Assembly: GCA_018449595.1 (NCBI GenBank)
Contig: JAAVUU010000003.1
Coordinates: 1-64,000 of the forward strand
Length of the DNA: 64,000 nucleotides
Reading direction: 5' to 3'
From: Rhizobiales bacterium dw_265
Lineage (GTDB): Bacteria; Pseudomonadota; Alphaproteobacteria; Micropepsales; Micropepsaceae
The notes under the pieces were generated by a model. The model was not told where the DNA came from. It did no database searches and saw only the letters and a program-made list of their open reading frames with translations. The stretch's first letter is position 1. Every line of letters starts with the position of its first letter. Shown here in pieces: positions 1 to 64,000 of the stretch. The translations under genes and the position numbers were made by a program.

Positions 1-119
1 CTCTACTTCCCGCCGGATGAAAGATGGGGCTCAGGTCACAGCGGTTGAAGGAACTGGCCTCGGAACGGCGGCGGTTCGGCTACCGGCGTCTGTTCCTGCT
101 GCTACGCCGGGAAACGGGC
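1..119 (+). mobile_element. IS3-family transposase (orfB) fragment
   Basis: An open frame from position 24 encodes a stretch with LKELASERRRFGYRR followed by an LLLRRE-like segment. This is the typical IS3-group OrfB segment just before the catalytic core. The match stops near 119, immediately before the GTGCACA palindrome at 123, so only about 30 residues of the transposase survive here. The element continues, if at all, left of the window. No terminal inverted repeat or target duplication can be seen. It appears to be an old insertion or deletion product that cut into the neighbouring minus-strand gene. Confidence 0.8.
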
Positions 120-611
120 GCAGTGTGCACAGTTTGTGCACGGTTTCACTTCACACCCAATAAGGCGTTGTACCCCGGAAATCGTCGCGCAGATCCAGGA
201 CAAGTGATTGAGCATTCGTTCGCCCAGGGCGCAAGCTCCGACCAATGCTGGATAATAAAGGATCTGAATGAAGGCGCGCCGGATCTGATGAAACAGGTTG
301 TTGTGGTAGGAGAGGATCGAGAAGGGGGCTGACTTAATGGCAATAAAGTTGGCTACTTTCTGTTGGTGAAAGGCTTCTCCAAACTCCAGCTTCAGATCAT
401 GTTCGACCGCGGCTTTGTTCTTCTCCCAAAGCGCCTTAATTTTATCTTCCCAGTCGGGCTGAATTTCCATTTCCAGAATGATTGCGCGGGTATCAAAATC
501 AGCCCCATAACTCAGGAAGCGGCGCCGCCCGGCATCGGCAATCTTGGCGGTCCATTCGTTGACAGGGTCCGTGCGTCTGACGTCGTTGATGGTTTGCCGG
601 GGTATGGTCAT
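102..611 (-). pseudogene. Conserved hypothetical protein, 3' end lost
   Basis: The frame starts with MTIPRQTINDVRR at 611 and looks like a genuine protein for about 137 residues, down to ACALGERMLNHL near position 201. The rest of the frame is low-complexity, Cys-rich sequence across the palindrome and IS3 border, with no protein-like character. I infer that the C-terminal part was removed by the rearrangement next to the IS3 scrap. The start lies 9 bases downstream of the Fic stop on the same strand, so it was probably the second gene of a Fic operon. The function is unknown. The short spacing suggests it may have been a Fic partner, but no antitoxin motif is visible. Confidence 0.55.
123..141. 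repeat. Palindrome copy 1, GTGCACA-N3-TGTGCAC
   Basis: Nineteen bases starting GTGTGCACA, with 7-base inverted arms around a 3-base centre (GTT). A copy identical outside that centre (CCG) lies at 3305-3323. This copy sits exactly where the IS3 fragment ends. It could be an operator or a recombination crossover site. The sequence alone does not decide. Confidence 0.6.
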
Positions 612-619
612 TAGCAATT

Positions 620-1705
620 TCAGCGTCGGTCGGTCAGTACTGCCAGCAGGGCAGGATTGATAAAGAGCTTCTCGCGTCCGCTTTTGTGTTCTTCCAGCAC
701 GCCGATCTCGCACAGCACCTTAAGATACAACGACACGGTCTGTCGCTGGCCGATCCCGGCATCCACCAGATTGCCGATGCGTGAATAAGGTTGGGCGAAG
801 ATCGCTTCCACCAGCTCTCTGGAATAGATCCGCGGCAGTTTCTGGCGGATGGTCTCGCCAGTCTGATTCAGAAGGTCGCGGATCGCGGTGATCTTGGCGG
901 TGGTCCAGGTCGCGGTCTCCCGTACAGCTTCCAGGATGTATAGAACCCAGTCTTCCCAGCTCTGGGACACCGTCACATTGAGGAGAAGGTCGTAATAGCG
1001 GGCCCGGTTCTTGATGATGTAGCGGCTGAGATAAAGAACGGGGATCTCCAGCAGCTTCTGGTCCACCAGGTAAAGTAGGTTGAGGACACGGCCGGTTCGA
1101 CCATTGCCATCGATGAAGGGATGGATGGCCTCGAATTGGTAATGCCCCACAGCCATGCGTATCAGCGGATCGATACCTTCGGCGCCATGCAGGAACTGCT
1201 CCCAATTGGCGAGCAGGTCGCGCAGGAGCTTTTCGCCTTCCGGCGGTGTGTAGATCACCGCGCCAGTCTTCTGATTAACCAGGGCGATGCCGGGCGTGGT
1301 GCGCACGTCCAATTCCGCCCCCTTGATCAGGCTGCAGATGGTGGCCGCCATGGTGGTGTTCAGCGGCCGGCGTTGCAGGAGCCGGGCGCCGATATAGAGC
1401 GCGCTGCGATACTTCAGGGCTTCCTTGGTGGCCGGGTCTGCTTGCGCATCCCCATCTGTGGCCGCCTGGAAGAGTTGGTCGGCGGTGGTGACGATATTTT
1501 CGATTTCCGAACTGGCCTGGGCTTCCAGAGTCGGTATGCTGTTGATCAGCATGGTCTGGTTGGGAATGAGGCTGCCGGCCATGTTGAGCTCCGCCAGTGC
1601 GGTGCGGGCGGCCACGCAGGCCTTCAAGGTGCGCCGGGTTTCGATCTCCGACGCCGGCGGCAGCGGCGGGAGGTCGTTGTACGGCTTGGCTGGGTCAAAA
1701 CTCAT
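620..1705 (-). CDS. Class II Fic family protein adenylyltransferase
   Basis: A 361-residue cytoplasmic Fic enzyme that would transfer AMP from ATP to target-protein hydroxyls. The core motif HPFIDGNGRTGR is complete at residues 195-206, including the catalytic His, the metal-binding Asp and the two Arg that hold the phosphates. The inhibitory motif S-x3-E-N is present upstream at residues 65-70 (SSEIEN), which places it in class II, where the inhibitory helix is in the same chain before the Fic core. The C-terminal 60 residues look like a winged helix. Length and layout match the Shewanella-type Fic proteins. The gene is intact although its downstream neighbour is truncated. It may act as a toxin-like regulator or a self-limited modifier; the targets are unknown. 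Confidence 0.93.
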   Translation of the reverse strand: MSFDPAKPYNDLPPLPPASEIETRRTLKACVAARTALAELNMAGSLIPNQTMLINSIPTLEAQASSEIENIVTTADQLFQAATDGDAQADPATKEALKYRSALYIGARLLQRRPLNTTMAATICSLIKGAELDVRTTPGIALVNQKTGAVIYTPPEGEKLLRDLLANWEQFLHGAEGIDPLIRMAVGHYQFEAIHPFIDGNGRTGRVLNLLYLVDQKLLEIPVLYLSRYIIKNRARYYDLLLNVTVSQSWEDWVLYILEAVRETATWTTAKITAIRDLLNQTGETIRQKLPRIYSRELVEAIFAQPYSRIGNLVDAGIGQRQTVSLYLKVLCEIGVLEEHKSGREKLFINPALLAVLTDRR

Positions 1706-1849
1706 GAAGCGCCATTAACATGTTTCGACATATCACATTGATAGGTATTGATATTCGACACTACTCCACAATGCGTCGAAACAGCCAGTTATATTTGCTT
1801 TTTCGGCAGAAAATGAGCTCGAGTGGCCGCCTATGTCAAAATTCTTGAT

Positions 1850-1866
1850 ATTAGACATTGTCTAAT
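1850..1866. promoter_or_regulatory. Palindromic candidate operator between Fic and the 1895 gene
   Basis: ATTAGACA and TGTCTAAT form perfect 8-base arms around a single T. The site lies in the 189-base divergent region, 28 bases before the start at 1895. A shorter inverted pair (TATCA-CAT-TGATA) lies closer to the Fic start. No regulator gene is adjacent, so Fic itself (C-terminal winged helix) or a distant protein would have to bind. This is inference. Confidence 0.45.
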
Positions 1867-1894
1867 GTAGTGGTTTCGCCACGGAGATGGCAGA

Positions 1895-2428
1895 ATGACC
1901 GAAAAGCGCACTAGACAGGATTTCATCGAGTTTCTCGATTGGCTCGCCGATCGGGGGATCATGCCCAAAGCTACGGTCGCGGCACGCAAGGCGGCCGTGA
2001 ACCGGGTGCTGGGCATTCTCAGCGACGAAGAAGCCCAGGACGTGACCAAGCTCGACTTGGACACGGTTATGCGTCGCTTCACCAACTTGGAAGGCAAGGG
2101 CTATACGCCGGGCAGTCTCAACACCTATCTCAGTCGCCTGCGCTCGGCGTTGGAGGACTTCACCTCCTATCTCGACAACCCGCTCGGCTTCCGGCCCAGC
2201 GCCCAAACCCGCGACCGCAAGCCTGCGCCCAAAAAGGACGCGGCGCCGCGCGCCGGCGCGCCGGAGGTTTCGGAAGTGGTCGCGCCGCGTCCGTCCGCCA
2301 ACACGCTGTCCATTCCTATCCGGCCTGACACCACCATCATGGTGGCGGGTTTGCCCTACGACCTGACCGAAGCGGAAGCGGGCAAGATCGCCAACGTTAT
2401 CCGCGCCATGGCGACGCCCACCGCGTGA
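1895..2428 (+). CDS. Small protein with integrase-type N-terminal (core-binding-like) domain
   Basis: A 177-residue protein. Residues 1-95 are helical and resemble the SAM-like DNA-binding domain of tyrosine recombinases (DFIEFLDWLADRG, then a YTPGSLNTYLSRLRSAL helix). A Pro/Ala-rich linker follows, then a conserved tail (PIRPDTTIMVAGLPYDLTEA) that contains no recombinase catalytic residues. It is not an active integrase. A GGAG sits 8 bases before the ATG. The neighbour begins 26 bases downstream and is a nuclease-like remnant, so this may be the specificity or accessory subunit of a decayed defence operon. That role is inferred from context only. Confidence 0.65.
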   Translation: MTEKRTRQDFIEFLDWLADRGIMPKATVAARKAAVNRVLGILSDEEAQDVTKLDLDTVMRRFTNLEGKGYTPGSLNTYLSRLRSALEDFTSYLDNPLGFRPSAQTRDRKPAPKKDAAPRAGAPEVSEVVAPRPSANTLSIPIRPDTTIMVAGLPYDLTEAEAGKIANVIRAMATPTA

Positions 2429-2454
2429 CGTCCAGCGGACCATAGGAGCCATCA

Positions 2455-2892
2455 GTGGCAACGGAACGTTGGCGCGAATTCGAGACGGAAGTGGGTGACT
2501 TCTTCACCCAGGCCGGTTTTCGCGTCGAGATGAATTCCAAGGCGGCCAAGCCGCGCCAGACCGACGCCTATGCCCATGACCATGACGACACCCTCCATAT
2601 CCTGATTGAGGCCAAAGCGCGCAGGCTCTCAACATCGATATCGACGATGTTGAGAGCCTGCGCGCGCCTTCCTGCGTACACGGGCAAAGGAAGTCGGATG
2701 GGACAAGATGGTAGTACCCTTCTTCCGCACGGTGTGGCCGCGCGAACGCCAATTCCAGACGGCCCATACCGCCCGCACCTTGGTGCTGTTCCTGGAAGAA
2801 TTGGACGCCAGGTTTCCGGCCGGCCTGAAGCTGGTGGCGGACTTCCTGGTAGCTTCGCCGGAAACCGACATTTTTGTCTTCCAGTTCGGTAA
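2455..2892 (+). pseudogene. Restriction-endonuclease-like N-terminal remnant
   Basis: The frame starts at a GTG with a TAGGAG 7 bases upstream. The first 58 residues look real: an amphipathic start (RWREFETEVGDFFTQAGF) then a DAYAH..HILIEAKARR segment. The spaced D and E-x-K pattern recalls the PD-(D/E)xK nuclease fold. Protein-like sequence ends at the 21-bp inverted repeat at 2617-2665. The remaining open frame to 2892 is an out-of-frame reading of the next remnant. I conclude that an internal deletion removed most of this gene and the start of the next. Confidence 0.55.
2617..2665. repeat. Perfect 21-bp inverted repeat at a deletion junction
   Basis: The arms at 2617-2637 and 2645-2665 are perfect reverse complements (GCGCGCAGGCTCTCAACATCG on the left) with a 7-base spacer ATATCGA. 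The repeat sits exactly where one gene remnant stops and another in a different frame begins. Such a hairpin is typical of template-switch or inverted-duplication repair at a break. Confidence 0.85.
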
Positions 2893-3088
2893 TGAAGGCG
2901 AACGAGGCCATGCCGACCTCACTAGGCGCTACCCACCAGACACCCTGATGCTGATGGATAAGATCGTCGAGGACAGCGCGCAACGACCGCCCCATGGTCT
3001 GGCCGAGGTGCTGACGCGAATTGCCGAGGCCGCGCCGGAACTGCGCCAAGACGCCCGGTGGCAGCGCCTGCATCGTCTGGCCCTCTAG
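2654..3088 (+). pseudogene. C-terminal remnant of a large accessory-region protein
   Basis: The frame is open from just after a TGA at 2651-2653 and encodes a convincing C-terminal end (PFFRTVWPRERQFQT, FPAGLKLVADFL, TDIFVFQFG, GLAEVLTRIAEAAPELRQD). The first in-frame ATG is at 2708 and has no good ribosome site. The style resembles the C-terminal domain found on some SIR2-like or large ATPase defence proteins, but I cannot confirm the family. The N-terminal part is missing, removed at the inverted repeat. It is probably not expressed as a functional protein. Confidence 0.45.
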
Positions 3089-3570
3089 CCGCCGGCGTGC
3101 AGCAGAGCAGGTGCTTTGACATGCGGTCGATCTCAACTGGATCGTTATTGCACTTCTCTAGTGCGAGGCGCTTCTCGCATGCTCCCCGCAGTGCTTTGCA
3201 GTTTGATGCGTCCCGCCGCCGCTGACGCGACTCCACGAGATAGGAAAATGCGCTGGAGTACAGGAGAGAAAACGAACGAAAAGCAGCAGAAACGCGAACG
3301 GCGAGTGTGCACACCGTGTGCACGAAATTTGTTAAATGCTTGGAAATAAAGGATTTATCGTCCAGTCCATCATGGGGGCGACGGCGAATTTGTGATTCAG
3401 CACTTTGTTTTACTTCATTATTTCAACGTTCCTGTTTGTCCCGGATATGGGCCGACACAAGTTCCCGACTTGCATCACCCAGGAAAAACAGGACCACAGA
3501 TAGCCTTTCCCGGACGAAAATCCATCGAAATTGGGGGCCGCCGCACGGTTGCCGATGGATGGAACGCACA
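3089..3570. other. Non-coding gap at the island's right edge
   Basis: No convincing gene. The stretch holds a small stem (TGCGAG-GCGCTT-CTCGCA at 3162-3179) and palindrome copy 2 at 3305-3323. From about 3330 it becomes AT-richer than its surroundings. The short open frames here lack ribosome sites and protein-like composition. Confidence 0.5.
3305..3323. repeat. Palindrome copy 2, GTGCACA-N3-TGTGCAC
   Basis: Identical to the copy at 123-141 except for the central three bases (CCG here, GTT there), and in the same orientation. The two copies bracket the Fic and remnant-gene island. Confidence 0.6.
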
Positions 3571-4488
3571 TCACGACCGGCTCGCGGTGGCCCGGACCTG
3601 TTTGAGGACCAGGTTCCGAAACCAGGCATGCGCGGGATCGGCGTCGAAGCGCGGATGCCAGGACAGGCGCATGGTGAATTTCGGCGGGGGAAAAGGCAGC
3701 GCCGCCGAACCGCAAAAGGCACTGGCCTCGGGGGTTTCGGCGAAGCGGGACGGCACCGCCGCGACGATGTCGCTGCCGGCCAGCAGGCGCGGCAAACTCG
3801 CGAACTTGGAGACCGACAGCATGACGCGCCGGGCGAGGCCGAGCGTTTTGAGCGCGTCGTCAACAGGCCCGCGCAGGCCGACGCCCTGCGGCGAGACAAG
3901 CGCATGGTCCATCGCGGCGAACGCCGCCGCCGTCAGGCGTTTGGTCAGGGCCGGGTGGCCGTGGCGCGCCAGAAGCACGAAATGCTCTTCGTACAGGGCT
4001 TCCTCGATAAAGCCGGGCGGCGGCGCGATGCCGGAGATAATCAGGTGAATGCGGCCCTCGCGCACCTCATCGCCCATCAGCGGGGCGCTCTCGACCGAAC
4101 GCAGCGCCAGCGTGACATGCGGGGCCATCCGCCGCATGGCCGATACCACCGGCGGAAGCAGCGCGCATTCCGCGAAATCGTTGCTCGCCAGCGCGAAATC
4201 TCGCTTTTGCGTGGCCGGATTGAACTCCAGCGGCTGAAACAGGCCGCGCGTGGCCTCCATCCAGCTCTCCAGTTTGCCCGAGAGCGCCGCCGCGCGCGCG
4301 GTGGGCGCCATCCGTCCATTCGTGCGCACGAACAGCGGATCTTCGAACAGGGCGCGGGCGCGCGCCAGCGTCTGCGACACGGCGGGCTGGGTCAGGTTGA
4401 GGCGCTTGGCGGCGCGGGTCACCGAGCCCTCCGCCAGTATGGCGTCAAGCACGACCAGGATCTGCAGTTCGGCGGGGCGGATGCTCAT
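3571..4488 (-). CDS. LysR-family transcriptional regulator
   Basis: A 305-residue LysR-type activator or repressor. Residues 17-45 form the winged helix-turn-helix (SVTRAAKRLNLTQPAVSQTL). The LFEDPLFVRTNGRMAPT segment and linker helix follow, then a two-lobed periplasmic-binding-protein-like effector domain to the C-terminus. The order and length are those of NodD/NahR-like members. It is transcribed divergently from the TonB receptor gene at 4625 across a 136-base region with repeated CTGCTTAT boxes, so it most likely controls that receptor and itself. The effector cannot be predicted. Confidence 0.93.
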   Translation of the reverse strand: MSIRPAELQILVVLDAILAEGSVTRAAKRLNLTQPAVSQTLARARALFEDPLFVRTNGRMAPTARAAALSGKLESWMEATRGLFQPLEFNPATQKRDFALASNDFAECALLPPVVSAMRRMAPHVTLALRSVESAPLMGDEVREGRIHLIISGIAPPPGFIEEALYEEHFVLLARHGHPALTKRLTAAAFAAMDHALVSPQGVGLRGPVDDALKTLGLARRVMLSVSKFASLPRLLAGSDIVAAVPSRFAETPEASAFCGSAALPFPPPKFTMRLSWHPRFDADPAHAWFRNLVLKQVRATASRS

Positions 4489-4492
4489 GCAA

Positions 4493-4532
4493 TCTGCTTA
4501 TACCGCAAATAAGAACATATCATTCTGCTTAT
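4493..4532. promoter_or_regulatory. LysR-type binding region (divergent promoter)
   Basis: TCTGCTTAT occurs twice in the same orientation, at 4493-4501 and 4524-4532, 31 bases apart (about three helical turns). The first copy is half of a dyad CTTAT-N7-ATAAG (4497-4513), which has the partly symmetric T-N11-A shape of LysR boxes. The position, right beside the regulator start codon, fits autorepression plus activation of the receptor. Confidence 0.6.
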
Positions 4533-4624
4533 GCCCTCACTGTCACACATTTCGGGCAAATCCGCTGGCGTTGCGTTTGCGGTCTTCCTGACGGGACCGC
4601 CCACATCAGAAAGCGGGTTTCGCC

Positions 4625-6985
4625 ATGGTCTCGAAGACGGCTTTATGCCTTTCTTCCGCGCTTGTCTTCGTTCTGCCCCTGTCCGCGAAGGCGCAGGACG
4701 CCCCGGCGGCGGCCTCCCAGGCCGATGCATCGGGCGCTGTCGAAACCGTGATGGTGACGGCCACGGGCCGCGCCGAGCGTTCGAACGACGTGCCGGTTTC
4801 GCTGCTGGCGGTGACCGGCGAACAACTGCAGCAGCAGGAGATCGTGAGCCTGGAGTCTTTCGCCATCCGCCAGCCCGGCTTCCGCATTTCCGAGTCTCCC
4901 GCGTCCGACTATATCGCCATTCGCGGCATCGGTTCTTCGGCGAACATCGGCTTTGAGCAGTCGGTGGGGACGTTCGTGGACGGCCTTTACCGCGGGCGGT
5001 CGCGCGACGTGCGCATGGCGCTGTTCGACGACGATCATATCGAAGTGCTGCGCGGGCCCCAGACGACCTTTTTCGGCAACAACACCATCGGCGGCGCGCT
5101 CAACATCGCGACGCGCAAGCCCGGCAGCGAATTCGGCGTCGACCTCGACGCCTACTATTCCCCGTCCTATGGCGAGTATTCGTTTCAGGGCGGCGCCGAT
5201 CTTCCGGTCAGCGACGATCTGCGGTTTCGCGTCGCGGTTCGCCAGTCCGGTTCCAACGGCTATGTGAACGACGCGAATACGGGCCAGAAAGGGCCCGCCC
5301 TCGACGACACCATCGGCCGCGTGGCCGCGCAATGGACGCCGTCCTCGGCGGTCACCATCGATGCCCGCATAGACCTGGGCCGCATGCGCGACAAGGGCAC
5401 GTTCAACACCGAATTGCTCAACTGTCCGCCGCCCGCGGCCTTCGGCCCCGCGGCGGGCGCCTGCGGACGTTACCTGGCGGCCAATGGCGGCGCCATCGAC
5501 AACAAGCTGGACTGGAACAGCGCCGCCAATACGTCCTACTTCAACTATGATTTCGGCGAAGGCGAACTGAAGGCCAACATCGCGCTGGGCGACAACACCC
5601 TGACTTCGACCACGGGCTATTTCGCCCGCCATTATGACCTGCTCAACGATCCGATCGCCGTGCCCGGCAACGGGGGCGGCAGCGTCGTGGGCACTTCCAC
5701 CGCATTGCCGCTCGCCCTTGGCGAGGAATACCACCAGGTCAGCCAGGAACTGCGGTTCGCGTCACGCGACGACCTGCCGCTCAGCTATATGGCGGGCCTG
5801 TACTACCAGCATGGTTCCTTGTCCGACAATCTCTACCAGGGCTTCTATTTCGCGCCGCTGGCCGCCGGGACCGGCGGCCTTGTCCCGGCGACCACGCCGG
5901 TGGCCGGCCTGGTGGCCGTGACCGAACGCAGCGATGAATATTCCGGCTTCGTCGCCACCACCTGGCGCCCGGCTGAGCGCCTGCGGATCAATCTCGGCGC
6001 GCGCTACACCCTGGTGGACAAGGACGACCACCGCAGCGCGACCATGGGTTCGTCGGCGTCAATCCCCAGCGCCGCGAACTTCACGCCCTTCTCCGCGCCC
6101 GCCCAGGCGCTTCTGTTCGGACCCGCGGGCATTGACGCGGGCGATTTCACGCCCAGCCATCGCTCGGACAATGCCTTCCTGCCTTCGGCCGGGGCGCAGT
6201 ACGACCTGGCGCAGGACGTGATGCTCTATGGGTCGTACAGCAAGGGCTTCAAGGCGGGCGGCTTTTCCATCGGCACGACCAAATCCCTGTTCGACCCCGA
6301 GCATGTCAACGCCTATGAGACCGGCATCAAGGCGTCGCTTCTCGATGATCGCGTCAACCTGACGCTTGCGGGCTTCTATGACGATTATCGCAATCTGCAG
6401 GAGACCGCGACCGTCCTGTCCGGCGCGACATCGCGCCAGATCGTGACCAATGCGGCCCAGTCCAATGCCCGCGGCTTCGAGCTTGGGCTCAGCTACCGGC
6501 TCTTGCCGGAACTGACGCTTTCCACCAACGCCACCTATCTGGAGGCGCGCTACCAGGACTATCCGAACGCCCCCTGCACCACGCTGCAGCAGGCGGTCAC
6601 GCCGGCCGGGTGTACGCAGGACCTGTCCGGCAAGGACCGCGCCTTCGCGCCGCATTGGAGCGGTAATGTCGGTGCGGAATATGTCCACGACCTCGGCGAT
6701 GGCCTGACCCTGGATGCGGCGATCACGCCTTACTTCTCCAGTTCCTATTTCGTTGTCCCGACCGCCGACTCGCGGCTGTCGCAGGCGGGATTCGCCAAGC
6801 TCGACGCCAGGATCTCGCTTGTCAGCGAGAACGGCGGCTGGGAGGCGGCCTTGATCGGGCGCAACCTGACCAATGCGATCACCGCCAGCTACCAGCAAGT
6901 GGTCCCCAGCGCCGCCGGTGTCACCTCCGCCCTGGCCGATCCGCCTGCGTCGGTCGGCTTTCAGTTGCGCTATCATTTCCATTGA
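4625..6985 (+). CDS. TonB-dependent outer-membrane receptor
   Basis: A 786-residue receptor with a signal peptide (VFVLPLSAKAQD, cleavage near residue 23), an energy-coupling region ETVMVTATG, a plug domain to about residue 170 (IRGIG, VFVDGLYRGRS-like loop, EVLRGPQTTFFG, GALNIATRKP) and then a 22-strand-type barrel. The C-terminal residues (LRYHFH) have the aromatic near the end that outer-membrane assembly needs. It would import a siderophore, sugar or other ligand using TonB energy. No Fur box, cobalamin riboswitch or TonB/ExbB gene is close. Its partner is the metallophosphoesterase starting 10 bases downstream, and the divergent LysR gene probably controls both. Confidence 0.93.
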   Translation: MVSKTALCLSSALVFVLPLSAKAQDAPAAASQADASGAVETVMVTATGRAERSNDVPVSLLAVTGEQLQQQEIVSLESFAIRQPGFRISESPASDYIAIRGIGSSANIGFEQSVGTFVDGLYRGRSRDVRMALFDDDHIEVLRGPQTTFFGNNTIGGALNIATRKPGSEFGVDLDAYYSPSYGEYSFQGGADLPVSDDLRFRVAVRQSGSNGYVNDANTGQKGPALDDTIGRVAAQWTPSSAVTIDARIDLGRMRDKGTFNTELLNCPPPAAFGPAAGACGRYLAANGGAIDNKLDWNSAANTSYFNYDFGEGELKANIALGDNTLTSTTGYFARHYDLLNDPIAVPGNGGGSVVGTSTALPLALGEEYHQVSQELRFASRDDLPLSYMAGLYYQHGSLSDNLYQGFYFAPLAAGTGGLVPATTPVAGLVAVTERSDEYSGFVATTWRPAERLRINLGARYTLVDKDDHRSATMGSSASIPSAANFTPFSAPAQALLFGPAGIDAGDFTPSHRSDNAFLPSAGAQYDLAQDVMLYGSYSKGFKAGGFSIGTTKSLFDPEHVNAYETGIKASLLDDRVNLTLAGFYDDYRNLQETATVLSGATSRQIVTNAAQSNARGFELGLSYRLLPELTLSTNATYLEARYQDYPNAPCTTLQQAVTPAGCTQDLSGKDRAFAPHWSGNVGAEYVHDLGDGLTLDAAITPYFSSSYFVVPTADSRLSQAGFAKLDARISLVSENGGWEAALIGRNLTNAITASYQQVVPSAAGVTSALADPPASVGFQLRYHFH

Positions 6986-6995
6986 GGCGGGATTC

Positions 6996-8306
6996 ATGAC
7001 ACGCACCCAGGGAATACGGATCGTCGTTGCGGCCCTGCTGTCCTGCCTTGCTGCAACCTCGCGCGCGCAGCCTCCTGATGCCCGCTTCACCGTCGCGGTG
7101 ATCCCGGACACGCAAAACTATATCGACTTCCACAACCAGCGCGCCGAGGGCTTTCCCTTCGACGCCAGGGAAATCTTCTTCGGCCAGATGGGTTATGTGG
7201 AACGCCACCTGCGCGTGAACGGCGGCGCCATCGCCTTTGTTTCGGCCGTGGGCGATGTCTGGCAGCATTCGCCGGACGACAAGCCCGACCCGCAAAGCGC
7301 CGCGCGCGGCTTGCGGGCGGTGGCCAGCCCCATCCTGGAGCAGGCGGCGTCCCCGGCCTTGAAGGACCAGGTGCTGAATGTCGAACTGCCCGCGGCGGTG
7401 GCGGGATATCGCATGATTGCCGGCAAGACGCCGCTGTCCCTGGTTCCGGGCAACCATGACTATGATTCCGTCTGGACGGATGCACGATTCCCGCCCGATC
7501 CTGCTGCACAGATTGGCGCCGGCCGGCCTAGCGGGCTTGGCGTCATTCTGGTGGGCGGCCTGGATTTGTGGCGGCGGTCTTTCGGCAGCGAGAGCCAGTT
7601 CTTCAAGGGCCAGCGCTGGTATGTGTCGTCATTCCGGCAGGGCGCCGACAGCGCCGTCGTCTTCGCGGCCGGCGGGCGCCGGTTCCTGCATCTGGGATTT
7701 GAGATGCAGCCCGACGACGCCACGCTTGCCTGGGCGCAAGGCGTCATCGCGCGGTTCAAGGGACTGCCGACCATCGTCACCCTGCATCAATATCTGAAGC
7801 CCGACGCGACGCGGGGCGCCGATCCGATGCTGCAACTTTCCGTCGCAGAGCCCTGGCGCAACGATCCGCAGGCCCTTTGGACCAAATTCATCTCGGCCAA
7901 CGACCAGATATTTCTTGTCCTGAACGGGCATGAGGAAGGCGCGGCGCGGCGGGTCGACCTCAACCGCTACGGCCACAAGGTCTACCAGCTTCTGTCCGAC
8001 TATCAGGAACGGCGCCAGTCCTTTCGGGATGTGGCGCCGGGGGACCCGCGAACCGGCCATTTCCCCGGCGTCGGCGATGGCTGGATGCGGTTGATGGACT
8101 TCGACCTGACGCCTGGCCGCGAGCAGGTTCATGTCCGCACCTATTCGACCCATTATCATGCCGAAGCGCGCGACCTGCCGCAGTATGCGCGCTGGTACAA
8201 GAGCCTTGAGCATCCGGAAATGACGGACGATCAGTTCCTGGACCAGGACGATTTCACGATAGCCCTGGACGATTTCGCCAAACGGTTCGCCCTTGCACCG
8301 CGATAG
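6996..8306 (+). CDS. Secreted calcineurin-like metallophosphoesterase
   Basis: A 436-residue exported hydrolase. A signal peptide ends at ATSRAQ near residue 24. Metal-ligand blocks appear in order: VIPDTQNY, VGDVWQHS, GNHDYDS, LHQY and NGHEEG, the layout of the calcineurin-like phosphoesterase superfamily. The substrate may be a phosphodiester or phosphomonoester released at the cell surface. I chose the ATG at 6996 because it gives a clean signal peptide and lies 10 bases after the receptor stop. The frame stays open further upstream inside the receptor gene, but that part is a shadow. The pairing with a TonB receptor suggests scavenging of a phosphorylated ligand. Confidence 0.9.
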   Translation: MTRTQGIRIVVAALLSCLAATSRAQPPDARFTVAVIPDTQNYIDFHNQRAEGFPFDAREIFFGQMGYVERHLRVNGGAIAFVSAVGDVWQHSPDDKPDPQSAARGLRAVASPILEQAASPALKDQVLNVELPAAVAGYRMIAGKTPLSLVPGNHDYDSVWTDARFPPDPAAQIGAGRPSGLGVILVGGLDLWRRSFGSESQFFKGQRWYVSSFRQGADSAVVFAAGGRRFLHLGFEMQPDDATLAWAQGVIARFKGLPTIVTLHQYLKPDATRGADPMLQLSVAEPWRNDPQALWTKFISANDQIFLVLNGHEEGAARRVDLNRYGHKVYQLLSDYQERRQSFRDVAPGDPRTGHFPGVGDGWMRLMDFDLTPGREQVHVRTYSTHYHAEARDLPQYARWYKSLEHPEMTDDQFLDQDDFTIALDDFAKRFALAPR

Positions 8307-8312
8307 CGGCGG

Positions 8313-8355
8313 TTGCGATCCTGGACCGTTCGCGATGCGTGAAATCCAGTCGCAA
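8313..8355. terminator. Imperfect stem-loop after the phosphoesterase gene
   Basis: TTGCGA-tc-CTGGA pairs with TCCAG-TCGCAA, leaving a two-base bulge, starting 7 bases after the stop codon. There is no T-run, so it would be a weak or Rho-assisted terminator at best. Confidence 0.3.
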
Positions 8356-8490
8356 TAGCGGTGCGTCGTGCTCCCATGCCGGGGGCATTGTCCAATATCC
8401 AGCTATTGACAGCACCGGGTTGCGGTCCAGGCCGCGCCTGCGGCTGTAAAATGGACTGCCCGTCCTGCTATATGTCATGCTGGGTGGGAC

Positions 8491-9666
8491 ATGATGAAGA
8501 CTTGGCGCATCCTGGGGCGCATCCTGGCTGGCATGGGGTTCCTGCTCTGCGCGGGCGCGGCGCGGGCGGAGATCGCGGTTTCCGCCAATGACGGCAAGCA
8601 GCTTTTGTCCGGCGATGCCGGCGTTATCCCCGACAGCGTCACCGTTCTCGACATCGGCCCCGGCAACGTGAAAGTCGTGGGGTCGCTCGCCGTGCCCGCG
8701 GCGATGATCGGCCCGCCCCGGGCGGTCGCCGTGGCGGCGGACGGCAAGCTCGCCATCGTGACCGCCTGCCAGTCGCTGGTGGACGGGGCGCTGGCGCCGG
8801 CCGATACCGTGTCGGTGCTGGACCTGTCGGCGCCCGCCCATCCCCGGCTGCTGCAAAGCCTGCATGCCGGTCCCGGCGCCAGCGGCGTCTCGATCAGCCC
8901 CAACGGCCGGCTGGCGCTGGTCGCCAATGCCGAGGACAATTCCATCAGCATCTTCTCCATCGCCGGCAAGCGGCTGCGCAATGAAGGCAAGGTGGCGCTG
9001 GGCGACAAGACCGGGCCGACCGATGTGCTGTTCACGCGCGACGGCAAGTCCGCCATCGCCGTGGAGCATGGCGCCGTCTCCCGGCTTGCCTTCCTGTCGG
9101 TGGAGGGTTCGCATGTCGCGCTGACCGGCAAGGCCATCGCCGCGGGGCGCCTGCCCTATGGCGCGGTGGTGACGCGCGACAACCGCTATGTCATCAACAC
9201 CAATGTCGGCGGTGCAATGCCGCTGCCGGGTGAAGCCAAAAGCAGGTCGCGCACCAGCACTGTCGTCATGACCGACATCGCGTCCGGCGCGGCCGTTGCC
9301 TCGGTGGACGTGGGGCCGGTGTCCGAGCACGTCACCCTGTCGGCGGACGGGAAATACGCCCTGGTGGTGGTGGCCAATGGCGCGGCGACGGTGCGTTCCG
9401 ATCCCAAATATGATCGCGTCCTGGGGCTGCTGGAGATCTATGCGGTGGGCGACGGCACCCTGACGGAAGTGGCGCGCGCCGACACCTGCCACTGGTCGCA
9501 AGGCGCAACCTTCAGCCGGGACGGCAAGACCATCCTGCTGCAATGCGCCACCGAGCGGGAGATCGAGGTGTTCCATTTCGACGGCGCCGCGCTCACCCGG
9601 GACAAGGGGGCCACGATGGTCTTCGCGGCGCGGCCGGGGTCCATCGCCACTGCATCCAGCCGCTGA
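8491..9666 (+). CDS. Secreted YncE/lactonase-like beta-propeller protein
   Basis: A 391-residue protein with a signal peptide (GFLLCAGAARAE). Repeated propeller blades follow, with the signature ISPNGRLALVAN, FTRDGKSAIAV, LSADGKYALVVV and FSRDGKTILLQ. These blades are typical of YVTN-type surface or periplasmic propellers and 6-phosphogluconolactonase relatives. Catalytic residues for a lactonase cannot be assigned. The start may be the second Met at 8494. The gene stands alone between a metallophosphoesterase and marC. Binding of a periplasmic partner or a scaffold role is a family-level guess. Confidence 0.8.
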   Translation: MMKTWRILGRILAGMGFLLCAGAARAEIAVSANDGKQLLSGDAGVIPDSVTVLDIGPGNVKVVGSLAVPAAMIGPPRAVAVAADGKLAIVTACQSLVDGALAPADTVSVLDLSAPAHPRLLQSLHAGPGASGVSISPNGRLALVANAEDNSISIFSIAGKRLRNEGKVALGDKTGPTDVLFTRDGKSAIAVEHGAVSRLAFLSVEGSHVALTGKAIAAGRLPYGAVVTRDNRYVINTNVGGAMPLPGEAKSRSRTSTVVMTDIASGAAVASVDVGPVSEHVTLSADGKYALVVVANGAATVRSDPKYDRVLGLLEIYAVGDGTLTEVARADTCHWSQGATFSRDGKTILLQCATEREIEVFHFDGAALTRDKGATMVFAARPGSIATASSR

Positions 9667-9685
9667 CTATGATAGTTTCGCAGCC

Positions 9686-10333
9686 ATGAATGTCTTCGCC
9701 AACACCTTCCTGCTGGTCTATGCGGCGCTGTTTCCCATCGTCAATCCGGTCGGCAGCGCGCCGCTGTTCCTGGGTCTGACGCCTTTCAGCAGCGACGCCC
9801 ATCGCAACGGCCTGGCGCTGCGCGTCGCCATCAACAGTTTCTGCCTCCTGGTCGGTTCGCTGTTCGTGGGTTCGCATGTGCTGGAATTCTTCGGCATCAG
9901 CCTGCCGGTGCTGCGCATCGGCGGCGGCTTGGTGGTGGCGATGTTCGGCTGGAAGATGCTGAACTCCGATGCCTCGCCCGACGGCAGCCACGCCGCCGCC
10001 GCCGAGGCCGAAGTGGTGCCCGATGCGTTCTATCCATTGACCATGCCCTTGACGGTGGGGCCGGGTTCGATCTCGGTGGCGGTCACCCTGGGCACCCAGC
10101 GCCCGGAGGCGAACCTGGCGCATCTCGCCGTGATGGGAAGCGCCGCCGTGGCGGGCATCCTGGCGATCACGGCGACGATCTATCTTTGCTACCGCTTCGC
10201 CCAGACCATCGTGTCGGTGCTGGGCAAGGCCGGTACCGCCGTGGTGGTGCGGCTGTCGGCCTTCATTCTTTTGTGCATCGGCATCCAGATCGTCTGGGGC
10301 GGCTGGAGCGGGTTGATGGCGCTGAAACCCTAA
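9686..10333 (+). CDS. MarC-family integral membrane protein
   Basis: A 215-residue inner-membrane protein with six hydrophobic segments. It has the family's N-terminal FPIVNPVGSAPLFLGLT block and the PLTMPLTVGPGSISV repeat block at about 115-130. These two similar blocks are the known internal duplication of MarC/UPF0056 proteins. The biochemical role is not established for the family; the old link to multiple antibiotic resistance was not upheld. Its stop overlaps by 4 bases with the stop of the opposing hydrolase gene. Confidence 0.93.
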   Translation: MNVFANTFLLVYAALFPIVNPVGSAPLFLGLTPFSSDAHRNGLALRVAINSFCLLVGSLFVGSHVLEFFGISLPVLRIGGGLVVAMFGWKMLNSDASPDGSHAAAAEAEVVPDAFYPLTMPLTVGPGSISVAVTLGTQRPEANLAHLAVMGSAAVAGILAITATIYLCYRFAQTIVSVLGKAGTAVVVRLSAFILLCIGIQIVWGGWSGLMALKP

Positions 10334-11421
10334 TAGCCCAGCTTCAGCATGGCGGCGGACTGGCCGTTGACGGTGCCCTTTTCCAGCCATTCCCGCGAGG
10401 CGGCGAACAGCAGCAGGTGGTTCTTCTCCCACATCGCCATATGCGAGGAACAGCCCAAGTCCACGAACACCTTTTGGGTGCTGCCGATATCGGCATAGAA
10501 ATCGCGCACCCGCTGGGGATCGACCTGCTTGTCGTTGACGCCGCTGACCATCAGGGTCGGCGTGGTCATCGCCTTGACCTTTTCCCGCGTCCAGCCGAAG
10601 CCGGAAGACGAGATCGCGGCGCGTCGCACCGCCGGCGACCAGGCGGCGCCTATCGCGTCGGATTTGAGCATGTCCGCCCAGACGGCATCGGCGGCGGCCT
10701 TGTCAACCTGGCCGGGGCAGGGCGCCTGGCGGTCCCAGTTGGCGATGAATTCGTCATGGCTCTGGGTGTTGAACACCGGCCCCGGCACCGGCAGCGGCGG
10801 TGTGTCCGCCTTTGTCTCGCGATTGTAGGCGGGCGCCAGCAGCACCAGCCGCGCCACCTTGCCGGGATGATTGGCCGTCCAGCCGCCGGCGCGCGGGCCG
10901 CCCTGCGACCAGCCGACCAGGTCGATCTTTTTCACATGGCGCAGCCGGGCGATGAAATCCACCGCCGCGGAAATGTCGTTCCAGTCCGAGGTGATGTTGG
11001 TCAGGTTGCCGGGATAGCTTTGCGGGCAGTTGACGCCGAAGCCCTTCTGCTGGTCCGGCGACAGGTTGCATTTGTCGTTCATCGGCGCGGGGCGCGCCGA
11101 GCCGCCATAGCCGGTCATGTCCACCGAGAACACGTCAAAGCCGGCGGCGGCGAGATAGGCCATCCAGCTGTAATCCTGGTAGGCGACATCGAAGCTGACT
11201 TCCGCCGGCGTGCCCGCGCCATGGACGAACAGCACCACCTTGCCGCCGGCGCCGTGCTTCAGGACCTGGGGCGTGGCGCGCTCGCGGACATAGAGCGTGC
11301 TCTTGCGTCCGGCGATGACCGGCACGGTCGAGGTCACGCTGACCGTGTGATCGCGGGTGACGGTCTCCTCAGCCATCGCCGGCGTCGCCAGCAGCAGCAA
11401 AGCCATTCCAAGCCGGACCAT
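10330..11421 (-). CDS. Secreted alpha/beta hydrolase
   Basis: A 363-residue exported hydrolase. I prefer the Met at 11421, which begins a good signal peptide (GMALLLLATPAMAEE) and discards 12 polar residues of the longer frame. Features are the oxyanion region FVHGAGTPAE, the nucleophile elbow GWSQGG with its Ser, a late Asp-containing TLMVSGVNDKQV segment and the final His in CSSHMAMWEKN. These make an esterase, lipase or related enzyme likely; the substrate is unknown. It ends tail-to-tail on marC. A GC-rich hairpin lies between its start and the end of the RND pump gene. Confidence 0.85.
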   Translation of the reverse strand: MVRLGMALLLLATPAMAEETVTRDHTVSVTSTVPVIAGRKSTLYVRERATPQVLKHGAGGKVVLFVHGAGTPAEVSFDVAYQDYSWMAYLAAAGFDVFSVDMTGYGGSARPAPMNDKCNLSPDQQKGFGVNCPQSYPGNLTNITSDWNDISAAVDFIARLRHVKKIDLVGWSQGGPRAGGWTANHPGKVARLVLLAPAYNRETKADTPPLPVPGPVFNTQSHDEFIANWDRQAPCPGQVDKAAADAVWADMLKSDAIGAAWSPAVRRAAISSSGFGWTREKVKAMTTPTLMVSGVNDKQVDPQRVRDFYADIGSTQKVFVDLGCSSHMAMWEKNHLLLFAASREWLEKGTVNGQSAAMLKLGY

Positions 11422-11452
11422 CCGCCCCTCCCTTGTTTTGGGAGAGTATGAT

Positions 11453-11486
11453 CCCACCGGCCGGCTGTGAGCAACCGGCCGGTGGG
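11453..11486 (-). terminator. Strong hairpin after the RND pump operon
   Basis: CCCACCGGCCGG and CCGGCCGGTGGG form perfect 12-base arms around a 10-base loop, just past the pump stop at 11489. There is no following U-run. It sits where a transcript from the adaptor-pump operon would end, before the hydrolase gene on the same strand. Confidence 0.65.
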
Positions 11487-11488
11487 GG

Positions 11489-14400
11489 CTACTTGTGGCG
11501 CTGCAACCGTGTGTTCACGAGCTGGAAGAACACCGGCACGAAGAAGATCGCCAGCACGGTGGCGGTGATCATGCCGCCCACCACGCCGGTACCGATGTCG
11601 TTCTGGCTGCCCGCGCCCGCCCCGTTCGCCAGCGCCAGCGGCGTGACGCCGGCGATGAAGGCGATGGAGGTCATCAGGATGGGGCGCAGGCGCAGCCGGG
11701 CGGCTTCCATCGCCGCGTCATAGGCGCTCATGCCCTTCTTCTCGGCATCCACCGCGAACTCCACGATCAGGATGGCGTTCTTGGCGGAAAGACCGATGGT
11801 GGTGAGCAGGCCGACCTGGAAATAGATGTCGTTGAACAGCCCGCGCAGGGTCGCCGCCAGCAGCGCGCCGATCACGCCCAAGGGAATGACCATCATCACC
11901 GACAGCGGGATCGCCCAGCTTTCATACAGCGCCGCCAGGCAGAGATAGATCACCAGGACGGACAGCGCGTACAGGGCCGGGGCCTGCGCGCCGCTGGCTT
12001 CTTCCTGGAACGACAGTCCGGTCGGTTCATAGCCGATATTCTTGTTGCCGACCTTCTGGAACAGCTTGGCCATTTCCTTCAGCGCCGTGCCGGTGGAAAC
12101 GCCGGGCGCGCCCTGGCCCTGCAGTTCGATGGCCGGCAAGCCGTTGTAGCGGGTCAGCGAGGCCGGGCCGATGACCCAGGACGAGGTGGCGAAGGACGAG
12201 AAAGGCGCCATGTCGCCGGTGGTGCTGCGCACATACCAGCGGTCCAGGTCCTGCGGCTGCATGCGGTAGGGCGCATCGCCCTGCATATAGACGCGCTTGA
12301 CGCGGCCCCGGTCGGTGAAGTCGTTGATGAAGCTGGAACCCCAGGCGGCGCTGAGGGTGGAGTTGATGTCGGCCAGCGACACGCCCTGGGCGCTGGCCTT
12401 GGCCTGGTCGATGTCCACATGCAGTTGCGGCGTGTCGTCCAGGCTGTTGGGCCGCACGCCCAGCAGCAGCGGGTCCTTGGCCGCCATGCCCAGCACCTGG
12501 TTGCGGGCGTCGATCAGGCCTTGATGGCCGACATTGCCGCGGTCTTCCATCCACAGGTCGAAGCCCACGGCATTGCCCAGTTCCTGCACCGAAGGCGGGA
12601 TGATGGCATAGACTTGGGCTTCCTTCATCGGGAAGAAGGCGCCCATGGCGCGGCCGGCGATGGAGGCCGAGGTGTTCCTGGCGCCCTTGCGTTCGCTCCA
12701 GTCCCTCAGATGGGTGAAGGCCATGCCGGTATTCTCGCCCGAGCCGGCGAAGGAAAAGCCCGCCACGGCAAAGATGAAGTCCACATTGTCCTTTTCCTTG
12801 CTGAGATAATATTTCGCCACATTCTGGGCGACCTTCAGCGTTTCCGGCTGGGTCGAGCCGGCGGGCAGGGTGATCAGGTTGAAGATGAAGCCCTGGTCCT
12901 CGTCGGGCAGGAAGCCGGTGGGCAGGCGGACGAACAGGAACACCAGCACCGCGACGATGCCGGCATAGGCGATCATGGTGAGGCCGGTATGGTGCAGGAA
13001 GCCGCTGGCGCGCTTCTGGTACCAGTCGCGGAAGGCGTCGAAGTTGCGGTTGAACCAGGTGAAGAAGCGGCCCTGCTCCTGTTCTTCCTCTGCGCGCGGC
13101 TTGAGCAGGGTGGCGCAGAGCGACGGGGTCAGGATCAGCGCCACCAGGATGGACAGCGTCATGGCCGAGACGATGGTGACGGAGAACTGGCGGTAGATGA
13201 TGCCGGTCGAGCCGCCGAAAAATGCCATGGGCAGGAATACCGCCGTCAGCACCAGGCCGATGCCGATCAGGGCGCCGGTGATTTCCGCCATGCTCTTGAG
13301 GGTGGCGTCGCGCGGGGCGAGCTTTTCCTCGTCCATGATGCGCTCGACATTCTCCACCACCACGATGGCGTCGTCCACCAGGAGGCCGATCACCAGCACC
13401 AGCGCGAACAGGGTCAGGGTGTTGATGGAATAATGGAACACCGCCAGCACGCCGAAGGTGCCCAGCAGCACCACCGGCACCGCGATGGCCGGAATCAGGG
13501 TGGCGCGCCAGTTCTGCAGGAAGATGAACATCACCAGCACGACCAGGGCGATGGCCTCGATCAGGGTCACCACCACGTCATGGATGGACAGCCGGATGAA
13601 GGTGGTGTTGTCCACCGGATAGACCAGCTTCATGCCCGGCGGCAGCGAGGCTTCCAGTTCCTTGGCCTTGGCCTTGACCGCGTCCACGGTCTTCAGCGCA
13701 TTGGCGCCGGGCGCCAGGTTGATGGGAATGCCGGCGGCGGGATAGCCGTTGAAAAGGCTGGCGATGGAATAGGTTTCCGCCCCCAGTTCGACGCGGGCGA
13801 CATCGCGCAGCCGCACCACCGCGCCGCTGGTCGCGGTCTTGAGGATGATGTTGCGGAACTGCTCGGGGGTCTGCAGCCGCGACTGGGCGGTGACGGTGGC
13901 GTTGAGCGACTGGCCCTGCACGGCGGGCGCCGCCCCGATATGGCCGGCCGAGACCTGGACGTTCTGGATCTGGATGGCGTCGTTCACGTCCGACGGCTGC
14001 AGGCCGTAATTGTGCAGCTTGAAGGGGTCCAGCCAGATGCGCATGGCATACTGGCCGCCGAACACCTGGGTGGAACCGACGCCGGGCACGCGGCTCAGCG
14101 GGTCCTGCATCTTGCTGGTGATGAAGTCGGAGATGTCTATGTTGTTCCAGCGGCCGGTATCGTCATAGACGCCGATCACCACGATGAAGTTGGGCGTGTT
14201 CTTGGCCACCACCACGCCCAGCTGCTGCACCTGCTCGGGCAGCAGCGGCACCGCGGCCTGCACCTTGTTCTGCACCTGCACCTGGGCGATGTCGGGATTG
14301 GTGCCCGCCGCGAAGGTGGCGGTGATCTGCACCGTGCCGTCGGCGTTGGACTGCGACGAGAAGTAAAGCAGGTTGTCCAGGCCGGTCAGCTGCTGCTCGA

Positions 14401-14599
14401 TCACCTGGGTGACGGAGTTCTGCAGGCTGTCGGAATCCGCGCCCGGATAGGTGGCGTTGATCACCACCGAGGGCGGGGCGATGGTGGGATATTGCTCGAT
14501 CGGCAGGGTGAAGGCGGCGATGCCGCCCGCCAGCATGATGACGATGGCGATGACCCAGGCGAAGACCGGCCGGTCGATGAAGACGCGCGAGAGTGACAT
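11489..14599 (-). CDS. RND multidrug efflux inner-membrane transporter (HAE1/AcrB type)
   Basis: A 1036-residue proton-driven exporter with the usual RND layout: one N-terminal membrane helix (RPVFAWVIAIVIMLAG), a large porter loop, a helix bundle around residues 340-560, a second porter loop and the final bundle. The GLLVDDAIVVVEN segment in helix 4 carries the paired Asp of the proton relay. The second half keeps the GLSAKNAILIVEFA segment with the relay Lys. It starts inside the adaptor stop codon (TAATG overlap), so translation is coupled. No outer-membrane channel gene is adjacent; one elsewhere must be shared. Confidence 0.97.
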   Translation of the reverse strand: MSLSRVFIDRPVFAWVIAIVIMLAGGIAAFTLPIEQYPTIAPPSVVINATYPGADSDSLQNSVTQVIEQQLTGLDNLLYFSSQSNADGTVQITATFAAGTNPDIAQVQVQNKVQAAVPLLPEQVQQLGVVVAKNTPNFIVVIGVYDDTGRWNNIDISDFITSKMQDPLSRVPGVGSTQVFGGQYAMRIWLDPFKLHNYGLQPSDVNDAIQIQNVQVSAGHIGAAPAVQGQSLNATVTAQSRLQTPEQFRNIILKTATSGAVVRLRDVARVELGAETYSIASLFNGYPAAGIPINLAPGANALKTVDAVKAKAKELEASLPPGMKLVYPVDNTTFIRLSIHDVVVTLIEAIALVVLVMFIFLQNWRATLIPAIAVPVVLLGTFGVLAVFHYSINTLTLFALVLVIGLLVDDAIVVVENVERIMDEEKLAPRDATLKSMAEITGALIGIGLVLTAVFLPMAFFGGSTGIIYRQFSVTIVSAMTLSILVALILTPSLCATLLKPRAEEEQEQGRFFTWFNRNFDAFRDWYQKRASGFLHHTGLTMIAYAGIVAVLVFLFVRLPTGFLPDEDQGFIFNLITLPAGSTQPETLKVAQNVAKYYLSKEKDNVDFIFAVAGFSFAGSGENTGMAFTHLRDWSERKGARNTSASIAGRAMGAFFPMKEAQVYAIIPPSVQELGNAVGFDLWMEDRGNVGHQGLIDARNQVLGMAAKDPLLLGVRPNSLDDTPQLHVDIDQAKASAQGVSLADINSTLSAAWGSSFINDFTDRGRVKRVYMQGDAPYRMQPQDLDRWYVRSTTGDMAPFSSFATSSWVIGPASLTRYNGLPAIELQGQGAPGVSTGTALKEMAKLFQKVGNKNIGYEPTGLSFQEEASGAQAPALYALSVLVIYLCLAALYESWAIPLSVMMVIPLGVIGALLAATLRGLFNDIYFQVGLLTTIGLSAKNAILIVEFAVDAEKKGMSAYDAAMEAARLRLRPILMTSIAFIAGVTPLALANGAGAGSQNDIGTGVVGGMITATVLAIFFVPVFFQLVNTRLQRHK

Positions 14600-15708
14600 T
14601 AGTGAGCCGCCTGCTGGGGTGCCTGACTTGCTGTCTGCCCGGCGGGTTGCGGCGAAACCGGCATGTCGGGCTGGATCTTGGCCAGGCCCTCGGTGATGAG
14701 CTTGTCGCCCGCCTTGAGGCCGTCCAGCACCTGCCAGTCATTGCCGATGGCGCGGCCGGTCTTGAGCAGGCGCAGGCGGGCGATGTTCTTGTCGTCCACC
14801 ACCAACGCGGTGGGATTGCCCTTCTGGTCATGGGCGACCGCGCCCTGCGGCGCCAGGATGCCATGCGGGTCCACGCCCTGGGTGACGGTGCCGCGCACAT
14901 ACAGGCCCGGCAGCAGCACGCCGTCGGGATTGGGGAAGATGGCGCGCAGCCGCACCGCGCCGGTGGCGGGGTCCACCGTCACATCGGTGAACTGCAGCTT
15001 GCCCTTCAGCGGATAGATGCTGCCGTCATCCAGCTTCAGGCTCACTTCGGCGGTGAGGGGCCCGCCGGAATTGACATTGCCCGAGGCCACGGCGCGGCGC
15101 AGCGCCAGCAGCTCGGCGCTGGACTGGTCCACGTCCACATAGATGGGGTCGAGGGTGGAGACGGTGGTCAGCGCCGTCGCCTGCTGGGCGGCGACCAGCG
15201 CGCCTTCGGTGACGGTGGAGGCGCCGATGCGTCCGCTGATCGGGGAGATGATCTTGGTCCAGTTCAGGTTGATGCGCGCGGAATCGGCATTGGCCTTGGC
15301 CAGCAGCCATGCCGCCTTGGCGTCATCGGCATCCTGGGGCGCGATGGCGGCCTGGGTCAGCAGCTGCTGATAGCGTTCCCATTTGGCCTTGGCGGTGCCC
15401 AGGGTCGCCAGGGTGTTGTCGTAAGCGGCTTTGTAAGGCGCGGGATCGATCTGGTAGAGCGCCTGGCCGATCTTGACGTTGGAGCCTTCCACGAACAGCC
15501 GCTTCAGCACGATGCCGTTGATCTGGGGCCGGATCTCCGACACCGCGAACGGGCTGGTGCGGCCCGGCAGTTCGGTGATCAGGTTCACCGCCTGTTCCTG
15601 GATGGTGATGTATCCCACCCCCGGCGGCGGCATCTGCATCTGCGGGGGCTTGCCGCAGGCAGTCAGGGCAAGGCCGCAAGCCAAGGCCAGCAAAGCAATA
15701 CGCGACAT
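14599..15708 (-). CDS. RND efflux periplasmic adaptor lipoprotein
   Basis: A 369-residue membrane-fusion subunit. The start at 15708 gives a lipoprotein signal with lipobox LTAC, so the mature protein would be tethered by Cys17. The lipoyl half motifs, the alpha-hairpin (residues about 85-150: LGTAKAKWERYQQLL and ADSARINLNWTKI) and the beta-barrel region (VTVDPATGAVRLRAIFPNPDG) follow in the AcrA order. The longer open frame upstream to 15966 overlaps dusB and has no signal peptide, so I reject it. No TetR or MarR regulator is adjacent. Confidence 0.95.
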   Translation of the reverse strand: MSRIALLALACGLALTACGKPPQMQMPPPGVGYITIQEQAVNLITELPGRTSPFAVSEIRPQINGIVLKRLFVEGSNVKIGQALYQIDPAPYKAAYDNTLATLGTAKAKWERYQQLLTQAAIAPQDADDAKAAWLLAKANADSARINLNWTKIISPISGRIGASTVTEGALVAAQQATALTTVSTLDPIYVDVDQSSAELLALRRAVASGNVNSGGPLTAEVSLKLDDGSIYPLKGKLQFTDVTVDPATGAVRLRAIFPNPDGVLLPGLYVRGTVTQGVDPHGILAPQGAVAHDQKGNPTALVVDDKNIARLRLLKTGRAIGNDWQVLDGLKAGDKLITEGLAKIQPDMPVSPQPAGQTASQAPQQAAH

Positions 15709-15811
15709 GCAATCCCCCAAAACGATAACTGGTCTAAAGTCGTGCGGCCGACAGCGGCGCGGACACGGGCAGGCAATGAATTTCCCCCGGCGCGGTGGTG
15801 CGCCAGCGCCC

Positions 15812-16846
15812 CTACATATGTGCAGGTGCGAGAATTGAAAGGGCGGAATTGGACCAAAGTGCGGCCAATGCCGTTTCCACGCCAATCGCGTGGTCAATTT
15901 GACACAAGCGGGCCCTGGCGGCGCGCCGGATGCGCGGATCGGCAGGACACAAAGCCTGTTCGACATACCAGCCCAGATGTTTGCGGAATATTTTCAGGCC
16001 CAAGGCATCGCCATAGAATCGGAGGGTATCGGAGAAGTGCGACAGCGCGATGCCCAATCGGGAGGCAATGTCCGGCTCTGACATTTCACCGCCCGAGTCC
16101 AAAGCACGATCTATCGCCGCCGCCACCCAGGGCCGGCCATAGGCGCCGCGTCCGATCATCACGCCATCGGCGCCCGATTGCGCCAGCGCCTGGCGCGCGC
16201 TGATAACATCACAAATGTCACCATTGACGATCACCGGAATCGAAACAGCCTTCTTCACATCGGCCACCGCGCCCCAGTCGGCGCTGCCGCCATAGAATTG
16301 CTGGCGGGTGCGGCCATGCACGGTGATCGCCTTCACCCCCAGCCGTTCGGCCAGGGCGGCGATCTGCGGCGCATTGCGGCTGTTGTCGTCCCAGCCCAGG
16401 CGCATCTTCAGGGTCACCGGCCGCGCGGTGGCATTCACCGCCGCGCCGATCAGTTGCGCCGCCAGTTCCGGTTCGCGCATCAGGGCCGAGCCCGACAGAG
16501 CGCCGGTCACTTCCTTGGCCGGGCAGCCCATGTTGAAGTCGATGATGTCGGCGCCGGCTTCCTCTGCCAGCCTGGCGCCTTTGGCGATCCATTCGGGCGA
16601 ACGCCCCACCAGTTGAATGATGGTGAGCGGCAGGCCATCGCCCACCGCCGCGCGGCGCACCACATCGGGGCGGCCCCTCGCGAAGCTGTCACAGGCCACC
16701 ATCTCGGTCGCGACATAGGCCGCGCCGCAGGCCGAGGCGATGCGGCGGAACGGCAGGTCGGAGACGCCGGTCATGGGCGCGGTCAGCACCCGGCCGGGAA
16801 TGGTGACGTCACCGATCTGCAGGGTGCTGGGCATGGGGTTGGCCAT
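15812..16846 (-). CDS. dusB: tRNA-dihydrouridine synthase B
   Basis: A 344-residue FMN enzyme that reduces uridine to dihydrouridine in tRNA. Visible blocks are [14 protein letters not shown] (flavin loop), ATEMV, the catalytic Cys108 in [21 protein letters not shown], the ITVHGRTR block (His in the flavin site), VNGDI and [12 protein letters not shown]. Length and motifs fit DusB rather than DusA or DusC. In many alphaproteobacteria dusB lies with ntrBC; here it stands between the efflux adaptor and a DUF2807 gene. The gene ends 104 bases before the adaptor start. Confidence 0.95.
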
Positions 16847-16885
16847 TGGGGGCGGGACATAATCCCGCCCGCCGCCTTTGTCGAA

Positions 16886-17632
16886 TCAGCTGCCGCCCGC
16901 GACATTGTGGATGCGGCCCGAACCGGCGATATGGGTCTCCAGCCGCTTGGGATTGGCGTGCAGGAAGACATCGCCCGAGCCCGCGATATGGATGTCGGCT
17001 TCATCGCTGGGCGCGATGTTGGTGTCGCCGCTGCCGGCGATATGCACTTCCACCACCTTGGATTCCACCTTGCCCAGGTCGGCATCGCCGGAGCCGGCGA
17101 TATGGATTTCGGCATGCTCGACCTTGCCGTCGGCCTTCATGTTGCCCGCGCCCGCGATGGACAGTTTCAGCATCGCCTGGTCCAGCTTTTCCATCGCCAG
17201 GTTGCCGCTGCCGGCAATGCTGAATTTCTTGAACTGCTGGCCGGGCAGGGTGACCTGCAGGTTCTGCGACAGGCTGTGGAAGATGCCGCCGCTGCAGTCC
17301 ATTTCGATATTGCCGTTGCGTATCCGGATATGCGCCAGGGCCTGGGGATCGCCGCTGACATGCACCTTGTTGTCGCTGCCCGGCGTGTAATGCGCCTGGC
17401 CGCCCACCGACAGGCCGACATGGTCGCTGCCGTCCCAGTCCAGGTCGCGGCTGGTGGCGGTGGCGCCGGCAACGGCCTGGCAGCGCGGCCGGTCGCCGAA
17501 CATGGAGAAATCCAGGCCGTCGGCGAAGCCCTTGCCGCCGTTCTGGTTGGCTTCGATGGCTGCGCCCGCGCCCAGGCAGACGGCGGACAAGGTGATGCCG
17601 GCGACGGCGATCAAGGCGAGTTTGTGAACCAT
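16886..17632 (-). CDS. Exported DUF2807 (GIN-domain, auto-transporter-head-like) protein
   Basis: A 248-residue protein with a signal peptide ending near GAGAA. From residue 130 onward the chain is a right-handed beta-helix type repeat. The motif (H)IAGSGD/N occurs six to seven times at spacings of about 18-24 residues (SIAGSGN, SIAGAGN, HIAGSGD four times, HIAGSGR). This matches the DUF2807 fold. It is the last gene of a PadR-DUF1700-DUF2807 operon, starting 10 bases after the DUF1700 stop. The start at 17632 is preferred because it opens the signal sequence. It is likely a cell-envelope protein made when PadR releases its operator. Confidence 0.88.
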   Translation of the reverse strand: MVHKLALIAVAGITLSAVCLGAGAAIEANQNGGKGFADGLDFSMFGDRPRCQAVAGATATSRDLDWDGSDHVGLSVGGQAHYTPGSDNKVHVSGDPQALAHIRIRNGNIEMDCSGGIFHSLSQNLQVTLPGQQFKKFSIAGSGNLAMEKLDQAMLKLSIAGAGNMKADGKVEHAEIHIAGSGDADLGKVESKVVEVHIAGSGDTNIAPSDEADIHIAGSGDVFLHANPKRLETHIAGSGRIHNVAGGS

Positions 17633-17642
17633 GGCGTTCTCC

Positions 17643-18206
17643 TCAGACAGAAGCGTTGGCAGAATCGAACAGGCGGAAGTGCAGCCGCGCATAGCGGATC
17701 AACAGCTTGGCGATGATGTCCATCAGCAGCAGCAACAGCGCGCCGCCGCCGACCGCGCCGCTGATCAGGCCCAGCCCGATCAGCGCCTGTGCCCCGGGAT
17801 TGCCCATCACCCCGCCCCACAACAGGCTGACCAGCAGGAAGGCGCCGCCGACGATGCAGCCCAGGCAAGCCACCGCCAGGCCGAAGAACAGCGCCGCGAG
17901 GCCGCAGAGCAATGGCAGCAGAATGATGAGATCAAGCGTCGCCAGCCCCAGCAGCGCCAGCATCACGCCCAGGAAATTTCCCGGGCTGCGGTTCTGCTCC
18001 CAGCGCTTGAAGCCGACCTCGGCGCGCAACTCGCGCGCCAGCCGCGCCGGATCGCCCAGGGCGGCGGCGACTTCTTCCTCGGTGCGGCCGTCGGCGGCGC
18101 CGTCGGCGAAATGGCGCTCATAGTCGGTGACGATGTCGCCGATATCGACGTGGTGCAGGCCCGACAGGCCGTCGCGAAGCTGCGCCATGAAATGTGCGCG
18201 GTTCAT
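17643..18206 (-). CDS. DUF1700 membrane protein (PadR partner)
   Basis: A 187-residue protein with the DUF1700 pattern. The N-terminal 75 residues are cytoplasmic and helical (MNRAHFMAQLRDGLSGL, then VTDYERHF, and EEEVAAALGDPARLARELRAE). Four hydrophobic segments follow between about 78 and 175. Its ATG overlaps the PadR stop by 4 bases (ATGA), so it is translationally coupled. DUF1700 proteins are recurrent partners of PadR regulators and DUF2807/DUF4097 proteins, probably as a membrane sensor or anti-regulator. That role is inferred. Confidence 0.9.
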   Translation of the reverse strand: MNRAHFMAQLRDGLSGLHHVDIGDIVTDYERHFADGAADGRTEEEVAAALGDPARLARELRAEVGFKRWEQNRSPGNFLGVMLALLGLATLDLIILLPLLCGLAALFFGLAVACLGCIVGGAFLLVSLLWGGVMGNPGAQALIGLGLISGAVGGGALLLLLMDIIAKLLIRYARLHFRLFDSANASV

Positions 18207-18529
18207 GTTGCGTCTCCCAGGATTTTGCGCACGGCCTGCTCGAAGGCGATCCAGTCGCCGATCTGTGCCTTCAGCGCCAGCGCGCCGCTTTTGGTCAGCT
18301 TGTAGTATTTGCGCGGCGGGCCGCTGTCGGATTCCTGCAGATAGGTCGAAACCAGCCCTTCATTCTGCATCCGGCGCATCAGGGGATAGATGGTGCCTTC
18401 GCCCATGCCCACGGCCTCGGCCATGCGGCTGGCGATCTCGTAGGCGTAATTGTCGCCGCGGCTGAGGAGGGCCAGGACGCACATTTCCAGGACGCCTTTC
18501 TTGAGTTGGATTTGGAGTGACTCTGCCAT
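18203..18529 (-). CDS. PadR-family transcriptional regulator
   Basis: A 108-residue PadR subfamily-2-like winged-helix regulator. The signature is LKKGVLEMCVLALL, the recognition region YAYEIASRM, then GEGTIYPLMRRMQNEGLV, the wing RKYYKLTKSG and a short C-terminal dimer helix. Twenty-two bases upstream is a palindrome that it very probably binds. It heads the DUF1700-DUF2807 operon. The operator also lies 48 bases before the divergent deacetylase gene, so that gene may be in the regulon. Confidence 0.95.
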   Translation of the reverse strand: MAESLQIQLKKGVLEMCVLALLSRGDNYAYEIASRMAEAVGMGEGTIYPLMRRMQNEGLVSTYLQESDSGPPRKYYKLTKSGALALKAQIGDWIAFEQAVRKILGDAT

Positions 18530-18550
18530 GAGCTATTACCTATCACACGA

Positions 18551-18569
18551 TACCTTGCCTTACAAGGTA
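18551..18569. promoter_or_regulatory. PadR operator
   Basis: TACCTTG-N5-CAAGGTA is a perfect 7-base dyad in the divergent region between padR and the polysaccharide deacetylase gene. Dyads of this shape are typical PadR sites, and the location over the regulator promoter fits autorepression. Confidence 0.75.
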
Positions 18570-18617
18570 CTATTTCTGTTTTCCGACCTTTAAGGCTTTG
18601 GGCGCTAGAAAGCCGGG

Positions 18618-19358
18618 ATGAACCTCGCGATTCGCCTCACCAGCCTGATGGCCCGCAAGCTGCCGGTAAAGCCGATCCGGCTGGCGGGGCAGCGGCCGGT
18701 GGCCAGCATCAGCTTTGACGATTTCCCCAGGAATGCCTGGACCCTGGGCGGCCCGGTGATGGCCCGGCATGGGGTGCGGGGCACTTATTATACGGCGGGT
18801 GGCTTTTGCGGCCGCACCGTGGATGGGACCGAATTCTATGATGCCGAAGACCTGACGGCGCTGGCGGCGGCAGGCCATGAAATCGCCTGTCACGGCTTTG
18901 CCCATCAGCCGACGCCCAGCCTGACCACCGCCGAATTGGCCGCCGATGCCGCGCGCAACGGCGAATTCCTGAAGCCTTTCCTGGGCGGCGCGGCGCCGGT
19001 CAGCTATGCCTTTCCCTATGGCCGGGTGTCGCCCCGCACCAAGCGTTTCATGGCGCCGCGCTTTTCCTCCGTGCGCGGGGTGCATCCCGGCGTCAATGTC
19101 GGGCGCGTGGACCTGGCCCAGCTCAACACCATCTCGCTGGAAGCCCGCTGCTGGGACGAGGAAGCGATCGAAGCCGCGATCCAGCGCGTGCGGCAGGATC
19201 GCGGCTGGTTGATCCTTTATACCCATGATGTGCAGGAAAATCCGTCGCCTTACGGCTCCACGCCCAAGATGCTGGACTGGGCGCTGGGCCGCGTCGCCGC
19301 CGCTGGCATCACGATGCTGCCGGTGCGCGAGGCGCTGCCTGTGGCTTTAGGCGCCTAG
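18618..19358 (+). CDS. Polysaccharide deacetylase (NodB domain) family protein
   Basis: A 246-residue NodB-homology enzyme of the carbohydrate esterase 4 fold. Motif 1 is SFDDFP (Asp pair, with F-P in place of the usual G), and motif 2 is CHGFAHQ, which supplies the two metal-binding His. Motif 3 is SYAFPYGR, and late motifs are W-x-I-LYTHDV. There is no signal peptide, so it may act on a cytoplasmic or lipid-linked sugar. The last 12 bases overlap the end of the opposing TPP-enzyme gene. Possible PadR control is noted because of the shared intergenic operator. Confidence 0.85.
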   Translation: MNLAIRLTSLMARKLPVKPIRLAGQRPVASISFDDFPRNAWTLGGPVMARHGVRGTYYTAGGFCGRTVDGTEFYDAEDLTALAAAGHEIACHGFAHQPTPSLTTAELAADAARNGEFLKPFLGGAAPVSYAFPYGRVSPRTKRFMAPRFSSVRGVHPGVNVGRVDLAQLNTISLEARCWDEEAIEAAIQRVRQDRGWLILYTHDVQENPSPYGSTPKMLDWALGRVAAAGITMLPVREALPVALGA

Positions 19359-21017
19359 CGCCTTTTTGCGGATCGCGTTCAAGGTGGTGGTCGGCGAAAT
19401 GCCGTCGCCGTCGAACTTGACGTGAATGACGGACGGCAGCCCCGACTTTTCCGCCGCGAGGAAGGCCGCCGCGAAATCTTCCGTCTTTTCCACCGTGGCG
19501 CCGAAGCCGCCAAAGGCCCGCGCCATGGCGGCGAAGTCGGGGTTTTTCAAAGTGGTGGCGCTGATGCGGCCGGGATATTCGCGTTCCTGATGCATGCGGA
19601 TGGTGCCCAGCATGGCATTGTCCAGCACCACCGCGATGATCGGCAGCCCATACTGGACCGCAGTGGCGAATTCCTGGCCGTTCATCAGGAAATCGCCATC
19701 GCCATTGACCGCCAGCACGGTGCGTTCGGGATACAGCGCCTTCATCGCCACGGCGGCGGGCATGCCATAGCCCATGAAGCCGCAGATCGTGCCCATCTGG
19801 GTGTTGAATGTACGGAAGCGGTAGAAGCGGTGAATCCAGCCGGCATAATTGCCCGCGCCGTTGCAGATCATGGCGTCGGCGGGCAAATGGCCGCGCAGCC
19901 AGATCATGATTTGCGACAGGTTCACCGCGCCGGGCTGCGGCATCGGCGCTTCCGAGAAATCCAGATAGCTTTGATGTTCCGTCGTCACGTCATGCGTGTG
20001 CGCCGGCGTCAGCGTGTCCAGCGCGGCGGCGAAAGCCTGGGGGCTGGCGTGAATGGCGAGATGGGGATGATAGACCCGGCCCAGTTCCTCGGCGCCGGGA
20101 TAGGCATGCACCAGCTTCATCCGCGGCACCGGAATGTCGAACAGGGTATAGCCTTGGCTGGTCAGTTCGTTCAGCCGCGCCCCCGCCGCGATCACCAGGT
20201 CGGATGCCTTGACCCGCGCCACCAGTTTGGGATTGCAGGCCAGGCCCAGGTCGCCGGCATAATTGGGATGCAGGGGATCGAAATGATGCTGGCGGCGGAA
20301 GCTGGTCGCCACGGGAATGCCGAAGCGTTCGGCGAAGCGCGCCATTTGCGCCAACGCCGCCGCGCTCCAGCGGCTGCCGCCCAGGATCAGGAAGGGACGT
20401 TCGGCCTGGGCCAGCAACGCTTCCAGCGCCGCCATCTGCTCCGCGCCCGGCGCGGTCTCGATGCTTTCGATCCTGCCGCCATCCGGCGAGCGCGACGCCA
20501 TCGGCAGCACGTCATGCGGCAAGGACAGTACCACCGGACCCGGCCGCCCGGCCATGGCGGTGGCGAAGGCGCGGCCCACCATCTCGGCCATGCGGTCGGG
20601 CTCGTCGACCTCGGCCACCCATTTGGCCAGGCCGCCGAAGAAGGCGCGATAGTCCATTTCCTGGAAGGCGTCGCGGCCCCTGTTCTCACTCTCCACCTGC
20701 CCCACAAAAAGGATCATGGGGGTGGAATCCTGTTGCGCGATATGGATGCCGCCCGAGCCGTTGGTGGCGCCGGGGCCGCGGGTGACGAAACAGATGCCGG
20801 GCCGCCCGGTCTGCTTGCCATAGGCTTCCGCCATCATGGAGGCGCCGCCTTCGTTGCGGCAGGTGATGACGGCGATGCCGCTGTCATGCAGCGCGTCCAG
20901 CACCGGCAGATAGGATTCGCCCGGCACGCAGAAGACATGGCGCACGCCTTGGATACGCAACTGGTCCACCAGAACCTGTGCGGCGGTGCGGCTGGCGACT
21001 TGGGTGTGAAGGGTCAT
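19347..21017 (-). CDS. Thiamine-diphosphate-dependent enzyme (acetolactate-synthase-like)
   Basis: A 556-residue three-domain TPP enzyme. The Pyr domain carries the activating Glu in CRNEGGASMMAEAYG. The central domain has the usual GGSRWS region. The PP domain has the metal/TPP motif GDGDFLMNG with Asn about 27 residues on (VVLDNAMLGTIRMHQ). It lacks the features of a committed IlvB and no small IlvN subunit is adjacent, so it may be a carboligase or decarboxylase on another 2-keto or aldehyde substrate. Its ATG overlaps the stop of the GNAT-like gene (ATGA). Its position beside the carrier-protein genes suggests carbon-carbon bond chemistry in that pathway (inference). Confidence 0.88.
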   Translation of the reverse strand: MTLHTQVASRTAAQVLVDQLRIQGVRHVFCVPGESYLPVLDALHDSGIAVITCRNEGGASMMAEAYGKQTGRPGICFVTRGPGATNGSGGIHIAQQDSTPMILFVGQVESENRGRDAFQEMDYRAFFGGLAKWVAEVDEPDRMAEMVGRAFATAMAGRPGPVVLSLPHDVLPMASRSPDGGRIESIETAPGAEQMAALEALLAQAERPFLILGGSRWSAAALAQMARFAERFGIPVATSFRRQHHFDPLHPNYAGDLGLACNPKLVARVKASDLVIAAGARLNELTSQGYTLFDIPVPRMKLVHAYPGAEELGRVYHPHLAIHASPQAFAAALDTLTPAHTHDVTTEHQSYLDFSEAPMPQPGAVNLSQIMIWLRGHLPADAMICNGAGNYAGWIHRFYRFRTFNTQMGTICGFMGYGMPAAVAMKALYPERTVLAVNGDGDFLMNGQEFATAVQYGLPIIAVVLDNAMLGTIRMHQEREYPGRISATTLKNPDFAAMARAFGGFGATVEKTEDFAAAFLAAEKSGLPSVIHVKFDGDGISPTTTLNAIRKKALGA

Positions 21018-21841
21018 CCGAAAATCACTTTCTCGGTATAGGCGAGGTCGCCCAGTATAGGCCGCCAGGGGCCCTTGAAATAGCGCGGTTCCTTGCCGTC
21101 CACATAATGCGCGATCCCAGGCTGGCGGCCGTCAATCAGGAAGCCCAAGCGCCCGCGCGGCAGGAAATATTTCGCCAGGGCCGGGGCGCAGCGGCGCAAA
21201 TCCTCCGGTCCCCGGCAGAACATCACGTCCATCACTGGCGCAGGCGGCTTGTCCAGCCGGCGCGGCTTGAGCACAAAGGGCGAAACCAGGCCGTCTTTTT
21301 CCACCACCAGGCTGGTCCAGCCCATGGCGCGGTGATCGCGCAGCAATTGCGCCTCGGGCAGGTCGTCGGGGATCGCTGCGCGGACAGCGCCACGGCCGGG
21401 CAGGGCGAACACCGCGCTGCGGCCGAAATTGTAGGGCTCGAAGCCCTGGGCCTGCAGGGTGCGCCAGGTGTGCGGCGCGGGCGAGGCATTCAGGTAAGTG
21501 ACATGCCTCAGCCTGGTCGCCAGCGAGATCAGCAAAGTGGAATGGGCGCGCCACTGTGGTTCGACATACCAGCTCGACAGGTTGGAGATGATGTGGCCGT
21601 CACGTTGCGACGAGATCAGCAGGATCACGCCCACTGGCCCCAGGCCGCCATCCAGCACGTAGCCATAGCGCGGCACGCCTTCGACCACGGGCAGGTTGCG
21701 CCATTGCGCGAAGCCGTCGGTCCAGTATTGCCGCCGCGCGGCCGGGAAGCCGCGCGTCAGCAGGTCGGCCAGTCCGTCCAGATCGGCATCGGCAATGGGA
21801 CGGCAGCGCACCCGCGCGGCCGCCTGCGGTTCCACGGTCAT
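21014..21841 (-). CDS. GNAT-like acyltransferase (uncharacterised)
   Basis: A 275-residue protein with an N-terminal half that reads like a GNAT fold (PIADADLDGLADLLTRGFP, GYVLDGGLGPVGVILLIS, SWYVEPQWRAHSTLLISLA). The last is close to the acyl-CoA loop region. The second half is less familiar (MDVMFCRGPEDL..., YFLPRGRLGFLIDG). It might transfer an acyl or aminoacyl group and may receive it from one of the carrier proteins. It is first in a two-gene unit with the TPP enzyme and divergent from the carrier-protein gene at 21922. No close functional assignment is possible. Confidence 0.6.
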   Translation of the reverse strand: MTVEPQAAARVRCRPIADADLDGLADLLTRGFPAARRQYWTDGFAQWRNLPVVEGVPRYGYVLDGGLGPVGVILLISSQRDGHIISNLSSWYVEPQWRAHSTLLISLATRLRHVTYLNASPAPHTWRTLQAQGFEPYNFGRSAVFALPGRGAVRAAIPDDLPEAQLLRDHRAMGWTSLVVEKDGLVSPFVLKPRRLDKPPAPVMDVMFCRGPEDLRRCAPALAKYFLPRGRLGFLIDGRQPGIAHYVDGKEPRYFKGPWRPILGDLAYTEKVIFG

Positions 21842-21921
21842 GACGCTTTATGGAGCAGGCGCCATTAGCCAATCGTTAAAGCTGATCCGGCTAGATTGGC
21901 GCGGATTTCCGCGAGGCCCCC

Positions 21922-22167
21922 ATGAGTGTCGAGACTATCGTTCGCGCCGAATTCGAAACCGTGGCCCGCGAGCAGGAAAAGACCCTGACGGGCCTTAGCG
22001 ACGACACGGTGCTGCTGGAATCCGGGCTGGATTCCCTGTGCTTCGCCATCATCGTGGCGCGGCTGGAAGACCAGTTGGGCGTGGACCCTTTCACCGCCTC
22101 GGAAGACGTCTATTTCCCCGTGACCATGGGCGACTTCATCAAATTCTACCAAGATGCAGCGGCCTGA
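21922..22167 (+). CDS. Stand-alone acyl/aminoacyl carrier protein 1
   Basis: An 81-residue carrier protein. The phosphopantetheine Ser is Ser38 in the block ESGLDSLCFA, within a four-helix acidic domain. A GAGG lies 6 bases before the ATG. The last 14 bases overlap the start of the adenylating ligase, so the two are translated together and that ligase is the natural loader. It differs clearly from a fatty-acid ACP (DSLCFAIIVARLE in place of DSLDTVE). It is one of two stand-alone carriers in the cluster. Confidence 0.9.
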   Translation: MSVETIVRAEFETVAREQEKTLTGLSDDTVLLESGLDSLCFAIIVARLEDQLGVDPFTASEDVYFPVTMGDFIKFYQDAAA

Positions 22168-23452
22168 ATCCCTGCGGGCCGCGATTGCGGGTTCGCATGC
22201 CGACCTGTTGGGGCGGCACCTCCACGTTAATCTTGCAGAAATGGGCCGCGTACTCACCGCCGATCTCACCGGCGCGCGCGTGCTGCTGCGGACCTCCGAC
22301 CAGTTGTTCGCCGCCCTGGCCCTGATCGAATTGGACGGTGTCGCCGCCCGCATCGTGATCTGCCCGCCCGACGTGAAGCCCGATCATCTGCCGTCGGTGA
22401 TCGAACGCGCCGCGATTGACGTGGTGGTGGGCGAGGACCCGGCGCTGGCGCTGGAGGGCATGCGGTTCGAGGAATTGCATCCGCCCGTACCCGGCGCTGC
22501 TGTCGCGGTGTCGCGCAAGACAGAATGGGTCTTGTTCACCTCCGGCACCACCGGCGCGCCCAAGATGGTGGCGCACACCCTGGAAGGGCTGACCGGCGCG
22601 ATCCGGCCCGCTACGGCAGACGATGTTGTGTGGGGCACCTTCTATGACATCCGCCGCTATGGCGGCTTGCAGATCCTGTTGCGCGCGTTGCTGGGCCATG
22701 CCTCGCTGATCCTGTCGGATGCGAACGAAGACGTGGCCGGCTTCCTGGCCCGCCTGGCGCCCGTCACCCATCTGACCGGCACGCCGTCGCACTGGCGGCG
22801 CGCCCTGATGAGCCCCGCCAATGCCAGGGTCAACCCGCGCTATGTCCGCCTGTCGGGCGAGATCGCCGACCAGGCCGTGCTGGACAGCCTGAAGGCGCGC
22901 TTTCCCGAGGCGGCGATAGGCCATGCCTATGCCTCGACCGAAGCCGGGGTGGGCTTTGAAGTCACCGATGGCCTGGAAGGCTTTCCGGCCAGCTTTATCG
23001 GCCGCCCCGGCGCCGTCGAGATGAAAGTCGAAAACGGCACCCTGCACATCCGCTCGCCGCGCACGGCGTCGGAATATGTCGGCGGAGGCGCGTTGCTGAA
23101 CGATGGCTGGGTGGACACCACCGATATGGTGGAACAGCGTGGCGCGCGCTTTTATTTCGTGGGCCGCACCGGCGGCATCATCAATGTCGGCGGCCTGAAG
23201 ATCAACCCCGAGGAAGTGGAAGCGGTCATCAACCGCCATCCCGATGTGCGCGCCAGCCGCGTTTCGGGGCGCAAGAATCCCATCACCGGGGCCATCGTGG
23301 TGGCCGATATCGTCGCCAACGACAATGCCACTTTAAAAGAAGAAATCCTGGCGCTGTGCCGCGAGAAGCTGCCCGCCTTCAAGGTGCCGGCCATGCTGCG
23401 CGTGGTGCCGGCGCTGGAACTGACGGCCGGAGGGAAGATCAGCCGTGCGTAA
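22154..23452 (+). CDS. AMP-forming acyl/carrier ligase (ANL superfamily)
   Basis: A 432-residue adenylating enzyme, shorter than usual acyl-CoA ligases (500-550). The order of motifs is P-loop LFTSGTTGAPKMVAH near 130, YASTEAG near 260, the TTDMV region, GRTGGIINVGGLKINPEEVE and the C-terminal catalytic Lys in GGKISR. The N-terminal subdomain is compact. It probably activates a carboxylate and loads it on carrier 1, with which it overlaps. The SDR begins 8 bases inside its 3' end. The substrate is not predictable by eye. Confidence 0.88.
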   Translation: MQRPESLRAAIAGSHADLLGRHLHVNLAEMGRVLTADLTGARVLLRTSDQLFAALALIELDGVAARIVICPPDVKPDHLPSVIERAAIDVVVGEDPALALEGMRFEELHPPVPGAAVAVSRKTEWVLFTSGTTGAPKMVAHTLEGLTGAIRPATADDVVWGTFYDIRRYGGLQILLRALLGHASLILSDANEDVAGFLARLAPVTHLTGTPSHWRRALMSPANARVNPRYVRLSGEIADQAVLDSLKARFPEAAIGHAYASTEAGVGFEVTDGLEGFPASFIGRPGAVEMKVENGTLHIRSPRTASEYVGGGALLNDGWVDTTDMVEQRGARFYFVGRTGGIINVGGLKINPEEVEAVINRHPDVRASRVSGRKNPITGAIVVADIVANDNATLKEEILALCREKLPAFKVPAMLRVVPALELTAGGKISRA

Positions 23453-24170
23453 TGTCCTGGTCAGTGGCGGCACCCGCGGCGTCGGGCTGGCGATTGCCCG
23501 CAAGCTGGCGGCGGACGGCTATGCCGTCTTCGCCCTGGGCCGCAAGGAGAGCGATGCCCTGTCGGCGGCCATCGCGGAATTTCCCGCAGGCGTGATGAAC
23601 TTCGTGCCTTTCGACCTGGCCAATATCGATGTGATCCCCGACCTGATCCGCGAGATGAAGGTCGCGCACGGCCCGCTTTACGGCCTGGTCAACAATGCGG
23701 CCCTGGGCACCGAAGGCCTGCTGTCCAACATGCACAATTCCGATATCGAGAAGCTGGTGAAGCTCAATACCGTCTCGCCCATCGTGCTGACCAAATATGC
23801 CGTGCGCGCCATGATGACCAGGGGCGAGGGCCGCATCGTCAATATCAGCTCCATCATCGGCTTTACGGGTTACAGCGGCCTGTCGGTCTATGGCGCCACC
23901 AAGGCCGCGATGCTGGGCTTCACCCGCAGCCTGGCGCGGGAAGTCGGGCGGCTGGGCGTGACGGTCAATGCCGTGGCGCCGGGCTTCATGGATACCGAAA
24001 TGACCGCCGGCATGACGGACGACCAGCGCGGCAAGATCGCGGCGCGCGCCGCGCTGAAGCGGCTGGTGGACGTGGATGACGTTGCCGCCAGCGTCGCTTT
24101 CCTGATGAGCGATGCGGCGAAAAACATCACCGGCACGGTGATGACCGTGGACGCCGGCAACACCGCCTAG
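23445..24170 (+). CDS. Short-chain dehydrogenase/reductase (FabG-like)
   Basis: A 241-residue classical SDR. It has a cofactor glycine motif SGGTRGVGLA, the NNAA block (VNNAALGTEG), catalytic Ser in NISSIIG, the Y-x3-K pair in YGATKAA, and a FabG-style tail (VAPGFMDTEMT, NITGTVMTVDAG). NADP(H) use is likely from the loop after strand 2 (LGRKES). It starts at a GTG overlapping the ligase stop by 8 bases, so it is co-translated with the carrier and ligase. A 3-oxoacyl- or imine-reducing step on a carrier-bound intermediate is inferred. Confidence 0.93.
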   Translation: MRNVLVSGGTRGVGLAIARKLAADGYAVFALGRKESDALSAAIAEFPAGVMNFVPFDLANIDVIPDLIREMKVAHGPLYGLVNNAALGTEGLLSNMHNSDIEKLVKLNTVSPIVLTKYAVRAMMTRGEGRIVNISSIIGFTGYSGLSVYGATKAAMLGFTRSLAREVGRLGVTVNAVAPGFMDTEMTAGMTDDQRGKIAARAALKRLVDVDDVAASVAFLMSDAAKNITGTVMTVDAGNTA

Positions 24171-24331
24171 GCGTTCTGCACCCGCAGGGACGAGACCGGG
24201 TCGCTGGCCGGAAAGGTGCCTTCCAGCGCCCCATCCAGAATCACGTCGAGTTCGCGTTCCAGATCAAAGGCTTCCTGGGCCAGGCGCGGCTGGGCCGTCA
24301 CGGGGCGGAAATTCCTGTCGAAAAAGGCCAT
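24167..24331 (-). CDS. Small 54-residue conserved-looking protein
   Basis: A short gene with a very good ribosome site (GGAAAGGAG, 6 bases before the ATG at 24331). The product is acidic, with an amphipathic helix (EAFDLERELDVILDGALEG) and a tail TFPASDPVSS. The TFPASDP tail recurs in small alphaproteobacterial proteins as I remember them. It follows the amino acid:carrier ligase by 62 bases on the same strand and its stop overlaps the SDR stop by 4 bases. It may be a small partner of the cluster; the function is unknown. Confidence 0.7.
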   Translation of the reverse strand: MAFFDRNFRPVTAQPRLAQEAFDLERELDVILDGALEGTFPASDPVSSLRVQNA

Positions 24332-24393
24332 GGCATTCTCCTTTCCCGACATGTGGGAAGCAAATGGCGTGCGCAAAGGCCCAGCGGCGATTT

Positions 24394-25335
24394 TTACAGC
24401 CGCAGCGCCTGCCGCACCCCGGCGGGCCAATCGGCGATTTTCGCGCCATGGGTGACGAAAAGCGCCACGGCCAGCCGGTCCATGCCGAAAGCGACACAGC
24501 CGGTATGCAGAACCTGGCCGGCTGCGTTGTGCAGGCCCCAGACTTCGCCGAAATGTTCCTTGTGGTAATTGAAGCTCATGCAGGCGGTGGGGCTTTGCGC
24601 CGACCGCACCGGCACCAGCAGTTCGAACTTCAGCGCATCCTCGCGCTGCTGGTTGGCCATCATCGTGCCGACCCGGCCGAAGAAGGGATCGTTGGCGACT
24701 TCCACGATGTAGCTCAGGCCGATGGCGTCGGCGATGCCCTTGGCGCGTTCCACCCAGGGTTCACGGAAGTCCTGGATCTGCTGCGGCGTGCCGATGCGGA
24801 CATATTCGCGCATGCGGAAGCTCTGGAAGCGGTCGACATGCCGCGACGGCTCGTGGCGGAAACAGTCGGCGGCCACGTCGAAGACATAGCCTTCATCCGG
24901 CACGATGCCGCGCCCGGCGGCGATGGGGTAAATCGGATAACAGGCGGCGGGGGCCAGCACCAGGTCGGACGGCTTGAGGTCTTCGGTCCAGTCGCCGCCA
25001 TTTTCATATTTGGCGGCGGACTTGCTGATGTCGCGGTCGCTGCCGGTCAGGGTGGAGACGGCGCCGATCAGTTGCGGGAAACTGTTGAGATAGCCCTGCT
25101 TCTCCAGGCTGGCGCGCGGCATCACCGGCGCGAAGCGGAACACTTCGGCGTCCTGGGGGCGGTGGCTGGAAATCAGCGCCGCCAGGGCCTCGATCACGCT
25201 TTCATAGGCGCCGGTGCGGCCATAGACGCCGTCCACGCCCGACGGCTTGAACAGTTGCGACACGGTGGCGTGCAGATGCTCCGGCTCGAAACTGTGATCG
25301 CAGCAGGCGTGCGAAATCGGCGTGGCGATGTTCAT
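24394..25335 (-). CDS. Amino acid:[carrier protein] ligase (class II synthetase-like)
   Basis: A 313-residue relative of seryl-tRNA synthetase that lacks the tRNA-binding arm. Class II motif 2 is seen in DCFRHEPSR and motif 3 in FGMDRLAVAL. Cys132 (PAACYP), Glu177 (RMREYV) and Cys280 (HTGCVAFG) sit within a residue or so of the three zinc ligands known for the Bradyrhizobium enzymes. Those enzymes activate glycine or alanine and load it on the phosphopantetheine of a small carrier protein. It lies 3 bases after the ACAD-fold gene, and carrier protein 2 is just beyond, divergently. I infer that it charges carrier 2. Confidence 0.9.
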   Translation of the reverse strand: MNIATPISHACCDHSFEPEHLHATVSQLFKPSGVDGVYGRTGAYESVIEALAALISSHRPQDAEVFRFAPVMPRASLEKQGYLNSFPQLIGAVSTLTGSDRDISKSAAKYENGGDWTEDLKPSDLVLAPAACYPIYPIAAGRGIVPDEGYVFDVAADCFRHEPSRHVDRFQSFRMREYVRIGTPQQIQDFREPWVERAKGIADAIGLSYIVEVANDPFFGRVGTMMANQQREDALKFELLVPVRSAQSPTACMSFNYHKEHFGEVWGLHNAAGQVLHTGCVAFGMDRLAVALFVTHGAKIADWPAGVRQALRL

Positions 25336-25338
25336 GGC

Positions 25339-26532
25339 TCAATCCCGGATGGAGGTGGGAATATCGGACAGGATGGTCGAACTGGTCAGGCTGGACAGGA
25401 TGCGGTCGTTGTTGATCATGATGGGCGAGGACAGCACGTCGCGCAGCGCCCGGCCCACCGACACCTCGGTATCGTTGCGATAACCGGACAAGCCGGTGGC
25501 GCGCATGGCGTTCATCACCGTCTCCACCGCCAGTTCGCTGGCATCCACCTTCAGCAGGCTGACGGCGGTCTGGAAATCGATCGCGGTCAGCGCCCTGGCG
25601 TCGCCCTGGATGGCTTCATAGCGTGACAACAGCGCCCCAATAAGCGCCCGCAGCTGGCGCAGGTTGGCCAGCGCCTTGGTGAAGTGCGGCACGCCGGGCG
25701 GCAGGTCGCCGCCGGCGCGCGCCGCCTTGCGCATGAACTTGCGGGCGCGGTCCACCGCGCCCGCGGCGATGCCGGCCCAGTTGGCCGCCCACATCAGATG
25801 GGCGCTGGGCACCATGGTCTGGCTGTGAATGATGCTGTAGGGGCCCGGCATGATCTGGTCCGGGCTGCCGACGGCTTTCAAGGTGAAACCGGCGGAACAA
25901 GTGCCGCGCATGCCCAGCGTGTCCCAGCCCATGGTTTTTTCCAGCGAATAATTCTTGCGTTCGAACACCACCAGCACCTGGTCGCTGGCGTCGGACTGCG
26001 CCGTGCGCCGCGCCGTGGTCACCACCGCGTCGGCTTCCACGCCATAGGAGATCACGCTGGCGTCGCGCACCAGCACGATGCGGCCATCGGCCTGTTCCAC
26101 CGGCGCTTCGGAGGCGCGCACATTGCCGCCGCCCTTGCCTTCGGTGGTGGAGGAGGCCAGCAGCAGCTGGCCGGCGGTCATGCGGGTCATGAAATCGCGG
26201 TGCCAGGCGCTGTCCATGCCGTGATGGACGATGCAGGCGGCCTTCACCTGGTGCATCGCATAGATCATGCCGGTGGAGGAACAGGCGCGGCCCAGGGTAT
26301 AGCAGACATCCACCACATCGGCGACGCCGGCGTCCTCGCCGCCCAGCGATGCGGGCACCAGGATGCCCAGCAGGTTTTCGGCTTTCAGCGCGTCCATGGC
26401 CTCCTGCGGGAAGCGGCCCCGCGCGTCCACATCGTCGGCATGTTGCGCGGCGATCGCGGCGGCGCGCGCGGCGCGGGCGGCGGTGCCCTCGGGGATGGAA
26501 CGGGAGGCGAGGGTGTTGGCGGTTTGCGGCAT
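25339..26532 (-). CDS. Acyl-CoA-dehydrogenase-fold flavoprotein, atypical active site
   Basis: A 397-residue ACAD-family flavoenzyme: helical N-terminal domain, a beta domain with the FAD-contacting STTEGKGGG and a helical C-terminal domain. In the C-terminal block where most ACADs have IYEG, this reads SPIMINNDRI after the conserved RD, so the catalytic Glu position holds Ile by eye alignment. The alternative Glu position (used by isovaleryl-type enzymes) seems to be His in SAHLMWAAN. It may be an oxidase or N-oxygenase rather than a simple dehydrogenase. It is in an operon with the amino acid:carrier ligase, so an aminoacyl-carrier is the likely substrate. Confidence 0.85.
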   Translation of the reverse strand: MPQTANTLASRSIPEGTAARAARAAAIAAQHADDVDARGRFPQEAMDALKAENLLGILVPASLGGEDAGVADVVDVCYTLGRACSSTGMIYAMHQVKAACIVHHGMDSAWHRDFMTRMTAGQLLLASSTTEGKGGGNVRASEAPVEQADGRIVLVRDASVISYGVEADAVVTTARRTAQSDASDQVLVVFERKNYSLEKTMGWDTLGMRGTCSAGFTLKAVGSPDQIMPGPYSIIHSQTMVPSAHLMWAANWAGIAAGAVDRARKFMRKAARAGGDLPPGVPHFTKALANLRQLRALIGALLSRYEAIQGDARALTAIDFQTAVSLLKVDASELAVETVMNAMRATGLSGYRNDTEVSVGRALRDVLSSPIMINNDRILSSLTSSTILSDIPTSIRD

Positions 26533-26695
26533 CGCACGCTCTTTTCGGGTCAGGCGCCGAACGATAAGGCGTAAACCTGAAGCAAGGGTGAACTCGGCGG
26601 CGCATGGTAATCAAAGCGTTAATGCGCCCGCCGGCGTTGGGGGCAACCAATGGTTTACGCATGGCGGGTAGATTGCGGGCTTCAGGAGTTCCGCC

Positions 26696-26947
26696 ATGTC
26701 CTCGCCGCGTGACCGCATCACCGCCATCGCTTCCCGCATGCTGTTCAAGCGCGGCGTCACCGCCATTCCGGGTTCCGGCGACAACCTGCGCGAGGCGGGG
26801 CTGACCTCGCTGGACATGGTCAACCTGATGCTGGCCATCGAGGGCGAATTCGACATCGAGATTCCGCAAAGCGCCATGACGCCCGACAATTTCGACACCG
26901 TCGCGGCGATCGAGGCCCTGGTTTCGGTCACCGCCAAGGCGGCCTGA
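26696..26947 (+). CDS. Stand-alone aminoacyl carrier protein 2
   Basis: An 83-residue carrier protein. Ser38 in REAGLTSLDMV is the phosphopantetheine site, with Thr in place of the usual Asp before Ser. The TSLDMVNLMLAIE...FDIEIPQ pattern resembles carriers paired with the class II-type amino acid:carrier ligases. It is divergent from the ACAD-fold gene over a 163-base region and 34 bases upstream of the esterase. I infer that it carries the aminoacyl group made by the ligase at 24394. Confidence 0.9.
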   Translation: MSSPRDRITAIASRMLFKRGVTAIPGSGDNLREAGLTSLDMVNLMLAIEGEFDIEIPQSAMTPDNFDTVAAIEALVSVTAKAA

Positions 26948-26981
26948 TGCTTCGCCAGAAGCATCCTAAGAAAGAGTAGCG

Positions 26982-27980
26982 ATGCCGCTGGACCGCCATG
27001 CCCGCCGCTTCCTGGAAATGCTGGCCGCCGCCGGCCAGGCCAAGGGCCGCTATGACGATGTCGCGGAGCGCCGCGCCGCCCTGGCCAACCTGGCCGACAT
27101 GGTCGATCCCCCCGGCACGGTGGAGATCGGCGGGGTGCGCGAACACCTGATGCCGGTTCATGACGGCCATATTTCCCTGCGCATCTATTCGCCGCTGGGC
27201 TTGCCGGCGCGCGTGCTGCCCGGCATGCTGTTCTTTCATGGCGGCGGCTGGGTGGCGGGCAGCCTGGAAACCCATGACGGCTTGTGCCGCCGCCTGTCCA
27301 ACGAGACCGGCTGCCGAGTCATCGCGGTGGATTACCGCCTGGCGCCGGAACATCCTTTTCCCTACGGCCTGGCCGACGCCATCGCGGCGCTGAATTTCGT
27401 GGTGAAATATCCCAAAGCCTTCGGCGTGGACCCGCAGCGGCTGGGCATTGCGGGCGACAGCGCTGGCGCCACCCTGGCGGCCGTGGTGTGCCGCATCGCC
27501 CGCGATGCGGGAGGCCCGGCGATTGCCTTCCAGTTGCTGGTCTGCCCCATCCTCGACATCCATGGCGAATCCGCGGCGCGGCGCGAACTCAGCGAAGGCT
27601 ATTTCCTGGACAGCGAAACCCTGACGCGCGACCTGGAACTGTATGTGCCCGGCGATATCGAACGCGCGGACCTGCGCCTGTCGCCGCTGTGCGCCGAGGA
27701 ATTCGCCGGCCTGCCGCCCGCCTTCATCCATACCGCCCAGTTCGATCCCTTCAGCGACGAGGGCGAGGAATATGCCCAGAAGCTGGGCGGCTTCGGCGTG
27801 CCGGTGCATGGCCGCGCCCATCCCGGCATGATCCATTATTTCTATTGCATGCCGCGCATGATCCCTTACGCCGACGAGGCGATGCGCATCATCGGCACCG
27901 AAATCCGCTATGCGGTGAAACTGCCCCAGTTGGAGCGCCGCGTTCAGAGGCGGATCAGGCCCGAACTGATCCGGGCATAG
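26982..27980 (+). CDS. Alpha/beta hydrolase of the hormone-sensitive-lipase family
   Basis: A 332-residue esterase. The HGGGW oxyanion motif is at 86-90, nucleophile Ser160 is in GDSAGA, and the acid lies in the DPFSDEGEEYA block. The catalytic His is in AHPGMIHYF. There is no signal peptide. It follows carrier protein 2 directly and could release the product from a carrier or remove an ester-protecting group. Its last 37 bases run tail-to-tail over the end of the FATP-like ligase gene. Confidence 0.92.
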   Translation: MPLDRHARRFLEMLAAAGQAKGRYDDVAERRAALANLADMVDPPGTVEIGGVREHLMPVHDGHISLRIYSPLGLPARVLPGMLFFHGGGWVAGSLETHDGLCRRLSNETGCRVIAVDYRLAPEHPFPYGLADAIAALNFVVKYPKAFGVDPQRLGIAGDSAGATLAAVVCRIARDAGGPAIAFQLLVCPILDIHGESAARRELSEGYFLDSETLTRDLELYVPGDIERADLRLSPLCAEEFAGLPPAFIHTAQFDPFSDEGEEYAQKLGGFGVPVHGRAHPGMIHYFYCMPRMIPYADEAMRIIGTEIRYAVKLPQLERRVQRRIRPELIRA

Positions 27981-29698
27981 AGCGCCGCATCCAGCGGCTC
28001 CCAGCCGGCGCCGCAATCCACATACAGCGGGTCGGCGGTGGCGGCGGGATCGAAACCGTCCCGCGCCAGGGCATGCTTCTTCTGCTTGAAGGTCTCGGTG
28101 ACCGCCAGGCTTTCGACGATGCGCACAAAGATCGGCCGGGCATAGGCGGGCAAACGAAGGGCGCAATGGGCGCGGAACCCGTCCAGCCGGAAATCGTCGC
28201 CGACTTCCAGCGCCGCCATGCCGGCCTTGCCGTCCTGGCCGGGCACGGCGACGCCATAGATATTGGCGGCTTTCACCCCGGGGGCGCGGGCGGCGACGGC
28301 GGCGACTTCGGTGGTGGCGACATTCTCGCCCTTCCAGCGGAAGGTGTCGCCGACGCGGTCCACGAAATAGAAGAAGCCCTGCGCGTCCTGGCGCATCAGG
28401 TCGCCCGAGCGCACCCAGGCGTCGCCGGGCGTGAAGACATCGCGCAGGATTTTCTTTTCGCTGGCGGCCGGGTCGGTATAGCCCTCGAACCGCGCCGCGC
28501 CGCCGGCGATCTTGCCGATGGCCTCGCCGCTTTCGCCGCGCGCCACCGCGATGCACAGTCCGTCGGGTCCGCGCGCGGGAACGCCCAGCGCATCATCGAA
28601 CTTCACAATGGCGGTGGGGAAGCGATGCGCCAGAAAAGGGGGGATGCGGCCGATGGAGCCCGGACGGCCTTCCGCATTGTAGAGCGAGAAATTGCCTTCG
28701 GTGGCGGCATAGAATTCCAGCACCTGCGGAATGGCGAAGCGGTCCTGGAACGCCTCCCACACATCGCCCGACAGGCCGTTGCCCACCGCCAGCCGCAACT
28801 TGTGCGGCGGGGCTTCCATGTTGGACGCCAGCAGATAGCGGCACAATTCGCCGATATACTGAAAGATGGTCGCGTCATTGTCGGCCACATCGCGCCAGAA
28901 AGCGCGGGCGGAGAATTTCTCGCGCAATATCACCGATCCGCCCGCCAGCAGCACCGCGCCCGAGGCCACCACGCCGCCGACGCTGTGATACATGGGCAGG
29001 CAATTGTAGAGCCGGTCATCGGCGCGCGCGCCGGTCATGCCGGCGAACCAGTGGGTCCAGCTCATCACCCGGCGATGGCTGACATAGGCGGCCTTGGGCA
29101 GGCCGGTGGTGCCGGAGGTGTAGATCAGCAAGGCGCGGTCGTTCAGCGTCACCTCGGGCCTTTCGGCATCGGTCAACGGCGCGCCGGAAAAACCGTCCAG
29201 CATCAGGTTGAACGCCGCGCCATGCCACCAGCGCCGCGCCCGCCCGTTCAAGGGATCGAGGTTCGCGCCCACGATGATGTGCCTGGGCGCGGCGACGCGG
29301 ATGCAGTGCCCCAGCGCCTCGCCTTTCAGGTTGGTGTTGAGCAGCGCCACCACGCCGCCGATGCGGGTGATGCCCAGCCAGACCGCCAGATAGTCGGGGC
29401 AGTTGGACATCAGCAGCGCCACCACGTCGCCCTTGCCGATGCCCTCCGACAGCGCCCAGCGCGCCACTTTGTTGGCGCGGGCAGCGAGTGCGGCATGGCT
29501 GAGGGTTTCGTGCAGCCCGATCAGCGCGGGGGCATCGCCGAAGCGCGCGCCCAGTTCCTCGATCACGGCCGGGAAGATGCGCGACGGCGCGTCCTCGATC
29601 CTGGCGGTCATCTCCAGCGCGCGCAGCCACGCTTTCGATGCCGATGGGTCTTTTTTCGCCAGGGGCGCGGCGGCCGTCATGCCAATTCCGTTATCCAT
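27944..29698 (-). CDS. FATP/very-long-chain acyl-CoA synthetase-like ligase
   Basis: A 584-residue ANL enzyme of the fatty-acid-transport/VLACS branch. The motifs are IYTSGTTGLPKAAYVSH near 210, the FYAATEGNFSLYN block, SGDLMRQDAQGFFYFVDRVGDTFRWKGENV split as in FATP, and a C-terminal VTETFKQKK with the catalytic Lys. It activates a long or bulky acyl chain, with CoA as the usual acceptor. The start at 29698 (MDNGIG) or 29680 (MTAAAP) cannot be settled. It is divergent from metY. I place it in the carrier-protein cluster because it converges on the esterase. Confidence 0.92.
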   Translation of the reverse strand: MDNGIGMTAAAPLAKKDPSASKAWLRALEMTARIEDAPSRIFPAVIEELGARFGDAPALIGLHETLSHAALAARANKVARWALSEGIGKGDVVALLMSNCPDYLAVWLGITRIGGVVALLNTNLKGEALGHCIRVAAPRHIIVGANLDPLNGRARRWWHGAAFNLMLDGFSGAPLTDAERPEVTLNDRALLIYTSGTTGLPKAAYVSHRRVMSWTHWFAGMTGARADDRLYNCLPMYHSVGGVVASGAVLLAGGSVILREKFSARAFWRDVADNDATIFQYIGELCRYLLASNMEAPPHKLRLAVGNGLSGDVWEAFQDRFAIPQVLEFYAATEGNFSLYNAEGRPGSIGRIPPFLAHRFPTAIVKFDDALGVPARGPDGLCIAVARGESGEAIGKIAGGAARFEGYTDPAASEKKILRDVFTPGDAWVRSGDLMRQDAQGFFYFVDRVGDTFRWKGENVATTEVAAVAARAPGVKAANIYGVAVPGQDGKAGMAALEVGDDFRLDGFRAHCALRLPAYARPIFVRIVESLAVTETFKQKKHALARDGFDPAATADPLYVDCGAGWEPLDAALYARISSGLIRL

Positions 29699-29732
29699 GT
29701 CCCGAAATGAAACGGCCGCGCAAACACGCGCC

Positions 29733-29751
29733 GCGCGCAAAAATAGCGCGC
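29733..29751. promoter_or_regulatory. GC-rich stem in the ligase-metY divergent region
   Basis: GCGCGC-AAAAATA-GCGCGC forms a short strong dyad 35 bases upstream of the ligase start and 113 bases before metY. It could be an operator. No SAM-II or other methionine riboswitch pattern was found in this 165-base region. Confidence 0.3.
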
Positions 29752-29863
29752 TTTGCGTGCAAGCTCCGTTAACGCCAGGCCCCGTGTGTCGGCTATTGCG
29801 CCCAAGGTTTGTTAATCCGTGCAGCGTTAGATTTCGCCGATCCGCGGTCTTTCCAGGATTTTC

Positions 29864-31177
29864 ATGCGCGCTGAAACTCTCGCTTTGCACGCTGGCTTCG
29901 ACGCCGATCCCGCCACCAAAGCGGTGGCGGTGCCGATCTACCAGACGGCGGCCTATCAGTTCGACACCGCCGACCAGGGCGCGGCGCTGTTCAACCTGGA
30001 AGAAGAAGGCTATCGCTACAGCCGCATCGCCAATCCCACCGTGGCGGTGCTGGAAGCCCGCGTCGCGGCGCTGGAAGGCGCGGCCGGCGCGCTGGCGACG
30101 GCGAGCGGACAGGCGGCGCTCTATTATGCTTTCGCCAATGTGGCCCATTCTTGTGGGAAGGGGGCCGGCCGGAACATCATCGCCACGCCGCAGCTTTACG
30201 GCACCACGCATACCTTGCTGCACAGCGTGTTGCCGGGGCAGGGCATCACCGGCCGCTTCGCCGCCGGCGACGGCCCCGAAGCCATCGCCAATTGCATCGA
30301 TGAAAACACCGCCGCGGTGTTCTGCGAGACGGTGGGCAATCCCGCTGGCAATGTCTGCGACATCGAGGCCATCGCCCGGGTGGCGCACGACCATGGCGTG
30401 CCGCTGATCGTGGACAATACCGTGGCGACGCCGGTGCTGCTGAAGCCGGCCGATTATGGCGCCGACATCATCGTGCATTCCCTGACCAAGTTCATGGGCG
30501 GCCATGGCAGCGCCATGGGCGGCATTGTGGTGGATGCGGGCAATTTCGACTGGATGGCCAATTCCGACCGCTTCCCGCAATTCACCACGCCGGACCATTC
30601 CTATCACGGCCTGGTCTATGCCGAACGCTTCGGCAGGACCGCCTTCATCGCCCGCGCCCGCAGCGTCTACCAGCGCACCATGGGCGCCATCCTGTCGCCG
30701 ATGAGCGCCTTCCTGCTGCTGCAAGGCATCGAGACGGTGGCGCTGCGCGTCGAGCGCCATGTCGAGAACGGCCGCCGGGTGGCGGAATTCCTGCGCGGCG
30801 ATGCGCGGGTGGCCTGGGTGAATTATGCCGGCTTCGCCGAGAGCCCCTATCACGCCCTGGCCAACAAATATCTGGGCGGCCGTCCCGCTTCGCTGCTGAC
30901 TTTTGGCGTCAAGGGCGGCTTCCAGGCGGGCAAGGATTTCTACGATGCACTGGGACTTATCAAGCGGCTGGTCAATATCGGCGACGCCAAGTCGCTGGCC
31001 TGCCATCCCGCCTCCACCACCCATCGCCAGATGCCGCAGGCCGAGCAGCGCAAGGCCGGGGTGACGCCGGAAACCATCCGCCTGTCCGTCGGCATCGAAC
31101 ACAGCGACGACATCATTGCCGATCTCGATCAGGCGCTCGCCGCCGCCATGCGCGCCCAGATCAAGGTGGCGCGATGA
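29864..31177 (+). CDS. metY: O-acylhomoserine sulfhydrylase (aminocarboxypropyltransferase)
   Basis: A 437-residue PLP enzyme of the Cys/Met metabolism family that joins sulfide to O-acetyl- or O-succinylhomoserine, giving homocysteine for methionine. The N-terminal ETLALHAGF and VPIYQTAAYQF, the PLP-Lys block VHSLTKFMGGHG and the family insertion of this longer MetY type (YASLAN-like region near 340) are visible. Length exceeds MetB/MetZ (about 400), favouring MetY. It overlaps metA by 4 bases (ATGA), so the two enzymes act in sequence. Confidence 0.95.
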   Translation: MRAETLALHAGFDADPATKAVAVPIYQTAAYQFDTADQGAALFNLEEEGYRYSRIANPTVAVLEARVAALEGAAGALATASGQAALYYAFANVAHSCGKGAGRNIIATPQLYGTTHTLLHSVLPGQGITGRFAAGDGPEAIANCIDENTAAVFCETVGNPAGNVCDIEAIARVAHDHGVPLIVDNTVATPVLLKPADYGADIIVHSLTKFMGGHGSAMGGIVVDAGNFDWMANSDRFPQFTTPDHSYHGLVYAERFGRTAFIARARSVYQRTMGAILSPMSAFLLLQGIETVALRVERHVENGRRVAEFLRGDARVAWVNYAGFAESPYHALANKYLGGRPASLLTFGVKGGFQAGKDFYDALGLIKRLVNIGDAKSLACHPASTTHRQMPQAEQRKAGVTPETIRLSVGIEHSDDIIADLDQALAAAMRAQIKVAR

Positions 31178-32172
31178 GCCGGGTGGAGCAGTTCCTGCTG
31201 GGCGGCGGCCGCTTCGGAAAAGAAGTGATGGGCCGCAGCGCCATCCATGTCGGGCTGGTCAACAACATGCCCGATGCGGCGCTGCGCCCCACCGAACTGC
31301 AATTCGCCCGTTTGCTGAAAGAAGCCTCGGGTTCGCTGGATGTGCGCCTGCGGCTGTTTTCGCTGCGCGGCATTGCCCGCGGCGAACAGGCGCTCTCGCG
31401 CATGGCGGGCTTCTATGACGATGCCGGTTTCCTGCAGGGTTCCAACCTGGATGCCCTGATCGTCACCGGCGCCGAGCCCAAAAGCGGCGACCTGCGCCAG
31501 GAGCCTTACTGGCCGGAACTGGCGCATCTGATCGACTGGGCCGAGATCGGCACCATCTCGACCTTGTTTTCCTGCCTTGCCGCCCACGCCGCCGTGCAGC
31601 ATCTGGACGGCATCGCGCGCCGCCCGCTGGCCGGCAAATTGTCCGGTGTGTTCGAAAGCCGCCGCATCGAGGACGATCCGCTGTTCTTCAGCACCGCGCC
31701 GGTGACGATGATGCCGCATTCGCGCAGGAACGACATTCCCGCCGCCAGCCTGGAGGCCGGGGGCTATCGCGTGCTGGCGCGTCTCGCCAATGGCCAGGTG
31801 GATATTTTCACCCGCGAGCCGCCGGGCCACAGCCGCTTTGTCTTTTTCCAGGGCCATCCCGAATACGATCCGGCGACACTGGGCCGGGAATATCTGCGTG
31901 ACATCGGCCGCTTTCTGCGCGGCGAGGGTCCGGCCCCCGCCATCCCGGAAAATTACTTCGACCGCGCCACCGAGGACCGGCTGGCCGAGATCGGCGGCGA
32001 TGATGAAAGCGCATTGCCGCATTATGCGCAGATCGTGAACGGCGCCCTGCCGCGGCAGAACTGGCGCGCCAACACCGTGCGGCTGTTCGCCAACTGGCTG
32101 ACCCTGGTGGCGGCCGCCAAGGCACGCCGCCAGTCCTCGCGCAGCGTCCACACGCGGCGGCGCGCGTCTTAG
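31174..32172 (+). CDS. metA: Homoserine O-acyltransferase, MetA family
   Basis: A 332-residue class I glutamine-amidotransferase-like acyltransferase. The active-site Cys is in TLFSCLAAHAA, and the His-Glu pair is in FFQGHPEYD, as in MetA. In the block after ALIVTGA the E. coli protein has PLG and acetyl-specific relatives have Glu there. Here the sequence is EPK, so the residue that usually tells succinyl from acetyl use is Lys. The acyl donor is therefore open. It is co-translated with metY, which supports homoserine activation. No metX-type gene is needed. Confidence 0.9.
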   Translation: MSRVEQFLLGGGRFGKEVMGRSAIHVGLVNNMPDAALRPTELQFARLLKEASGSLDVRLRLFSLRGIARGEQALSRMAGFYDDAGFLQGSNLDALIVTGAEPKSGDLRQEPYWPELAHLIDWAEIGTISTLFSCLAAHAAVQHLDGIARRPLAGKLSGVFESRRIEDDPLFFSTAPVTMMPHSRRNDIPAASLEAGGYRVLARLANGQVDIFTREPPGHSRFVFFQGHPEYDPATLGREYLRDIGRFLRGEGPAPAIPENYFDRATEDRLAEIGGDDESALPHYAQIVNGALPRQNWRANTVRLFANWLTLVAAAKARRQSSRSVHTRRRAS

Positions 32173-32205
32173 GTTTGGCCTCATTCACCGGCAGGAAATT
32201 CAATA

Positions 32206-32340
32206 ATTGTCATGGCCCGCCGGAGAGCGGGCCACCCAGTTGGGCGTAGAGCACCCTCGCTTCCGGATTGAATATCGAACCAAATTGTTAGACTTGCGCC
32301 GGTGTCACCTGGGTGGCCCGCATTCGCGGGCCATGACAAT
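32206..32340. repeat. Nested palindromic repeat element, copy A (GTCATGGCCCGC family)
   Basis: The ends (ATTGTCATGGCCCGC and its reverse complement) are perfect 15-base arms. Inside are a second stem (GCCACCCAG with CTGGGTGGC) and small GCCCGC/GCGGGC stems, with a unique central loop. It lies between the convergent metA and TPR-oxygenase genes, so it can serve both as a terminator. Copies B, C and D share the ends. Confidence 0.85.
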
Positions 32341-32371
32341 CTAAGTCCAGATTTTCCAATCGAATACAAAC

Positions 32372-34186
32372 CTAAAGCGGAATCACATCGAAGGCGATCG
32401 TCGTGCGCGCGGTCGCATCGCGGAACGGCACCGTGCCGTGCCACATATAGGAGGGAAACAGCACCAGCCGCCCCGGCGCCGGCTGGATGGCGCGGCGGAT
32501 CGGGTCTTTCAGCGCCACGTCATAGGTCGGCTCGCCGAACTTGATCCAGCCCTGGCGCTGCTGTTCGTCCTTCACCGCCTGCGGCACCGCGACATAGTAG
32601 CAGGAACTGATCCAGCCTTCGGGATGGATGTGGTTGACGTGGAAACCGCGATCCTGCAGCCGCGACGACCAGGAGCCGGCATAGCCGAAATCGCCTCGCC
32701 GCCGCGACAGCAAGGGATGGGCGTCATCCTGTTTCAGCGCCGCGATATGGCGGCCCACCGCTTCGTCGATCCGCAGCTTGAGGCGTTCCACCAGGGCATG
32801 GCCGGCGCCGAACAACTGATAAGGCGTCTGCGAACCGCCGCGCAGCGACTGGTTGAGATATTCCCGCGTGCCGGGATGGGCCGTCTCCAGCCAGCCATTC
32901 AGTTCGGCGTTGAAATCCGCCATGCTGGAAAAGCCCTGCGGCGGCTCCAGTTCATATATCTGGATCAGGCTGTCATAGCCGTTCAGCGCCTCGTCGCGTT
33001 CATCCTGCATCAGGCGCAGCGCGATGCTCATGTTGGACAGGGTGGCCTGGTCATACGGCGCCAGCTTCAGGGCGCGTTCGCACAGCGCCAGCGCCTTTTG
33101 CGGATCGCCCGACTGGATGGCGGATTCGGCGGCACAACTCAGCAGTTCCGGCGCCTCGCCATGCCGCGCCATCACCGCCTCAAACGCCTGCGCCGCCTCG
33201 CGGTGGCGCTTCAGCATGTTCAGCGCCATGGCGGCGCCGGCGGCGGCGATCCTGTTATCGGGCTCCAGCGCCAGGGCCTCGCGATAGGCGGCATGGGCCT
33301 CTTCGCCGCGCTTCTGGTGGCCCAGGAAATAGGCCTTGCCCAGCAGCAGTTCGGCGGTGCGCGGAGCGCGGTCATAGGATTTGAGATAATCCGCGCCGTC
33401 CAGGCGATACAGAAGATCGTTGTAGAGATGATGCCAGCGCGGGTTGGCGGGCTCGCGCGCCACCAGCCCGGCCAGCAAGGCGGCGGACTCCTGAGGACGC
33501 TGCAGATCCTGCAGCAGTTCGGCGCGCTGGATATCGGCCTCGGGCTGGGTGGGGTCCAGCGCCTTGGCCTGTTCGAAAACCGCCAGCGCCTCTTGATTAC
33601 GGCGCTGGCGGCGCAGGGCATGGCCCAGATTGTCGTGCAACAGCGCCGACAGGCGCGGGTCGGTGGAATCCGCGATGCCCTGGCGCAGCGGGGCTTCGGC
33701 TTCGTCAGGCCTGCCCCGCGTCAGCAACAGCCCGCCCAGCGCCAGCCGGGCGCGCGGATCGCCGGGCAGGGCGGCGGCCCATTGGCGATAGACCGCTTCG
33801 GCTTCGTCCGTCCGGCCCAGGGTCTGCAGGGTGCGGCCCAGTTCATGATAACCCTCCGCATAGTCGGGCTTCAGCCGGATGACCTCGCGGAAGGCGTCGG
33901 CCGCCGCCGCATGCTGTTCCAGCCATTGCAGGGCATTGCCATGGCTGAAAGCCAGGGCGGCGGCGCGCGGATCGGCCAGCCGGGCCCGGCCGAACAGCGC
34001 GGCGGCCTCGGCATGGCGCTGCTGGTGCATGCGAAGCGCCCCGGTGATGTGGAGCAGGGCTGGATCGCCGCTGGAGGGAACTTCGGCCAGGATCTGCTCG
34101 GCCCCGGCAAGATCGCCCGCCCGCAGGCACTGGCTGGCCCGGGTTATGGCCTGGCGCAGGGTGGGATCGGCTTGGAGGATGGCCAT
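32372..34186 (-). CDS. TPR protein with C-terminal 2-oxoglutarate/Fe(II) oxygenase-like domain
   Basis: A 604-residue protein. Residues 1 to about 400 are tandem TPR helices (AAALFGRARLADP, AAADAFREVIRLKPDYAEGY, ALAVFEQAKALDP, AALCERALKLAPYDQ). The last 100 residues form a 2OG-Fe(II)-type jelly roll. HIHPEGW supplies the first metal His, MWHGTVPF the distal His, and R-TTIAFDV the oxoglutarate Arg. This is the putative 2OG-oxygenase type often attached to TPR chains. It would hydroxylate a protein or metabolite. The gene is divergent from hpnI and converges on metA. A link with hopanoids is not established. Confidence 0.88.
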   Translation of the reverse strand: MAILQADPTLRQAITRASQCLRAGDLAGAEQILAEVPSSGDPALLHITGALRMHQQRHAEAAALFGRARLADPRAAALAFSHGNALQWLEQHAAAADAFREVIRLKPDYAEGYHELGRTLQTLGRTDEAEAVYRQWAAALPGDPRARLALGGLLLTRGRPDEAEAPLRQGIADSTDPRLSALLHDNLGHALRRQRRNQEALAVFEQAKALDPTQPEADIQRAELLQDLQRPQESAALLAGLVAREPANPRWHHLYNDLLYRLDGADYLKSYDRAPRTAELLLGKAYFLGHQKRGEEAHAAYREALALEPDNRIAAAGAAMALNMLKRHREAAQAFEAVMARHGEAPELLSCAAESAIQSGDPQKALALCERALKLAPYDQATLSNMSIALRLMQDERDEALNGYDSLIQIYELEPPQGFSSMADFNAELNGWLETAHPGTREYLNQSLRGGSQTPYQLFGAGHALVERLKLRIDEAVGRHIAALKQDDAHPLLSRRRGDFGYAGSWSSRLQDRGFHVNHIHPEGWISSCYYVAVPQAVKDEQQRQGWIKFGEPTYDVALKDPIRRAIQPAPGRLVLFPSYMWHGTVPFRDATARTTIAFDVIPL

Positions 34187-34212
34187 GCGTATACCGTATA
34201 GGAGGGCTCCAT

Positions 34213-34225
34213 CACCTGTCAGGTG
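34213..34225. promoter_or_regulatory. Palindrome CACCTG-T-CAGGTG before hpnI
   Basis: A perfect 6-base dyad around one base, in the 201-base region between the TPR-oxygenase gene and hpnI, 27 bases from the former's start. It may be an operator for the TPR-oxygenase gene. Confidence 0.4.
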
Positions 34226-34283
34226 TGAAAAGATGACCCTGCGTCACGATTAAATCGCGAAGTTTCAAGCCATTGGCAAAAAG

Positions 34284-34306
34284 GCGACAAGTTTTCTATT
34301 TGTCGC
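34284..34306. promoter_or_regulatory. Inverted repeat GCGACAA-N9-TTGTCGC before hpnI
   Basis: Seven-base perfect arms, 82 bases before the hpnI ATG. A TTGGCA lies at 34273-34278 and a TCTATT at 34295-34300 (16 bases apart), so a sigma-70-like promoter would overlap the dyad. This is a plausible regulated promoter of the hpn operon. Confidence 0.4.
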
Positions 34307-34387
34307 AAATTGTCACCTGAAGCCCCTTCCCCCCTCGAATATCCGGATTTAATAAGTATCTGGGGCGGGGAATCCCAGCGCGTGACC

Positions 34388-35539
34388 ATGCAATCGCTAT
34401 TCACAGATACAGGGTGGGTTCTGGCCGCAGTGGCGCTGGCCGGCGCCAGCTACGCCTTCCTCTCCACCGTGCTGGTCGGGCGCTTCATGCGCGGCGAGCA
34501 GAACAACACCCCCCACAACCCCAGCGTCACCATCCTCAAGCCGCTGTATCGCGCCGAGCCGGGGCTGTTCGAAAATCTCGAAACCTTCTTCACCCAGGCC
34601 TATGACGGCCAGGTGCAGATCGTGTTCGGCGTGCATGACGAAAGCGATCCGGCCATGGATGTGGTGCTGGCGCTGCAGGCGAAATACCCGCAGGCCGACA
34701 CCGCCATCGTGGCCGACGCCGCGCTGTATGGCGCCAATGCCAAGGTCTCCAACCTGATCAACATGCTGCCCAGCGCCCGGCACGATACCCTGGTGCTGTC
34801 GGACAGCGATATCGCCGTGGGCAAGCAATGGCTGACCCAGGTGACCGCCGCATTGGCGCGCCCCGGCGTCGGCATCGTCACCTGTCTCTATACCGGCGAG
34901 CCGTCGAAAGACGGCCATCGGTTGTGGTCGGCGCTGTCGGCGATGGGCACGTCTTACGGCTTCCTGCCCAATGCGGTGACCGGCACCTCGCTGGGGCTGG
35001 CGACGCCCTGCTTCGGCTCCACCATCGCCATGCGCCGCCAGACCCTGGATGAAGTCGGGGGCTTCGCGGCTTTCGCCGACCAATTGGCCGATGACTATGA
35101 GATGGGCCGGGCGGTGCGGGCGCGGGGCTATACCCTGGCGATCCCCGCCATGGGCGTGGGCCATACCGCCACGGAAGATACGGTGGCCGGCCTGTTCCGC
35201 CACGAACTGCGCTGGACCCGCACCATCCGCATGGTGAATCCGGCCGGCCATCTCGGCTCCATCGTCACCCATGGTTTTGCCTTCGCGCTGATGAGCGCGC
35301 TATTGCTGGATTTTAACGCTGCCAGCATGGCCGTCCTGGCCCTGACCCTGGCCACGCGGCTGGTCCTGAAAGCCCGGATCGACGGGCTGTTCGGCACCTA
35401 TGCGGGGCCCTATTGGCTGATGCCGGTGCGCGACCTGCTCAGTTTCGTGGTGTTCGTGGCCTCGCTGTTCGGCGAAACCGTGCATTGGCGCGGGACGCAC
35501 TTTGCGGTAGAGGCTAGCGGCGCAATGTCCCAGGTCTGA
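34388..35539 (+). CDS. hpnI: Hopanoid biosynthesis glycosyltransferase HpnI
   Basis: A 383-residue membrane GT2-like glycosyltransferase. It adds an N-acetylglucosamine-type sugar to bacteriohopanetetrol. An N-terminal membrane helix (WVLAAVALAGASYAFL) precedes the GT-A domain with SVTILKPLYRAEPG, FGVHDESDP, LVLSDSDIAVG (the DxD-type site), a DDYEMGRAVRARG block and an RHELRWTRT motif. Two further hydrophobic segments end the protein. The upstream open frame back to 34310 is not needed. It is followed by hpnJ 53 bases later and the rest of the locus. Confidence 0.95.
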   Translation: MQSLFTDTGWVLAAVALAGASYAFLSTVLVGRFMRGEQNNTPHNPSVTILKPLYRAEPGLFENLETFFTQAYDGQVQIVFGVHDESDPAMDVVLALQAKYPQADTAIVADAALYGANAKVSNLINMLPSARHDTLVLSDSDIAVGKQWLTQVTAALARPGVGIVTCLYTGEPSKDGHRLWSALSAMGTSYGFLPNAVTGTSLGLATPCFGSTIAMRRQTLDEVGGFAAFADQLADDYEMGRAVRARGYTLAIPAMGVGHTATEDTVAGLFRHELRWTRTIRMVNPAGHLGSIVTHGFAFALMSALLLDFNAASMAVLALTLATRLVLKARIDGLFGTYAGPYWLMPVRDLLSFVVFVASLFGETVHWRGTHFAVEASGAMSQV

Positions 35540-35592
35540 AAGACCTGAAGAGTTCCAGACAGTTCCCGCAGATGCGGGCGTGAGGTTTGACG

Positions 35593-37020
35593 ATGATGAA
35601 ATCCCTATTCCTGCAGGCGCCGTCCTTCGACGGCTATGACGGCGGCGCCGGCGCGCGCTACCAGATGAAGCGGGAAGTGAAGTCGTTCTGGTTCCCCACC
35701 TGGCTGGCCCAGGCGGCCGCGATGGTGCCCGGCTCCAAGCTGATCGACGCCCCGCCGCACAACCTGTCCTTCAAGGACATCGAAGCCGATGTGAAGGCGC
35801 ATGAACTGATCGTCATCCATACCTCCACGCCCAGCTTCAAGTCCGACTGCAAGACCGCCCAGATGGTGCGCGAGATCAACCCCACCGCCAGGATCGGTTT
35901 CATCGGCGCCAAGGTGGCGGTCGAGCCGGTCGAGAGCATGGAAGCCTGCGCCGCGCTCGATTTCGTCGCCCGCAACGAATACGATTTCACCATCAAGGAA
36001 CTGGCGGAAGGCGCGGACTGGGCCACCATCAAGGGGCTGACGTACCGCAACGCCAACCGCGAAATCATCTCCAACCCGGAACGCGAGATCCTGGTGGACA
36101 TGGACAAGCTGCCCTCGGTGCTGCCGCTCTACAAGCAACTGGATGTGAAGCAGTATTTCGGCGGCTACCTGCTGCACCCCTATATGTCCTGGTACACTGG
36201 CCGCGGCTGCAAGTCGCGCTGCACCTTCTGCCTGTGGCCCCAGACCATCGGCGGCCACAAGTATCGCTTCATGTCCACCGAACGCGTCGTTCGCGACGTG
36301 CAGTACGTCAAGGACAACTTCCCGGAAGTGAAGGAAATCTTCTTCGACGACGACACCCTGACCGACAATCACGACCGGGTGGAGGAACTGGCCAAGGCGC
36401 TGGGCCCGCTGAAGGTGACCTGGTCGTGCAACGCCAAGGCCAATGTGCCGCGCAAGACCCTGGAAGTGATGAAGGCGAACGGCCTTCGCCTGCTGCTGGT
36501 CGGTTATGAATCCGGCAACCAGCAGATCCTGCACAACATCAAGAAGGGTCTTCTGGTGGATGTGGCCCGCCGCTTCTCCAAGGACTGCCGCGAACTGGGC
36601 ATCGTCGTCCATGGCACCTTCATCCTGGGCCTGCCAGGGGAGACCCGCGAGACCATCCAGGAGACGCTGAAGTTCGCCAAGGAAGTGAACCCGCACACCA
36701 TCCAGGTGTCGCTGGCCGCGCCCTATCCCGGCACCTTCCTCTACAAGCAGGCCAAGGAGAATGGCTGGTTCGCCTCGGACGTGGACCTGCTGACCGATGA
36801 CGGCACCCAGATCGCGCCGCTGAACTATCCCCATCTCGGCCACACCGAAATCTTCGATTCGGTGGAGGACTTCTACAAGAAGTTCTATTTCCGCCCCTCC
36901 AAGATCATGGAGATCGTGGCGGAGATGCTGACCAGCCGCGACATGCTGGTGCGCCGCCTGCGCGAGGGCGTGGAGTTCTTCCAGTTCCTCAAGAACCGCG
37001 AAGACATGATCGTTTCGTGA
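35593..37020 (+). CDS. hpnJ: Hopanoid biosynthesis radical SAM protein HpnJ
   Basis: A 475-residue B12-binding-like plus radical SAM protein. The N-terminal Rossmann-like domain (residues 1-190) precedes the cluster motif C206-x3-C210-x2-C213 in RGCKSRCTFC, then EIFFDDDTLTDN and GTFILGLPGET. HpnJ is needed for ring contraction of the glucosamine head group to the cyclitol ether. ATG codons at 35593 and 35596 are both possible starts, and the frame's TTG at 35587 is less likely. A palindromic repeat element separates it from hpnK. Confidence 0.95.
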   Translation: MMKSLFLQAPSFDGYDGGAGARYQMKREVKSFWFPTWLAQAAAMVPGSKLIDAPPHNLSFKDIEADVKAHELIVIHTSTPSFKSDCKTAQMVREINPTARIGFIGAKVAVEPVESMEACAALDFVARNEYDFTIKELAEGADWATIKGLTYRNANREIISNPEREILVDMDKLPSVLPLYKQLDVKQYFGGYLLHPYMSWYTGRGCKSRCTFCLWPQTIGGHKYRFMSTERVVRDVQYVKDNFPEVKEIFFDDDTLTDNHDRVEELAKALGPLKVTWSCNAKANVPRKTLEVMKANGLRLLLVGYESGNQQILHNIKKGLLVDVARRFSKDCRELGIVVHGTFILGLPGETRETIQETLKFAKEVNPHTIQVSLAAPYPGTFLYKQAKENGWFASDVDLLTDDGTQIAPLNYPHLGHTEIFDSVEDFYKKFYFRPSKIMEIVAEMLTSRDMLVRRLREGVEFFQFLKNREDMIVS

Positions 37021-37032
37021 TCCTTCTCCCAA

Positions 37033-37161
37033 TGTCATGGCCCGCCGGAGAGCGGGCCACCCAGTTGGGGAGGAACGCCGAACCGGAGACATGGATCGCA
37101 GCGCAAATGGTTGATGCCAGCGCGGCGTCACCTGGGTGGCCCGCATTTGCGGGCCATGACA
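37033..37161. repeat. Nested palindromic repeat element, copy B
   Basis: Begins TGTCATGGCCCGC and ends with its reverse complement. The first 37 bases match copy A exactly, and the inner CACCTGGGTGGC stem matches too. It fills the hpnJ-hpnK gap inside the operon and may attenuate or stabilise the transcript there. Confidence 0.85.
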
Positions 37162-37165
37162 AGTT

Positions 37166-38005
37166 GTGAAAAACCTCATCATCACCGCCGACGACTTCGG
37201 CGCCGCCGTCGCGGTCAACGAAGCGGTCGCGCGCGCCCATCAGGGCGGCATCCTCTCCGCCGCCAGCCTGATGGTGGCGGGCGATGCCGCGGGCGACGCC
37301 GTGACGCGCGCCAAAGCCATGCCGTCGCTGCGCGTCGGCCTGCATCTGGTGCTGGTCGAAGGCCGCCCCGTCCTGCCGGCCGCCGCCGTGCCCGACCTGG
37401 TGGACTCCACCGGGCATTTCCGCACCGACATGGCGCGGGCCGGGGCGGCGATGTTCTTCCGGCCGAAGGTGCGCGCGCAACTCGCCGCCGAGATCGAGGC
37501 CCAGTTCGCCGCCTTTGCCGCCACGGGCCTGAAACTCGATCACGTCAATGCCCACAAGCATTTCCACCTGCATCCCACCATCGCGGCGCTGATCGTCAGG
37601 ATCGGTGCCGCCCATGGCGCGCGCGGCGCGCGGGTGCCGCTGGAGCCGCAGGCCATACTGGGCCGGATCGAGAACCACAAACCGTCCGGCGTGGTGGCCT
37701 TGACCGCGCCCTTCGCCCGGGCGCTGCGCCGCCGTTTCCGCCGCGCCGGCATCGCCGCGCCCGACCAGGTGTTCGGCCTGGCCTGGTCGGGGGCGATGAC
37801 AGCGGCGCGATTGGGCGGTTTGATCCAGAACATGCCGGACGGACTGACGGAGATCTATATGCATCCGGCTACCGGCGCGTATCCGGGCTCGGCGCCGGGT
37901 TACCTGTACCGGGAGGAGTTGGCGGCGTTGACGGATTCTCAGTTTCCCGCCCTGCTGGCCCGCCTGGGCATCGAAACCGGCGGCTTCAGCGACTTTTCCC
38001 ACTAG
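37166..38005 (+). CDS. hpnK: Hopanoid-associated sugar deacetylase HpnK (YdjC/ChbG fold)
   Basis: A 279-residue YdjC/ChbG-type deacetylase. The metal-site motifs are ITADDFG near the start and DHVNAHKHFHLHP around 128-140, with TEIYMHP later. It removes the N-acetyl group from the sugar added by HpnI, which provides the free amine for the cyclitol step. The start is a GTG at 37166, 4 bases after the end of repeat copy B, and its ribosome site is inside or beside the repeat. The next gene starts 95 bases on. Confidence 0.93.
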   Translation: MKNLIITADDFGAAVAVNEAVARAHQGGILSAASLMVAGDAAGDAVTRAKAMPSLRVGLHLVLVEGRPVLPAAAVPDLVDSTGHFRTDMARAGAAMFFRPKVRAQLAAEIEAQFAAFAATGLKLDHVNAHKHFHLHPTIAALIVRIGAAHGARGARVPLEPQAILGRIENHKPSGVVALTAPFARALRRRFRRAGIAAPDQVFGLAWSGAMTAARLGGLIQNMPDGLTEIYMHPATGAYPGSAPGYLYREELAALTDSQFPALLARLGIETGGFSDFSH

Positions 38006-38100
38006 GAATATCAAGGGCTTAGGCCCCAGTGCGCGGGGTGCATTTTGGGGTTCAATTGCCCCCGCCAAAGGGGTATTGCAATAGCGAATTGGAGAGTCAT

Positions 38101-39003
38101 GTGAGTGCTTTCGCCATTCCCCCCGACCTGACCCGCGACACCGGCACCTGGCCGGGCGGCGGCCCGATCAAGTTCGGCAGCGACGAACACAAGCGGCTGT
38201 TCTGCAAGACCCTGCTGGACACCCACGATCCCTACAGGCCGGCGGTGCTGGACTGGCCGCGCCTGGGCGAAGAGGCCGAGAAGCGCATCACCGCCCTGCC
38301 GATCTGGGACATCGCGGTGCAGACCGAAAACCGCGCCGGGCTGAATGTCTGCACCTATGGCGAAGGCGTGCCCGACCCGCTGCTGCGCAAGGCCATCGAA
38401 CTGAACGGTTTTGAAGAACGCCGCCACCGCCATGTGCTGGCCAACCTGGTCGAGGCTTACGGCATCAAGCTGGCGCCGGAGCCGGTGTATGAAAAGCCCA
38501 AGAACCCGGAATGGGCCTTCCTGGTCACCGGCTATTCGGAATGTATCGACTCCTTTTTCGCCTTCGGCCTGTTCAAGGCGGCCAAGGACACCGGCTATTT
38601 CCCGCCCGAACTGATCCAGACCTTCGATCCGGTGGTGAATGAAGAGGCGCGCCACATCCTGTTCTTCGTCAACTGGGTCGCCTGGCATCGCCGCAACATG
38701 CCGTTGTGGCGGCGGCCCTATTTCGAACTGAAGGTGCTGGCGGTCTGGCTGTTCCTGATCTATGAGCGCATGGGCATCGCCGGCGATATGTCGAACGGCC
38801 AGCAGGACAACAATTTCACCGTCAATGGCGCCAGCCAGTTGGGCTCCGACATCGATGTCGGCGAACTGATCGCGATCTGCGTGGCGGAGAACGACCGCCG
38901 CCTCAAGCCCTATGACAACCGCCTCAAGCGCCCGCGTTTCGTGCCCGCCATGGCGCGCATCGCATTGAAATTCATCGGCCCGAAGAAGGCGGTTACAGCA
39001 TGA
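38101..39003 (+). CDS. Ferritin-like diiron protein 1 inside the hopanoid operon
   Basis: A 300-residue four-helix diiron protein. By eye the carboxylate ligands are complete: Glu76 (QTENRAG), Glu106-x2-His109 (FEERRH), Glu147 (YSECID) and Glu182-x2-His185 (EEARH). The start is a GTG at 38101 with GGAGAG upstream; an ATG two bases earlier is followed at once by a stop. The last bases overlap the next gene (ATGA), which is a paralogue. Both lie between hpnK and hpnL, where other hpn loci, as far as I recall, have no such pair. An oxidation or desaturation step on hopanoid is inferred. Confidence 0.85.
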   Translation: MSAFAIPPDLTRDTGTWPGGGPIKFGSDEHKRLFCKTLLDTHDPYRPAVLDWPRLGEEAEKRITALPIWDIAVQTENRAGLNVCTYGEGVPDPLLRKAIELNGFEERRHRHVLANLVEAYGIKLAPEPVYEKPKNPEWAFLVTGYSECIDSFFAFGLFKAAKDTGYFPPELIQTFDPVVNEEARHILFFVNWVAWHRRNMPLWRRPYFELKVLAVWLFLIYERMGIAGDMSNGQQDNNFTVNGASQLGSDIDVGELIAICVAENDRRLKPYDNRLKRPRFVPAMARIALKFIGPKKAVTA

Positions 39004-39848
39004 AGATCGGCTCGCCGGAACATCGCGACACCTTCTGCAAACATTTCATGCAGACCTATACCGAGTTCGATCCCGACACCTTGCCCTGGCCGGAGCTGGA
39101 TGCCGAGGCGCTGCAGCGCCTGAAATCGGTGCCGTTCTGGGAAGAGGTCTTCTATACCGAACGCCGCGCCGGGGCGATCGTCGCGGCGTTCGTGAAAACC
39201 ATCGACGATCCGGTGATGCATGAAGCCGTGGCGCTGCAGGGTTTCGAGGAAGCCCGCCACGCCAAGCTGATCCGCGTCATGATCGAAAAATACGGCATCG
39301 ACGCCGCCGAACGGCCGCTGGAAGACGTCAGCGACAATGTCGAAACCCGCTTCAAGGATTTCGGCTTCGGCGAATGCATGGACTCATTCCTGGGCTTCGG
39401 CGTCTTCAAGATCGCCATGGCCAACCAGTTCCTGCCCAAGGAGATGTTCGCCATCTTCGAGACCCTGATGTACGAGGAAACCCGCCATATCGTCTTCTTC
39501 GTCAACTGGATGGCCTATACCCAGGCGCGCCGGGGCTTTTTCTCCCGCCTGATGCTGCCCCTGACCTCGTTCCGCTATTACATGCGCGCCCTGGGCCGCA
39601 TGATCGGCACCGCCAAGCGCGGCGCCGAACTCAATGACGGCAAGGAATTCTCCACCACCCAGGCCAGCGTCTTCCTGGACGGCTTCACCTTCCGCCGCTT
39701 CCTGGAAGACTGCTATTCGGAAAACCGCCGCCGCATGGGTGCGTTCGAACCCGAACTGCTGCGCCCCAGCTTCCTGCCGCAACTGGCGGAAACCGCGCTG
39801 GGGGCGATGCGCCTCTGGAGCTTCCGCGCCAAGCCGCTTCCTGTGTGA
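39000..39848 (+). CDS. Ferritin-like diiron protein 2 (paralogue)
   Basis: A 282-residue paralogue of the preceding protein. They share the layout SPEH...F-CK, TERRAG, FEEARH, FGECMDSF and EETRHIVFFVNW. The ligands are Glu54, Glu84-x2-His87, Glu125 and Glu160-x2-His163. Both copies keep a full metal site, so neither is an obvious dead subunit. They may form a heterodimer because they are co-translated through ATGA overlap. It lies 19 bases before hpnL. The sequence shows no membrane segment except a weak one around 190-205. Confidence 0.85.
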   Translation: MKIGSPEHRDTFCKHFMQTYTEFDPDTLPWPELDAEALQRLKSVPFWEEVFYTERRAGAIVAAFVKTIDDPVMHEAVALQGFEEARHAKLIRVMIEKYGIDAAERPLEDVSDNVETRFKDFGFGECMDSFLGFGVFKIAMANQFLPKEMFAIFETLMYEETRHIVFFVNWMAYTQARRGFFSRLMLPLTSFRYYMRALGRMIGTAKRGAELNDGKEFSTTQASVFLDGFTFRRFLEDCYSENRRRMGAFEPELLRPSFLPQLAETALGAMRLWSFRAKPLPV

Positions 39849-39867
39849 TGAAGAGGGCCGCCTGACC

Positions 39868-40848
39868 ATGAAATGGGGCGTCGCCACGGCGTTGCTCGCG
39901 GGCGTGGTCGCGGCCGTCTATCTGGTTTGGAAGATCGGCTTTGACGCCATCTTTGCCTCCATCGCCCAGGCCGGCTTCGGCGGCCTGGCGCTGTTGTGTC
40001 TCTATGCGCTGCTGGTCTTCGCCAGCCTGGCTTTTGCCTGGTTCTTTTTGCTGCCGCCCACGGAACGCCGCCCTGTCCGCGAACTCTATGTCGCCCGGCT
40101 GGTGCGCGATTCCATTGCCGAGATTTCGCCTTTCTCGCCGGTCGGCGGCATGGTGGCCGCGGCGCGGCTGATGATCCTGAAGGGCATGAGCCCGGCCTAT
40201 GCCGCCGCCTCCGTCGCCGCCGACGCCACCACCGAGGCGATGGCGCAGGTGGTATTCCTGGCCTTCGGGCTGGGGCTGGGCTTCACCCAGTTTCGCCATC
40301 TGCAAGGCTCCGGCCCGCTCACGCTGTGGATGCTGGCGGTGCTGCTGCTGGCGGTGCCGGGCATCGCCCTGCTGATCTTCCTGCAGAAAAAGGGCGCGGG
40401 CTTTGCCGAAAAGATCGCGGCGCGGTTTTTCCCGCAGGCGAGCGGGGGCGTCTCCTTCCGCGCGGCGATCGAGGCCTTGTACGATTCCAAATCGCGGCTG
40501 GCCTTGTCGGCGGCGTTCCATCTGCTGTCCTGGGTCGGGGCGGGGGTGGGCACCTTCATCGCATTTCGCCTGGTGGGCGGGCGCATCGGTTTTCTCAACG
40601 CCGTCGCGCTGGAAGCCCTGCTCTCCACGCTGCGCAGCATCGCCGCGCCGGTGCCCGCCGCCATCGGGGTGCAGGAATGGGGCTATGCCATGCTGGCGCC
40701 GCTGTTCGGCCTGCCGGCCGAGATGGGCGTGGCGGTGTCGCTGCTCAAGCGGGCGCGCGAGATCGTGCTGGGTGTGCCGGCCTTGCTCTATTGGCAGACG
40801 GTTGAAGGCCGCAAGGCATTTTCGGCGCCGGAGGTCCGCAATGTCTGA
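39868..40848 (+). CDS. hpnL: Hopanoid biosynthesis-associated membrane protein HpnL
   Basis: A 326-residue multi-pass membrane protein of the lysylphosphatidylglycerol-synthetase transmembrane (UPF0104) type. About eight hydrophobic segments are seen from VATALLAGVVAAVYLV to ALLYWQ. Motifs such as RDSIAEISPFSPVGG and the PVPAAIGVQEWGY block are typical for HpnL. Its exact role in hopanoid assembly or movement is not settled. It starts at 39868 because the ATG follows the diiron genes closely, and its last 8 bases overlap hpnA. Confidence 0.92.
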   Translation: MKWGVATALLAGVVAAVYLVWKIGFDAIFASIAQAGFGGLALLCLYALLVFASLAFAWFFLLPPTERRPVRELYVARLVRDSIAEISPFSPVGGMVAAARLMILKGMSPAYAAASVAADATTEAMAQVVFLAFGLGLGFTQFRHLQGSGPLTLWMLAVLLLAVPGIALLIFLQKKGAGFAEKIAARFFPQASGGVSFRAAIEALYDSKSRLALSAAFHLLSWVGAGVGTFIAFRLVGGRIGFLNAVALEALLSTLRSIAAPVPAAIGVQEWGYAMLAPLFGLPAEMGVAVSLLKRAREIVLGVPALLYWQTVEGRKAFSAPEVRNV

Positions 40849-41833
40849 CGTGGTGCTGGTCACCGGCGCATCGGGTTTTGTCGGGTCCGCCGTGGCCCGC
40901 GCCCTGGTGGCGCGCGGACTGCATGTGAAGGTGCTGATGCGCCCCGGCAGCAACCGGCTGAACATCGCCAAGCTGCATTGCGAGCCGGTGACCGGCGACA
41001 TGCGCGACGAAGACTCCATGACCGCCGCCATGGACGGCGCGCGCTACCTGTTTCACGTCGCCGCCGATTACCGGCTGTGGGCGAAGAATCCGCATGAGAT
41101 CGTGCGCAACAATCTCAAGGGCGTGCAGGCCACCCTGGCGGCGGCCCGCAAGATCCAGGTGGAGAAGATCGTCTACACCTCCAGCGTCGCGGCCCTGAAG
41201 CCGGGCGTCGGCATCGCGGTGGATGAAACCTCGCGCCACACGCCGGGTAGCGTGATCGGCGCTTACAAGCGCAGCAAGCTGATGGCCGAACGCGAGGTCG
41301 AGCGCGCCATCCAGGACTACAAGTTGCCCATCGTCCTGGTGTCGCCCTCGACCCCCATCGGGCCGCGCGACGTCAAGCCCACGCCCACCGGCCGGGTGAT
41401 CGTGGAAGCCGCGACCGGGCGCATGCCCGCCTTCCTGGATACCGGCCTGAACCTGGTGCATGTGGATGACGTGGCCCAGGGCCATCTGCTGGCGCTGGAC
41501 AAGGGCCGGATAGGACAGAACTATATCCTGGGCGGTACCGATGTGCCGCTGCAGACCATGCTGGGCGACATCGCCTTCCTGTCGGGCCGCCGCGCCCCCA
41601 CCATCAAGCTGCCGCGCGCGCCGCTGTTCCCGCTGGCCTATGCCGCCGAGGCGCTGGCCCGCATCACCGGCAAGGAGCCGTTCCTCACCGCCGATGCGCT
41701 GCGCATGTCGCGCTATCACATGTTCTTTTCGTCGGAAAAAGCGAAACGCGAACTGGGCTATACGGCGCGGCCTTATCGTGAGGGGTTGCACGATGCGTTG
41801 AGCTGGTTCCGCGACAACGGCTATTTGGCATGA
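40841..41833 (+). CDS. hpnA: Hopanoid-associated NAD-dependent sugar epimerase HpnA
   Basis: A 330-residue extended SDR. The cofactor motif VTGASGFVGSAVA is at the N-terminus, then VAADYRLW, TSSVAAL, and the Y-x3-K pair in AYKRSKLMAE. It is the HpnA dehydratase/epimerase type. It overlaps hpnL by 8 bases and hpnB by 4 (ATGA). It may prepare or modify the sugar donor; no direct role has been proven in most species. Confidence 0.95.
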   Translation: MSDVVLVTGASGFVGSAVARALVARGLHVKVLMRPGSNRLNIAKLHCEPVTGDMRDEDSMTAAMDGARYLFHVAADYRLWAKNPHEIVRNNLKGVQATLAAARKIQVEKIVYTSSVAALKPGVGIAVDETSRHTPGSVIGAYKRSKLMAEREVERAIQDYKLPIVLVSPSTPIGPRDVKPTPTGRVIVEAATGRMPAFLDTGLNLVHVDDVAQGHLLALDKGRIGQNYILGGTDVPLQTMLGDIAFLSGRRAPTIKLPRAPLFPLAYAAEALARITGKEPFLTADALRMSRYHMFFSSEKAKRELGYTARPYREGLHDALSWFRDNGYLA

Positions 41834-42990
41834 TCGCGGGCATCCTGTTCGGCTTTGTGCCGCTGGCGATCTGGCTGTACCTGCTGCTGCTGCGCGACGG
41901 CTTCTGGCGGTTGCGCGAACGCGACACCTTGCCGGTCGGCGAACCGGCGGCGTGGCCGTCGGTGGTGGCGGTGGTGCCGGCCCGCAACGAGGCCGATGTG
42001 ATCCAGCGCAGCATCGCCAGCCTGGCGGCGCAGGATTATCCGGGCAGCTTCCACATCGTGCTGGTGGATGACCAGTCCGACGACGGCACCGGCGACCTGG
42101 CGCGCGGTCTTCTTTCCAACAATCAGGGCTCCGGCCGCCTGACGGTGCTGGGCGGCGCGCCGCGCCCGCCCGGCTGGACGGGGAAATTGTGGGCCCTGCA
42201 GCAGGGCAGCGATCATGCCCGCCTGCGCGCACCGGACTTCCTGTGGTTCACCGATGCCGACATCGCCCACAGTCCCGGCAATCTGCGCGCCCTGGTGGCG
42301 CGGGCCGGCGGCGACAAGGTGCTGGTGTCGCTGATGGCGCGGCTGCCGTGCAAGACCGCCGCCGAGCATTTTCTGATTCCGGCCTTCGTGTTTTTCTTCG
42401 ACATGCTGTTTCCCTTCGGCGCGGTCAACGACCCCAAAAGCCGTGTCGCGGCGGCGGCGGGCGGCTGCATGCTGGCGCGGCGCGACGCCCTGGAGCGCGC
42501 CGGCGGCATCGCCGCCATCCGCCACAACATCATCGACGATTGCGCCCTGGGCCGGGCGATGAAGGCGCAAGGCCCCATCTGGCTGGGCCTGACCGACCGC
42601 GCCGTGTCGCTTCGGCCCTATGAGCATATCTCCGATATCCGCCACATGGTGACGCGCTCGGCCTATGCCCAGCTGGGCTATTCGCCGCTGGTGCTGGCGG
42701 GCACATTGCTGGGGCTGGGGCTGGTCTATCTGGCGCCGGTGATGACGGCCTTGTTCGCCTGGGGCATTTCGCAGCTGGCCGGCTGGGTCGCCTGGGCGAT
42801 CATGGCGCTGATGTTCCAGCCGATCCTGCGCTTCTATCGCCTGTCGCCGCTGTGGGGCCTGGCCTTGCCGCTGATCGGCGTCTTCTATGCCGCCTTCACG
42901 CTGGAATCGGCGATCCTGCACTGGCGGGGCAAGGGCGGCATGTGGAAAGGTCGCGTCCAGGCGGACATAAGCGCGGAACAGAAGGCATGA
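41830..42990 (+). CDS. hpnB: Hopanoid biosynthesis glycosyltransferase HpnB
   Basis: A 386-residue GT2 glycosyltransferase with an N-terminal membrane anchor (ILFGFVPLAIWLYLLLL). The GT-A domain has SVVAVVPARNEADVIQ, VLVDDQSDDGTGD, WFTDADIAH and DDCALGRAMKAQ. Three hydrophobic segments follow near the C-terminus. It may add or extend the hopanoid head group. It is coupled on both sides by 4-base overlaps (hpnA and hpnC). Confidence 0.95.
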   Translation: MIAGILFGFVPLAIWLYLLLLRDGFWRLRERDTLPVGEPAAWPSVVAVVPARNEADVIQRSIASLAAQDYPGSFHIVLVDDQSDDGTGDLARGLLSNNQGSGRLTVLGGAPRPPGWTGKLWALQQGSDHARLRAPDFLWFTDADIAHSPGNLRALVARAGGDKVLVSLMARLPCKTAAEHFLIPAFVFFFDMLFPFGAVNDPKSRVAAAAGGCMLARRDALERAGGIAAIRHNIIDDCALGRAMKAQGPIWLGLTDRAVSLRPYEHISDIRHMVTRSAYAQLGYSPLVLAGTLLGLGLVYLAPVMTALFAWGISQLAGWVAWAIMALMFQPILRFYRLSPLWGLALPLIGVFYAAFTLESAILHWRGKGGMWKGRVQADISAEQKA

Positions 42991-43850
42991 GCAGTGTCGC
43001 CGAACTCCAGTCCGGCAAGGGTCATAGCGACGAGAATTTTCCCGTCGCCTCTTTCCTGATCGCGCCCAGGCACCGCCCGCCGGTGATGGCCTTCTACAAA
43101 TTCGTCCGCGCCGCCGACGATGTCGCCGACAGTCCGGCCGCTTCTGCGGATGACAAGCTGGCGCTGCTGGAACAGATGCGCGCCAGCCTGATGGGGGAAA
43201 GCGACGCCGTGCCGGAAGGCATGCGCCTGCGCGAGACCCTCGCCGCGCACGGCCTGGCCCCGGCCCATGCGCTGGACCTGCTGGAAGCCTTCCGCCGCGA
43301 CTGCACCAAACTGCGCTATCGCGACTGGGACGAGCTGATCGATTATTGCCGCTATTCCGCCATGCCGGTGGGGCGGTTTGTGCTGGACGTGCATGGTGAA
43401 AGCCGCGATCTGTGGCCGGCCAATGATGCGCTGTGCGCGGCGCTGCAGGTCATCAACCACCTGCAGGATTGCGCCAAGGATTATTGCGAACTGAACCGCG
43501 TCTACATCCCCGAGCCGCTGCTGGCGGCGGCCGGTGTCGGCGTCGAGGCCCTGGCCGGGGACAAGGCCAATCCGGCGCTGGCCGGGGTGATAGCCGGCCT
43601 GGCCCGCCGCAATGCCGGGCTTCTGGACACCGCGCGGCCCCTGGCCCGGGCCGTCCGCGACGGCAGGCTTGCCTTGGAAGTGGATCTCATTCAAACCCTG
43701 GCCGACGATCTCAACACCCTCCTGATCCGCCGCGATCCCTTGTCCCAGCCGGTGCATCATTCCAAGATGGATGTCGCGGCCCTGTTCCTGAAACGCTTTC
43801 CCGCCTTTGCGCTGATGCGCCTCACCCGCCCCAGACTGAGCCCCGCATGA
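42987..43850 (+). CDS. hpnC: Squalene synthase-like protein HpnC
   Basis: A 287-residue trans-prenyltransferase. The first Asp-rich motif is RAADDVAD and the second is INHLQDCAKDY. HpnC converts presqualene diphosphate to hydroxysqualene in the HpnCDE route to squalene. The chain begins with an ATG that overlaps the hpnB stop. Its own stop overlaps hpnD (ATGA). Confidence 0.95.
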   Translation: MSSVAELQSGKGHSDENFPVASFLIAPRHRPPVMAFYKFVRAADDVADSPAASADDKLALLEQMRASLMGESDAVPEGMRLRETLAAHGLAPAHALDLLEAFRRDCTKLRYRDWDELIDYCRYSAMPVGRFVLDVHGESRDLWPANDALCAALQVINHLQDCAKDYCELNRVYIPEPLLAAAGVGVEALAGDKANPALAGVIAGLARRNAGLLDTARPLARAVRDGRLALEVDLIQTLADDLNTLLIRRDPLSQPVHHSKMDVAALFLKRFPAFALMRLTRPRLSPA

Positions 43851-44701
43851 CCAACGCAGAACATCTCGGCGCCCCCCAGGCGCGCGCCGTGCAGAAGAAA
43901 GCCAGCGGCAGTTCCTTCTATGCCGCGATGAAGCTGTTGCCGGTGGAAGAACGCGACGCCATGTTCGCGATCTATGCCTTCTGCCGCCGGGTGGACGACA
44001 TCGCCGATGACGGCATCGGCACCCGCGCCGAACGCCATGAAAAGATGGAGCAATGGCGCAGCGACCTGCGCGCGCTGTATGACGGCGCGCCGCCGCAGCC
44101 GGTGCGCTTCCTGGCGCCGGCGGTGAAGCAGTATGGCCTGCGGCTGCAGGATTTCCTCACCATCCTGGACGGCATGGACATGGATGTGGCGGAAGACATT
44201 GTCGCGCCCAGCCTTGAGATGCTGGATCTGTATTGCGACCGGGTCGCCAGCGCGGTGGGGCGGCTGTCGATCAAGGTGTTCGGCATGGACGAGGGCCCCG
44301 GCTTCGAACTGGCGCATCACCTGGGCCGGGCGCTGCAGCTGACCAACATCCTGCGCGACATCGACGAGGACGCCGCCATCGGCCGCCTCTACCTGCCGCG
44401 CGAATATCTGGAGGCGATGGACTGCTGCCGCCGGCTCGATCCCAAGGCCGTCATCGCCCAGCCGGAGATCGACGGGGTGTGCCGCAAGGTCAGCGAAATG
44501 GCGCATGCCCATTACGACAAGGCGCTGGCGATCCTGGCGGCGCGGCCCAAGGGCCGCATCCGCGCCCCCTGGCTGATGGGCGCGGTCTATTCGGAAATCC
44601 TCACCGCCACCGAAGCCGCGGGCTTCAAGCCGCCGCGGCAGCGCGTCTCGCTCAGCACCAGCAAGAAGCTGTCGCTGGTGCTGCGTTCCGCTTTCCTGTG
44701 A
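43847..44701 (+). CDS. hpnD: Presqualene diphosphate synthase HpnD
   Basis: A 284-residue squalene-synthase family enzyme which joins two farnesyl diphosphates to presqualene diphosphate. It has both Asp-rich sites (CRRVDDIADDG and LTNILRDIDEDAAIGRLYLP), with the tail GFKPPRQRVSLSTSKK typical for HpnD. It acts before HpnC. It overlaps the hpnE start (GTGA) by 4 bases. It needs farnesyl diphosphate from ispA further down the locus. Confidence 0.95.
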   Translation: MTNAEHLGAPQARAVQKKASGSSFYAAMKLLPVEERDAMFAIYAFCRRVDDIADDGIGTRAERHEKMEQWRSDLRALYDGAPPQPVRFLAPAVKQYGLRLQDFLTILDGMDMDVAEDIVAPSLEMLDLYCDRVASAVGRLSIKVFGMDEGPGFELAHHLGRALQLTNILRDIDEDAAIGRLYLPREYLEAMDCCRRLDPKAVIAQPEIDGVCRKVSEMAHAHYDKALAILAARPKGRIRAPWLMGAVYSEILTATEAAGFKPPRQRVSLSTSKKLSLVLRSAFL

Positions 44702-45948
44702 CCGCAAGGGTTACGGTCGTCGGCGCGGGACTGGCGGGCCTGTCGGCGGCCACCATCCTGGCGGGGCGCGGCGTGCAGGTCACCTTGCTGGAAGGCGCGC
44801 CCCAGGCCGGCGGCCGCTGCCGCTCCTATTTCGATCCGGCGATGGGCGCGGTGATCGACAATGGCAATCACCTGGTGCTGTCGGGCAATCGCGCGGTGCG
44901 CGATTACCTGGCGCGCATCGGCGCGAAGGATGCGCTGGCGGGACCGCCGCGGGCAGAGTTCGATTTCGTGGATTTGCGTGATGGCTCGCGCTGGCGGCTG
45001 ACGCCCAATGAGGGCCGCGTGCCGTATTGGGTAGCGCGCCCGGGCCGCCGGGTGCCGGGAACCCGCGCCGCCGACTATGCCGGATACGCGCCGCTGCTGT
45101 GGGCCGACGCCAAGACGCGCATCGGGGATGTGGTGACGGCGCGCGGCCCACTGTGGGAAAAATTGATGCAGCCCTTCCTGCTGGCGGCGCTGAACACCGA
45201 ACCGGCGGACTCGTCGGCGGCGCTGGCGGGCGCGGTGCTGCGCGAGACCCTGGCCAAGGGCGGGCGCTTCTATCGTCCGCGCATCGCCCATCCCACCCTG
45301 GCGGCGGCCTTCATTGATCCGGCGCTGGCATATCTGGCGGGCAAGCAGGCGGTGGTGCAACTGGGCACCCGCCTGCGCGCCCTGGCAATGGGGCCCTGTG
45401 TGCTGGCGCTGGAAACCCCCGACGCCACCTTGCCGGTATCGGCGCAAGACGCGGTGATCCTGGCGGTGCCGCCCTGGATCGCGGCCGACCTGCTGCCGGG
45501 GCTGGTGGTGCCCAATGATTTCCGCGCCATCGTCAACGCGCACTTCAAGATTGCGGCGCCTGCCGGCAGCCCGCCCATATTGGGCGTGATCGGCGGCACG
45601 GCGGAATGGATATTCGCCTTTGACGACCGCATCTCGGTCACCGTGTCGGGAGCCGACGTCCTCGTGGACCGGGACCGTGAAGACCTGGCCCGCACGCTCT
45701 GGGCCGATGTCGCCAGGGCGCTGAATATCACGGATGCCATGCCAGCCTGGCAGATCGTCAAGGAAAAGCGCGCCACCTTCGCCGCCACCCCGGCCCAGGA
45801 CGCCAGACGCCCGCCCGCCCGGACGCAATGGAAGAACCTGTTCCTGGCCGGCGACTGGACGGCGACCGGATTGCCCGCAACCATCGAGGGGGCTTTGCGC
45901 TCCGGCGAGACGGCGGCGGCTTTGGCGCTGCGGCATCTGTCTTTATAG
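44698..45948 (+). CDS. hpnE: Hydroxysqualene dehydroxylase HpnE
   Basis: A 416-residue FAD amine-oxidase-fold protein. The dinucleotide motif is VVGAGLAGLSAATILAG with EGAPQAGGRC, and a C-terminal FAD block FLAGDWTATGLPATIEGAL. It removes the hydroxyl of hydroxysqualene to give squalene. It starts at a GTG at 44698 that overlaps the hpnD stop; the frame stays open upstream inside hpnD but lacks protein sense. hpnF follows after 7 bases. Confidence 0.95.
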   Translation: MTARVTVVGAGLAGLSAATILAGRGVQVTLLEGAPQAGGRCRSYFDPAMGAVIDNGNHLVLSGNRAVRDYLARIGAKDALAGPPRAEFDFVDLRDGSRWRLTPNEGRVPYWVARPGRRVPGTRAADYAGYAPLLWADAKTRIGDVVTARGPLWEKLMQPFLLAALNTEPADSSAALAGAVLRETLAKGGRFYRPRIAHPTLAAAFIDPALAYLAGKQAVVQLGTRLRALAMGPCVLALETPDATLPVSAQDAVILAVPPWIAADLLPGLVVPNDFRAIVNAHFKIAAPAGSPPILGVIGGTAEWIFAFDDRISVTVSGADVLVDRDREDLARTLWADVARALNITDAMPAWQIVKEKRATFAATPAQDARRPPARTQWKNLFLAGDWTATGLPATIEGALRSGETAAALALRHLSL

Positions 45949-45955
45949 TGCCCCC

Positions 45956-47875
45956 ATGAACCAGTTGAATCCGGGCGATTTCATTGATGTCGAAGGCGCG
46001 GTCAGCGCCGCCACGGATGCGATCCTGGCGCAGCAGAAGCCGGACGGCCACTGGGTCTACGAACTGGAGGCCGACGCCACCATTCCGGCGGAATATGTCC
46101 TGCTGGTGCATTACCTGGCCGAGACGCCCAACCTGGAACTGGAACGCAAGATCGGCGTCTATCTGCGCCGCATCCAGGGCGCGCACGGCGGCTGGCCGCT
46201 GTATCACGAGGGCGCCTTCGACATCAGCGCCACGGTGAAGGCCTATTTCGCGCTCAAGATGATCGGTGACGATATCGGCGCGCCGCACATGGTGCGCGCC
46301 CGCGAAGCGATCCATGCCCGCGGCGGCGCCATCAAGGCCAATGTCTTCACCCGCATCCTCTTGTGCCTGTATGGCGAGGCGTCGTGGAACGATGTGCCCA
46401 CGGTGCCGCCGGAACTGATCCTGCTGCCGCGCTGGTTTCCGGTGCATCTGTCCAAGATGAGCTATTGGGCGCGCACCGTGATCGTGCCGCTGCTGGTGCT
46501 GTGCGCGATGAAGCCGCTGGCCCGCAATCCGCGCGGCATCCATATTGCCGAACTGTTCGTGCCGGGCGTGGGCGCGGCCAACCCGCGCGCCCCGCATCAA
46601 AATCGCTATTGGTCGGCCTTTTTCGGCGTGCTCGACCGGGTGCTCAAAGTCGTGCCCTGGCCCAGGGGATTGCGCGCGAAGGCCATCGAAAGATGCCGCG
46701 CCTGGACCGCCGAACGGCTGAACGGCGAGGACGGGCTGGGCGCGATCTATCCCGCCATGGCCAACAGCGTGATGATGTACGACGTGCTGGGTTATCCCCC
46801 GGCACATCCCGACCGCGCCATCGCGCGGCTGTCGGTGGAAAAGCTGCTGGTGGTCAAGGACGAGGAAGCCTATTGCCAGCCCTGCGTCTCGCCGGTGTGG
46901 GACACGGCATTGGTGGCCCATGCACTTTTTGAATCGCGCGATGAACGCGCGCACGCTGCGGCACTGCGCGGGCTGGACTGGCTGAAGCCGCTGCAGGTGC
47001 TGGACGTGAAAGGCGATTGGGCCGAGGAAAAGCCCCAAGTGCGGCCCGGCGGCTGGGCCTTTCAGTATCGCAACGATTACTACCCCGATTTGGACGATAC
47101 CGCCGTGGTGGTGATGGCGATGGATCGCGCCGGGATGGCCCGTGACGGCGTCGCCATCGCGCGCGGCCGCGAATGGGTGGAAGGCTTGCAAAGCCGCGAT
47201 GGCGGCTGGGGCGCTTTCGACGCCGACAATTCCTATTATTATCTCAACAATATTCCCTTTGCCGATCACGGCGCGCTGCTGGACCCGCCGACCGAGGATG
47301 TGTCGGGTCGCTGCGTCGGCATGCTGGCGCAACTGGGCGAGGGCGGAAAGCCGCTGGCCGACGGCATCGCATACCTGCGCAAGACCCAGCGCGAGGATGG
47401 CTCCTGGTGGGGCCGCTGGGGCGTCAATTACATCTATGGCACCTGGTCGGCGCTGGCCGGGCTGAACGGCGCGGGCCTGACGCCCGATGACGCGACGATG
47501 AAGAAGGGCGCCGATTGGCTGGTGGCGATCCAGAACACGGACGGCGGCTGGGGCGAGAATTGCGACAGCTACAGGCTGGATTACAAGGGTTACCAGCCCG
47601 CGCCTTCCACCGCGTCGCAGACCGCCTGGGCGCTGCTGGGCCTGATGGCGGCGGGCGAGGTCGATCATCCGGCGGTGGCGCGCGGCGTCAATTACCTGAA
47701 GGCGACACAGGAAACGGACGGCTTGTGGAGCCAGGCGCATTATACCGGCGGCGGCTTTCCGCGGGTGTTCTACCTGAACTATCACGGCTATCCGAAATTC
47801 TTCCCGCTCTGGGCGTTGGCGCGCTACCGCAACCTCAAGGCGGGAAACAGCCGCCGCGTGGAGTTCGGGCTGTGA
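45956..47875 (+). CDS. hpnF: Squalene-hopene cyclase HpnF
   Basis: A 639-residue cyclase that folds squalene into hopene/hopanol. The DXDD acid motif is at 378-381 (PDLDDTA). QW-type repeats appear all along (QQKPDGHWVYE, GAHGGWPLY, SRDGGWGAF, REDGSWWGRWG, NTDGGWGEN, ETDGLWSQ). A membrane-inserting hydrophobic plateau is seen near 175-190. Length agrees with bacterial cyclases (about 630-660). It lies 7 bases after hpnE and is followed by a palindromic repeat before hpnG. Confidence 0.97.
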   Translation: MNQLNPGDFIDVEGAVSAATDAILAQQKPDGHWVYELEADATIPAEYVLLVHYLAETPNLELERKIGVYLRRIQGAHGGWPLYHEGAFDISATVKAYFALKMIGDDIGAPHMVRAREAIHARGGAIKANVFTRILLCLYGEASWNDVPTVPPELILLPRWFPVHLSKMSYWARTVIVPLLVLCAMKPLARNPRGIHIAELFVPGVGAANPRAPHQNRYWSAFFGVLDRVLKVVPWPRGLRAKAIERCRAWTAERLNGEDGLGAIYPAMANSVMMYDVLGYPPAHPDRAIARLSVEKLLVVKDEEAYCQPCVSPVWDTALVAHALFESRDERAHAAALRGLDWLKPLQVLDVKGDWAEEKPQVRPGGWAFQYRNDYYPDLDDTAVVVMAMDRAGMARDGVAIARGREWVEGLQSRDGGWGAFDADNSYYYLNNIPFADHGALLDPPTEDVSGRCVGMLAQLGEGGKPLADGIAYLRKTQREDGSWWGRWGVNYIYGTWSALAGLNGAGLTPDDATMKKGADWLVAIQNTDGGWGENCDSYRLDYKGYQPAPSTASQTAWALLGLMAAGEVDHPAVARGVNYLKATQETDGLWSQAHYTGGGFPRVFYLNYHGYPKFFPLWALARYRNLKAGNSRRVEFGL

Positions 47876-47887
47876 ACTCTCCCCTCC

Positions 47888-48021
47888 GTCATCCCCGGCG
47901 ACTGCCGCGCGCCAGCGCGGCAGGAGGGAAGGGGACCCAGGCTCCATCCACCGCGCCTGTTTTTGACAGCCTGGGTTCCCTTCCCCTCACGCCGCTGTCG
48001 CGGCGTTCGGCCGGGAATGAC
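47888..48021. repeat. Palindromic repeat element, GTCATCCCCGG type
   Basis: Begins GTCATCCCCGGCG and ends with CCGGGAATGAC. It has an inner stem (CTGCCGCGC/GCGCGGCAG, and GGGACCCAGGCT with AGCCTGGGTTCCC). It is a different family from copies A-D and fills the hpnF-hpnG gap. It may act as a mobile palindromic unit or transcript stabiliser. Confidence 0.75.
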
Positions 48022-48032
48022 AGGAGTGCTGC

Positions 48033-48695
48033 ATGACCATCCTCGCCGTCACCGGCATGACCAGGGAAGCCGAGATCGTCGGCACCGCCGGCGTGATCGC
48101 GGTGGCGGGCGGCGGCGATGCCGATGGTCTTGCCGCCAAGCTCAACGCCCTGCATGGCGATATTGCCGGGGTGATTTCCATCGGCCTGGCGGGGGCGCTG
48201 TCGCCGCTGCTGAAGGCCGGCGATGTGGTGATCGCCGAGAAGATCATCACCGGCGCGGAAGACTGGGAGTGCCATGCCGGCTGGCGCAACCGCCTGGCCT
48301 CGCGCCTGCCGCAGGCCCATCACGGGACGCAGTTCGGCAGCGATGTGATTATCCAGAACGCCGAAACAAAGTCCGGTCTTTACGACGCCACCGGCGCGCT
48401 GGCGGTGGACATGGAAAGCCAGGTCGCCGCCCGCTTTGCCGCCGCCCGCAACCTGCCGCTGGCCGCCTTGCGCGTGATCTCCGACGACGCGACGCACGTG
48501 CTGCCGCCCGCCGCTTTGGTGGCGATGCAGCCGGACGGCGGCATCAGCATCCGCCGCGTGCTGTGGTCGCTGGCGAAGAAGCCGCAGCAACTGCCGGCGC
48601 TGATCCGCACCGGCCGCGCCTCGGGCAAGGCCTTCGCGGCGCTACTCCGCTGCCGCGATCTCTGTGGTGTTGGAATTGCCGGCCTTGATCTGTGA
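48033..48695 (+). CDS. hpnG: Hopanoid-associated nucleosidase/phosphorylase HpnG
   Basis: A 220-residue phosphorylase-superfamily protein. The signature VDMES (residues about 128-132, Glu holding the ribose) and GLAGALSPLLKAGDVV are visible. HpnG frees adenine from adenosylhopane made by HpnH, giving ribosylhopane. Its last 54 bases overlap, tail-to-tail, the end of hpnH on the other strand, which is a substantial convergent overlap. Confidence 0.93.
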   Translation: MTILAVTGMTREAEIVGTAGVIAVAGGGDADGLAAKLNALHGDIAGVISIGLAGALSPLLKAGDVVIAEKIITGAEDWECHAGWRNRLASRLPQAHHGTQFGSDVIIQNAETKSGLYDATGALAVDMESQVAARFAAARNLPLAALRVISDDATHVLPPAALVAMQPDGGISIRRVLWSLAKKPQQLPALIRTGRASGKAFAALLRCRDLCGVGIAGLDL

Positions 48696-49787
48696 CATCT
48701 TGTGCTCGACATGGCGCGAGAAGGTGAACTCGGCGGGCCGCTGCTTTGACAGGTCGATCTCCGGCGCGAACGGGCCTTTGGTCTTGATGCCATTCATCAG
48801 GATGGGCAGCATCTTGAGCGGATGCTTGATCGCGTCGGTGGCGGCGGTGCCTTCGAAGCCGCAATGCACCATGCAGTTGGCGCATTTCTCATACTTGCCG
48901 ACGCCGTATTTCTCCCACTCGGTGCCTTCCATCAGCTCCTTGAAGGTCTTCACATAGCCTTCGCCCAACAGGTAGCAGGGCTTCTGCCAGCCGAACACGG
49001 TCAAGAGCGGCATCGACCAGGGGGTGCATTCATAGGTCTGGTTGCCGGCCAGGAAATCCATGAACAGGATGGAGTTGGTGAACTCCCAGTTCTTGCCGCC
49101 ATTGCCGCGCGCCAGGATGTCCCGGAACATGGTCTTGGTGCGCTCGCGGTTCAGGAAATGCTGCTGGTCGGGGGCGCGCTCATAGGCATAGCCCGGCGAC
49201 ACGGTGATGCCGTCCAGCCCCAGTTCCATCATGTGATCGAAGAAGGCGGCGGTGCGTTCGGGGTCGGCGCCGTCGAACAGCGTGCAGTTGATCTGGGTGC
49301 GGAAGCCCTTGGACTTGGCCAGCTTGATCGCGGCCACGGCCTTTTCATAGGTGCCGTCCAGGCAGACCGACTTGTCGTGCATCGCCTTGTCGCCGTCCAG
49401 GTGGATCGACCAGGTGAAGTTCGGGTGCGGCTTGTACTGGTCGATCTTCTTGGCCAGCAGCAGCGCGTTGGTACACAGGATGACGAACTTGTCCTTGGCG
49501 ATATAGCCCTCGACGATCCTGGCCATGTCGCGGTGGAGCAGCGGCTCGCCGCCGGCGATGGAGACGGCGGGCGCGCCGCATTCGTCGATCGCCTCCATGC
49601 ACTGCTCATAGCTCAGGCGCTGGTTCAGGATCGGATCGGGATAATCGATCTTGCCGCAGCCGGAACAGGCCAGGTTGCAGCGGAACAGCGGCTCCAGCAT
49701 CAGCACCAGCGGGTATTTCTTGCCCGACAACTGCTGCTTGACCACATAGGCGCCGATCTTGGCGGCCTGGCGAAACGGGAGACCCAT
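48642..49787 (-). CDS. hpnH: Adenosyl-hopene transferase HpnH (radical SAM)
   Basis: A 381-residue radical SAM enzyme which adds the 5'-deoxyadenosyl radical to diploptene, starting side-chain extension. The cluster motif C37-x3-C41-x2-C44 (RCNLACSGC) and the SPASM-like C-terminal Cys region (KYEKCANCMVHCGFEG) are present. It begins 3 bases after the ispH stop, so the two may share a transcript. It opposes hpnG, the next pathway enzyme. Confidence 0.97.
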   Translation of the reverse strand: MGLPFRQAAKIGAYVVKQQLSGKKYPLVLMLEPLFRCNLACSGCGKIDYPDPILNQRLSYEQCMEAIDECGAPAVSIAGGEPLLHRDMARIVEGYIAKDKFVILCTNALLLAKKIDQYKPHPNFTWSIHLDGDKAMHDKSVCLDGTYEKAVAAIKLAKSKGFRTQINCTLFDGADPERTAAFFDHMMELGLDGITVSPGYAYERAPDQQHFLNRERTKTMFRDILARGNGGKNWEFTNSILFMDFLAGNQTYECTPWSMPLLTVFGWQKPCYLLGEGYVKTFKELMEGTEWEKYGVGKYEKCANCMVHCGFEGTAATDAIKHPLKMLPILMNGIKTKGPFAPEIDLSKQRPAEFTFSRHVEHKMSQIKAGNSNTTEIAAAE

Positions 49788-49790
49788 GAT

Positions 49791-50714
49791 TTAAGCCCTC
49801 AACTCTGCCGGCAGGCGGAACTCGATATGTTCCTTCTTGCCGTCCATCTGTTCCACGGTGACGTCTTCGATCTCGCCCAGGGCTTCGATCACATGCTTGA
49901 CCAACTCTTCCGGCGCCGACGCACCGGCGGTCAGTCCGACCACCTTCTTGCCCCGGACCCATTCGGCGCGCAGTTCGCTGCCGTCATTGATGAGATAGGA
50001 GGGAATGCCCTCCTCGATGCCGATCTCGCGCAGGCGGTTGGAGTTGGACGAATTGGCCGCCCCCACCACCAGGATCACGTCCGCGACCTTGGCCAGCTCG
50101 CGCACGCTGGTCTGGCGGTTCTGGGTGGCATAGCAGATGTCGCTGGTTTCCGGCCCGACGATGTCGGTGAAGCGGTTCTTCAGCGCCTGGATGATGCCCT
50201 TGGTGTCGTCGATGGAAAGCGTGGTCTGGGTGATATAGGCGACCGGGGTCGCGGTGGGGATTTCCAGGTCTTCGACATCGGCTTCGTTCTGCACCAGGGT
50301 CACCGGCGCGCCGACCTGGCCCATGGTGCCTTCGACCTCGGGATGACCGGCATGGCCGATCAGGATCAGCGTGCGGCCATGGCTGACATAACGCTTGCCC
50401 TGGTTGTGGACCTTGGAAACCAGCGGGCAGGTGGCGTCCAGCACCGGCAGGCCGCGCGACTGGGCGGTCTTGACCACCGACTGGGGCACGCCATGGGCGG
50501 AGAAAACCGTGACGGCGCCTTCGGGCACTTCGTCCAGTTCCTCGACAAAGCGCGCGCCCTTGTTCTTCAGCGTGTCCACGACATGCTTGTTGTGCACGAT
50601 CTCATGGCGCACATAGACGGGCTCGCCATACTTATCGAGCGCCTTTTCGACGATATCGATGGCGCGCACGACGCCGGCACAGAAGCCGCGCGGCTGGGCA
50701 AGGATGACTCGCAT
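49791..50714 (-). CDS. ispH: 4-hydroxy-3-methylbut-2-enyl diphosphate reductase
   Basis: The last enzyme of the MEP isoprenoid pathway, a 3-Cys [4Fe-4S] protein. Residues seen are Cys12 in PRGFCAGV, the HEIVHN and SAHGVP His sites, Cys in DATCPLV and Cys in ICYATQNRQ, plus ANSSNSNRL. The chain should start at 50714 ([10 protein letters not shown]), and 8 extra residues upstream to 50738 are unlikely. Having ispH beside ispA and the hpn genes gives a local isoprenoid supply. It precedes hpnH on the same strand. Confidence 0.96.
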
Positions 50715-50952
50715 ATCAGACCCTATATAGGCAGACACCCGGCAGGCCAGAGGCCGCCCGGCTTACGGCGCTGCAACATAGTCATTTTCCTGTATCGGGA
50801 TAGGGGGTGCAACCCCTTCGGTCGCATGGGTAACCAGCGGACGGCGCGGGCTGCAGAAATGTCACTGGCAACTCCCGCTGCGGGGCTGGCAAAGGCCGAG
50901 GATTCAGGGCTAAAAGCGGCGCGAACCGGCCACCCGAGCCGCCGAAGGACCA
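50715..50952. promoter_or_regulatory. Divergent promoter region between ispH and ispA
   Basis: A 238-base region that must hold promoters for ispH-hpnH (minus) and ispA-hpnM (plus). No perfect dyad or clear riboswitch was found. Some of it is open in frames that give no protein-like sequence. Confidence 0.35.
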
Positions 50953-51870
50953 TTGGGGCGTAAAACTGTGTCAGATAACGTGAATCAGGCCGGGCTGCCG
51001 CAAGCCATCGCCGCCAGCGCCAGGCTGGTGGATGCGACCCTGGATGCGGTGCTGCCGCCGCCCGCCGGCCGCCAGGCCCGGGTGCAGGAGGCCATGCGCT
51101 ATGCCATCCAGGCCGGGGGCAAGCGGCTGCGCCCCTTCCTGGTGCTGCATTCCGCCCGGCTGTTCGGGGTGGATGATTCGCGGTCGCTGCGGGTGGGCGC
51201 CGCCATCGAGGCGATGCACACCTACAGCCTGGTGCATGACGACCTGCCCTGCATGGATGACGACGACCTGCGCCGTGGCCGCCCCACCACCCATATCGCC
51301 TTTGACGAGATGACGGCGGTGCTGGCGGGTGACGCGCTGCTGACCATCAGCTTCGAGATCCTGGCCGATGCCCGCACCCATCCGTCCGCCGAGGTGCGCT
51401 GCGCCCTGATTGCGCGCCTGGCCGAGGCAGGCGGCCACAGCGGCATGATCGGTGGCCAGATCATCGACATGCTGGCCGATGCGAGTTTCGGCGTGGAAGA
51501 CGTGATCGAACTGCAGCGCAAGAAGACCGGCCAGTTGTTCGAATTCTCCTGCGAGGCGGGACCGATCCTGGGCCAGGCGTCCGCCGAAGACCGCGCCCGC
51601 CTCAAGGCCTATGCCGAGGAGATGGGGGTGGTGTTCCAGATCACCGACGACCTGCTGGATGTGACCAGCACAGCCGAAAAGACCGGCAAGGCGGTGGGCA
51701 AGGATGCCGACATGGGCAAGCAGACCCTGGTGACCCTGCTGGGCGTTGCGGGGGCGCGGGCGGAAGCCGAAAAGCGCGCCCGGGCCGCGGTGGCGGCGCT
51801 GGGGCCTTATGCGGCCAAGGCGCCGGAACTGTCGGCGCTGCCATTTTTTCTATTAGATCGGGACGCCTGA
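50953..51870 (+). CDS. ispA: Farnesyl/geranylgeranyl diphosphate synthase-type prenyltransferase
   Basis: A 305-residue polyprenyl synthetase. Its first Asp-rich motif is VHDDLPCMDDDDLRRG and the second FQITDDLLDVTS. Other features are GGKRLRPFLVL and the KTGQLFEFS block. The insertion of two residues in the first motif (DDxx-DD-type, DDLPCMDDDD) is of the bacterial IspA type. It makes the farnesyl diphosphate used by HpnD. The start is either a TTG at 50953 (AAGGA upstream) or a GTG at 50968; both keep the motifs. hpnM follows after 75 bases. Confidence 0.93.
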   Translation: MGRKTVSDNVNQAGLPQAIAASARLVDATLDAVLPPPAGRQARVQEAMRYAIQAGGKRLRPFLVLHSARLFGVDDSRSLRVGAAIEAMHTYSLVHDDLPCMDDDDLRRGRPTTHIAFDEMTAVLAGDALLTISFEILADARTHPSAEVRCALIARLAEAGGHSGMIGGQIIDMLADASFGVEDVIELQRKKTGQLFEFSCEAGPILGQASAEDRARLKAYAEEMGVVFQITDDLLDVTSTAEKTGKAVGKDADMGKQTLVTLLGVAGARAEAEKRARAAVAALGPYAAKAPELSALPFFLLDRDA

Positions 51871-51945
51871 TCGCTCCCGATTTTTACCATACTTGCACAC
51901 CATTTTCCGGTTTTGCGCGTTATGCGCGAGCAAAGGAGAGCTTTC

Positions 51946-52578
51946 ATGAACCGTGTTTTGAAATCCGTTTCCCTTGTTCTGTTCTGGGCCCTGATGCTGG
52001 CCGCACCGCCTGCCACCCTGGTGCTGCAAACCGCGCCCGTCCAGGCCCAAAGCGCCGATCCCGCCGTCGCCCAGGTGCAGGGCTTTTATGACGCGCTGCT
52101 GGCTGCGATGAAGTCGGGCGGCACCGCCAAGTCGCGCTATGACAAGCTCAAGCCCGCCGTCGAGAAGGCCTTCGACCTTCCGGCCAATACCGCCACCGCT
52201 GTCGGCCCCACCTTTGCCGCCATGGCGCCTGCCGACCAGAAGGCGCTGATTGACGCCTTCAGCCGCATGACCGTCGCCGATTACGCCAGGAACTTCGACA
52301 GCTTCAGCGGCGAGAAATTCACCGTCGAGCCCGCCTCGATCGCCCGCGGCAGCGACCATTTCGTCAAGAGCAGCCTGAACACCGGCAAGGAAACCATCGC
52401 CTTCAACTATCGCATGCATCAGGCGGGCGGCGACTGGAAGATCACCGACATCTATCTGGCGGGCAACATCAGCCAGATGGCGCAGAAGCGTTCCGATTTC
52501 GCGTCCACGCTCGCCTCGGGCGGCGCGCAGGGCCTGGCGAAAAAGATCAACCAGATCGCGGATAAGTCGTTGAATTAG
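51946..52578 (+). CDS. hpnM: Hopanoid-associated MlaC/Ttg2D-like exported protein HpnM
   Basis: A 210-residue periplasmic protein. A signal peptide (SLVLFWALMLAAPPATLV... to VQAQS) is followed by the MlaC/Ttg2-type chain (VQGFYDALLAAMK, MTVADYARNFDSF, KITDIYLAGNISQMAQKRSDF). MlaC relatives carry phospholipids between membranes; HpnM may do the same for hopanoids. The ATG at 51946 has an AAAGGAG 6 bases upstream. A repeat element separates it from hpnN. Confidence 0.92.
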   Translation: MNRVLKSVSLVLFWALMLAAPPATLVLQTAPVQAQSADPAVAQVQGFYDALLAAMKSGGTAKSRYDKLKPAVEKAFDLPANTATAVGPTFAAMAPADQKALIDAFSRMTVADYARNFDSFSGEKFTVEPASIARGSDHFVKSSLNTGKETIAFNYRMHQAGGDWKITDIYLAGNISQMAQKRSDFASTLASGGAQGLAKKINQIADKSLN

Positions 52579-52591
52579 GCATTTCCTTCAT

Positions 52592-52687
52592 CGTCATGGC
52601 CCGGCCCTTCTTTAATTAGAAGGGGGCGGGCCATCCAGTTTGTTGCGGCTGTAAAACTGGATGGCCCGCATAAAGCGGGCCATGACG
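52592..52687. repeat. Nested palindromic repeat element, copy C
   Basis: Begins CGTCATGGCCCG and ends with its reverse complement. The inner stem is GGGCCATCCAGTTT with AAACTGGATGGCCC, and a small AT-rich loop lies in the first arm. It lies between the converging hpnM and hpnN genes and can act as a terminator for both. Confidence 0.85.
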
Positions 52688-52702
52688 GTTTAGGGAAGGG
52701 TC

Positions 52703-55318
52703 TCAAACTTCAGGATCGTGCATCCGAAGCGTGTGCTGCGGCTCGCCCAGCAGGGCCGGCGACAGGAACAGCGTCGTCACCAGGGTCCAGCCCAGCGAGA
52801 TCATCAGTAGTTCGCCCATGCTGGCGGTGCCGGGATGGATCGAAAGCCACAGCGTGCCGAAGCCGGACGCCGTGGTCAGCGCCGAAAAGATCACCGCCCG
52901 CGTCAGGCTGGAGGCCAGGAAACAGCGCTGGCCGTGCCGCCACGCCACCACGAAATAGATGTTGAAGGCCACCCCGATGCCCAGCAGCAGCGGCAAAGCG
53001 ATGACATTGGCGAAATTCAGCCGCAGCCCCAGCACCACGCTGGTCGCAAGCGTCAGCAAGCCCGCCAGCACCAGCGGCGCCAGGGTCATCAGCACATCGT
53101 GGAAACTCTTCAGCACCAGCGCCAGCAGGATGATGATGACGAAGAAGGACAGCACGCCCGCCTCGGCGAAGGCGCCGACAATGGTGCGGCCGGATTCGCG
53201 GATCGAGATCGGCGCGCCGGTGGCCTGGGGCGCCACGCTCAGCACCTGGTCGGAAAAGGCCGACAGCGCCTTGGGATCGTTGCTGGTGTCCTTGGGGAAG
53301 ACCTGGATGCGGGCGGTGCCGTCGGCGGCGACCCAGTCCGCGCGCAGTTCGGCGGGCATGGACTGCACCGTCACCGGCGCGGCCTTCAGCGACTCCGAGA
53401 CCTGGCCCAGCATGGTCTTGAGCCCCGGCACCAGCGCCTCGGTGGCCCGGGCGCGGGCGGCGGGACCGGCCTTGACCACGGCGTCCAACGCATCGGCCAG
53501 GCGGCGGGCATCCTTCGCGGCCTGATCCTGCGCGGTGCCGGCGGCGGCGCGCAATTTCGCCGCCGTGGCGGTCATGGCGGCCACAGTCTGGGCATCGCTG
53601 GGCGGCGCGGCCACGTCAAAGGGATTGATGGTGGCGTCCAGCAGCGAATTGGCGTCGGCGATCAGCGCCAGTTTTTCCGTCTGCCGGTCGGGCACGAAGC
53701 TCGACAAAGTAAGGGCCTGGGCCACCAGCGATTCCTGGCTGATGCGGGCGGCGACGGCATCCGCATCGGTCAGCGACAGCGCCGGCACGTCGATGGTGTT
53801 GGGCGAGGTCTGGGGATTTTTCATCAGGTCGAACAAAGTGGAGACCGATTCCACCTTGGGGCTGCGCAGGTCCAGCGGATTGGAATCGAACTGCACGAAG
53901 GCCATCAGGCCCAGCGACACCACCCCCGCGCCGATGGCGATGCGCACCACATTGCGGCGGTGGCGGGTCATGAAGTCGTCCAGCCGGGCCAGCGACTTGA
54001 AACCGATATCCTCATTTTCGCCCGGCGGGTCCAGCACCATCAGCAGCGCCGGCAGCATGGTGATGGCCAGAGCAAACGCCACGATCATGCCGATGCCCGC
54101 CACCTTCCCCAGTTCGGCGACGCCGGTATAGGTGGTGGGCAGGAAGGAGAAAAATCCGGCGGCGGTGGCGGCGGCGGCCAGCGCCAAGGGAATGCCGACG
54201 CCGCGGCCGGAAGCGGCCAGCGCCCGCGCCAGGTTCTCGTCGCGATGGCGTTCGCTGCGATAGCGCACCGAGAACTGGATGCCGAAATCGACGCCAAGAC
54301 CGACAAACAGCGCGATGAAGGCGATGGAGATGATGTTGAAGACGCCCACCGCCATCAGCCCCAGCCCCATGGTGATGGCCAGGCCCACGAACAGCGTCAC
54401 CAGGATGGCGAAGATGATCTTGAAGCTGCGCAGCGCCAGCCACAGGGTGAGCAGCACCCCGCCCATCATGGCGCCCACCATCAGCCATATCCGGTCGGTC
54501 AGGGTGGCGAACTCCTCGTCCGACAGCGGCACCGGGCCGGTCAGGCGCAGCCGCACGCCATGGTCCGGCGCGATGTCCAGCGATCTGGCGGCGGCGCGGA
54601 TGGCGTCATCGGCTTCCAGCCCAGGCTCCAGGGCATCGAAGTTCAACTTGGGCTTGATCTCGATGAAGCGGCGGATTTCTTCCGGCTTGGGCGGCGCGCC
54701 GGTAATCAGCGATCGCCAGGACAGGTAATCCGTGCGGCCCCCTCGGGCATCACCGGCGGCGGCGGCCAGGGTGTCGGCGAACCGCGCCATCGGCTTGCCG
54801 ATGTCGGCCAGCTTGGCCTGGCCGTTGGAGACGCCCAGCAGCACGGTGTTCAGCACCGTCATGATGCCGCGCAGGCTGGGATCGGCGGCCAGCCCGCCCA
54901 GGAAGGGCTGCGCCTTGATGAGCTGCCGGGTGGTGTCTTTCACCTCGTTCAGCGACAGGAACAGCATGCCGTTCTGGTTGAAGAACGCACCGCCATCGGG
55001 GCGGCTGACATGGGTGAAGTGGCGGGTATCGGCCGACAGTTTTTCGGTCAGCCGGGCGGCGGCGGATTCCGCCAGTTCGGGCGTGGCGCCGTCAATCACC
55101 GCCAGGGTCAGGTTGCTCTGCTGCGGGAAATCGGCGTCGAACCGCGCCTGGCGCATGCGCCAGCCCACCTTGGCGTCGATCAGCTGCTCGCTGTCGGTGT
55201 TCATGGCGAAATTCTGCCGGACATAAGTGCCCGCCCCCACCGCCAGCAGCAGCGATGCGGCGACCACGGCCCAGGGCCAGCGGCAGCAGAAGGCGACGAT
55301 GCGTTCAATAGTTGTCAT
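52703..55318 (-). CDS. hpnN: Hopanoid transporter HpnN (RND/MMPL superfamily)
   Basis: An 871-residue multi-pass RND-like transporter. It has an N-terminal helix (WPWAVVAASLLLAVGAG), a big periplasmic loop, a first membrane bundle near residues 270-420 (GLGVDFGIQFSVRYR), a second loop and a final bundle (VLKSFHDVLMTLAPLVLAG, LGIGVAFNIYFVVAW). HpnN is required for movement of hopanoids to the outer membrane. The Met at 55318 begins the first helix; the 18 extra residues upstream are not convincing. The mlaA-like gene is 114 bases upstream. Confidence 0.95.
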   Translation of the reverse strand: MTTIERIVAFCCRWPWAVVAASLLLAVGAGTYVRQNFAMNTDSEQLIDAKVGWRMRQARFDADFPQQSNLTLAVIDGATPELAESAAARLTEKLSADTRHFTHVSRPDGGAFFNQNGMLFLSLNEVKDTTRQLIKAQPFLGGLAADPSLRGIMTVLNTVLLGVSNGQAKLADIGKPMARFADTLAAAAGDARGGRTDYLSWRSLITGAPPKPEEIRRFIEIKPKLNFDALEPGLEADDAIRAAARSLDIAPDHGVRLRLTGPVPLSDEEFATLTDRIWLMVGAMMGGVLLTLWLALRSFKIIFAILVTLFVGLAITMGLGLMAVGVFNIISIAFIALFVGLGVDFGIQFSVRYRSERHRDENLARALAASGRGVGIPLALAAAATAAGFFSFLPTTYTGVAELGKVAGIGMIVAFALAITMLPALLMVLDPPGENEDIGFKSLARLDDFMTRHRRNVVRIAIGAGVVSLGLMAFVQFDSNPLDLRSPKVESVSTLFDLMKNPQTSPNTIDVPALSLTDADAVAARISQESLVAQALTLSSFVPDRQTEKLALIADANSLLDATINPFDVAAPPSDAQTVAAMTATAAKLRAAAGTAQDQAAKDARRLADALDAVVKAGPAARARATEALVPGLKTMLGQVSESLKAAPVTVQSMPAELRADWVAADGTARIQVFPKDTSNDPKALSAFSDQVLSVAPQATGAPISIRESGRTIVGAFAEAGVLSFFVIIILLALVLKSFHDVLMTLAPLVLAGLLTLATSVVLGLRLNFANVIALPLLLGIGVAFNIYFVVAWRHGQRCFLASSLTRAVIFSALTTASGFGTLWLSIHPGTASMGELLMISLGWTLVTTLFLSPALLGEPQHTLRMHDPEV

Positions 55319-55432
55319 GCTCGTCCGGCAAAGCGCCAATAGGCCGCGCTGCGATGGGTTGGCGGGCGGCATCGCGGCGCGGCCCTGAATAAGGTCCGGT
55401 TTAGAACATCCCGCCGCGCGTTAAAAGCCGCA

Positions 55433-56164
55433 CTAAAAATCCGGTAATTCGGCGGTCTGGACGGACTTGTCCTCGATCTGGCGGGCGCGGCGCTGCAGGT
55501 AATAGGTCCGCAGGGTGGCGTAATAATCCACGCTGGCCCGCTCGATATCGCGATAGGTCACGATATTGGCGGAGCGGTTGTCCATCGAGCCCAGGGTGGA
55601 GCGGAACCAGCCGACATATTCATGGCCGTCATAATGTATATAGCGCAGCGGCGTGGCGTAACCGTCCAGATAGTTGCCGGCGAAATCGCGCACATCGGTC
55701 GAGCCGCGCAGCGGCAGCACCAGATAGGGCCCCGGCGGCACGCCATAGCTTCCCATGGTCTCGCCGAAGTCGCGCGGCCGCCCCGGCAGGCCCCAGTCGG
55801 TGGCGACGTCGAAAATGCCCGCCACCCCCACCGTGCTGTTGACCAGGAAGCGGGCCGCGGCGGTCCCGGCATAGTCGAACTGCAATTGCAGGATGTCGTT
55901 GGCGCAGGCGACCGGCCCGCCCAGATTCTCCACCACATTGTGCAGGGTGGTGCGTACCCGCTCCGGCACATGGTCGTGATAGGCGGTGGCGGCGGGCAGG
56001 GCGGCGTGGCGGTCCAGCCGCTGGTTGAGATCGAAGAAGAAGCGGTTCATCGGCTCCAGCGGGTCCATCGCCAGGGTGGCGTCGGCCGCTTGCTCGGTGT
56101 CGGTGGCGCAGCCCGCCGTGACCAGGCCCAGCGCCAGCGCCGCGATAATGCGCAATCTTGTCAT
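55433..56164 (-). CDS. mlaA: MlaA/VacJ-family outer-membrane lipoprotein
   Basis: A 243-residue lipoprotein with lipobox VTAGC (Cys19). It then shows the MlaA core (DPLEPMNRFFFDLNQRLDR, RFLVNSTVGVAGIFDVATDWG, DFGETMGSYGVPPGPYLVLP, YRDIERASVDYYATLR). It removes mislocalised phospholipid from the outer leaflet together with the Mla system. Here it sits upstream of hpnN on the same strand, and an MlaC-like HpnM is close by, so the locus encodes a lipid-trafficking module beside the synthesis genes. Confidence 0.95.
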   Translation of the reverse strand: MTRLRIIAALALGLVTAGCATDTEQAADATLAMDPLEPMNRFFFDLNQRLDRHAALPAATAYHDHVPERVRTTLHNVVENLGGPVACANDILQLQFDYAGTAAARFLVNSTVGVAGIFDVATDWGLPGRPRDFGETMGSYGVPPGPYLVLPLRGSTDVRDFAGNYLDGYATPLRYIHYDGHEYVGWFRSTLGSMDNRSANIVTYRDIERASVDYYATLRTYYLQRRARQIEDKSVQTAELPDF

Positions 56165-56385
56165 GCCCCTCCCTGCCGGCCGCTTTTCGCGGTCCCGCAG
56201 GCCCCACCAATGCGGCTCCAGCTAATCATCACAGCCCGGTCGGCGGGAAGGGGCTTTTGACCCGCTGTTCACCTTGTTGGAGAATAAATCCCCGGCCGGA
56301 ACTTTCTTGGCGTCGGCGCGGGCCTGGCTTAAACAAGGTCCGGGGCGCCAAGACGTACAAACTGACAAGAAATCGGAAAAGAGAC

Positions 56386-56673
56386 ATGAGCCATCCGGAC
56401 CTCCAGCGCCTGCGCAACAGCATCGACAATATCGATGCTGCCCTGATTCACATGCTGGCCGAGCGTTTCAAATGCACCCAGGCGGTGGGCGAGTACAAGG
56501 CGACCCACAGCCTGCCGCCGGCCGATCCGGCGCGCGAGGCGGCCCAGATCGCGCGGCTGCGCGGCCTGGCGCAGGAGGCCAGGCTGGACCCGGACTTCGC
56601 GGAGAAGTTCCTGAACTTCATCGTGAAGGAAGTCATTCGCCATCATGAGGCTATTGCGAAGAGCAAAGGCTGA
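56386..56673 (+). CDS. Chorismate mutase (AroQ type)
   Basis: A 95-residue monofunctional AroQ-fold enzyme that converts chorismate to prephenate. It has the three-helix features LRNSIDNIDAALIHMLAERFKCTQAVGEYK (the Arg/Lys substrate residues) and a final FIVKEVIRHHEAI helix. The ATG at 56386 has a GAAAAGAGA purine-rich site just upstream. Frame continues upstream to 56158 but without protein sense. It is alone on its strand before a large inverted repeat. Confidence 0.9.
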   Translation: MSHPDLQRLRNSIDNIDAALIHMLAERFKCTQAVGEYKATHSLPPADPAREAAQIARLRGLAQEARLDPDFAEKFLNFIVKEVIRHHEAIAKSKG

Positions 56674-56686
56674 CGCGGTGATGCCT

Positions 56687-56838
56687 ACCCTCCCCTTGAG
56701 GGAGGGTCGAAAAATCCGAGCGTAGCGAGCGATTTTTCGGGGAGGGGTACTGCGCCGAGAGCGGCGCCATGACCCCTCCCCGAAATTGTTTTCGCGCCGC
56801 GCGCGAATCCAATTTCGACCCTCCCTCAAGGGGAGGGT
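56687..56838. repeat. Large cruciform element with perfect 26-bp ends
   Basis: The arms at 56687-56712 and 56813-56838 are perfect complements (ACCCTCCCCTTGAGGG...). Inside lies an imperfect stem (CGAAAAATC ... GATTTTTCG) around GAGCGTAGCGAGC. The element fills the space between the convergent chorismate-mutase and serA genes, ending 12 bases from the serA stop. It is a likely bidirectional terminator and a mobile palindromic unit. Confidence 0.85.
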
Positions 56839-56849
56839 CGAAACCTGGC

Positions 56850-58430
56850 CTAAAACGCCAGCGGCTTGGCGTGCTTCACATGGGGCAGCTTCGCCACGGC
56901 GGCGGCGACCGCTTCCGGCACCGCACCATCCACCTCGATCAGGCAGATGGCGTCCTGGCCCGGGGCGCTGCGGCCCAGGGTGAAGTTGGCGATATTGACC
57001 TTGGCGTCGCCCAGCATGGTGCCCAGCTGGCCGATGAAGCCCGGCTTGTCCTCGTTGACGATGTAGAACATATGGGCTGCGAATTCGGCGTCCAGGTTGA
57101 TGTCCTTGATCTGGATCAGGCGCGGGCGGCCGTCGCTGAACACGGTGCCGGCGACGCGGCGGGTGGTGCCGTCGTCCATCCCGACCACGATCTTGATATA
57201 GCCTTCATAGATGCCCTGCGCGTCGCGGCGGGTCTCGCTGATCTTGACGCCGCGCTCCTTGGCCACCACCGGGGCGTTGACCATGTTGACGTCCGGCAGG
57301 AAGGGGCGCAGCAGCCCGGTCAGCGCCGACTGGGTCATGGCGCGGGTGTTGAGCAGCGACGGCGTGCCTTCATAGACGATCTCCACCCCGGTCAGGCTGG
57401 TGCCGGTAAGCTGGCCCGCGAACGAGCCCAGCTTTTCCGCCAGCGTCAGCCAGGGGCGCACCTTCTGCGCTTCGCTGGCCGAGATCGAGGGCATGTTCAG
57501 CGCATTGGTGATGGCGCCGGTCAGCAGGTAGTCGCTGATCTGTTCGGCCACCTGCAGGGCGACATTCTCCTGCGCCTCGGTGGTGGAAGCGCCCAGGTGC
57601 GGCGTCGCCACCAGCTTTTCGTTGCCGAACAGGATGTTTTCCTTGGCCGGCTCGACCTCGAACACGTCCAGCGCCGCGCCCGCGACATGGCCGTTGTCCA
57701 GCGCCGCCTTCAGGGCATGTTCGTCAATCAGCCCGCCACGGGCGCAGTTGATGATGCGCACGCCCTTCTTGGTCTTGGCGATGGCATCTGCCGACAGGAT
57801 ATTCTTGGTTTCCGGCGTCATCGGCACATGCAAAGTGATGAAATCGGCCCGCGCCAGCAGGTCGTTCAGTTCGACCTTCTCGATGCCCAGGTCGCCCGCG
57901 CGTTCCTGCGACAGGAAGGGATCATAGGCGATGACCCGCATGTGCAGGCCCTTGGCGCGGTCGGCGACGATGCTGCCGATATTGCCCGCGCCGATCAGCC
58001 CCAGCACCTTGCCGGTGATTTCCACGCCCATGAAGCGGTTCTTCTCCCACTTGCCGGCCTGGGTGGAAGCATTGGCGGCGGGCAGTTCGCGCGCCAGGGC
58101 CAGCATCAGCGAGATCGCATGTTCGGCGGTGGTGATGGAGTTGCCGAACGGCGTGTTCATCACGATCACGCCGGCGGCGGTGGCGGCGGGAATGTCCACA
58201 TTGTCCACGCCGATGCCGGCGCGGCCGATCACCTTCAGATTCTTGGCATGCTTGAGCACATCGGCGGTCAGCTTGGTGGCCGAGCGGATGGCGATGCCGT
58301 CATACTGATCCACGATCTTGATCAGTTCCTCCTTGGTCAGTCCGGTCTTGACGTCGGCGTCGACGCCGCGCTCCTTGAAGATGGCGACGGCGGCGGGCGA
58401 CAGCTTGTCGGCGATAAGAACCTTGGGCAT
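56850..58430 (-). CDS. serA: D-3-phosphoglycerate dehydrogenase
   Basis: A 526-residue long-form SerA with catalytic, NAD-binding, ASB and ACT domains. It starts serine synthesis from 3-phosphoglycerate. The features are the GRAGIGVDNVD block, the NAD Rossmann motif GLIGAGNIGSIVADRA, catalytic Arg in CARGGLIDE, the Glu in DVFEVEPA and His in TPHLGASTTEAQ. The C-terminal ACT region (NIANFTLGR, CLIEVDG) is where serine feedback would bind. It is the last gene of serC-sseB-serA, 17 bases after sseB. Confidence 0.97.
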   Translation of the reverse strand: MPKVLIADKLSPAAVAIFKERGVDADVKTGLTKEELIKIVDQYDGIAIRSATKLTADVLKHAKNLKVIGRAGIGVDNVDIPAATAAGVIVMNTPFGNSITTAEHAISLMLALARELPAANASTQAGKWEKNRFMGVEITGKVLGLIGAGNIGSIVADRAKGLHMRVIAYDPFLSQERAGDLGIEKVELNDLLARADFITLHVPMTPETKNILSADAIAKTKKGVRIINCARGGLIDEHALKAALDNGHVAGAALDVFEVEPAKENILFGNEKLVATPHLGASTTEAQENVALQVAEQISDYLLTGAITNALNMPSISASEAQKVRPWLTLAEKLGSFAGQLTGTSLTGVEIVYEGTPSLLNTRAMTQSALTGLLRPFLPDVNMVNAPVVAKERGVKISETRRDAQGIYEGYIKIVVGMDDGTTRRVAGTVFSDGRPRLIQIKDINLDAEFAAHMFYIVNEDKPGFIGQLGTMLGDAKVNIANFTLGRSAPGQDAICLIEVDGAVPEAVAAAVAKLPHVKHAKPLAF

Positions 58431-58447
58431 GGGATTTTCCTTCCAGA

Positions 58448-59209
58448 TCAGTTGAGCAGGCCGGGCGCCGGTTTGGCGTCGCGGTCGTAAAAGGGCGGCA
58501 CGGAAAGCAGGGCCTGGGTCAGGCTGGTGGGGCTGGCGCGCACCACGCGCTGTATGTCGAACACCATGCCGGGCACACGGGCTTCGGCGGCGGCATTGAT
58601 GGCCTGCACCAGTGCCAGCCAGTCGCCCGCCGTTTCGATGCTGACCAGCGGATGCGGTTCCTTCGCCCGGTCGGCAAAAGTCACCTGGATCATCCAGGCG
58701 GCGGCGACCTGGGGCCGGGCGGCGAACAGCGCCGTCAGCGCCTCCACCAGTCCGGGCGGAAAATCCACTTCGCCGATCGCCCGCATGGGTTCGCCCTGAG
58801 GCTGAAGATGGGGCTTGGGATCGAGCAATTGCGCGATCTGCGCCGGGGTGAATTCGCGGCCATAGTCGGAGGCGGGATTGAGGATCACCGGCGCGCCGCG
58901 CGTGACTTCCAGCAAGGTGCGGGTGTTGAGGGTGAGATAGCGCATTTCCCGTTGCAGATAAGCCTGCAACCGGGTCACCGAGGTAAAGGCCGGCAGAAAG
59001 CGCTGGCCGTCCTTGATGCCCGGGATCAAGTCGAGCTTGCTGTCGGGCGACAAGGTGAACGGCGCATCGGACTGTTCGTGGCCCCGCACGGTGCCGGGCA
59101 CCAGCAGGTTCGATTCCAGCAGCAGGCGATAGAAGTCCGGCGCGGCGGCGGAATCTTCCACCGCCGCGACCAGGGCTTCTTCCAGCTTGTTTTCCGGTTT
59201 GAACGCCAT
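58448..59209 (-). CDS. SseB-family protein (enhanced serine sensitivity-like)
   Basis: A 253-residue protein with an SseB N-terminal half (NKLEEALVAAVEDSAAAPDFYRLLLESNLLVPG, FLPAFTSVTRLQAYL, VILNPASDYGREFTPAQIAQLL) and an SseB C-terminal half (PPGLVEALTALFAARPQV). SseB in E. coli was found through serine sensitivity, but its function is not known. Here it sits between serC and serA on the same strand, which fits a serine-linked role. Confidence 0.88.
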   Translation of the reverse strand: MAFKPENKLEEALVAAVEDSAAAPDFYRLLLESNLLVPGTVRGHEQSDAPFTLSPDSKLDLIPGIKDGQRFLPAFTSVTRLQAYLQREMRYLTLNTRTLLEVTRGAPVILNPASDYGREFTPAQIAQLLDPKPHLQPQGEPMRAIGEVDFPPGLVEALTALFAARPQVAAAWMIQVTFADRAKEPHPLVSIETAGDWLALVQAINAAAEARVPGMVFDIQRVVRASPTSLTQALLSVPPFYDRDAKPAPGLLN

Positions 59210-59244
59210 GGATTGCTCCTTCGCGTGCGATCAGCCCCTGATCT

Positions 59245-60402
59245 TCAGGATCTGACCTGGCTCCAGGCCCAGTCGAGCCAGGGCGTCAACGCTTCAAGAT
59301 CGCTGGCCTCCACCGTGGCGCCGCACCAGATGCGCAGGCCCGGCGGCGCGGCGCGATAGCCGGCGATGTCGAACGCCACGCCTTCCTTGTCGAGCAGCGA
59401 AGTCAGCTTCTTCAACTTGTCCTGCTTGGCGTCATCGGCCAGCGCCACAAAGGCGGGATCGGTGACGGCGATGCAGACGCTGGTGTTGGAGCGGATGGTG
59501 GCATCCTTGGCCAGGAAGCCTGCCCAGTCCGAGCCCGCGACCCATTTTTCCAGCACCTGCAGGTTGGTGTTGGAACGCTGGATCAGGCCCTTCAGGCCGC
59601 CCACGCTCTCAGCCCAGGTCAGTGCATCGAGATAATCTTCCAGCGCCACCATCGAGGGCGTGTTGATGGTCTCGCCTTCGAAGATGCCCTCGACGATCTT
59701 GCCGCCCTTGGTCATGCGGAAGATCTTGGGCAGCGGCCAGTGCGGCGTATAGGCCTCAAGCCGCGCCACCGCATTGGGCGACAGGATCAGCATGCCGTGC
59801 GCGGCCTCGCCGCCCAGCACCTTCTGCCAGGAGAAGGTGGTGACATCCAGTTTGTCCCAGGGCAGGTCCATGGCGAACACCGCGCTGGTGGCGTCGCAGA
59901 TGGTCAGCCCGTCGCGGTCGGTGGGAATCCAGTCGCCATTGGGCACCTTCACGCCGCTGGTGGTGCCGTTCCACAGGAACACGGTGTCGCGATTCTTGCG
60001 CGCCTGAAGAGCGGGCAATTCGCCATACGGCGCCTTGTGTGTTTCGGCTTTCAGCTTCAACTGCTTGACGGTGTCGGTGACCCAGTCCTCGCCGAAGCTT
60101 TCCCAGGCGTAAATGTCGATTTCCAGCGGCCCCAGCAGCGACCACATCGCCATTTCCACGGCGCCGGTGTCGGAGGCGGGCACAATGGCGATGCGGTAAT
60201 CGGCGGGGATGCCCAGGATCTGGCGGGTGCGTTCGATCGCATCCTTAAGCCTGGCCTTGCCGGGTTTGGAGCGGTGGGAACGTCCCACCAGCGCGTTTTT
60301 CAGAACTTCGGGGGTCCATCCGGGGCGCTTGGCGCAGGGGCCGGACGAAAAAAAAGGCCGCGCGGGACGCACAGCCGGACGAGCATGGGATACTTCAGTC
60401 AT
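59245..60402 (-). CDS. serC: Phosphoserine aminotransferase
   Basis: A 385-residue PLP enzyme, second in the serine pathway. PLP Lys194 is in [13 protein letters not shown]. The N-terminal substrate block is [12 protein letters not shown] and the Arg region GRSHRSK, typical for the alphaproteobacterial SerC form, which also serves pyridoxine synthesis. Two hairpins sit just upstream and one of them hides the ribosome site, so expression is probably controlled at translation. Confidence 0.96.
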
Positions 60403-60408
60403 CGCGGT

Positions 60409-60447
60409 TCATTCCTTCCAGAATGATAGCACCTCGTTGGGGAGGTG
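60409..60447 (-). ncRNA. serC-type leader with two hairpins
   Basis: On the minus strand, CACCTC-CCCAAC-GAGGTG (60430-60447) is followed by TCATTC-TGGAAG-GAATGA (60409-60426). Both have perfect 6-base arms, and the second contains the GGAAGGA ribosome site of serC (start at 60402). This fits the known serC RNA motif of alphaproteobacteria in place and form. The assignment is from memory of that family, without a covariance search. Confidence 0.65.
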
Positions 60448-60570
60448 TGGCCCGCCGCCGATATAGGCAGATGCAGCGATGGCGTCAATGCGGGAATTGT
60501 GAAATTCTTGGCGGGAACAGCTTGTGTGCCCCGGGCGTTTCACCAGATGCCGCAAATGTCAGGACAAAAC

Positions 60571-61047
60571 ATGGCTTCCATCCCCGCGCTCAATCTGCCG
60601 CTCGACAAGCTGGCCTTCATTATCGAGAAGGCGCGCGAATATGACGTGAAGGAAGGCGACAGCGACCCCGACGAAGGATCGAACCCCACCGATGACGGCA
60701 ACGCCGACGTGCTGGAAGACCAGGCGGGCGATCCGGTGCGCGAGGAACTGGTCGGCGCGATTCGCGAATTGAATGACGATGAACGCATGCGGCTGGTGGC
60801 ATTGGCCTGGCTGGGCCGCGGCACCTATGACCTGGAGGAATGGAAGGAAGCCGTCGCCACCGCCCGCAGCGAACATTCCCGCCGCGCGGCGGAATATCTG
60901 CTGACCCTGCCGCTGCTGGGCGATTACCTGGAAGACGGACTTGCCATGTTCGACGAAGGCATCGTCGACAGCGACGACACGCGCGAAGGGCTCAACAGCG
61001 AAGACGAACCGCTGGGCAACATGCCGGACGAGCCCGAGCGCCAGTAG
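60571..61047 (+). CDS. DUF3775 family protein
   Basis: A 158-residue acidic cytoplasmic protein. The DUF3775 type is suggested by LNLPLDKLAFIIEKAREYDVKE, the NDDERMRLVALAWLGRGTYDLEEW block and EYLLTLPLLGDYLEDGLAMF. The middle 25 residues are Asp/Glu-rich and likely disordered. The ATG at 60571 follows an AGGA by 7 bases; the earlier ATG at 60556 is possible. Its function is unknown. It is divergent from serC. Confidence 0.75.
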   Translation: MASIPALNLPLDKLAFIIEKAREYDVKEGDSDPDEGSNPTDDGNADVLEDQAGDPVREELVGAIRELNDDERMRLVALAWLGRGTYDLEEWKEAVATARSEHSRRAAEYLLTLPLLGDYLEDGLAMFDEGIVDSDDTREGLNSEDEPLGNMPDEPERQ

Positions 61048-61052
61048 CATCA

Positions 61053-61130
61053 CTGTCATGGCCCGCTTCATGCGGGCCATCCAGTTTATTGCCGCGAAAC
61101 TGGATGGCCCGGACAAGCCGGGCCATGACG
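61053..61130. repeat. Nested palindromic repeat element, copy D
   Basis: The outer ends (TGTCATGGCCC and GGGCCATGACG) and inner stem (GGGCCATCCAGTTT with AAACTGGATGGCCC) match copy C's design, with a shorter middle. It lies between the convergent DUF3775 and PhzF-like genes, so it is a likely terminator for both. Confidence 0.85.
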
Positions 61131-61140
61131 ATTTAAGTAA

Positions 61141-61974
61141 TCAGACCTCGATCTCACCCGTCAGATACAGCGCGCAATCGCCCTGCAGCACCGTGCGTTC
61201 GCCTTCATAGGTGCAGAGCAGGTCGCCGCCGCGCGCCGATGCCTGGCGGGCCTTGAGCTGTTTCTTGCCCAGCCGTTTCGACCAGAACGGCGTCAGCGCG
61301 GCATGGGCCGAACCCGTCACCGGGTCTTCCGGCACGCCGTAATAGGGTGCGAAGAAGCGCGAGACCATGTCGTATGGCGCGCCACCACCCGCCGCCGTTG
61401 CCAGCAGCGAACCGGCCTGGACCTGCATCAGCACATCCGAAAGATCGGCGGCGGGATTAAGCGCCTTCACCTGTTCCGGCGTTTCCCACACCGCGATCAG
61501 GGCGCGGGCGCCGGCGCCGCCCTTGGCGCTGATGTGCAATTCCTTCGGCGCGGGGCCATGCAGGCTTGCGGCCAGCGCATCCGCGAATCCGGCAGGCGGC
61601 GTGAAGGCTTCGGACTCCGCCGATGGCAGCGACATAACATTTCCACCTTCGCCGCGCGTCACGACAAGTTCGCCCGAGCGGGTCATGAACCGCACTTCGT
61701 TCAGCGCCGTGTCGGTCTTGTTGAACAGAATCCAGGCGCTGGCCAGGGTGGCATGGCCGCACAAATCCACTTCGCGGCCGGGCGCGAACCAGCGCAGGTC
61801 ATAGGCACCGGGTCCGGTCTTCACGAAGAAGGCGGTTTCCGCGACATTGTTCTCGGCCGCGATGGCCTGCATCAGGCTCGCGTCCAGCCAGCCTTCCAGC
61901 GGCACGATGGCGGCGGGATTGCCGCCCAGCGGCCTGCTGGCGAACGCATCCACCTGCCACATCTTGAACTTCAT
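61141..61974 (-). CDS. PhzF-family isomerase-like protein
   Basis: A 277-residue protein with the two-half PhzF fold. The N-terminal block is QVDAFASRPLGGNPAAIV, the ENNVAETAFF (Glu of the active site) and DLCGHATLAS blocks follow, and the second half has FAPYYGVPEDPVTGSAHAAL. It may catalyse an isomerisation; the true substrate is unknown in most homologues. The upstream frame to 62064 is generated by a repeat (61996-62063), so the start is 61974. Confidence 0.93.
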   Translation of the reverse strand: MKFKMWQVDAFASRPLGGNPAAIVPLEGWLDASLMQAIAAENNVAETAFFVKTGPGAYDLRWFAPGREVDLCGHATLASAWILFNKTDTALNEVRFMTRSGELVVTRGEGGNVMSLPSAESEAFTPPAGFADALAASLHGPAPKELHISAKGGAGARALIAVWETPEQVKALNPAADLSDVLMQVQAGSLLATAAGGGAPYDMVSRFFAPYYGVPEDPVTGSAHAALTPFWSKRLGKKQLKARQASARGGDLLCTYEGERTVLQGDCALYLTGEIEV

Positions 61975-61995
61975 GACGATTCCTCCCGGCTCCGT

Positions 61996-62063
61996 TGTCA
62001 TTCCCGCGCAAGCGGGAATCCATCTGCGCCATAAGCCGGATGCCCGCTTTCGCGGGCATGACA
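61996..62063. repeat. Palindromic repeat element, GTCATTCCCGC type
   Basis: TGTCATTCCCGCGCAAGCGGG and GCCCGCTTTCGCGGGCATGACA make two stems with mutually complementary outer ends. Read in frame on the minus strand it gives the familiar CPRKRASGLWRRW-type peptide, a known artefact of this repeat class. It lies between the rpoH end and the PhzF-like start. Confidence 0.85.
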
Positions 62064-62118
62064 AGAAGGAAGTGTACTTGCCGAAGGTGACGCCACAAAC
62101 AACGTCAGTGCATGCTGG

Positions 62119-63006
62119 CTATGCCGGGGCCGGGAGTGCCGCGGTCTGCATCGCGGTTTTCATGCCTCGCTGCAGCTTTTCGAACGCCCGCACTTCTATC
62201 TGGCGCACGCGCTCGCGCGACACGCCGTATTTCTGCGACAGTTCTTCCAGGGTCGCCGGCTCGTCCTGCAGGCGGCGTGCCTGGAGGATGTCGCGCTCGC
62301 GGTCGGTCAGGTCCTTCATCGCGCCCACCAGCAGTTCGTGGCGGTCGCCCATCTCCTCGCGCTCGGCCAGGCGGGTTTCCTGGTCGATGGTCTCGTCGGC
62401 CAGCCAGTCCTGCCACTCGCTTTCGCCGTCGCTGCGCAGGGGCGCGTTCAGCGAGGCGTCGCCGCCGGACAGGCGGCGGTTCATGTCGGTCACTTCGGTG
62501 GCGGTGACGCCCAGCTGGTCCGACAGGGTCGCCAGGTGTTCGGGCGTCAGGTCGCCTTCCTCGATCGCGCCGATATTGTTCTTGGCCTTGCGCAGGTTGA
62601 AGAACAGCTTCTTCTGGGCCGCCGTGGTGCCCATCTTCACCATGCTCCACGACCGCAGGACATATTCCTGGATCGAGGCCCTGATCCACCACATGGCATA
62701 GGTCGCCAGGCGGAAGCCGCGATCGGGATCGAAGCGCTTGACCGCCTGCATCAGGCCGACATTGCCTTCGGAGACGATTTCGGAAACCGGCAAGCCATAG
62801 CCGCGATAGCCCATGGCGATCTTGGCGACCAGGCGAAGGTGCGATGTCACCAGGCGGCGCGCCGCCTCCGGGTCTTCATGCTCCTTCCAGCGCTTGGCGA
62901 GCATGAATTCGTCTTCGGGCGCCAACAGCGGAAATTTGCGAATCTCGGTGAGATACCGCGACAGGCCTGCTTCGCCCGACAGTGCGGGAAGACCCCGGCC
63001 GCTCAT
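62119..63006 (-). CDS. rpoH: RNA polymerase heat-shock sigma factor (sigma-32)
   Basis: A 295-residue sigma factor. Regions 1.2/2 (RLVTSHLRLVAKIAMGYRGYGLPVSEIVSEGNVGLMQAVKRFDPDRGFRLATYAMWWIRASIQEYVLRSWS split) are clear, and the RpoH box (QKKLFFNLRKAK) is at 131-142. Region 4 ends with YGVSRERVRQIEVRAFEKL. The start is the ATG at 63006, which lies inside a perfect palindrome and overlaps the stop of a short leader frame. No in-frame alternative exists upstream because a TAG intervenes. Confidence 0.97.
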   Translation of the reverse strand: MSGRGLPALSGEAGLSRYLTEIRKFPLLAPEDEFMLAKRWKEHEDPEAARRLVTSHLRLVAKIAMGYRGYGLPVSEIVSEGNVGLMQAVKRFDPDRGFRLATYAMWWIRASIQEYVLRSWSMVKMGTTAAQKKLFFNLRKAKNNIGAIEEGDLTPEHLATLSDQLGVTATEVTDMNRRLSGGDASLNAPLRSDGESEWQDWLADETIDQETRLAEREEMGDRHELLVGAMKDLTDRERDILQARRLQDEPATLEELSQKYGVSRERVRQIEVRAFEKLQRGMKTAMQTAALPAPA

Positions 63007-63014
63007 GAGCGGCC
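62997..63014 (-). promoter_or_regulatory. Perfect palindrome containing the rpoH start codon
   Basis: GGCCGCTCATGAGCGGCC is its own reverse complement. In the mRNA it would fold into a 7-base GC-rich stem with CATG as loop, which holds the rpoH ATG. This could hinder initiation when cool, as an RNA thermometer or translational gate would. Confidence 0.55.
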
Positions 63015-63035
63015 ATCCAATAAAAGTCTACTCAT
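63003..63035 (-). CDS. 10-codon leader peptide upstream of rpoH
   Basis: ATG at 63035 encodes MSRLLLDGRS and stops at a TGA that overlaps the rpoH ATG (ATGA). AAGGGGG lies 6 bases before this start, whereas rpoH itself has only a weak GGATGG. The layout predicts translational coupling: ribosomes ending the leader would open the start hairpin and re-initiate at rpoH. Confidence 0.5.
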   Translation of the reverse strand: MSRLLLDGRS

Positions 63036-63091
63036 ACCAACCCCCTTGGTGCCGGGCAGAGCCACAGCGTATTGGGAAATAAGCTTGTACC

Positions 63092-64000
63092 TTAGTTATT
63101 CAATCCCCGCAGGGCGGTTACAAGTTCCGCGAAGTCCGCAGGCCAGGGGCTCTCGAAACGCATGGTCTTGTGCAGGCCAGGGTGCTGGAATCCCAGCACA
63201 AAAGCGTGCAGCGCCTGGCGCGGAAAATCGGCGGCCAGTGTAAACGCGGCGACCTCGGCGTCGGATTTGCCGCGCGGCGGGGTGCGGGCGCGGCCATAGG
63301 CGGGGTCGCCGATCAGGGGATGGCCCAGATGGGTCAGGTGCACCCGGATCTGGTGGGTGCGCCCGGTTTCCAGCCGGCATTCGATCAGGCTGGCGAAAGG
63401 GCGTTCGACCGGCCCGAATTTCTCCAGCACCTTGTAGCGGGTGCGCGCGCTCTTGCCGCCCGAACGCAGCACCGCCATGCGCTTGCGGTCGAACTGGCTC
63501 CTGCCGATCTGGCTTTCGATCAGGCCGGACGAGTCGCGCGGGGCGCCCCATACCACGGCGTTATAGGCGCGCTCGATGGTGTGGTTGGCGAACTGCTTGG
63601 CCAGGCTGGCCATGGCGCGTTCGGTCTTGGCGGCCACCAGAAGGCCCGATGTGTCCTTGTCCAGCCGGTGCACGATGCCCGGCCGGGCTTCGCCGCCGAT
63701 GCTGAGTTTGCCGCAATGGGCGATCAGGGCATTGACCAGGGTGCCGTCGGGATTGCCCGCCGCCGGATGCACCACCAGCCCCGCCGGCTTGTCGATCACG
63801 ATCAGGTCCTTGTCTTCGTAAACGACAGACAGCGGGATATCCTGGCCTTGCGGAATGGCGGGCGCGGTGGGGGGCACCGTGACCGTATAGGCCTCGCCCG
63901 GTTTGACCCTGTGATTGCCGTCTTTTACGGTGGCCGCGCCGGACGTCACCGCGCCTTCCGCCAGCAACTGCTGGAGCCGCGAGCGGGAAAAGTCGGGCAA
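63092..64000 (-). CDS. rluD: Large-subunit pseudouridine synthase, RluD family (5' end outside window)
   Basis: A 302-residue visible part of a RluA/RluD-type pseudouridine synthase for 23S rRNA helix 69. An S4-like segment is seen at the window edge (SRSRLQQLLAEGAVTSG). The catalytic Asp is in GIVHRLDKDTSGLLV, and ETGRTHQIRVHLTHLGHPLIGDP is conserved. The first residues are beyond position 64000; the apparent start is the window border. It is transcribed toward rpoH and ends 57 bases before that gene's leader ORF. Confidence 0.95.
   Translation of the reverse strand: MPDFSRSRLQQLLAEGAVTSGAATVKDGNHRVKPGEAYTVTVPPTAPAIPQGQDIPLSVVYEDKDLIVIDKPAGLVVHPAAGNPDGTLVNALIAHCGKLSIGGEARPGIVHRLDKDTSGLLVAAKTERAMASLAKQFANHTIERAYNAVVWGAPRDSSGLIESQIGRSQFDRKRMAVLRSGGKSARTRYKVLEKFGPVERPFASLIECRLETGRTHQIRVHLTHLGHPLIGDPAYGRARTPPRGKSDAEVAAFTLAADFPRQALHAFVLGFQHPGLHKTMRFESPWPADFAELVTALRGLNN

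Follow-up and report, generated by a model that had tools for sequence, protein, structure and literature searches.

Class II aminoacyl-tRNA synthetase (aaRS)-like amino acid:[carrier protein] ligases are relatives of the tRNA-charging family whose purpose was still called unknown in a 2022 review. What such a ligase is for is the question raised by a locus of Rhizobiales bacterium dw_265 that lies in the window, the 64,000-nucleotide stretch of DNA analysed here (GCA_018449595.1, contig JAAVUU010000003.1, positions 1-64,000, forward strand). A preliminary description had marked positions 18551-29698 as a carrier-protein cluster forming a single pathway, in which an aminoacyl-carrier is oxidized and then coupled with either the acyl group of a second carrier or a TPP-derived unit. 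Searches of 96 genomes of the order and 385 genomes of the class confirmed that the cluster is real and that it consists of two carrier-protein modules, A and B, joined at one locus. Our best explanation, which we put forward tentatively, is that both modules make acyl-carrier donors from which a GNAT-like protein passes the acyl group to an amine, probably that of a surface-glycan precursor.

Pfam and NCBIfam matches upheld the inventory of two carriers, ligases, SDR, ACAD-fold protein, TPP enzyme, esterase and FATP-like ligase, and the coordinates and strands reproduce the alternating divergent and convergent layout that had been described. Module B lies on the forward strand and consists of carrier protein 1 (21922-22167; PF00550, with Ser38 in a GLDSL motif), a short ANL (adenylate-forming) ligase (22154-23452; PF00501/PF13193), which overlaps carrier 1 as had been noted, and a FabG-like SDR reductase (23445-24170; PF13561, TIGR01830 below cut-off). 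Module A comprises the aaRS-like ligase (24394-25335, reverse; NF005479, 444 bits with a cut-off of 357), a candidate ACAD-fold flavoprotein (25339-26532, reverse) and carrier protein 2, of the aminoacyl carrier type (26696-26947, forward). The gene of a GNAT-like N-acyltransferase candidate of 275 residues (21014-21841, reverse) is followed, with a 4-base overlap, by that of an acetolactate-synthase-like TPP-dependent enzyme (19347-21017, reverse; NF006052, 844 bits, cut-off 539). Beyond carrier 2 are an optional HSL-family esterase (26982-27980, forward; PF07859, 6.5e-67; NF058653, 303 bits, below 350) and a FATP-like acyl-CoA/acyl-carrier ligase (27944-29698, reverse; NF006134, 703.8, cut-off 625). 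The locus is wider than the set first marked. Upstream is an HfsH-like polysaccharide deacetylase gene (PSD, 18618-19358, forward; PF01522, 3.2e-16), which belongs to the same locus and stood outside the range of genes first described. Downstream (29864-32172) are an associated O-acetylhomoserine sulfhydrylase-like PLP enzyme (metZ, 29864-31177, forward; TIGR01326, 578, cut-off 495) and, at the edge of the locus, a metA-like homoserine O-acyltransferase (31174-32172, forward; NF003776, 340.6, just below the cut-off of 358). A padR-like gene, named from reading, flanks the locus and is also found in genomes that lack the modules. One 54-residue ORF of the original set (24167-24331, reverse) was rejected as a member of the system because it is not conserved: it has no Pfam match, no tblastn match at loci L021-L032 and none in the plasmid collection, and the SDR-ligase gaps of 58 bases at L021 and 2 bases at L023 leave no room for it.

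The full gene order is kept in genome G018 (L021). In G059 (L023) the order is the same as far as the contig end, which falls inside the esterase gene, and in G070 (L027) it is the same minus the GNAT-like gene, with both modules present. Repetition of the order at these three loci argues that the arrangement is not due to chance. Among the 96 order genomes, the complete one-locus set was found in the window genome and G018 and, up to the end of the contig, in G059. Two genomes of other families, G164 and G452, hold most of the set divided over separate loci, and many genomes hold one module only. Within the genus many partial forms of the locus survive, including single GNAT, TPP or esterase genes left alone beside PSD. 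The co-occurrence check suggested earlier, once run, thus gave a divided answer: the parts recur in other families, but at split loci and in partial sets. The single-pathway view is partly supported, in that the pieces co-occur, but one fixed pathway finds no support: module A is found with DUF1839 instead, module B is found without an aminoacyl ligase (G071, G044, G280 and G338) and G070 lacks the GNAT. The set thus belongs together loosely, its parts co-occurring yet separable and surviving as partial sets.

Such free separation of the modules would be expected if two or three independent pathways shared the metA-deacetylase neighbourhood and modules A and B were unrelated, and the single genes that persist beside PSD are in keeping with this, as is the presence of the module A ligase in only two of the five clear ANL genomes outside the genus. 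We nevertheless consider independence unlikely, because all four module A genomes of the order fall within its six ANL genomes (p 4.5e-6, shared ancestry ignored) and because both modules plus the GNAT recur in G164 and G452, albeit at separate loci.

Module A is the Bll0957 system of Bradyrhizobium. The best solved relatives of the ligase are structures of the Bll0957 ligase (3mey/4h2w; Bll0957 chains at E 2e-122 or better), and C132, E177 and C280, which we take to be the Cys-Glu-Cys zinc-ligand positions, are identical in 12/12 aligned ligases, in agreement with the zinc ligands first reported. The best profile match of carrier 2 was Aminoacyl carrier protein 1 (4h2s_C, 4.4e-30); as a single protein it had an NCBIfam score of 54.8, below the cut-off of 72. 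Its phosphopantetheine Ser38 is conserved in all ten aligned sequences. By analogy with Bll0957, which reportedly loads glycine, the ligase would load a small amino acid, perhaps glycine, on carrier 2. An ACAD gene neighbours the ligase in six of the eight over-cut-off ligase loci outside the genus, which fits the earlier view that the ACAD-fold protein oxidizes the aminoacyl-carrier. The ACAD-fold protein matched PF02771 and PF00441 over cut-off, and the middle domain PF02770 was absent from the listed matches. In 10/10 members the catalytic-acid position, presumably the E376-type position in ACAD numbering, is occupied by I or V followed by NNDR and not by Glu or Asp, which makes ordinary desaturation unlikely. 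Its proposed action on the aminoacyl thioester is an oxidation, at either N or C-alpha, and not an alpha,beta-desaturation.

Elsewhere module A is followed by DUF1839, which occupies the slot after the ligase in 4/4 DUF1839 genomes. In the Bradyrhizobium-type genome G452 a GNAT-like gene directly follows the Bll0957-type ligase, with carrier 2/ACAD-ligase-GNAT together at one locus, and none of the 385 class genomes was matched by both the DUF1839 and the GNAT-like searches. G164 has an ACAD-ligase-metZ-metA run on a contig other than that of its module B locus, and tblastn found no carrier 2 there. In the excerpted text of PMC10318531, DUF1839 is papain-like, belongs to the same superfamily as the ACP:aminoglycoside acyltransferase BtrH and is predicted from context to function in acyl-CoA-dependent glycan processing. 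Given this kinship and prediction and the alternation of GNAT and DUF1839 after the ligase, each of the two endings of module A is open to interpretation as a transferase.

The GNAT-like assignment is of low confidence. Its AlphaFold (AF2) model is weak (pLDDT 48.6, pTM 0.35), with the strand/helix order of a GNAT, and a Foldseek search with this low-confidence model gave 48 matches at E<=0.001, those shown being nearly all GNAT acetyltransferases. Topology and Foldseek matches are those of the fold named in the preliminary description, but Pfam gave no GNAT match at E<=1 for any of the 13 GNAT-like proteins. The canonical [QR]xxGx[GA] sequence at motif A, which we take to be the CoA-binding loop of GNATs, is absent from that site in 12 of the 13, the thirteenth giving an off-register match; its absence would be in keeping with a donor that is a carrier protein. 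Carrier-dependent GNATs are known, among them SbzI, SbzC and FeeM (PMC6331615, in excerpt). Outside the genus, the module B ligase is present in each of the four clear GNAT genomes and in 5/380 genomes overall (hypergeometric p 6e-9, kinship ignored).

In module B, the GLDSL motif of carrier 1 is invariant in 10/10 aligned sequences. The ANL profile found 9 of the 385 class genomes (two weak) and 6 of the 96 order genomes, and the SDR adjoins the ANL gene at the ANL loci read, with the exception of L093, where one gene intervenes. The FATP-like ligase accompanies module B in G018, G070, G071 and G044 and, outside the genus, at three of seven ANL loci (G164, G338, G452). FATP, SDR, ANL, carrier 1, GNAT and TPP genes share one locus in G164; in G452 the FATP-carrier 1-ANL-SDR run is 1.4 Mb from the module A locus. 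We propose that the ANL ligase would charge carrier 1 with an acid for reduction by the SDR, that the FATP-like ligase may be the source or activator of a further acid, and that the GNAT-like protein would form an amide from the carrier-bound acyl group and an amine. OlsB-type N-acyltransferases use 3-hydroxyacyl-ACP as donor. The frequent company of a FATP-like long-chain ligase and a FabG-like SDR with carrier 1 would thus also suit an N-acyl lipid of the glycine- or ornithine-lipid type, the two enzymes giving a 3-hydroxyacyl chain, bound to carrier 1, that the GNAT would move to an amino acid. This seems very doubtful: the conserved set showed no second O-acyltransferase on reading, ANL relatives of the weak kind, accompanied by an SDR, have as neighbours NeuB and flagellin or else a PseH-like GNAT (L092, L093), and a free amino acid acceptor would make a separate aaRS-like ligase needless.

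Gene contexts point to the acceptor. Glycan genes confirmed by family models lie within ~8 kb at five of the seven ANL loci outside the genus, a raw count: O-antigen ligase and epimerase (L072), UDP-sugar dehydrogenase at ~7 kb (L073), nucleotidyl transferase (L074), PseI and cytidylyltransferase (L091), and NeuB and flagellin (L092). No glycan gene was confirmed at L093 or noticed within ~10 kb of two Bradyrhizobium-type loci (L052, L090), and none is annotated adjoining the four-gene unit with DUF1839 of a Rhizobium plasmid. Within the genus, the G044 locus is beside a flippase-like protein and an Acetyltransf_6 GNAT. These gene contexts suggest that the loaded acids decorate cell-surface amino sugars, so that the most likely acceptor would be a surface-glycan precursor, at one of its amino sugars; they point to transfer to such an amine and give no direct support to the earlier suggestion of joining to the other carrier's acyl group or to a TPP-derived unit. 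In the genus the amine is perhaps freed by the adjacent deacetylase, which scored 174 bits with the HfsH model NF050820 (cut-off 400) and hence is termed only HfsH-like. PSD is present in 9 of the 12 GNAT-positive order genomes and in 15/96 overall. G044 and G034 have the GNAT without PSD, the GNAT loci L052, L072, L073 and L074, all outside the genus, showed no PSD homologue, and PSD occurs without the GNAT, beside TPP or esterase only, in G025, G069, G075, G081 and G083. The computation establishes which parts there are, what they are homologous to, that they are modular and that they co-occur; from these we infer all substrates, the order of the steps, carrier use by the GNAT and the sugar acceptor.

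In the best explanation neither the TPP enzyme nor the esterase nor metZ/metA is given a role. The GNAT-TPP pair is also found in G164, and the TPP enzyme of G452 is 58% identical and unlinked. The esterase is alone with PSD and metA in G025 and G081. In most relatives the locus ends, on its far side, with metA; metZ adjoins module B in G044, and metZ-metA does so in G338. LuxI is a GNAT-fold enzyme with an acyl-carrier donor, and the product could be a diffusible small molecule, formed by GNAT-catalysed coupling of a free amino acid or SAM with an acyl or aminoacyl group from a carrier, with methionine genes supplying or recycling SAM. Besides the recurrent methionine genes of G164, G044 and G338, the mtnP-mtnA genes of MTA salvage adjoin carrier 2 in G452, bll0957, bll0958 and bll1105 (metZ) of B. 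diazoefficiens are all upregulated in a phaR mutant (30-gene Table 1 of PMC10888616), and FeeM is another GNAT-fold enzyme with an acyl-carrier donor (PMC6331615, in excerpt). We think this improbable, since no regulator, exporter or receptor gene was seen recurring with the set, the padR-like gene apart, most ANL loci outside the genus are near glycan genes, and metZ here is of the O-acetylhomoserine sulfhydrylase type and has four homologues in G452, bll1105 being at most a possible orthologue.

Transfer to surface-glycan amines can be extended to a broader proposal, which we regard as rather unlikely: that these aaRS-like ligases supply aminoacyl-carrier donors for surface glycans, with an ACAD-oxidized acyl group (imino, N-hydroxy or oxo) moved to an amino sugar by a CoA-independent GNAT or papain-like DUF1839 and with the two carrier arms building a compound N-acyl substituent. 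Two candidate acyltransferases in one slot after the ligase, together with a likely acceptor class, open the purpose of these ligases to experiment, on a handful of purified proteins and on single-deletion strains of a laboratory Bradyrhizobium.

Among known systems, altemicidin/SB-203208 biosynthesis (SbzB/L-SbzG/K-SbzC/I) likewise has two adenylate-forming ligases, two carriers and GNATs that use carrier-bound acyl groups (PMC6331615, in excerpt). It is a Streptomyces antibiotic system with carrier-loading ligases that are adenylate-forming and not aaRS-like. Separately, PDB entry 8zt4 bears the name 'Carrier protein,GNAT family transferase'. DltABCD also loads a Gly/Ala-type unit on a carrier and then transfers it to a surface molecule; it and AlmEFG have another ligase fold and other transferases than those found here. 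AlmEFG, as excerpted from PMC12930378, loads Gly/Ala on a carrier and uses a transferase to give lipid A glycine; both systems lack an ACAD step and resemble the present locus in logic only. In Caulobacter holdfast modification the deacetylase HfsH is paired with HfsK, which is of GNAT type and has been proposed as the enzyme that acylates the amine so freed (PMC5362036, in excerpt), although HfsK was without effect on the holdfast of a Caulobacter relative (PMC8449245, in excerpt). Here, in contrast, the HfsH score is below cut-off. The GNAT-like protein also lacks a match to Acetyltransf_6, presumably the domain of HfsK. The ACP-ACAD-ligase-DUF1839 operon of rhizobia, Azospirillum and Mycetohabitans has the first three genes in common with module A and differs in its fourth gene, papain-like DUF1839, where this locus has a GNAT. 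The Bradyrhizobium Bll0957 system (3mey, 4h2s) has the ligase family, zinc positions, carrier type and neighbouring ACAD in common with module A, and in Bradyrhizobium-type G452, the ligase of which is 57% identical to that of the window, a GNAT-like gene is next door as it is here, whereas at the present locus module A shares one site with a further carrier and ligase module, with a deacetylase and a TPP enzyme, and with the met pair.

The slot after the module A ligase was held by either the GNAT-like protein or DUF1839, unrelated candidate transferases, in five of the eight over-cut-off loci outside the genus (module A being carrier 2, an ACAD-fold protein and a class II aaRS-like amino acid:carrier ligase of the Bll0957 type). 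All three module A genes were found together in L050, L051, L052, L054 and L055 (L numbers denote stretches fetched around a match from the compared genomes, which carry G numbers); L056 had the ACAD and ligase genes, L053 ligase and carrier, and L057 the ligase alone. Carrier 2, with 4h2s_C as its best match, belongs among the aminoacyl carriers. In L052, from G452, the ligase is nearly identical to the crystallised Bll0957 and the GNAT-like gene follows it directly. DUF1839 came after the ligase in all four DUF1839 genomes of the class, and also in each of the three annotated plasmid stretches examined (Rhizobium binae, Mycetohabitans rhizoxinica and Azospirillum argentinense); a fourth stretch has no annotation and stands outside this count. 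In all, 63 plasmid records matched the ligase. DUF1839 is papain-like. One paper describes BtrH, of the same superfamily, as an ACP:aminoglycoside acyltransferase and, judging by context, proposes for DUF1839 a role in glycan processing that depends on acyl-CoA (PMC10318531). This shared slot is the main reason that we infer the GNAT-like protein to be the transferase of module A. The role of aaRS-like amino acid:carrier ligases was called unknown in a 2022 review (PMC9437257), and the most useful outcome of the present work is an exchangeable partner after the aminoacyl-carrier ligase together with the glycan context of module B (carrier 1, an ANL ligase and an SDR).

Among 385 evenly drawn genomes of the class, the module A ligase scored over the cut-off in 10, the GNAT-like protein was found in seven (one marginal), the ANL ligase in nine (two weak) and DUF1839 in four. 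The ten ligase genomes comprised four with the GNAT-like protein (G000, G018, G164 and G452), four with DUF1839 (G279, G372, G375 and G449) and two with neither (G225 and G408), and none of the ten had both. Sixteen genomes matched the ligase, six of them below the cut-off and kept out of the counts; at the loci of five of these six (L058-L063; G431 left out) tblastn found no carrier 2 or ACAD gene. With the five same-genus genomes listed among the class matches excluded (N taken as 380) and genomes taken as independent, the ANL ligase was present in all four clear GNAT genomes outside the genus (G164, G280, G338 and G452, one per family) versus 5/380 overall (p = 6e-9), and the module A ligase in two of the four versus 8/380 (p = 0.002). 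All four DUF1839 genomes, from two families, had the module A ligase (p = 8e-8, genomes again taken as independent). The clear sets leave aside the GNAT match of G165 (E 9.9e-6) and the partial, weakest ANL matches of G145 and G240; with these the ANL association has p = 2e-7.

The preliminary description called the transferase candidate GNAT-like, a name that its modelled fold favours but that no Pfam GNAT model supported (0 of 13 homologues). Although weak (pLDDT 48.6, pTM 0.35), a two-sequence AlphaFold model has its strands and helices in the GNAT order. Foldseek gave 48 matches at E<=0.001, and among the matches listed nearly all were acetyltransferases, including tandem GNATs. Given the strand and helix order and these matches, we keep GNAT-like as a working label despite the weak model. 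A PDB sequence search returned no relative, all 17 rows being plant chymotrypsin inhibitors at E 0.1-0.5. The [QR]xxGx[GA] loop, with which GNATs bind the CoA pyrophosphate, is absent at the motif site in 12 of the 13 proteins, and the thirteenth matches out of register. The gene travels with carrier-protein genes.

The ACAD-fold protein is unlikely to be an ordinary desaturase, as the catalytic acid is missing; just one relative of solved structure, a distant one, matched it at E<=1e-20. When the register was set by alignment with a canonical acyl-CoA dehydrogenase relative, the catalytic-acid position after the conserved Arg-Asp region was I or V in all ten aligned members, followed immediately by an invariant Asn-Asn-Asp-Arg. 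Bll0957 is specific for glycine, and were glycine the amino acid here desaturation would be impossible, since carrier-bound glycine has no beta carbon. Our guess is that the protein oxidises the amine or the alpha carbon of the carrier-bound amino acid.

Carrier 1, ANL ligase and SDR form a unit often joined by the FATP-like ligase, which accompanies module B in G018, G070, G071 and G044 of the genus besides the window and at three of seven ANL loci outside it (L072, L073, L074 and L090-L093, the ANL being weak in L092 and L093). Family models placed glycan genes within about 8 kb of five of the seven (a raw count): an O-antigen ligase and an epimerase in L072, a UDP-sugar dehydrogenase in L073 (at a distance of about 7 kb, beyond unrelated genes), a nucleotidyl transferase in L074, PseI and a cytidylyltransferase in L091, and NeuB and flagellin in L092. 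None was confirmed in L090 or L093. Module B of G044 adjoins a flippase-like protein and an Acetyltransf_6 GNAT, and G044 and L072 contain further genes that we take to be export genes. In L092 and L093 the weak ANL relatives are accompanied by SDR, carrier-protein and KASIII-like genes, PF08541 being confirmed for L092 alone; the L092 set, which includes NeuB and flagellin, resembles an N-acyl module for glycosylating flagellin. In two families, proteins of 215-228 residues without a Pfam match also lie beside module B (L072 9155-9802 and L029 13204-13890); they read alike, presumably as haem-oxygenase-like di-iron proteins.

The positions and families of the eleven genes first listed for the window locus were borne out, save the GNAT label and a 54-residue ORF (24167-24331), which we reject as a pathway part since it was conserved neither among the relatives' loci compared nor in the plasmid collection. 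The true locus is wider than first drawn, with a padR-like gene (so named from reading the sequence alone) and PSD, an HfsH-like polysaccharide deacetylase (18618-19358), at one end and metZ (O-acetylhomoserine sulfhydrylase-like) and metA at the other (29864-32172). The stretch 16886-18529 holds the padR-like gene, a HAAS-domain protein (PF22564) and a 268-residue secreted-looking protein, related copies of which lie in tandem in several relatives. Downstream, at 34430-47875, lies an apparent hopanoid cluster whose last gene encodes a squalene-hopene cyclase (45956-47875, scoring above the TIGR01507 cut-off); its other genes are named from reading. A scan of genome contigs with one ligase protein gave a single locus (1 of 37 pattern stretches), and among the results listed by a search of an open literature library no paper described this gene set.

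L021 (G018) has the window's gene order throughout, L023 (G059) keeps it up to a contig end that cuts the esterase gene, and L027 (G070) lacks only the GNAT-like gene. Of 96 genomes of the order, the window's own included, 12 had the GNAT-like gene, four the module A ligase, six the ANL ligase and 15 PSD (G032, whose PSD is cut by a contig end, stands outside the 15). PSD accompanied the GNAT-like gene in 9 of its 12 genomes (p = 7e-7, genomes taken as independent) and occurred without it in six genomes; none was seen at GNAT loci outside the genus. Partial loci were common: all but the aminoacyl trio and esterase in G071; PSD-TPP-GNAT-carrier 1-esterase-metA plus a 34-residue metZ match in G053; PSD-TPP-GNAT-metA in G068; PSD-TPP-metA in G069, G075 and G083; PSD-esterase-metA in G025 and G081; and PSD-GNAT-metA in G033, G036, G073 and G032 (cut). 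G034 has FATP-carrier 1-GNAT on a short contig, and G044 carries GNAT, carrier 1, ANL, SDR, metZ and FATP in a different place without PSD. These forms look like block-wise gain or loss. The single pathway first proposed holds in part: its parts co-occur in other families, but single genes of the locus persist alone in relatives, which disfavours one obligatory pathway.

The product may be SAM- or homoserine-derived, a possibility kept by the recurrence of methionine genes, which does not fit transfer to a sugar, and by the joint rise of ligase, ACAD and metZ products in a B. diazoefficiens mutant. Besides the locus edge, metZ-metA occurs in G338, ACAD-ligase-metZ-metA forms one run in G164, metZ lies beside module B in G044, and mtnA and mtnP of methylthioadenosine salvage adjoin carrier 2 in G452 (L052 5343-7343). 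In that species bll0957, bll0958 (the ACAD gene) and the metZ bll1105, a possible orthologue of the window gene, were all raised in transcript and protein in a phaR mutant (30-gene table), with no PhaR motif listed for bll1105 (PMC10888616). The metZ gene may be a housekeeping gene. G033, without this cluster type, has only a 47% paralogue, and the 34-residue remnant in G053 lies where most module genes are gone. The TPP enzyme, with BbmA as its best solved relative (not informative), has homologues in 10 of 11 genomes (E<=1e-60, 31-100% identity), often unlinked, a co-occurrence that says little because the 11 were chosen for having cluster genes; the metZ and TPP checks covered a set without G059, G053, G068 and other relatives. 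The TPP enzyme is often paired with GNAT in the genus, and also in G164, and occurs without GNAT in G069, G070, G075 and G083. A gene between PSD and TPP in G071 (L026 7002-7877) is presumably aminotransferase-IV-like.

We propose that an acyl or aminoacyl group would pass from a carrier protein to an amine, most likely that of a sugar, given the missing CoA loop, the carrier company of the GNAT-like gene, the known carrier-using GNATs, the HfsH/HfsK parallel and the coincidence of PSD with GNAT. In Caulobacter, amines that the deacetylase HfsH lays bare have been suggested as targets for acylation by the GNAT HfsK (PMC5362036), although an hfsK deletion in a relative of Caulobacter left the holdfast unaffected (PMC8449245). 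That relative is Hirschia baltica. SbzI, SbzC and FeeM are documented GNATs with carrier-bound acyl donors (PMC6331615). The carrier 2 profile matched (1.6e-8) a chain of PDB 8zt4 that bears the name 'Carrier protein,GNAT family transferase' and might serve as a structural template for the step from carrier to GNAT. The AlmEFG enzymes are not known to be related to those of the window locus, and the logic of that system is the same as that proposed here. AlmEFG places glycine on lipid A via a carrier protein (PMC12930378).
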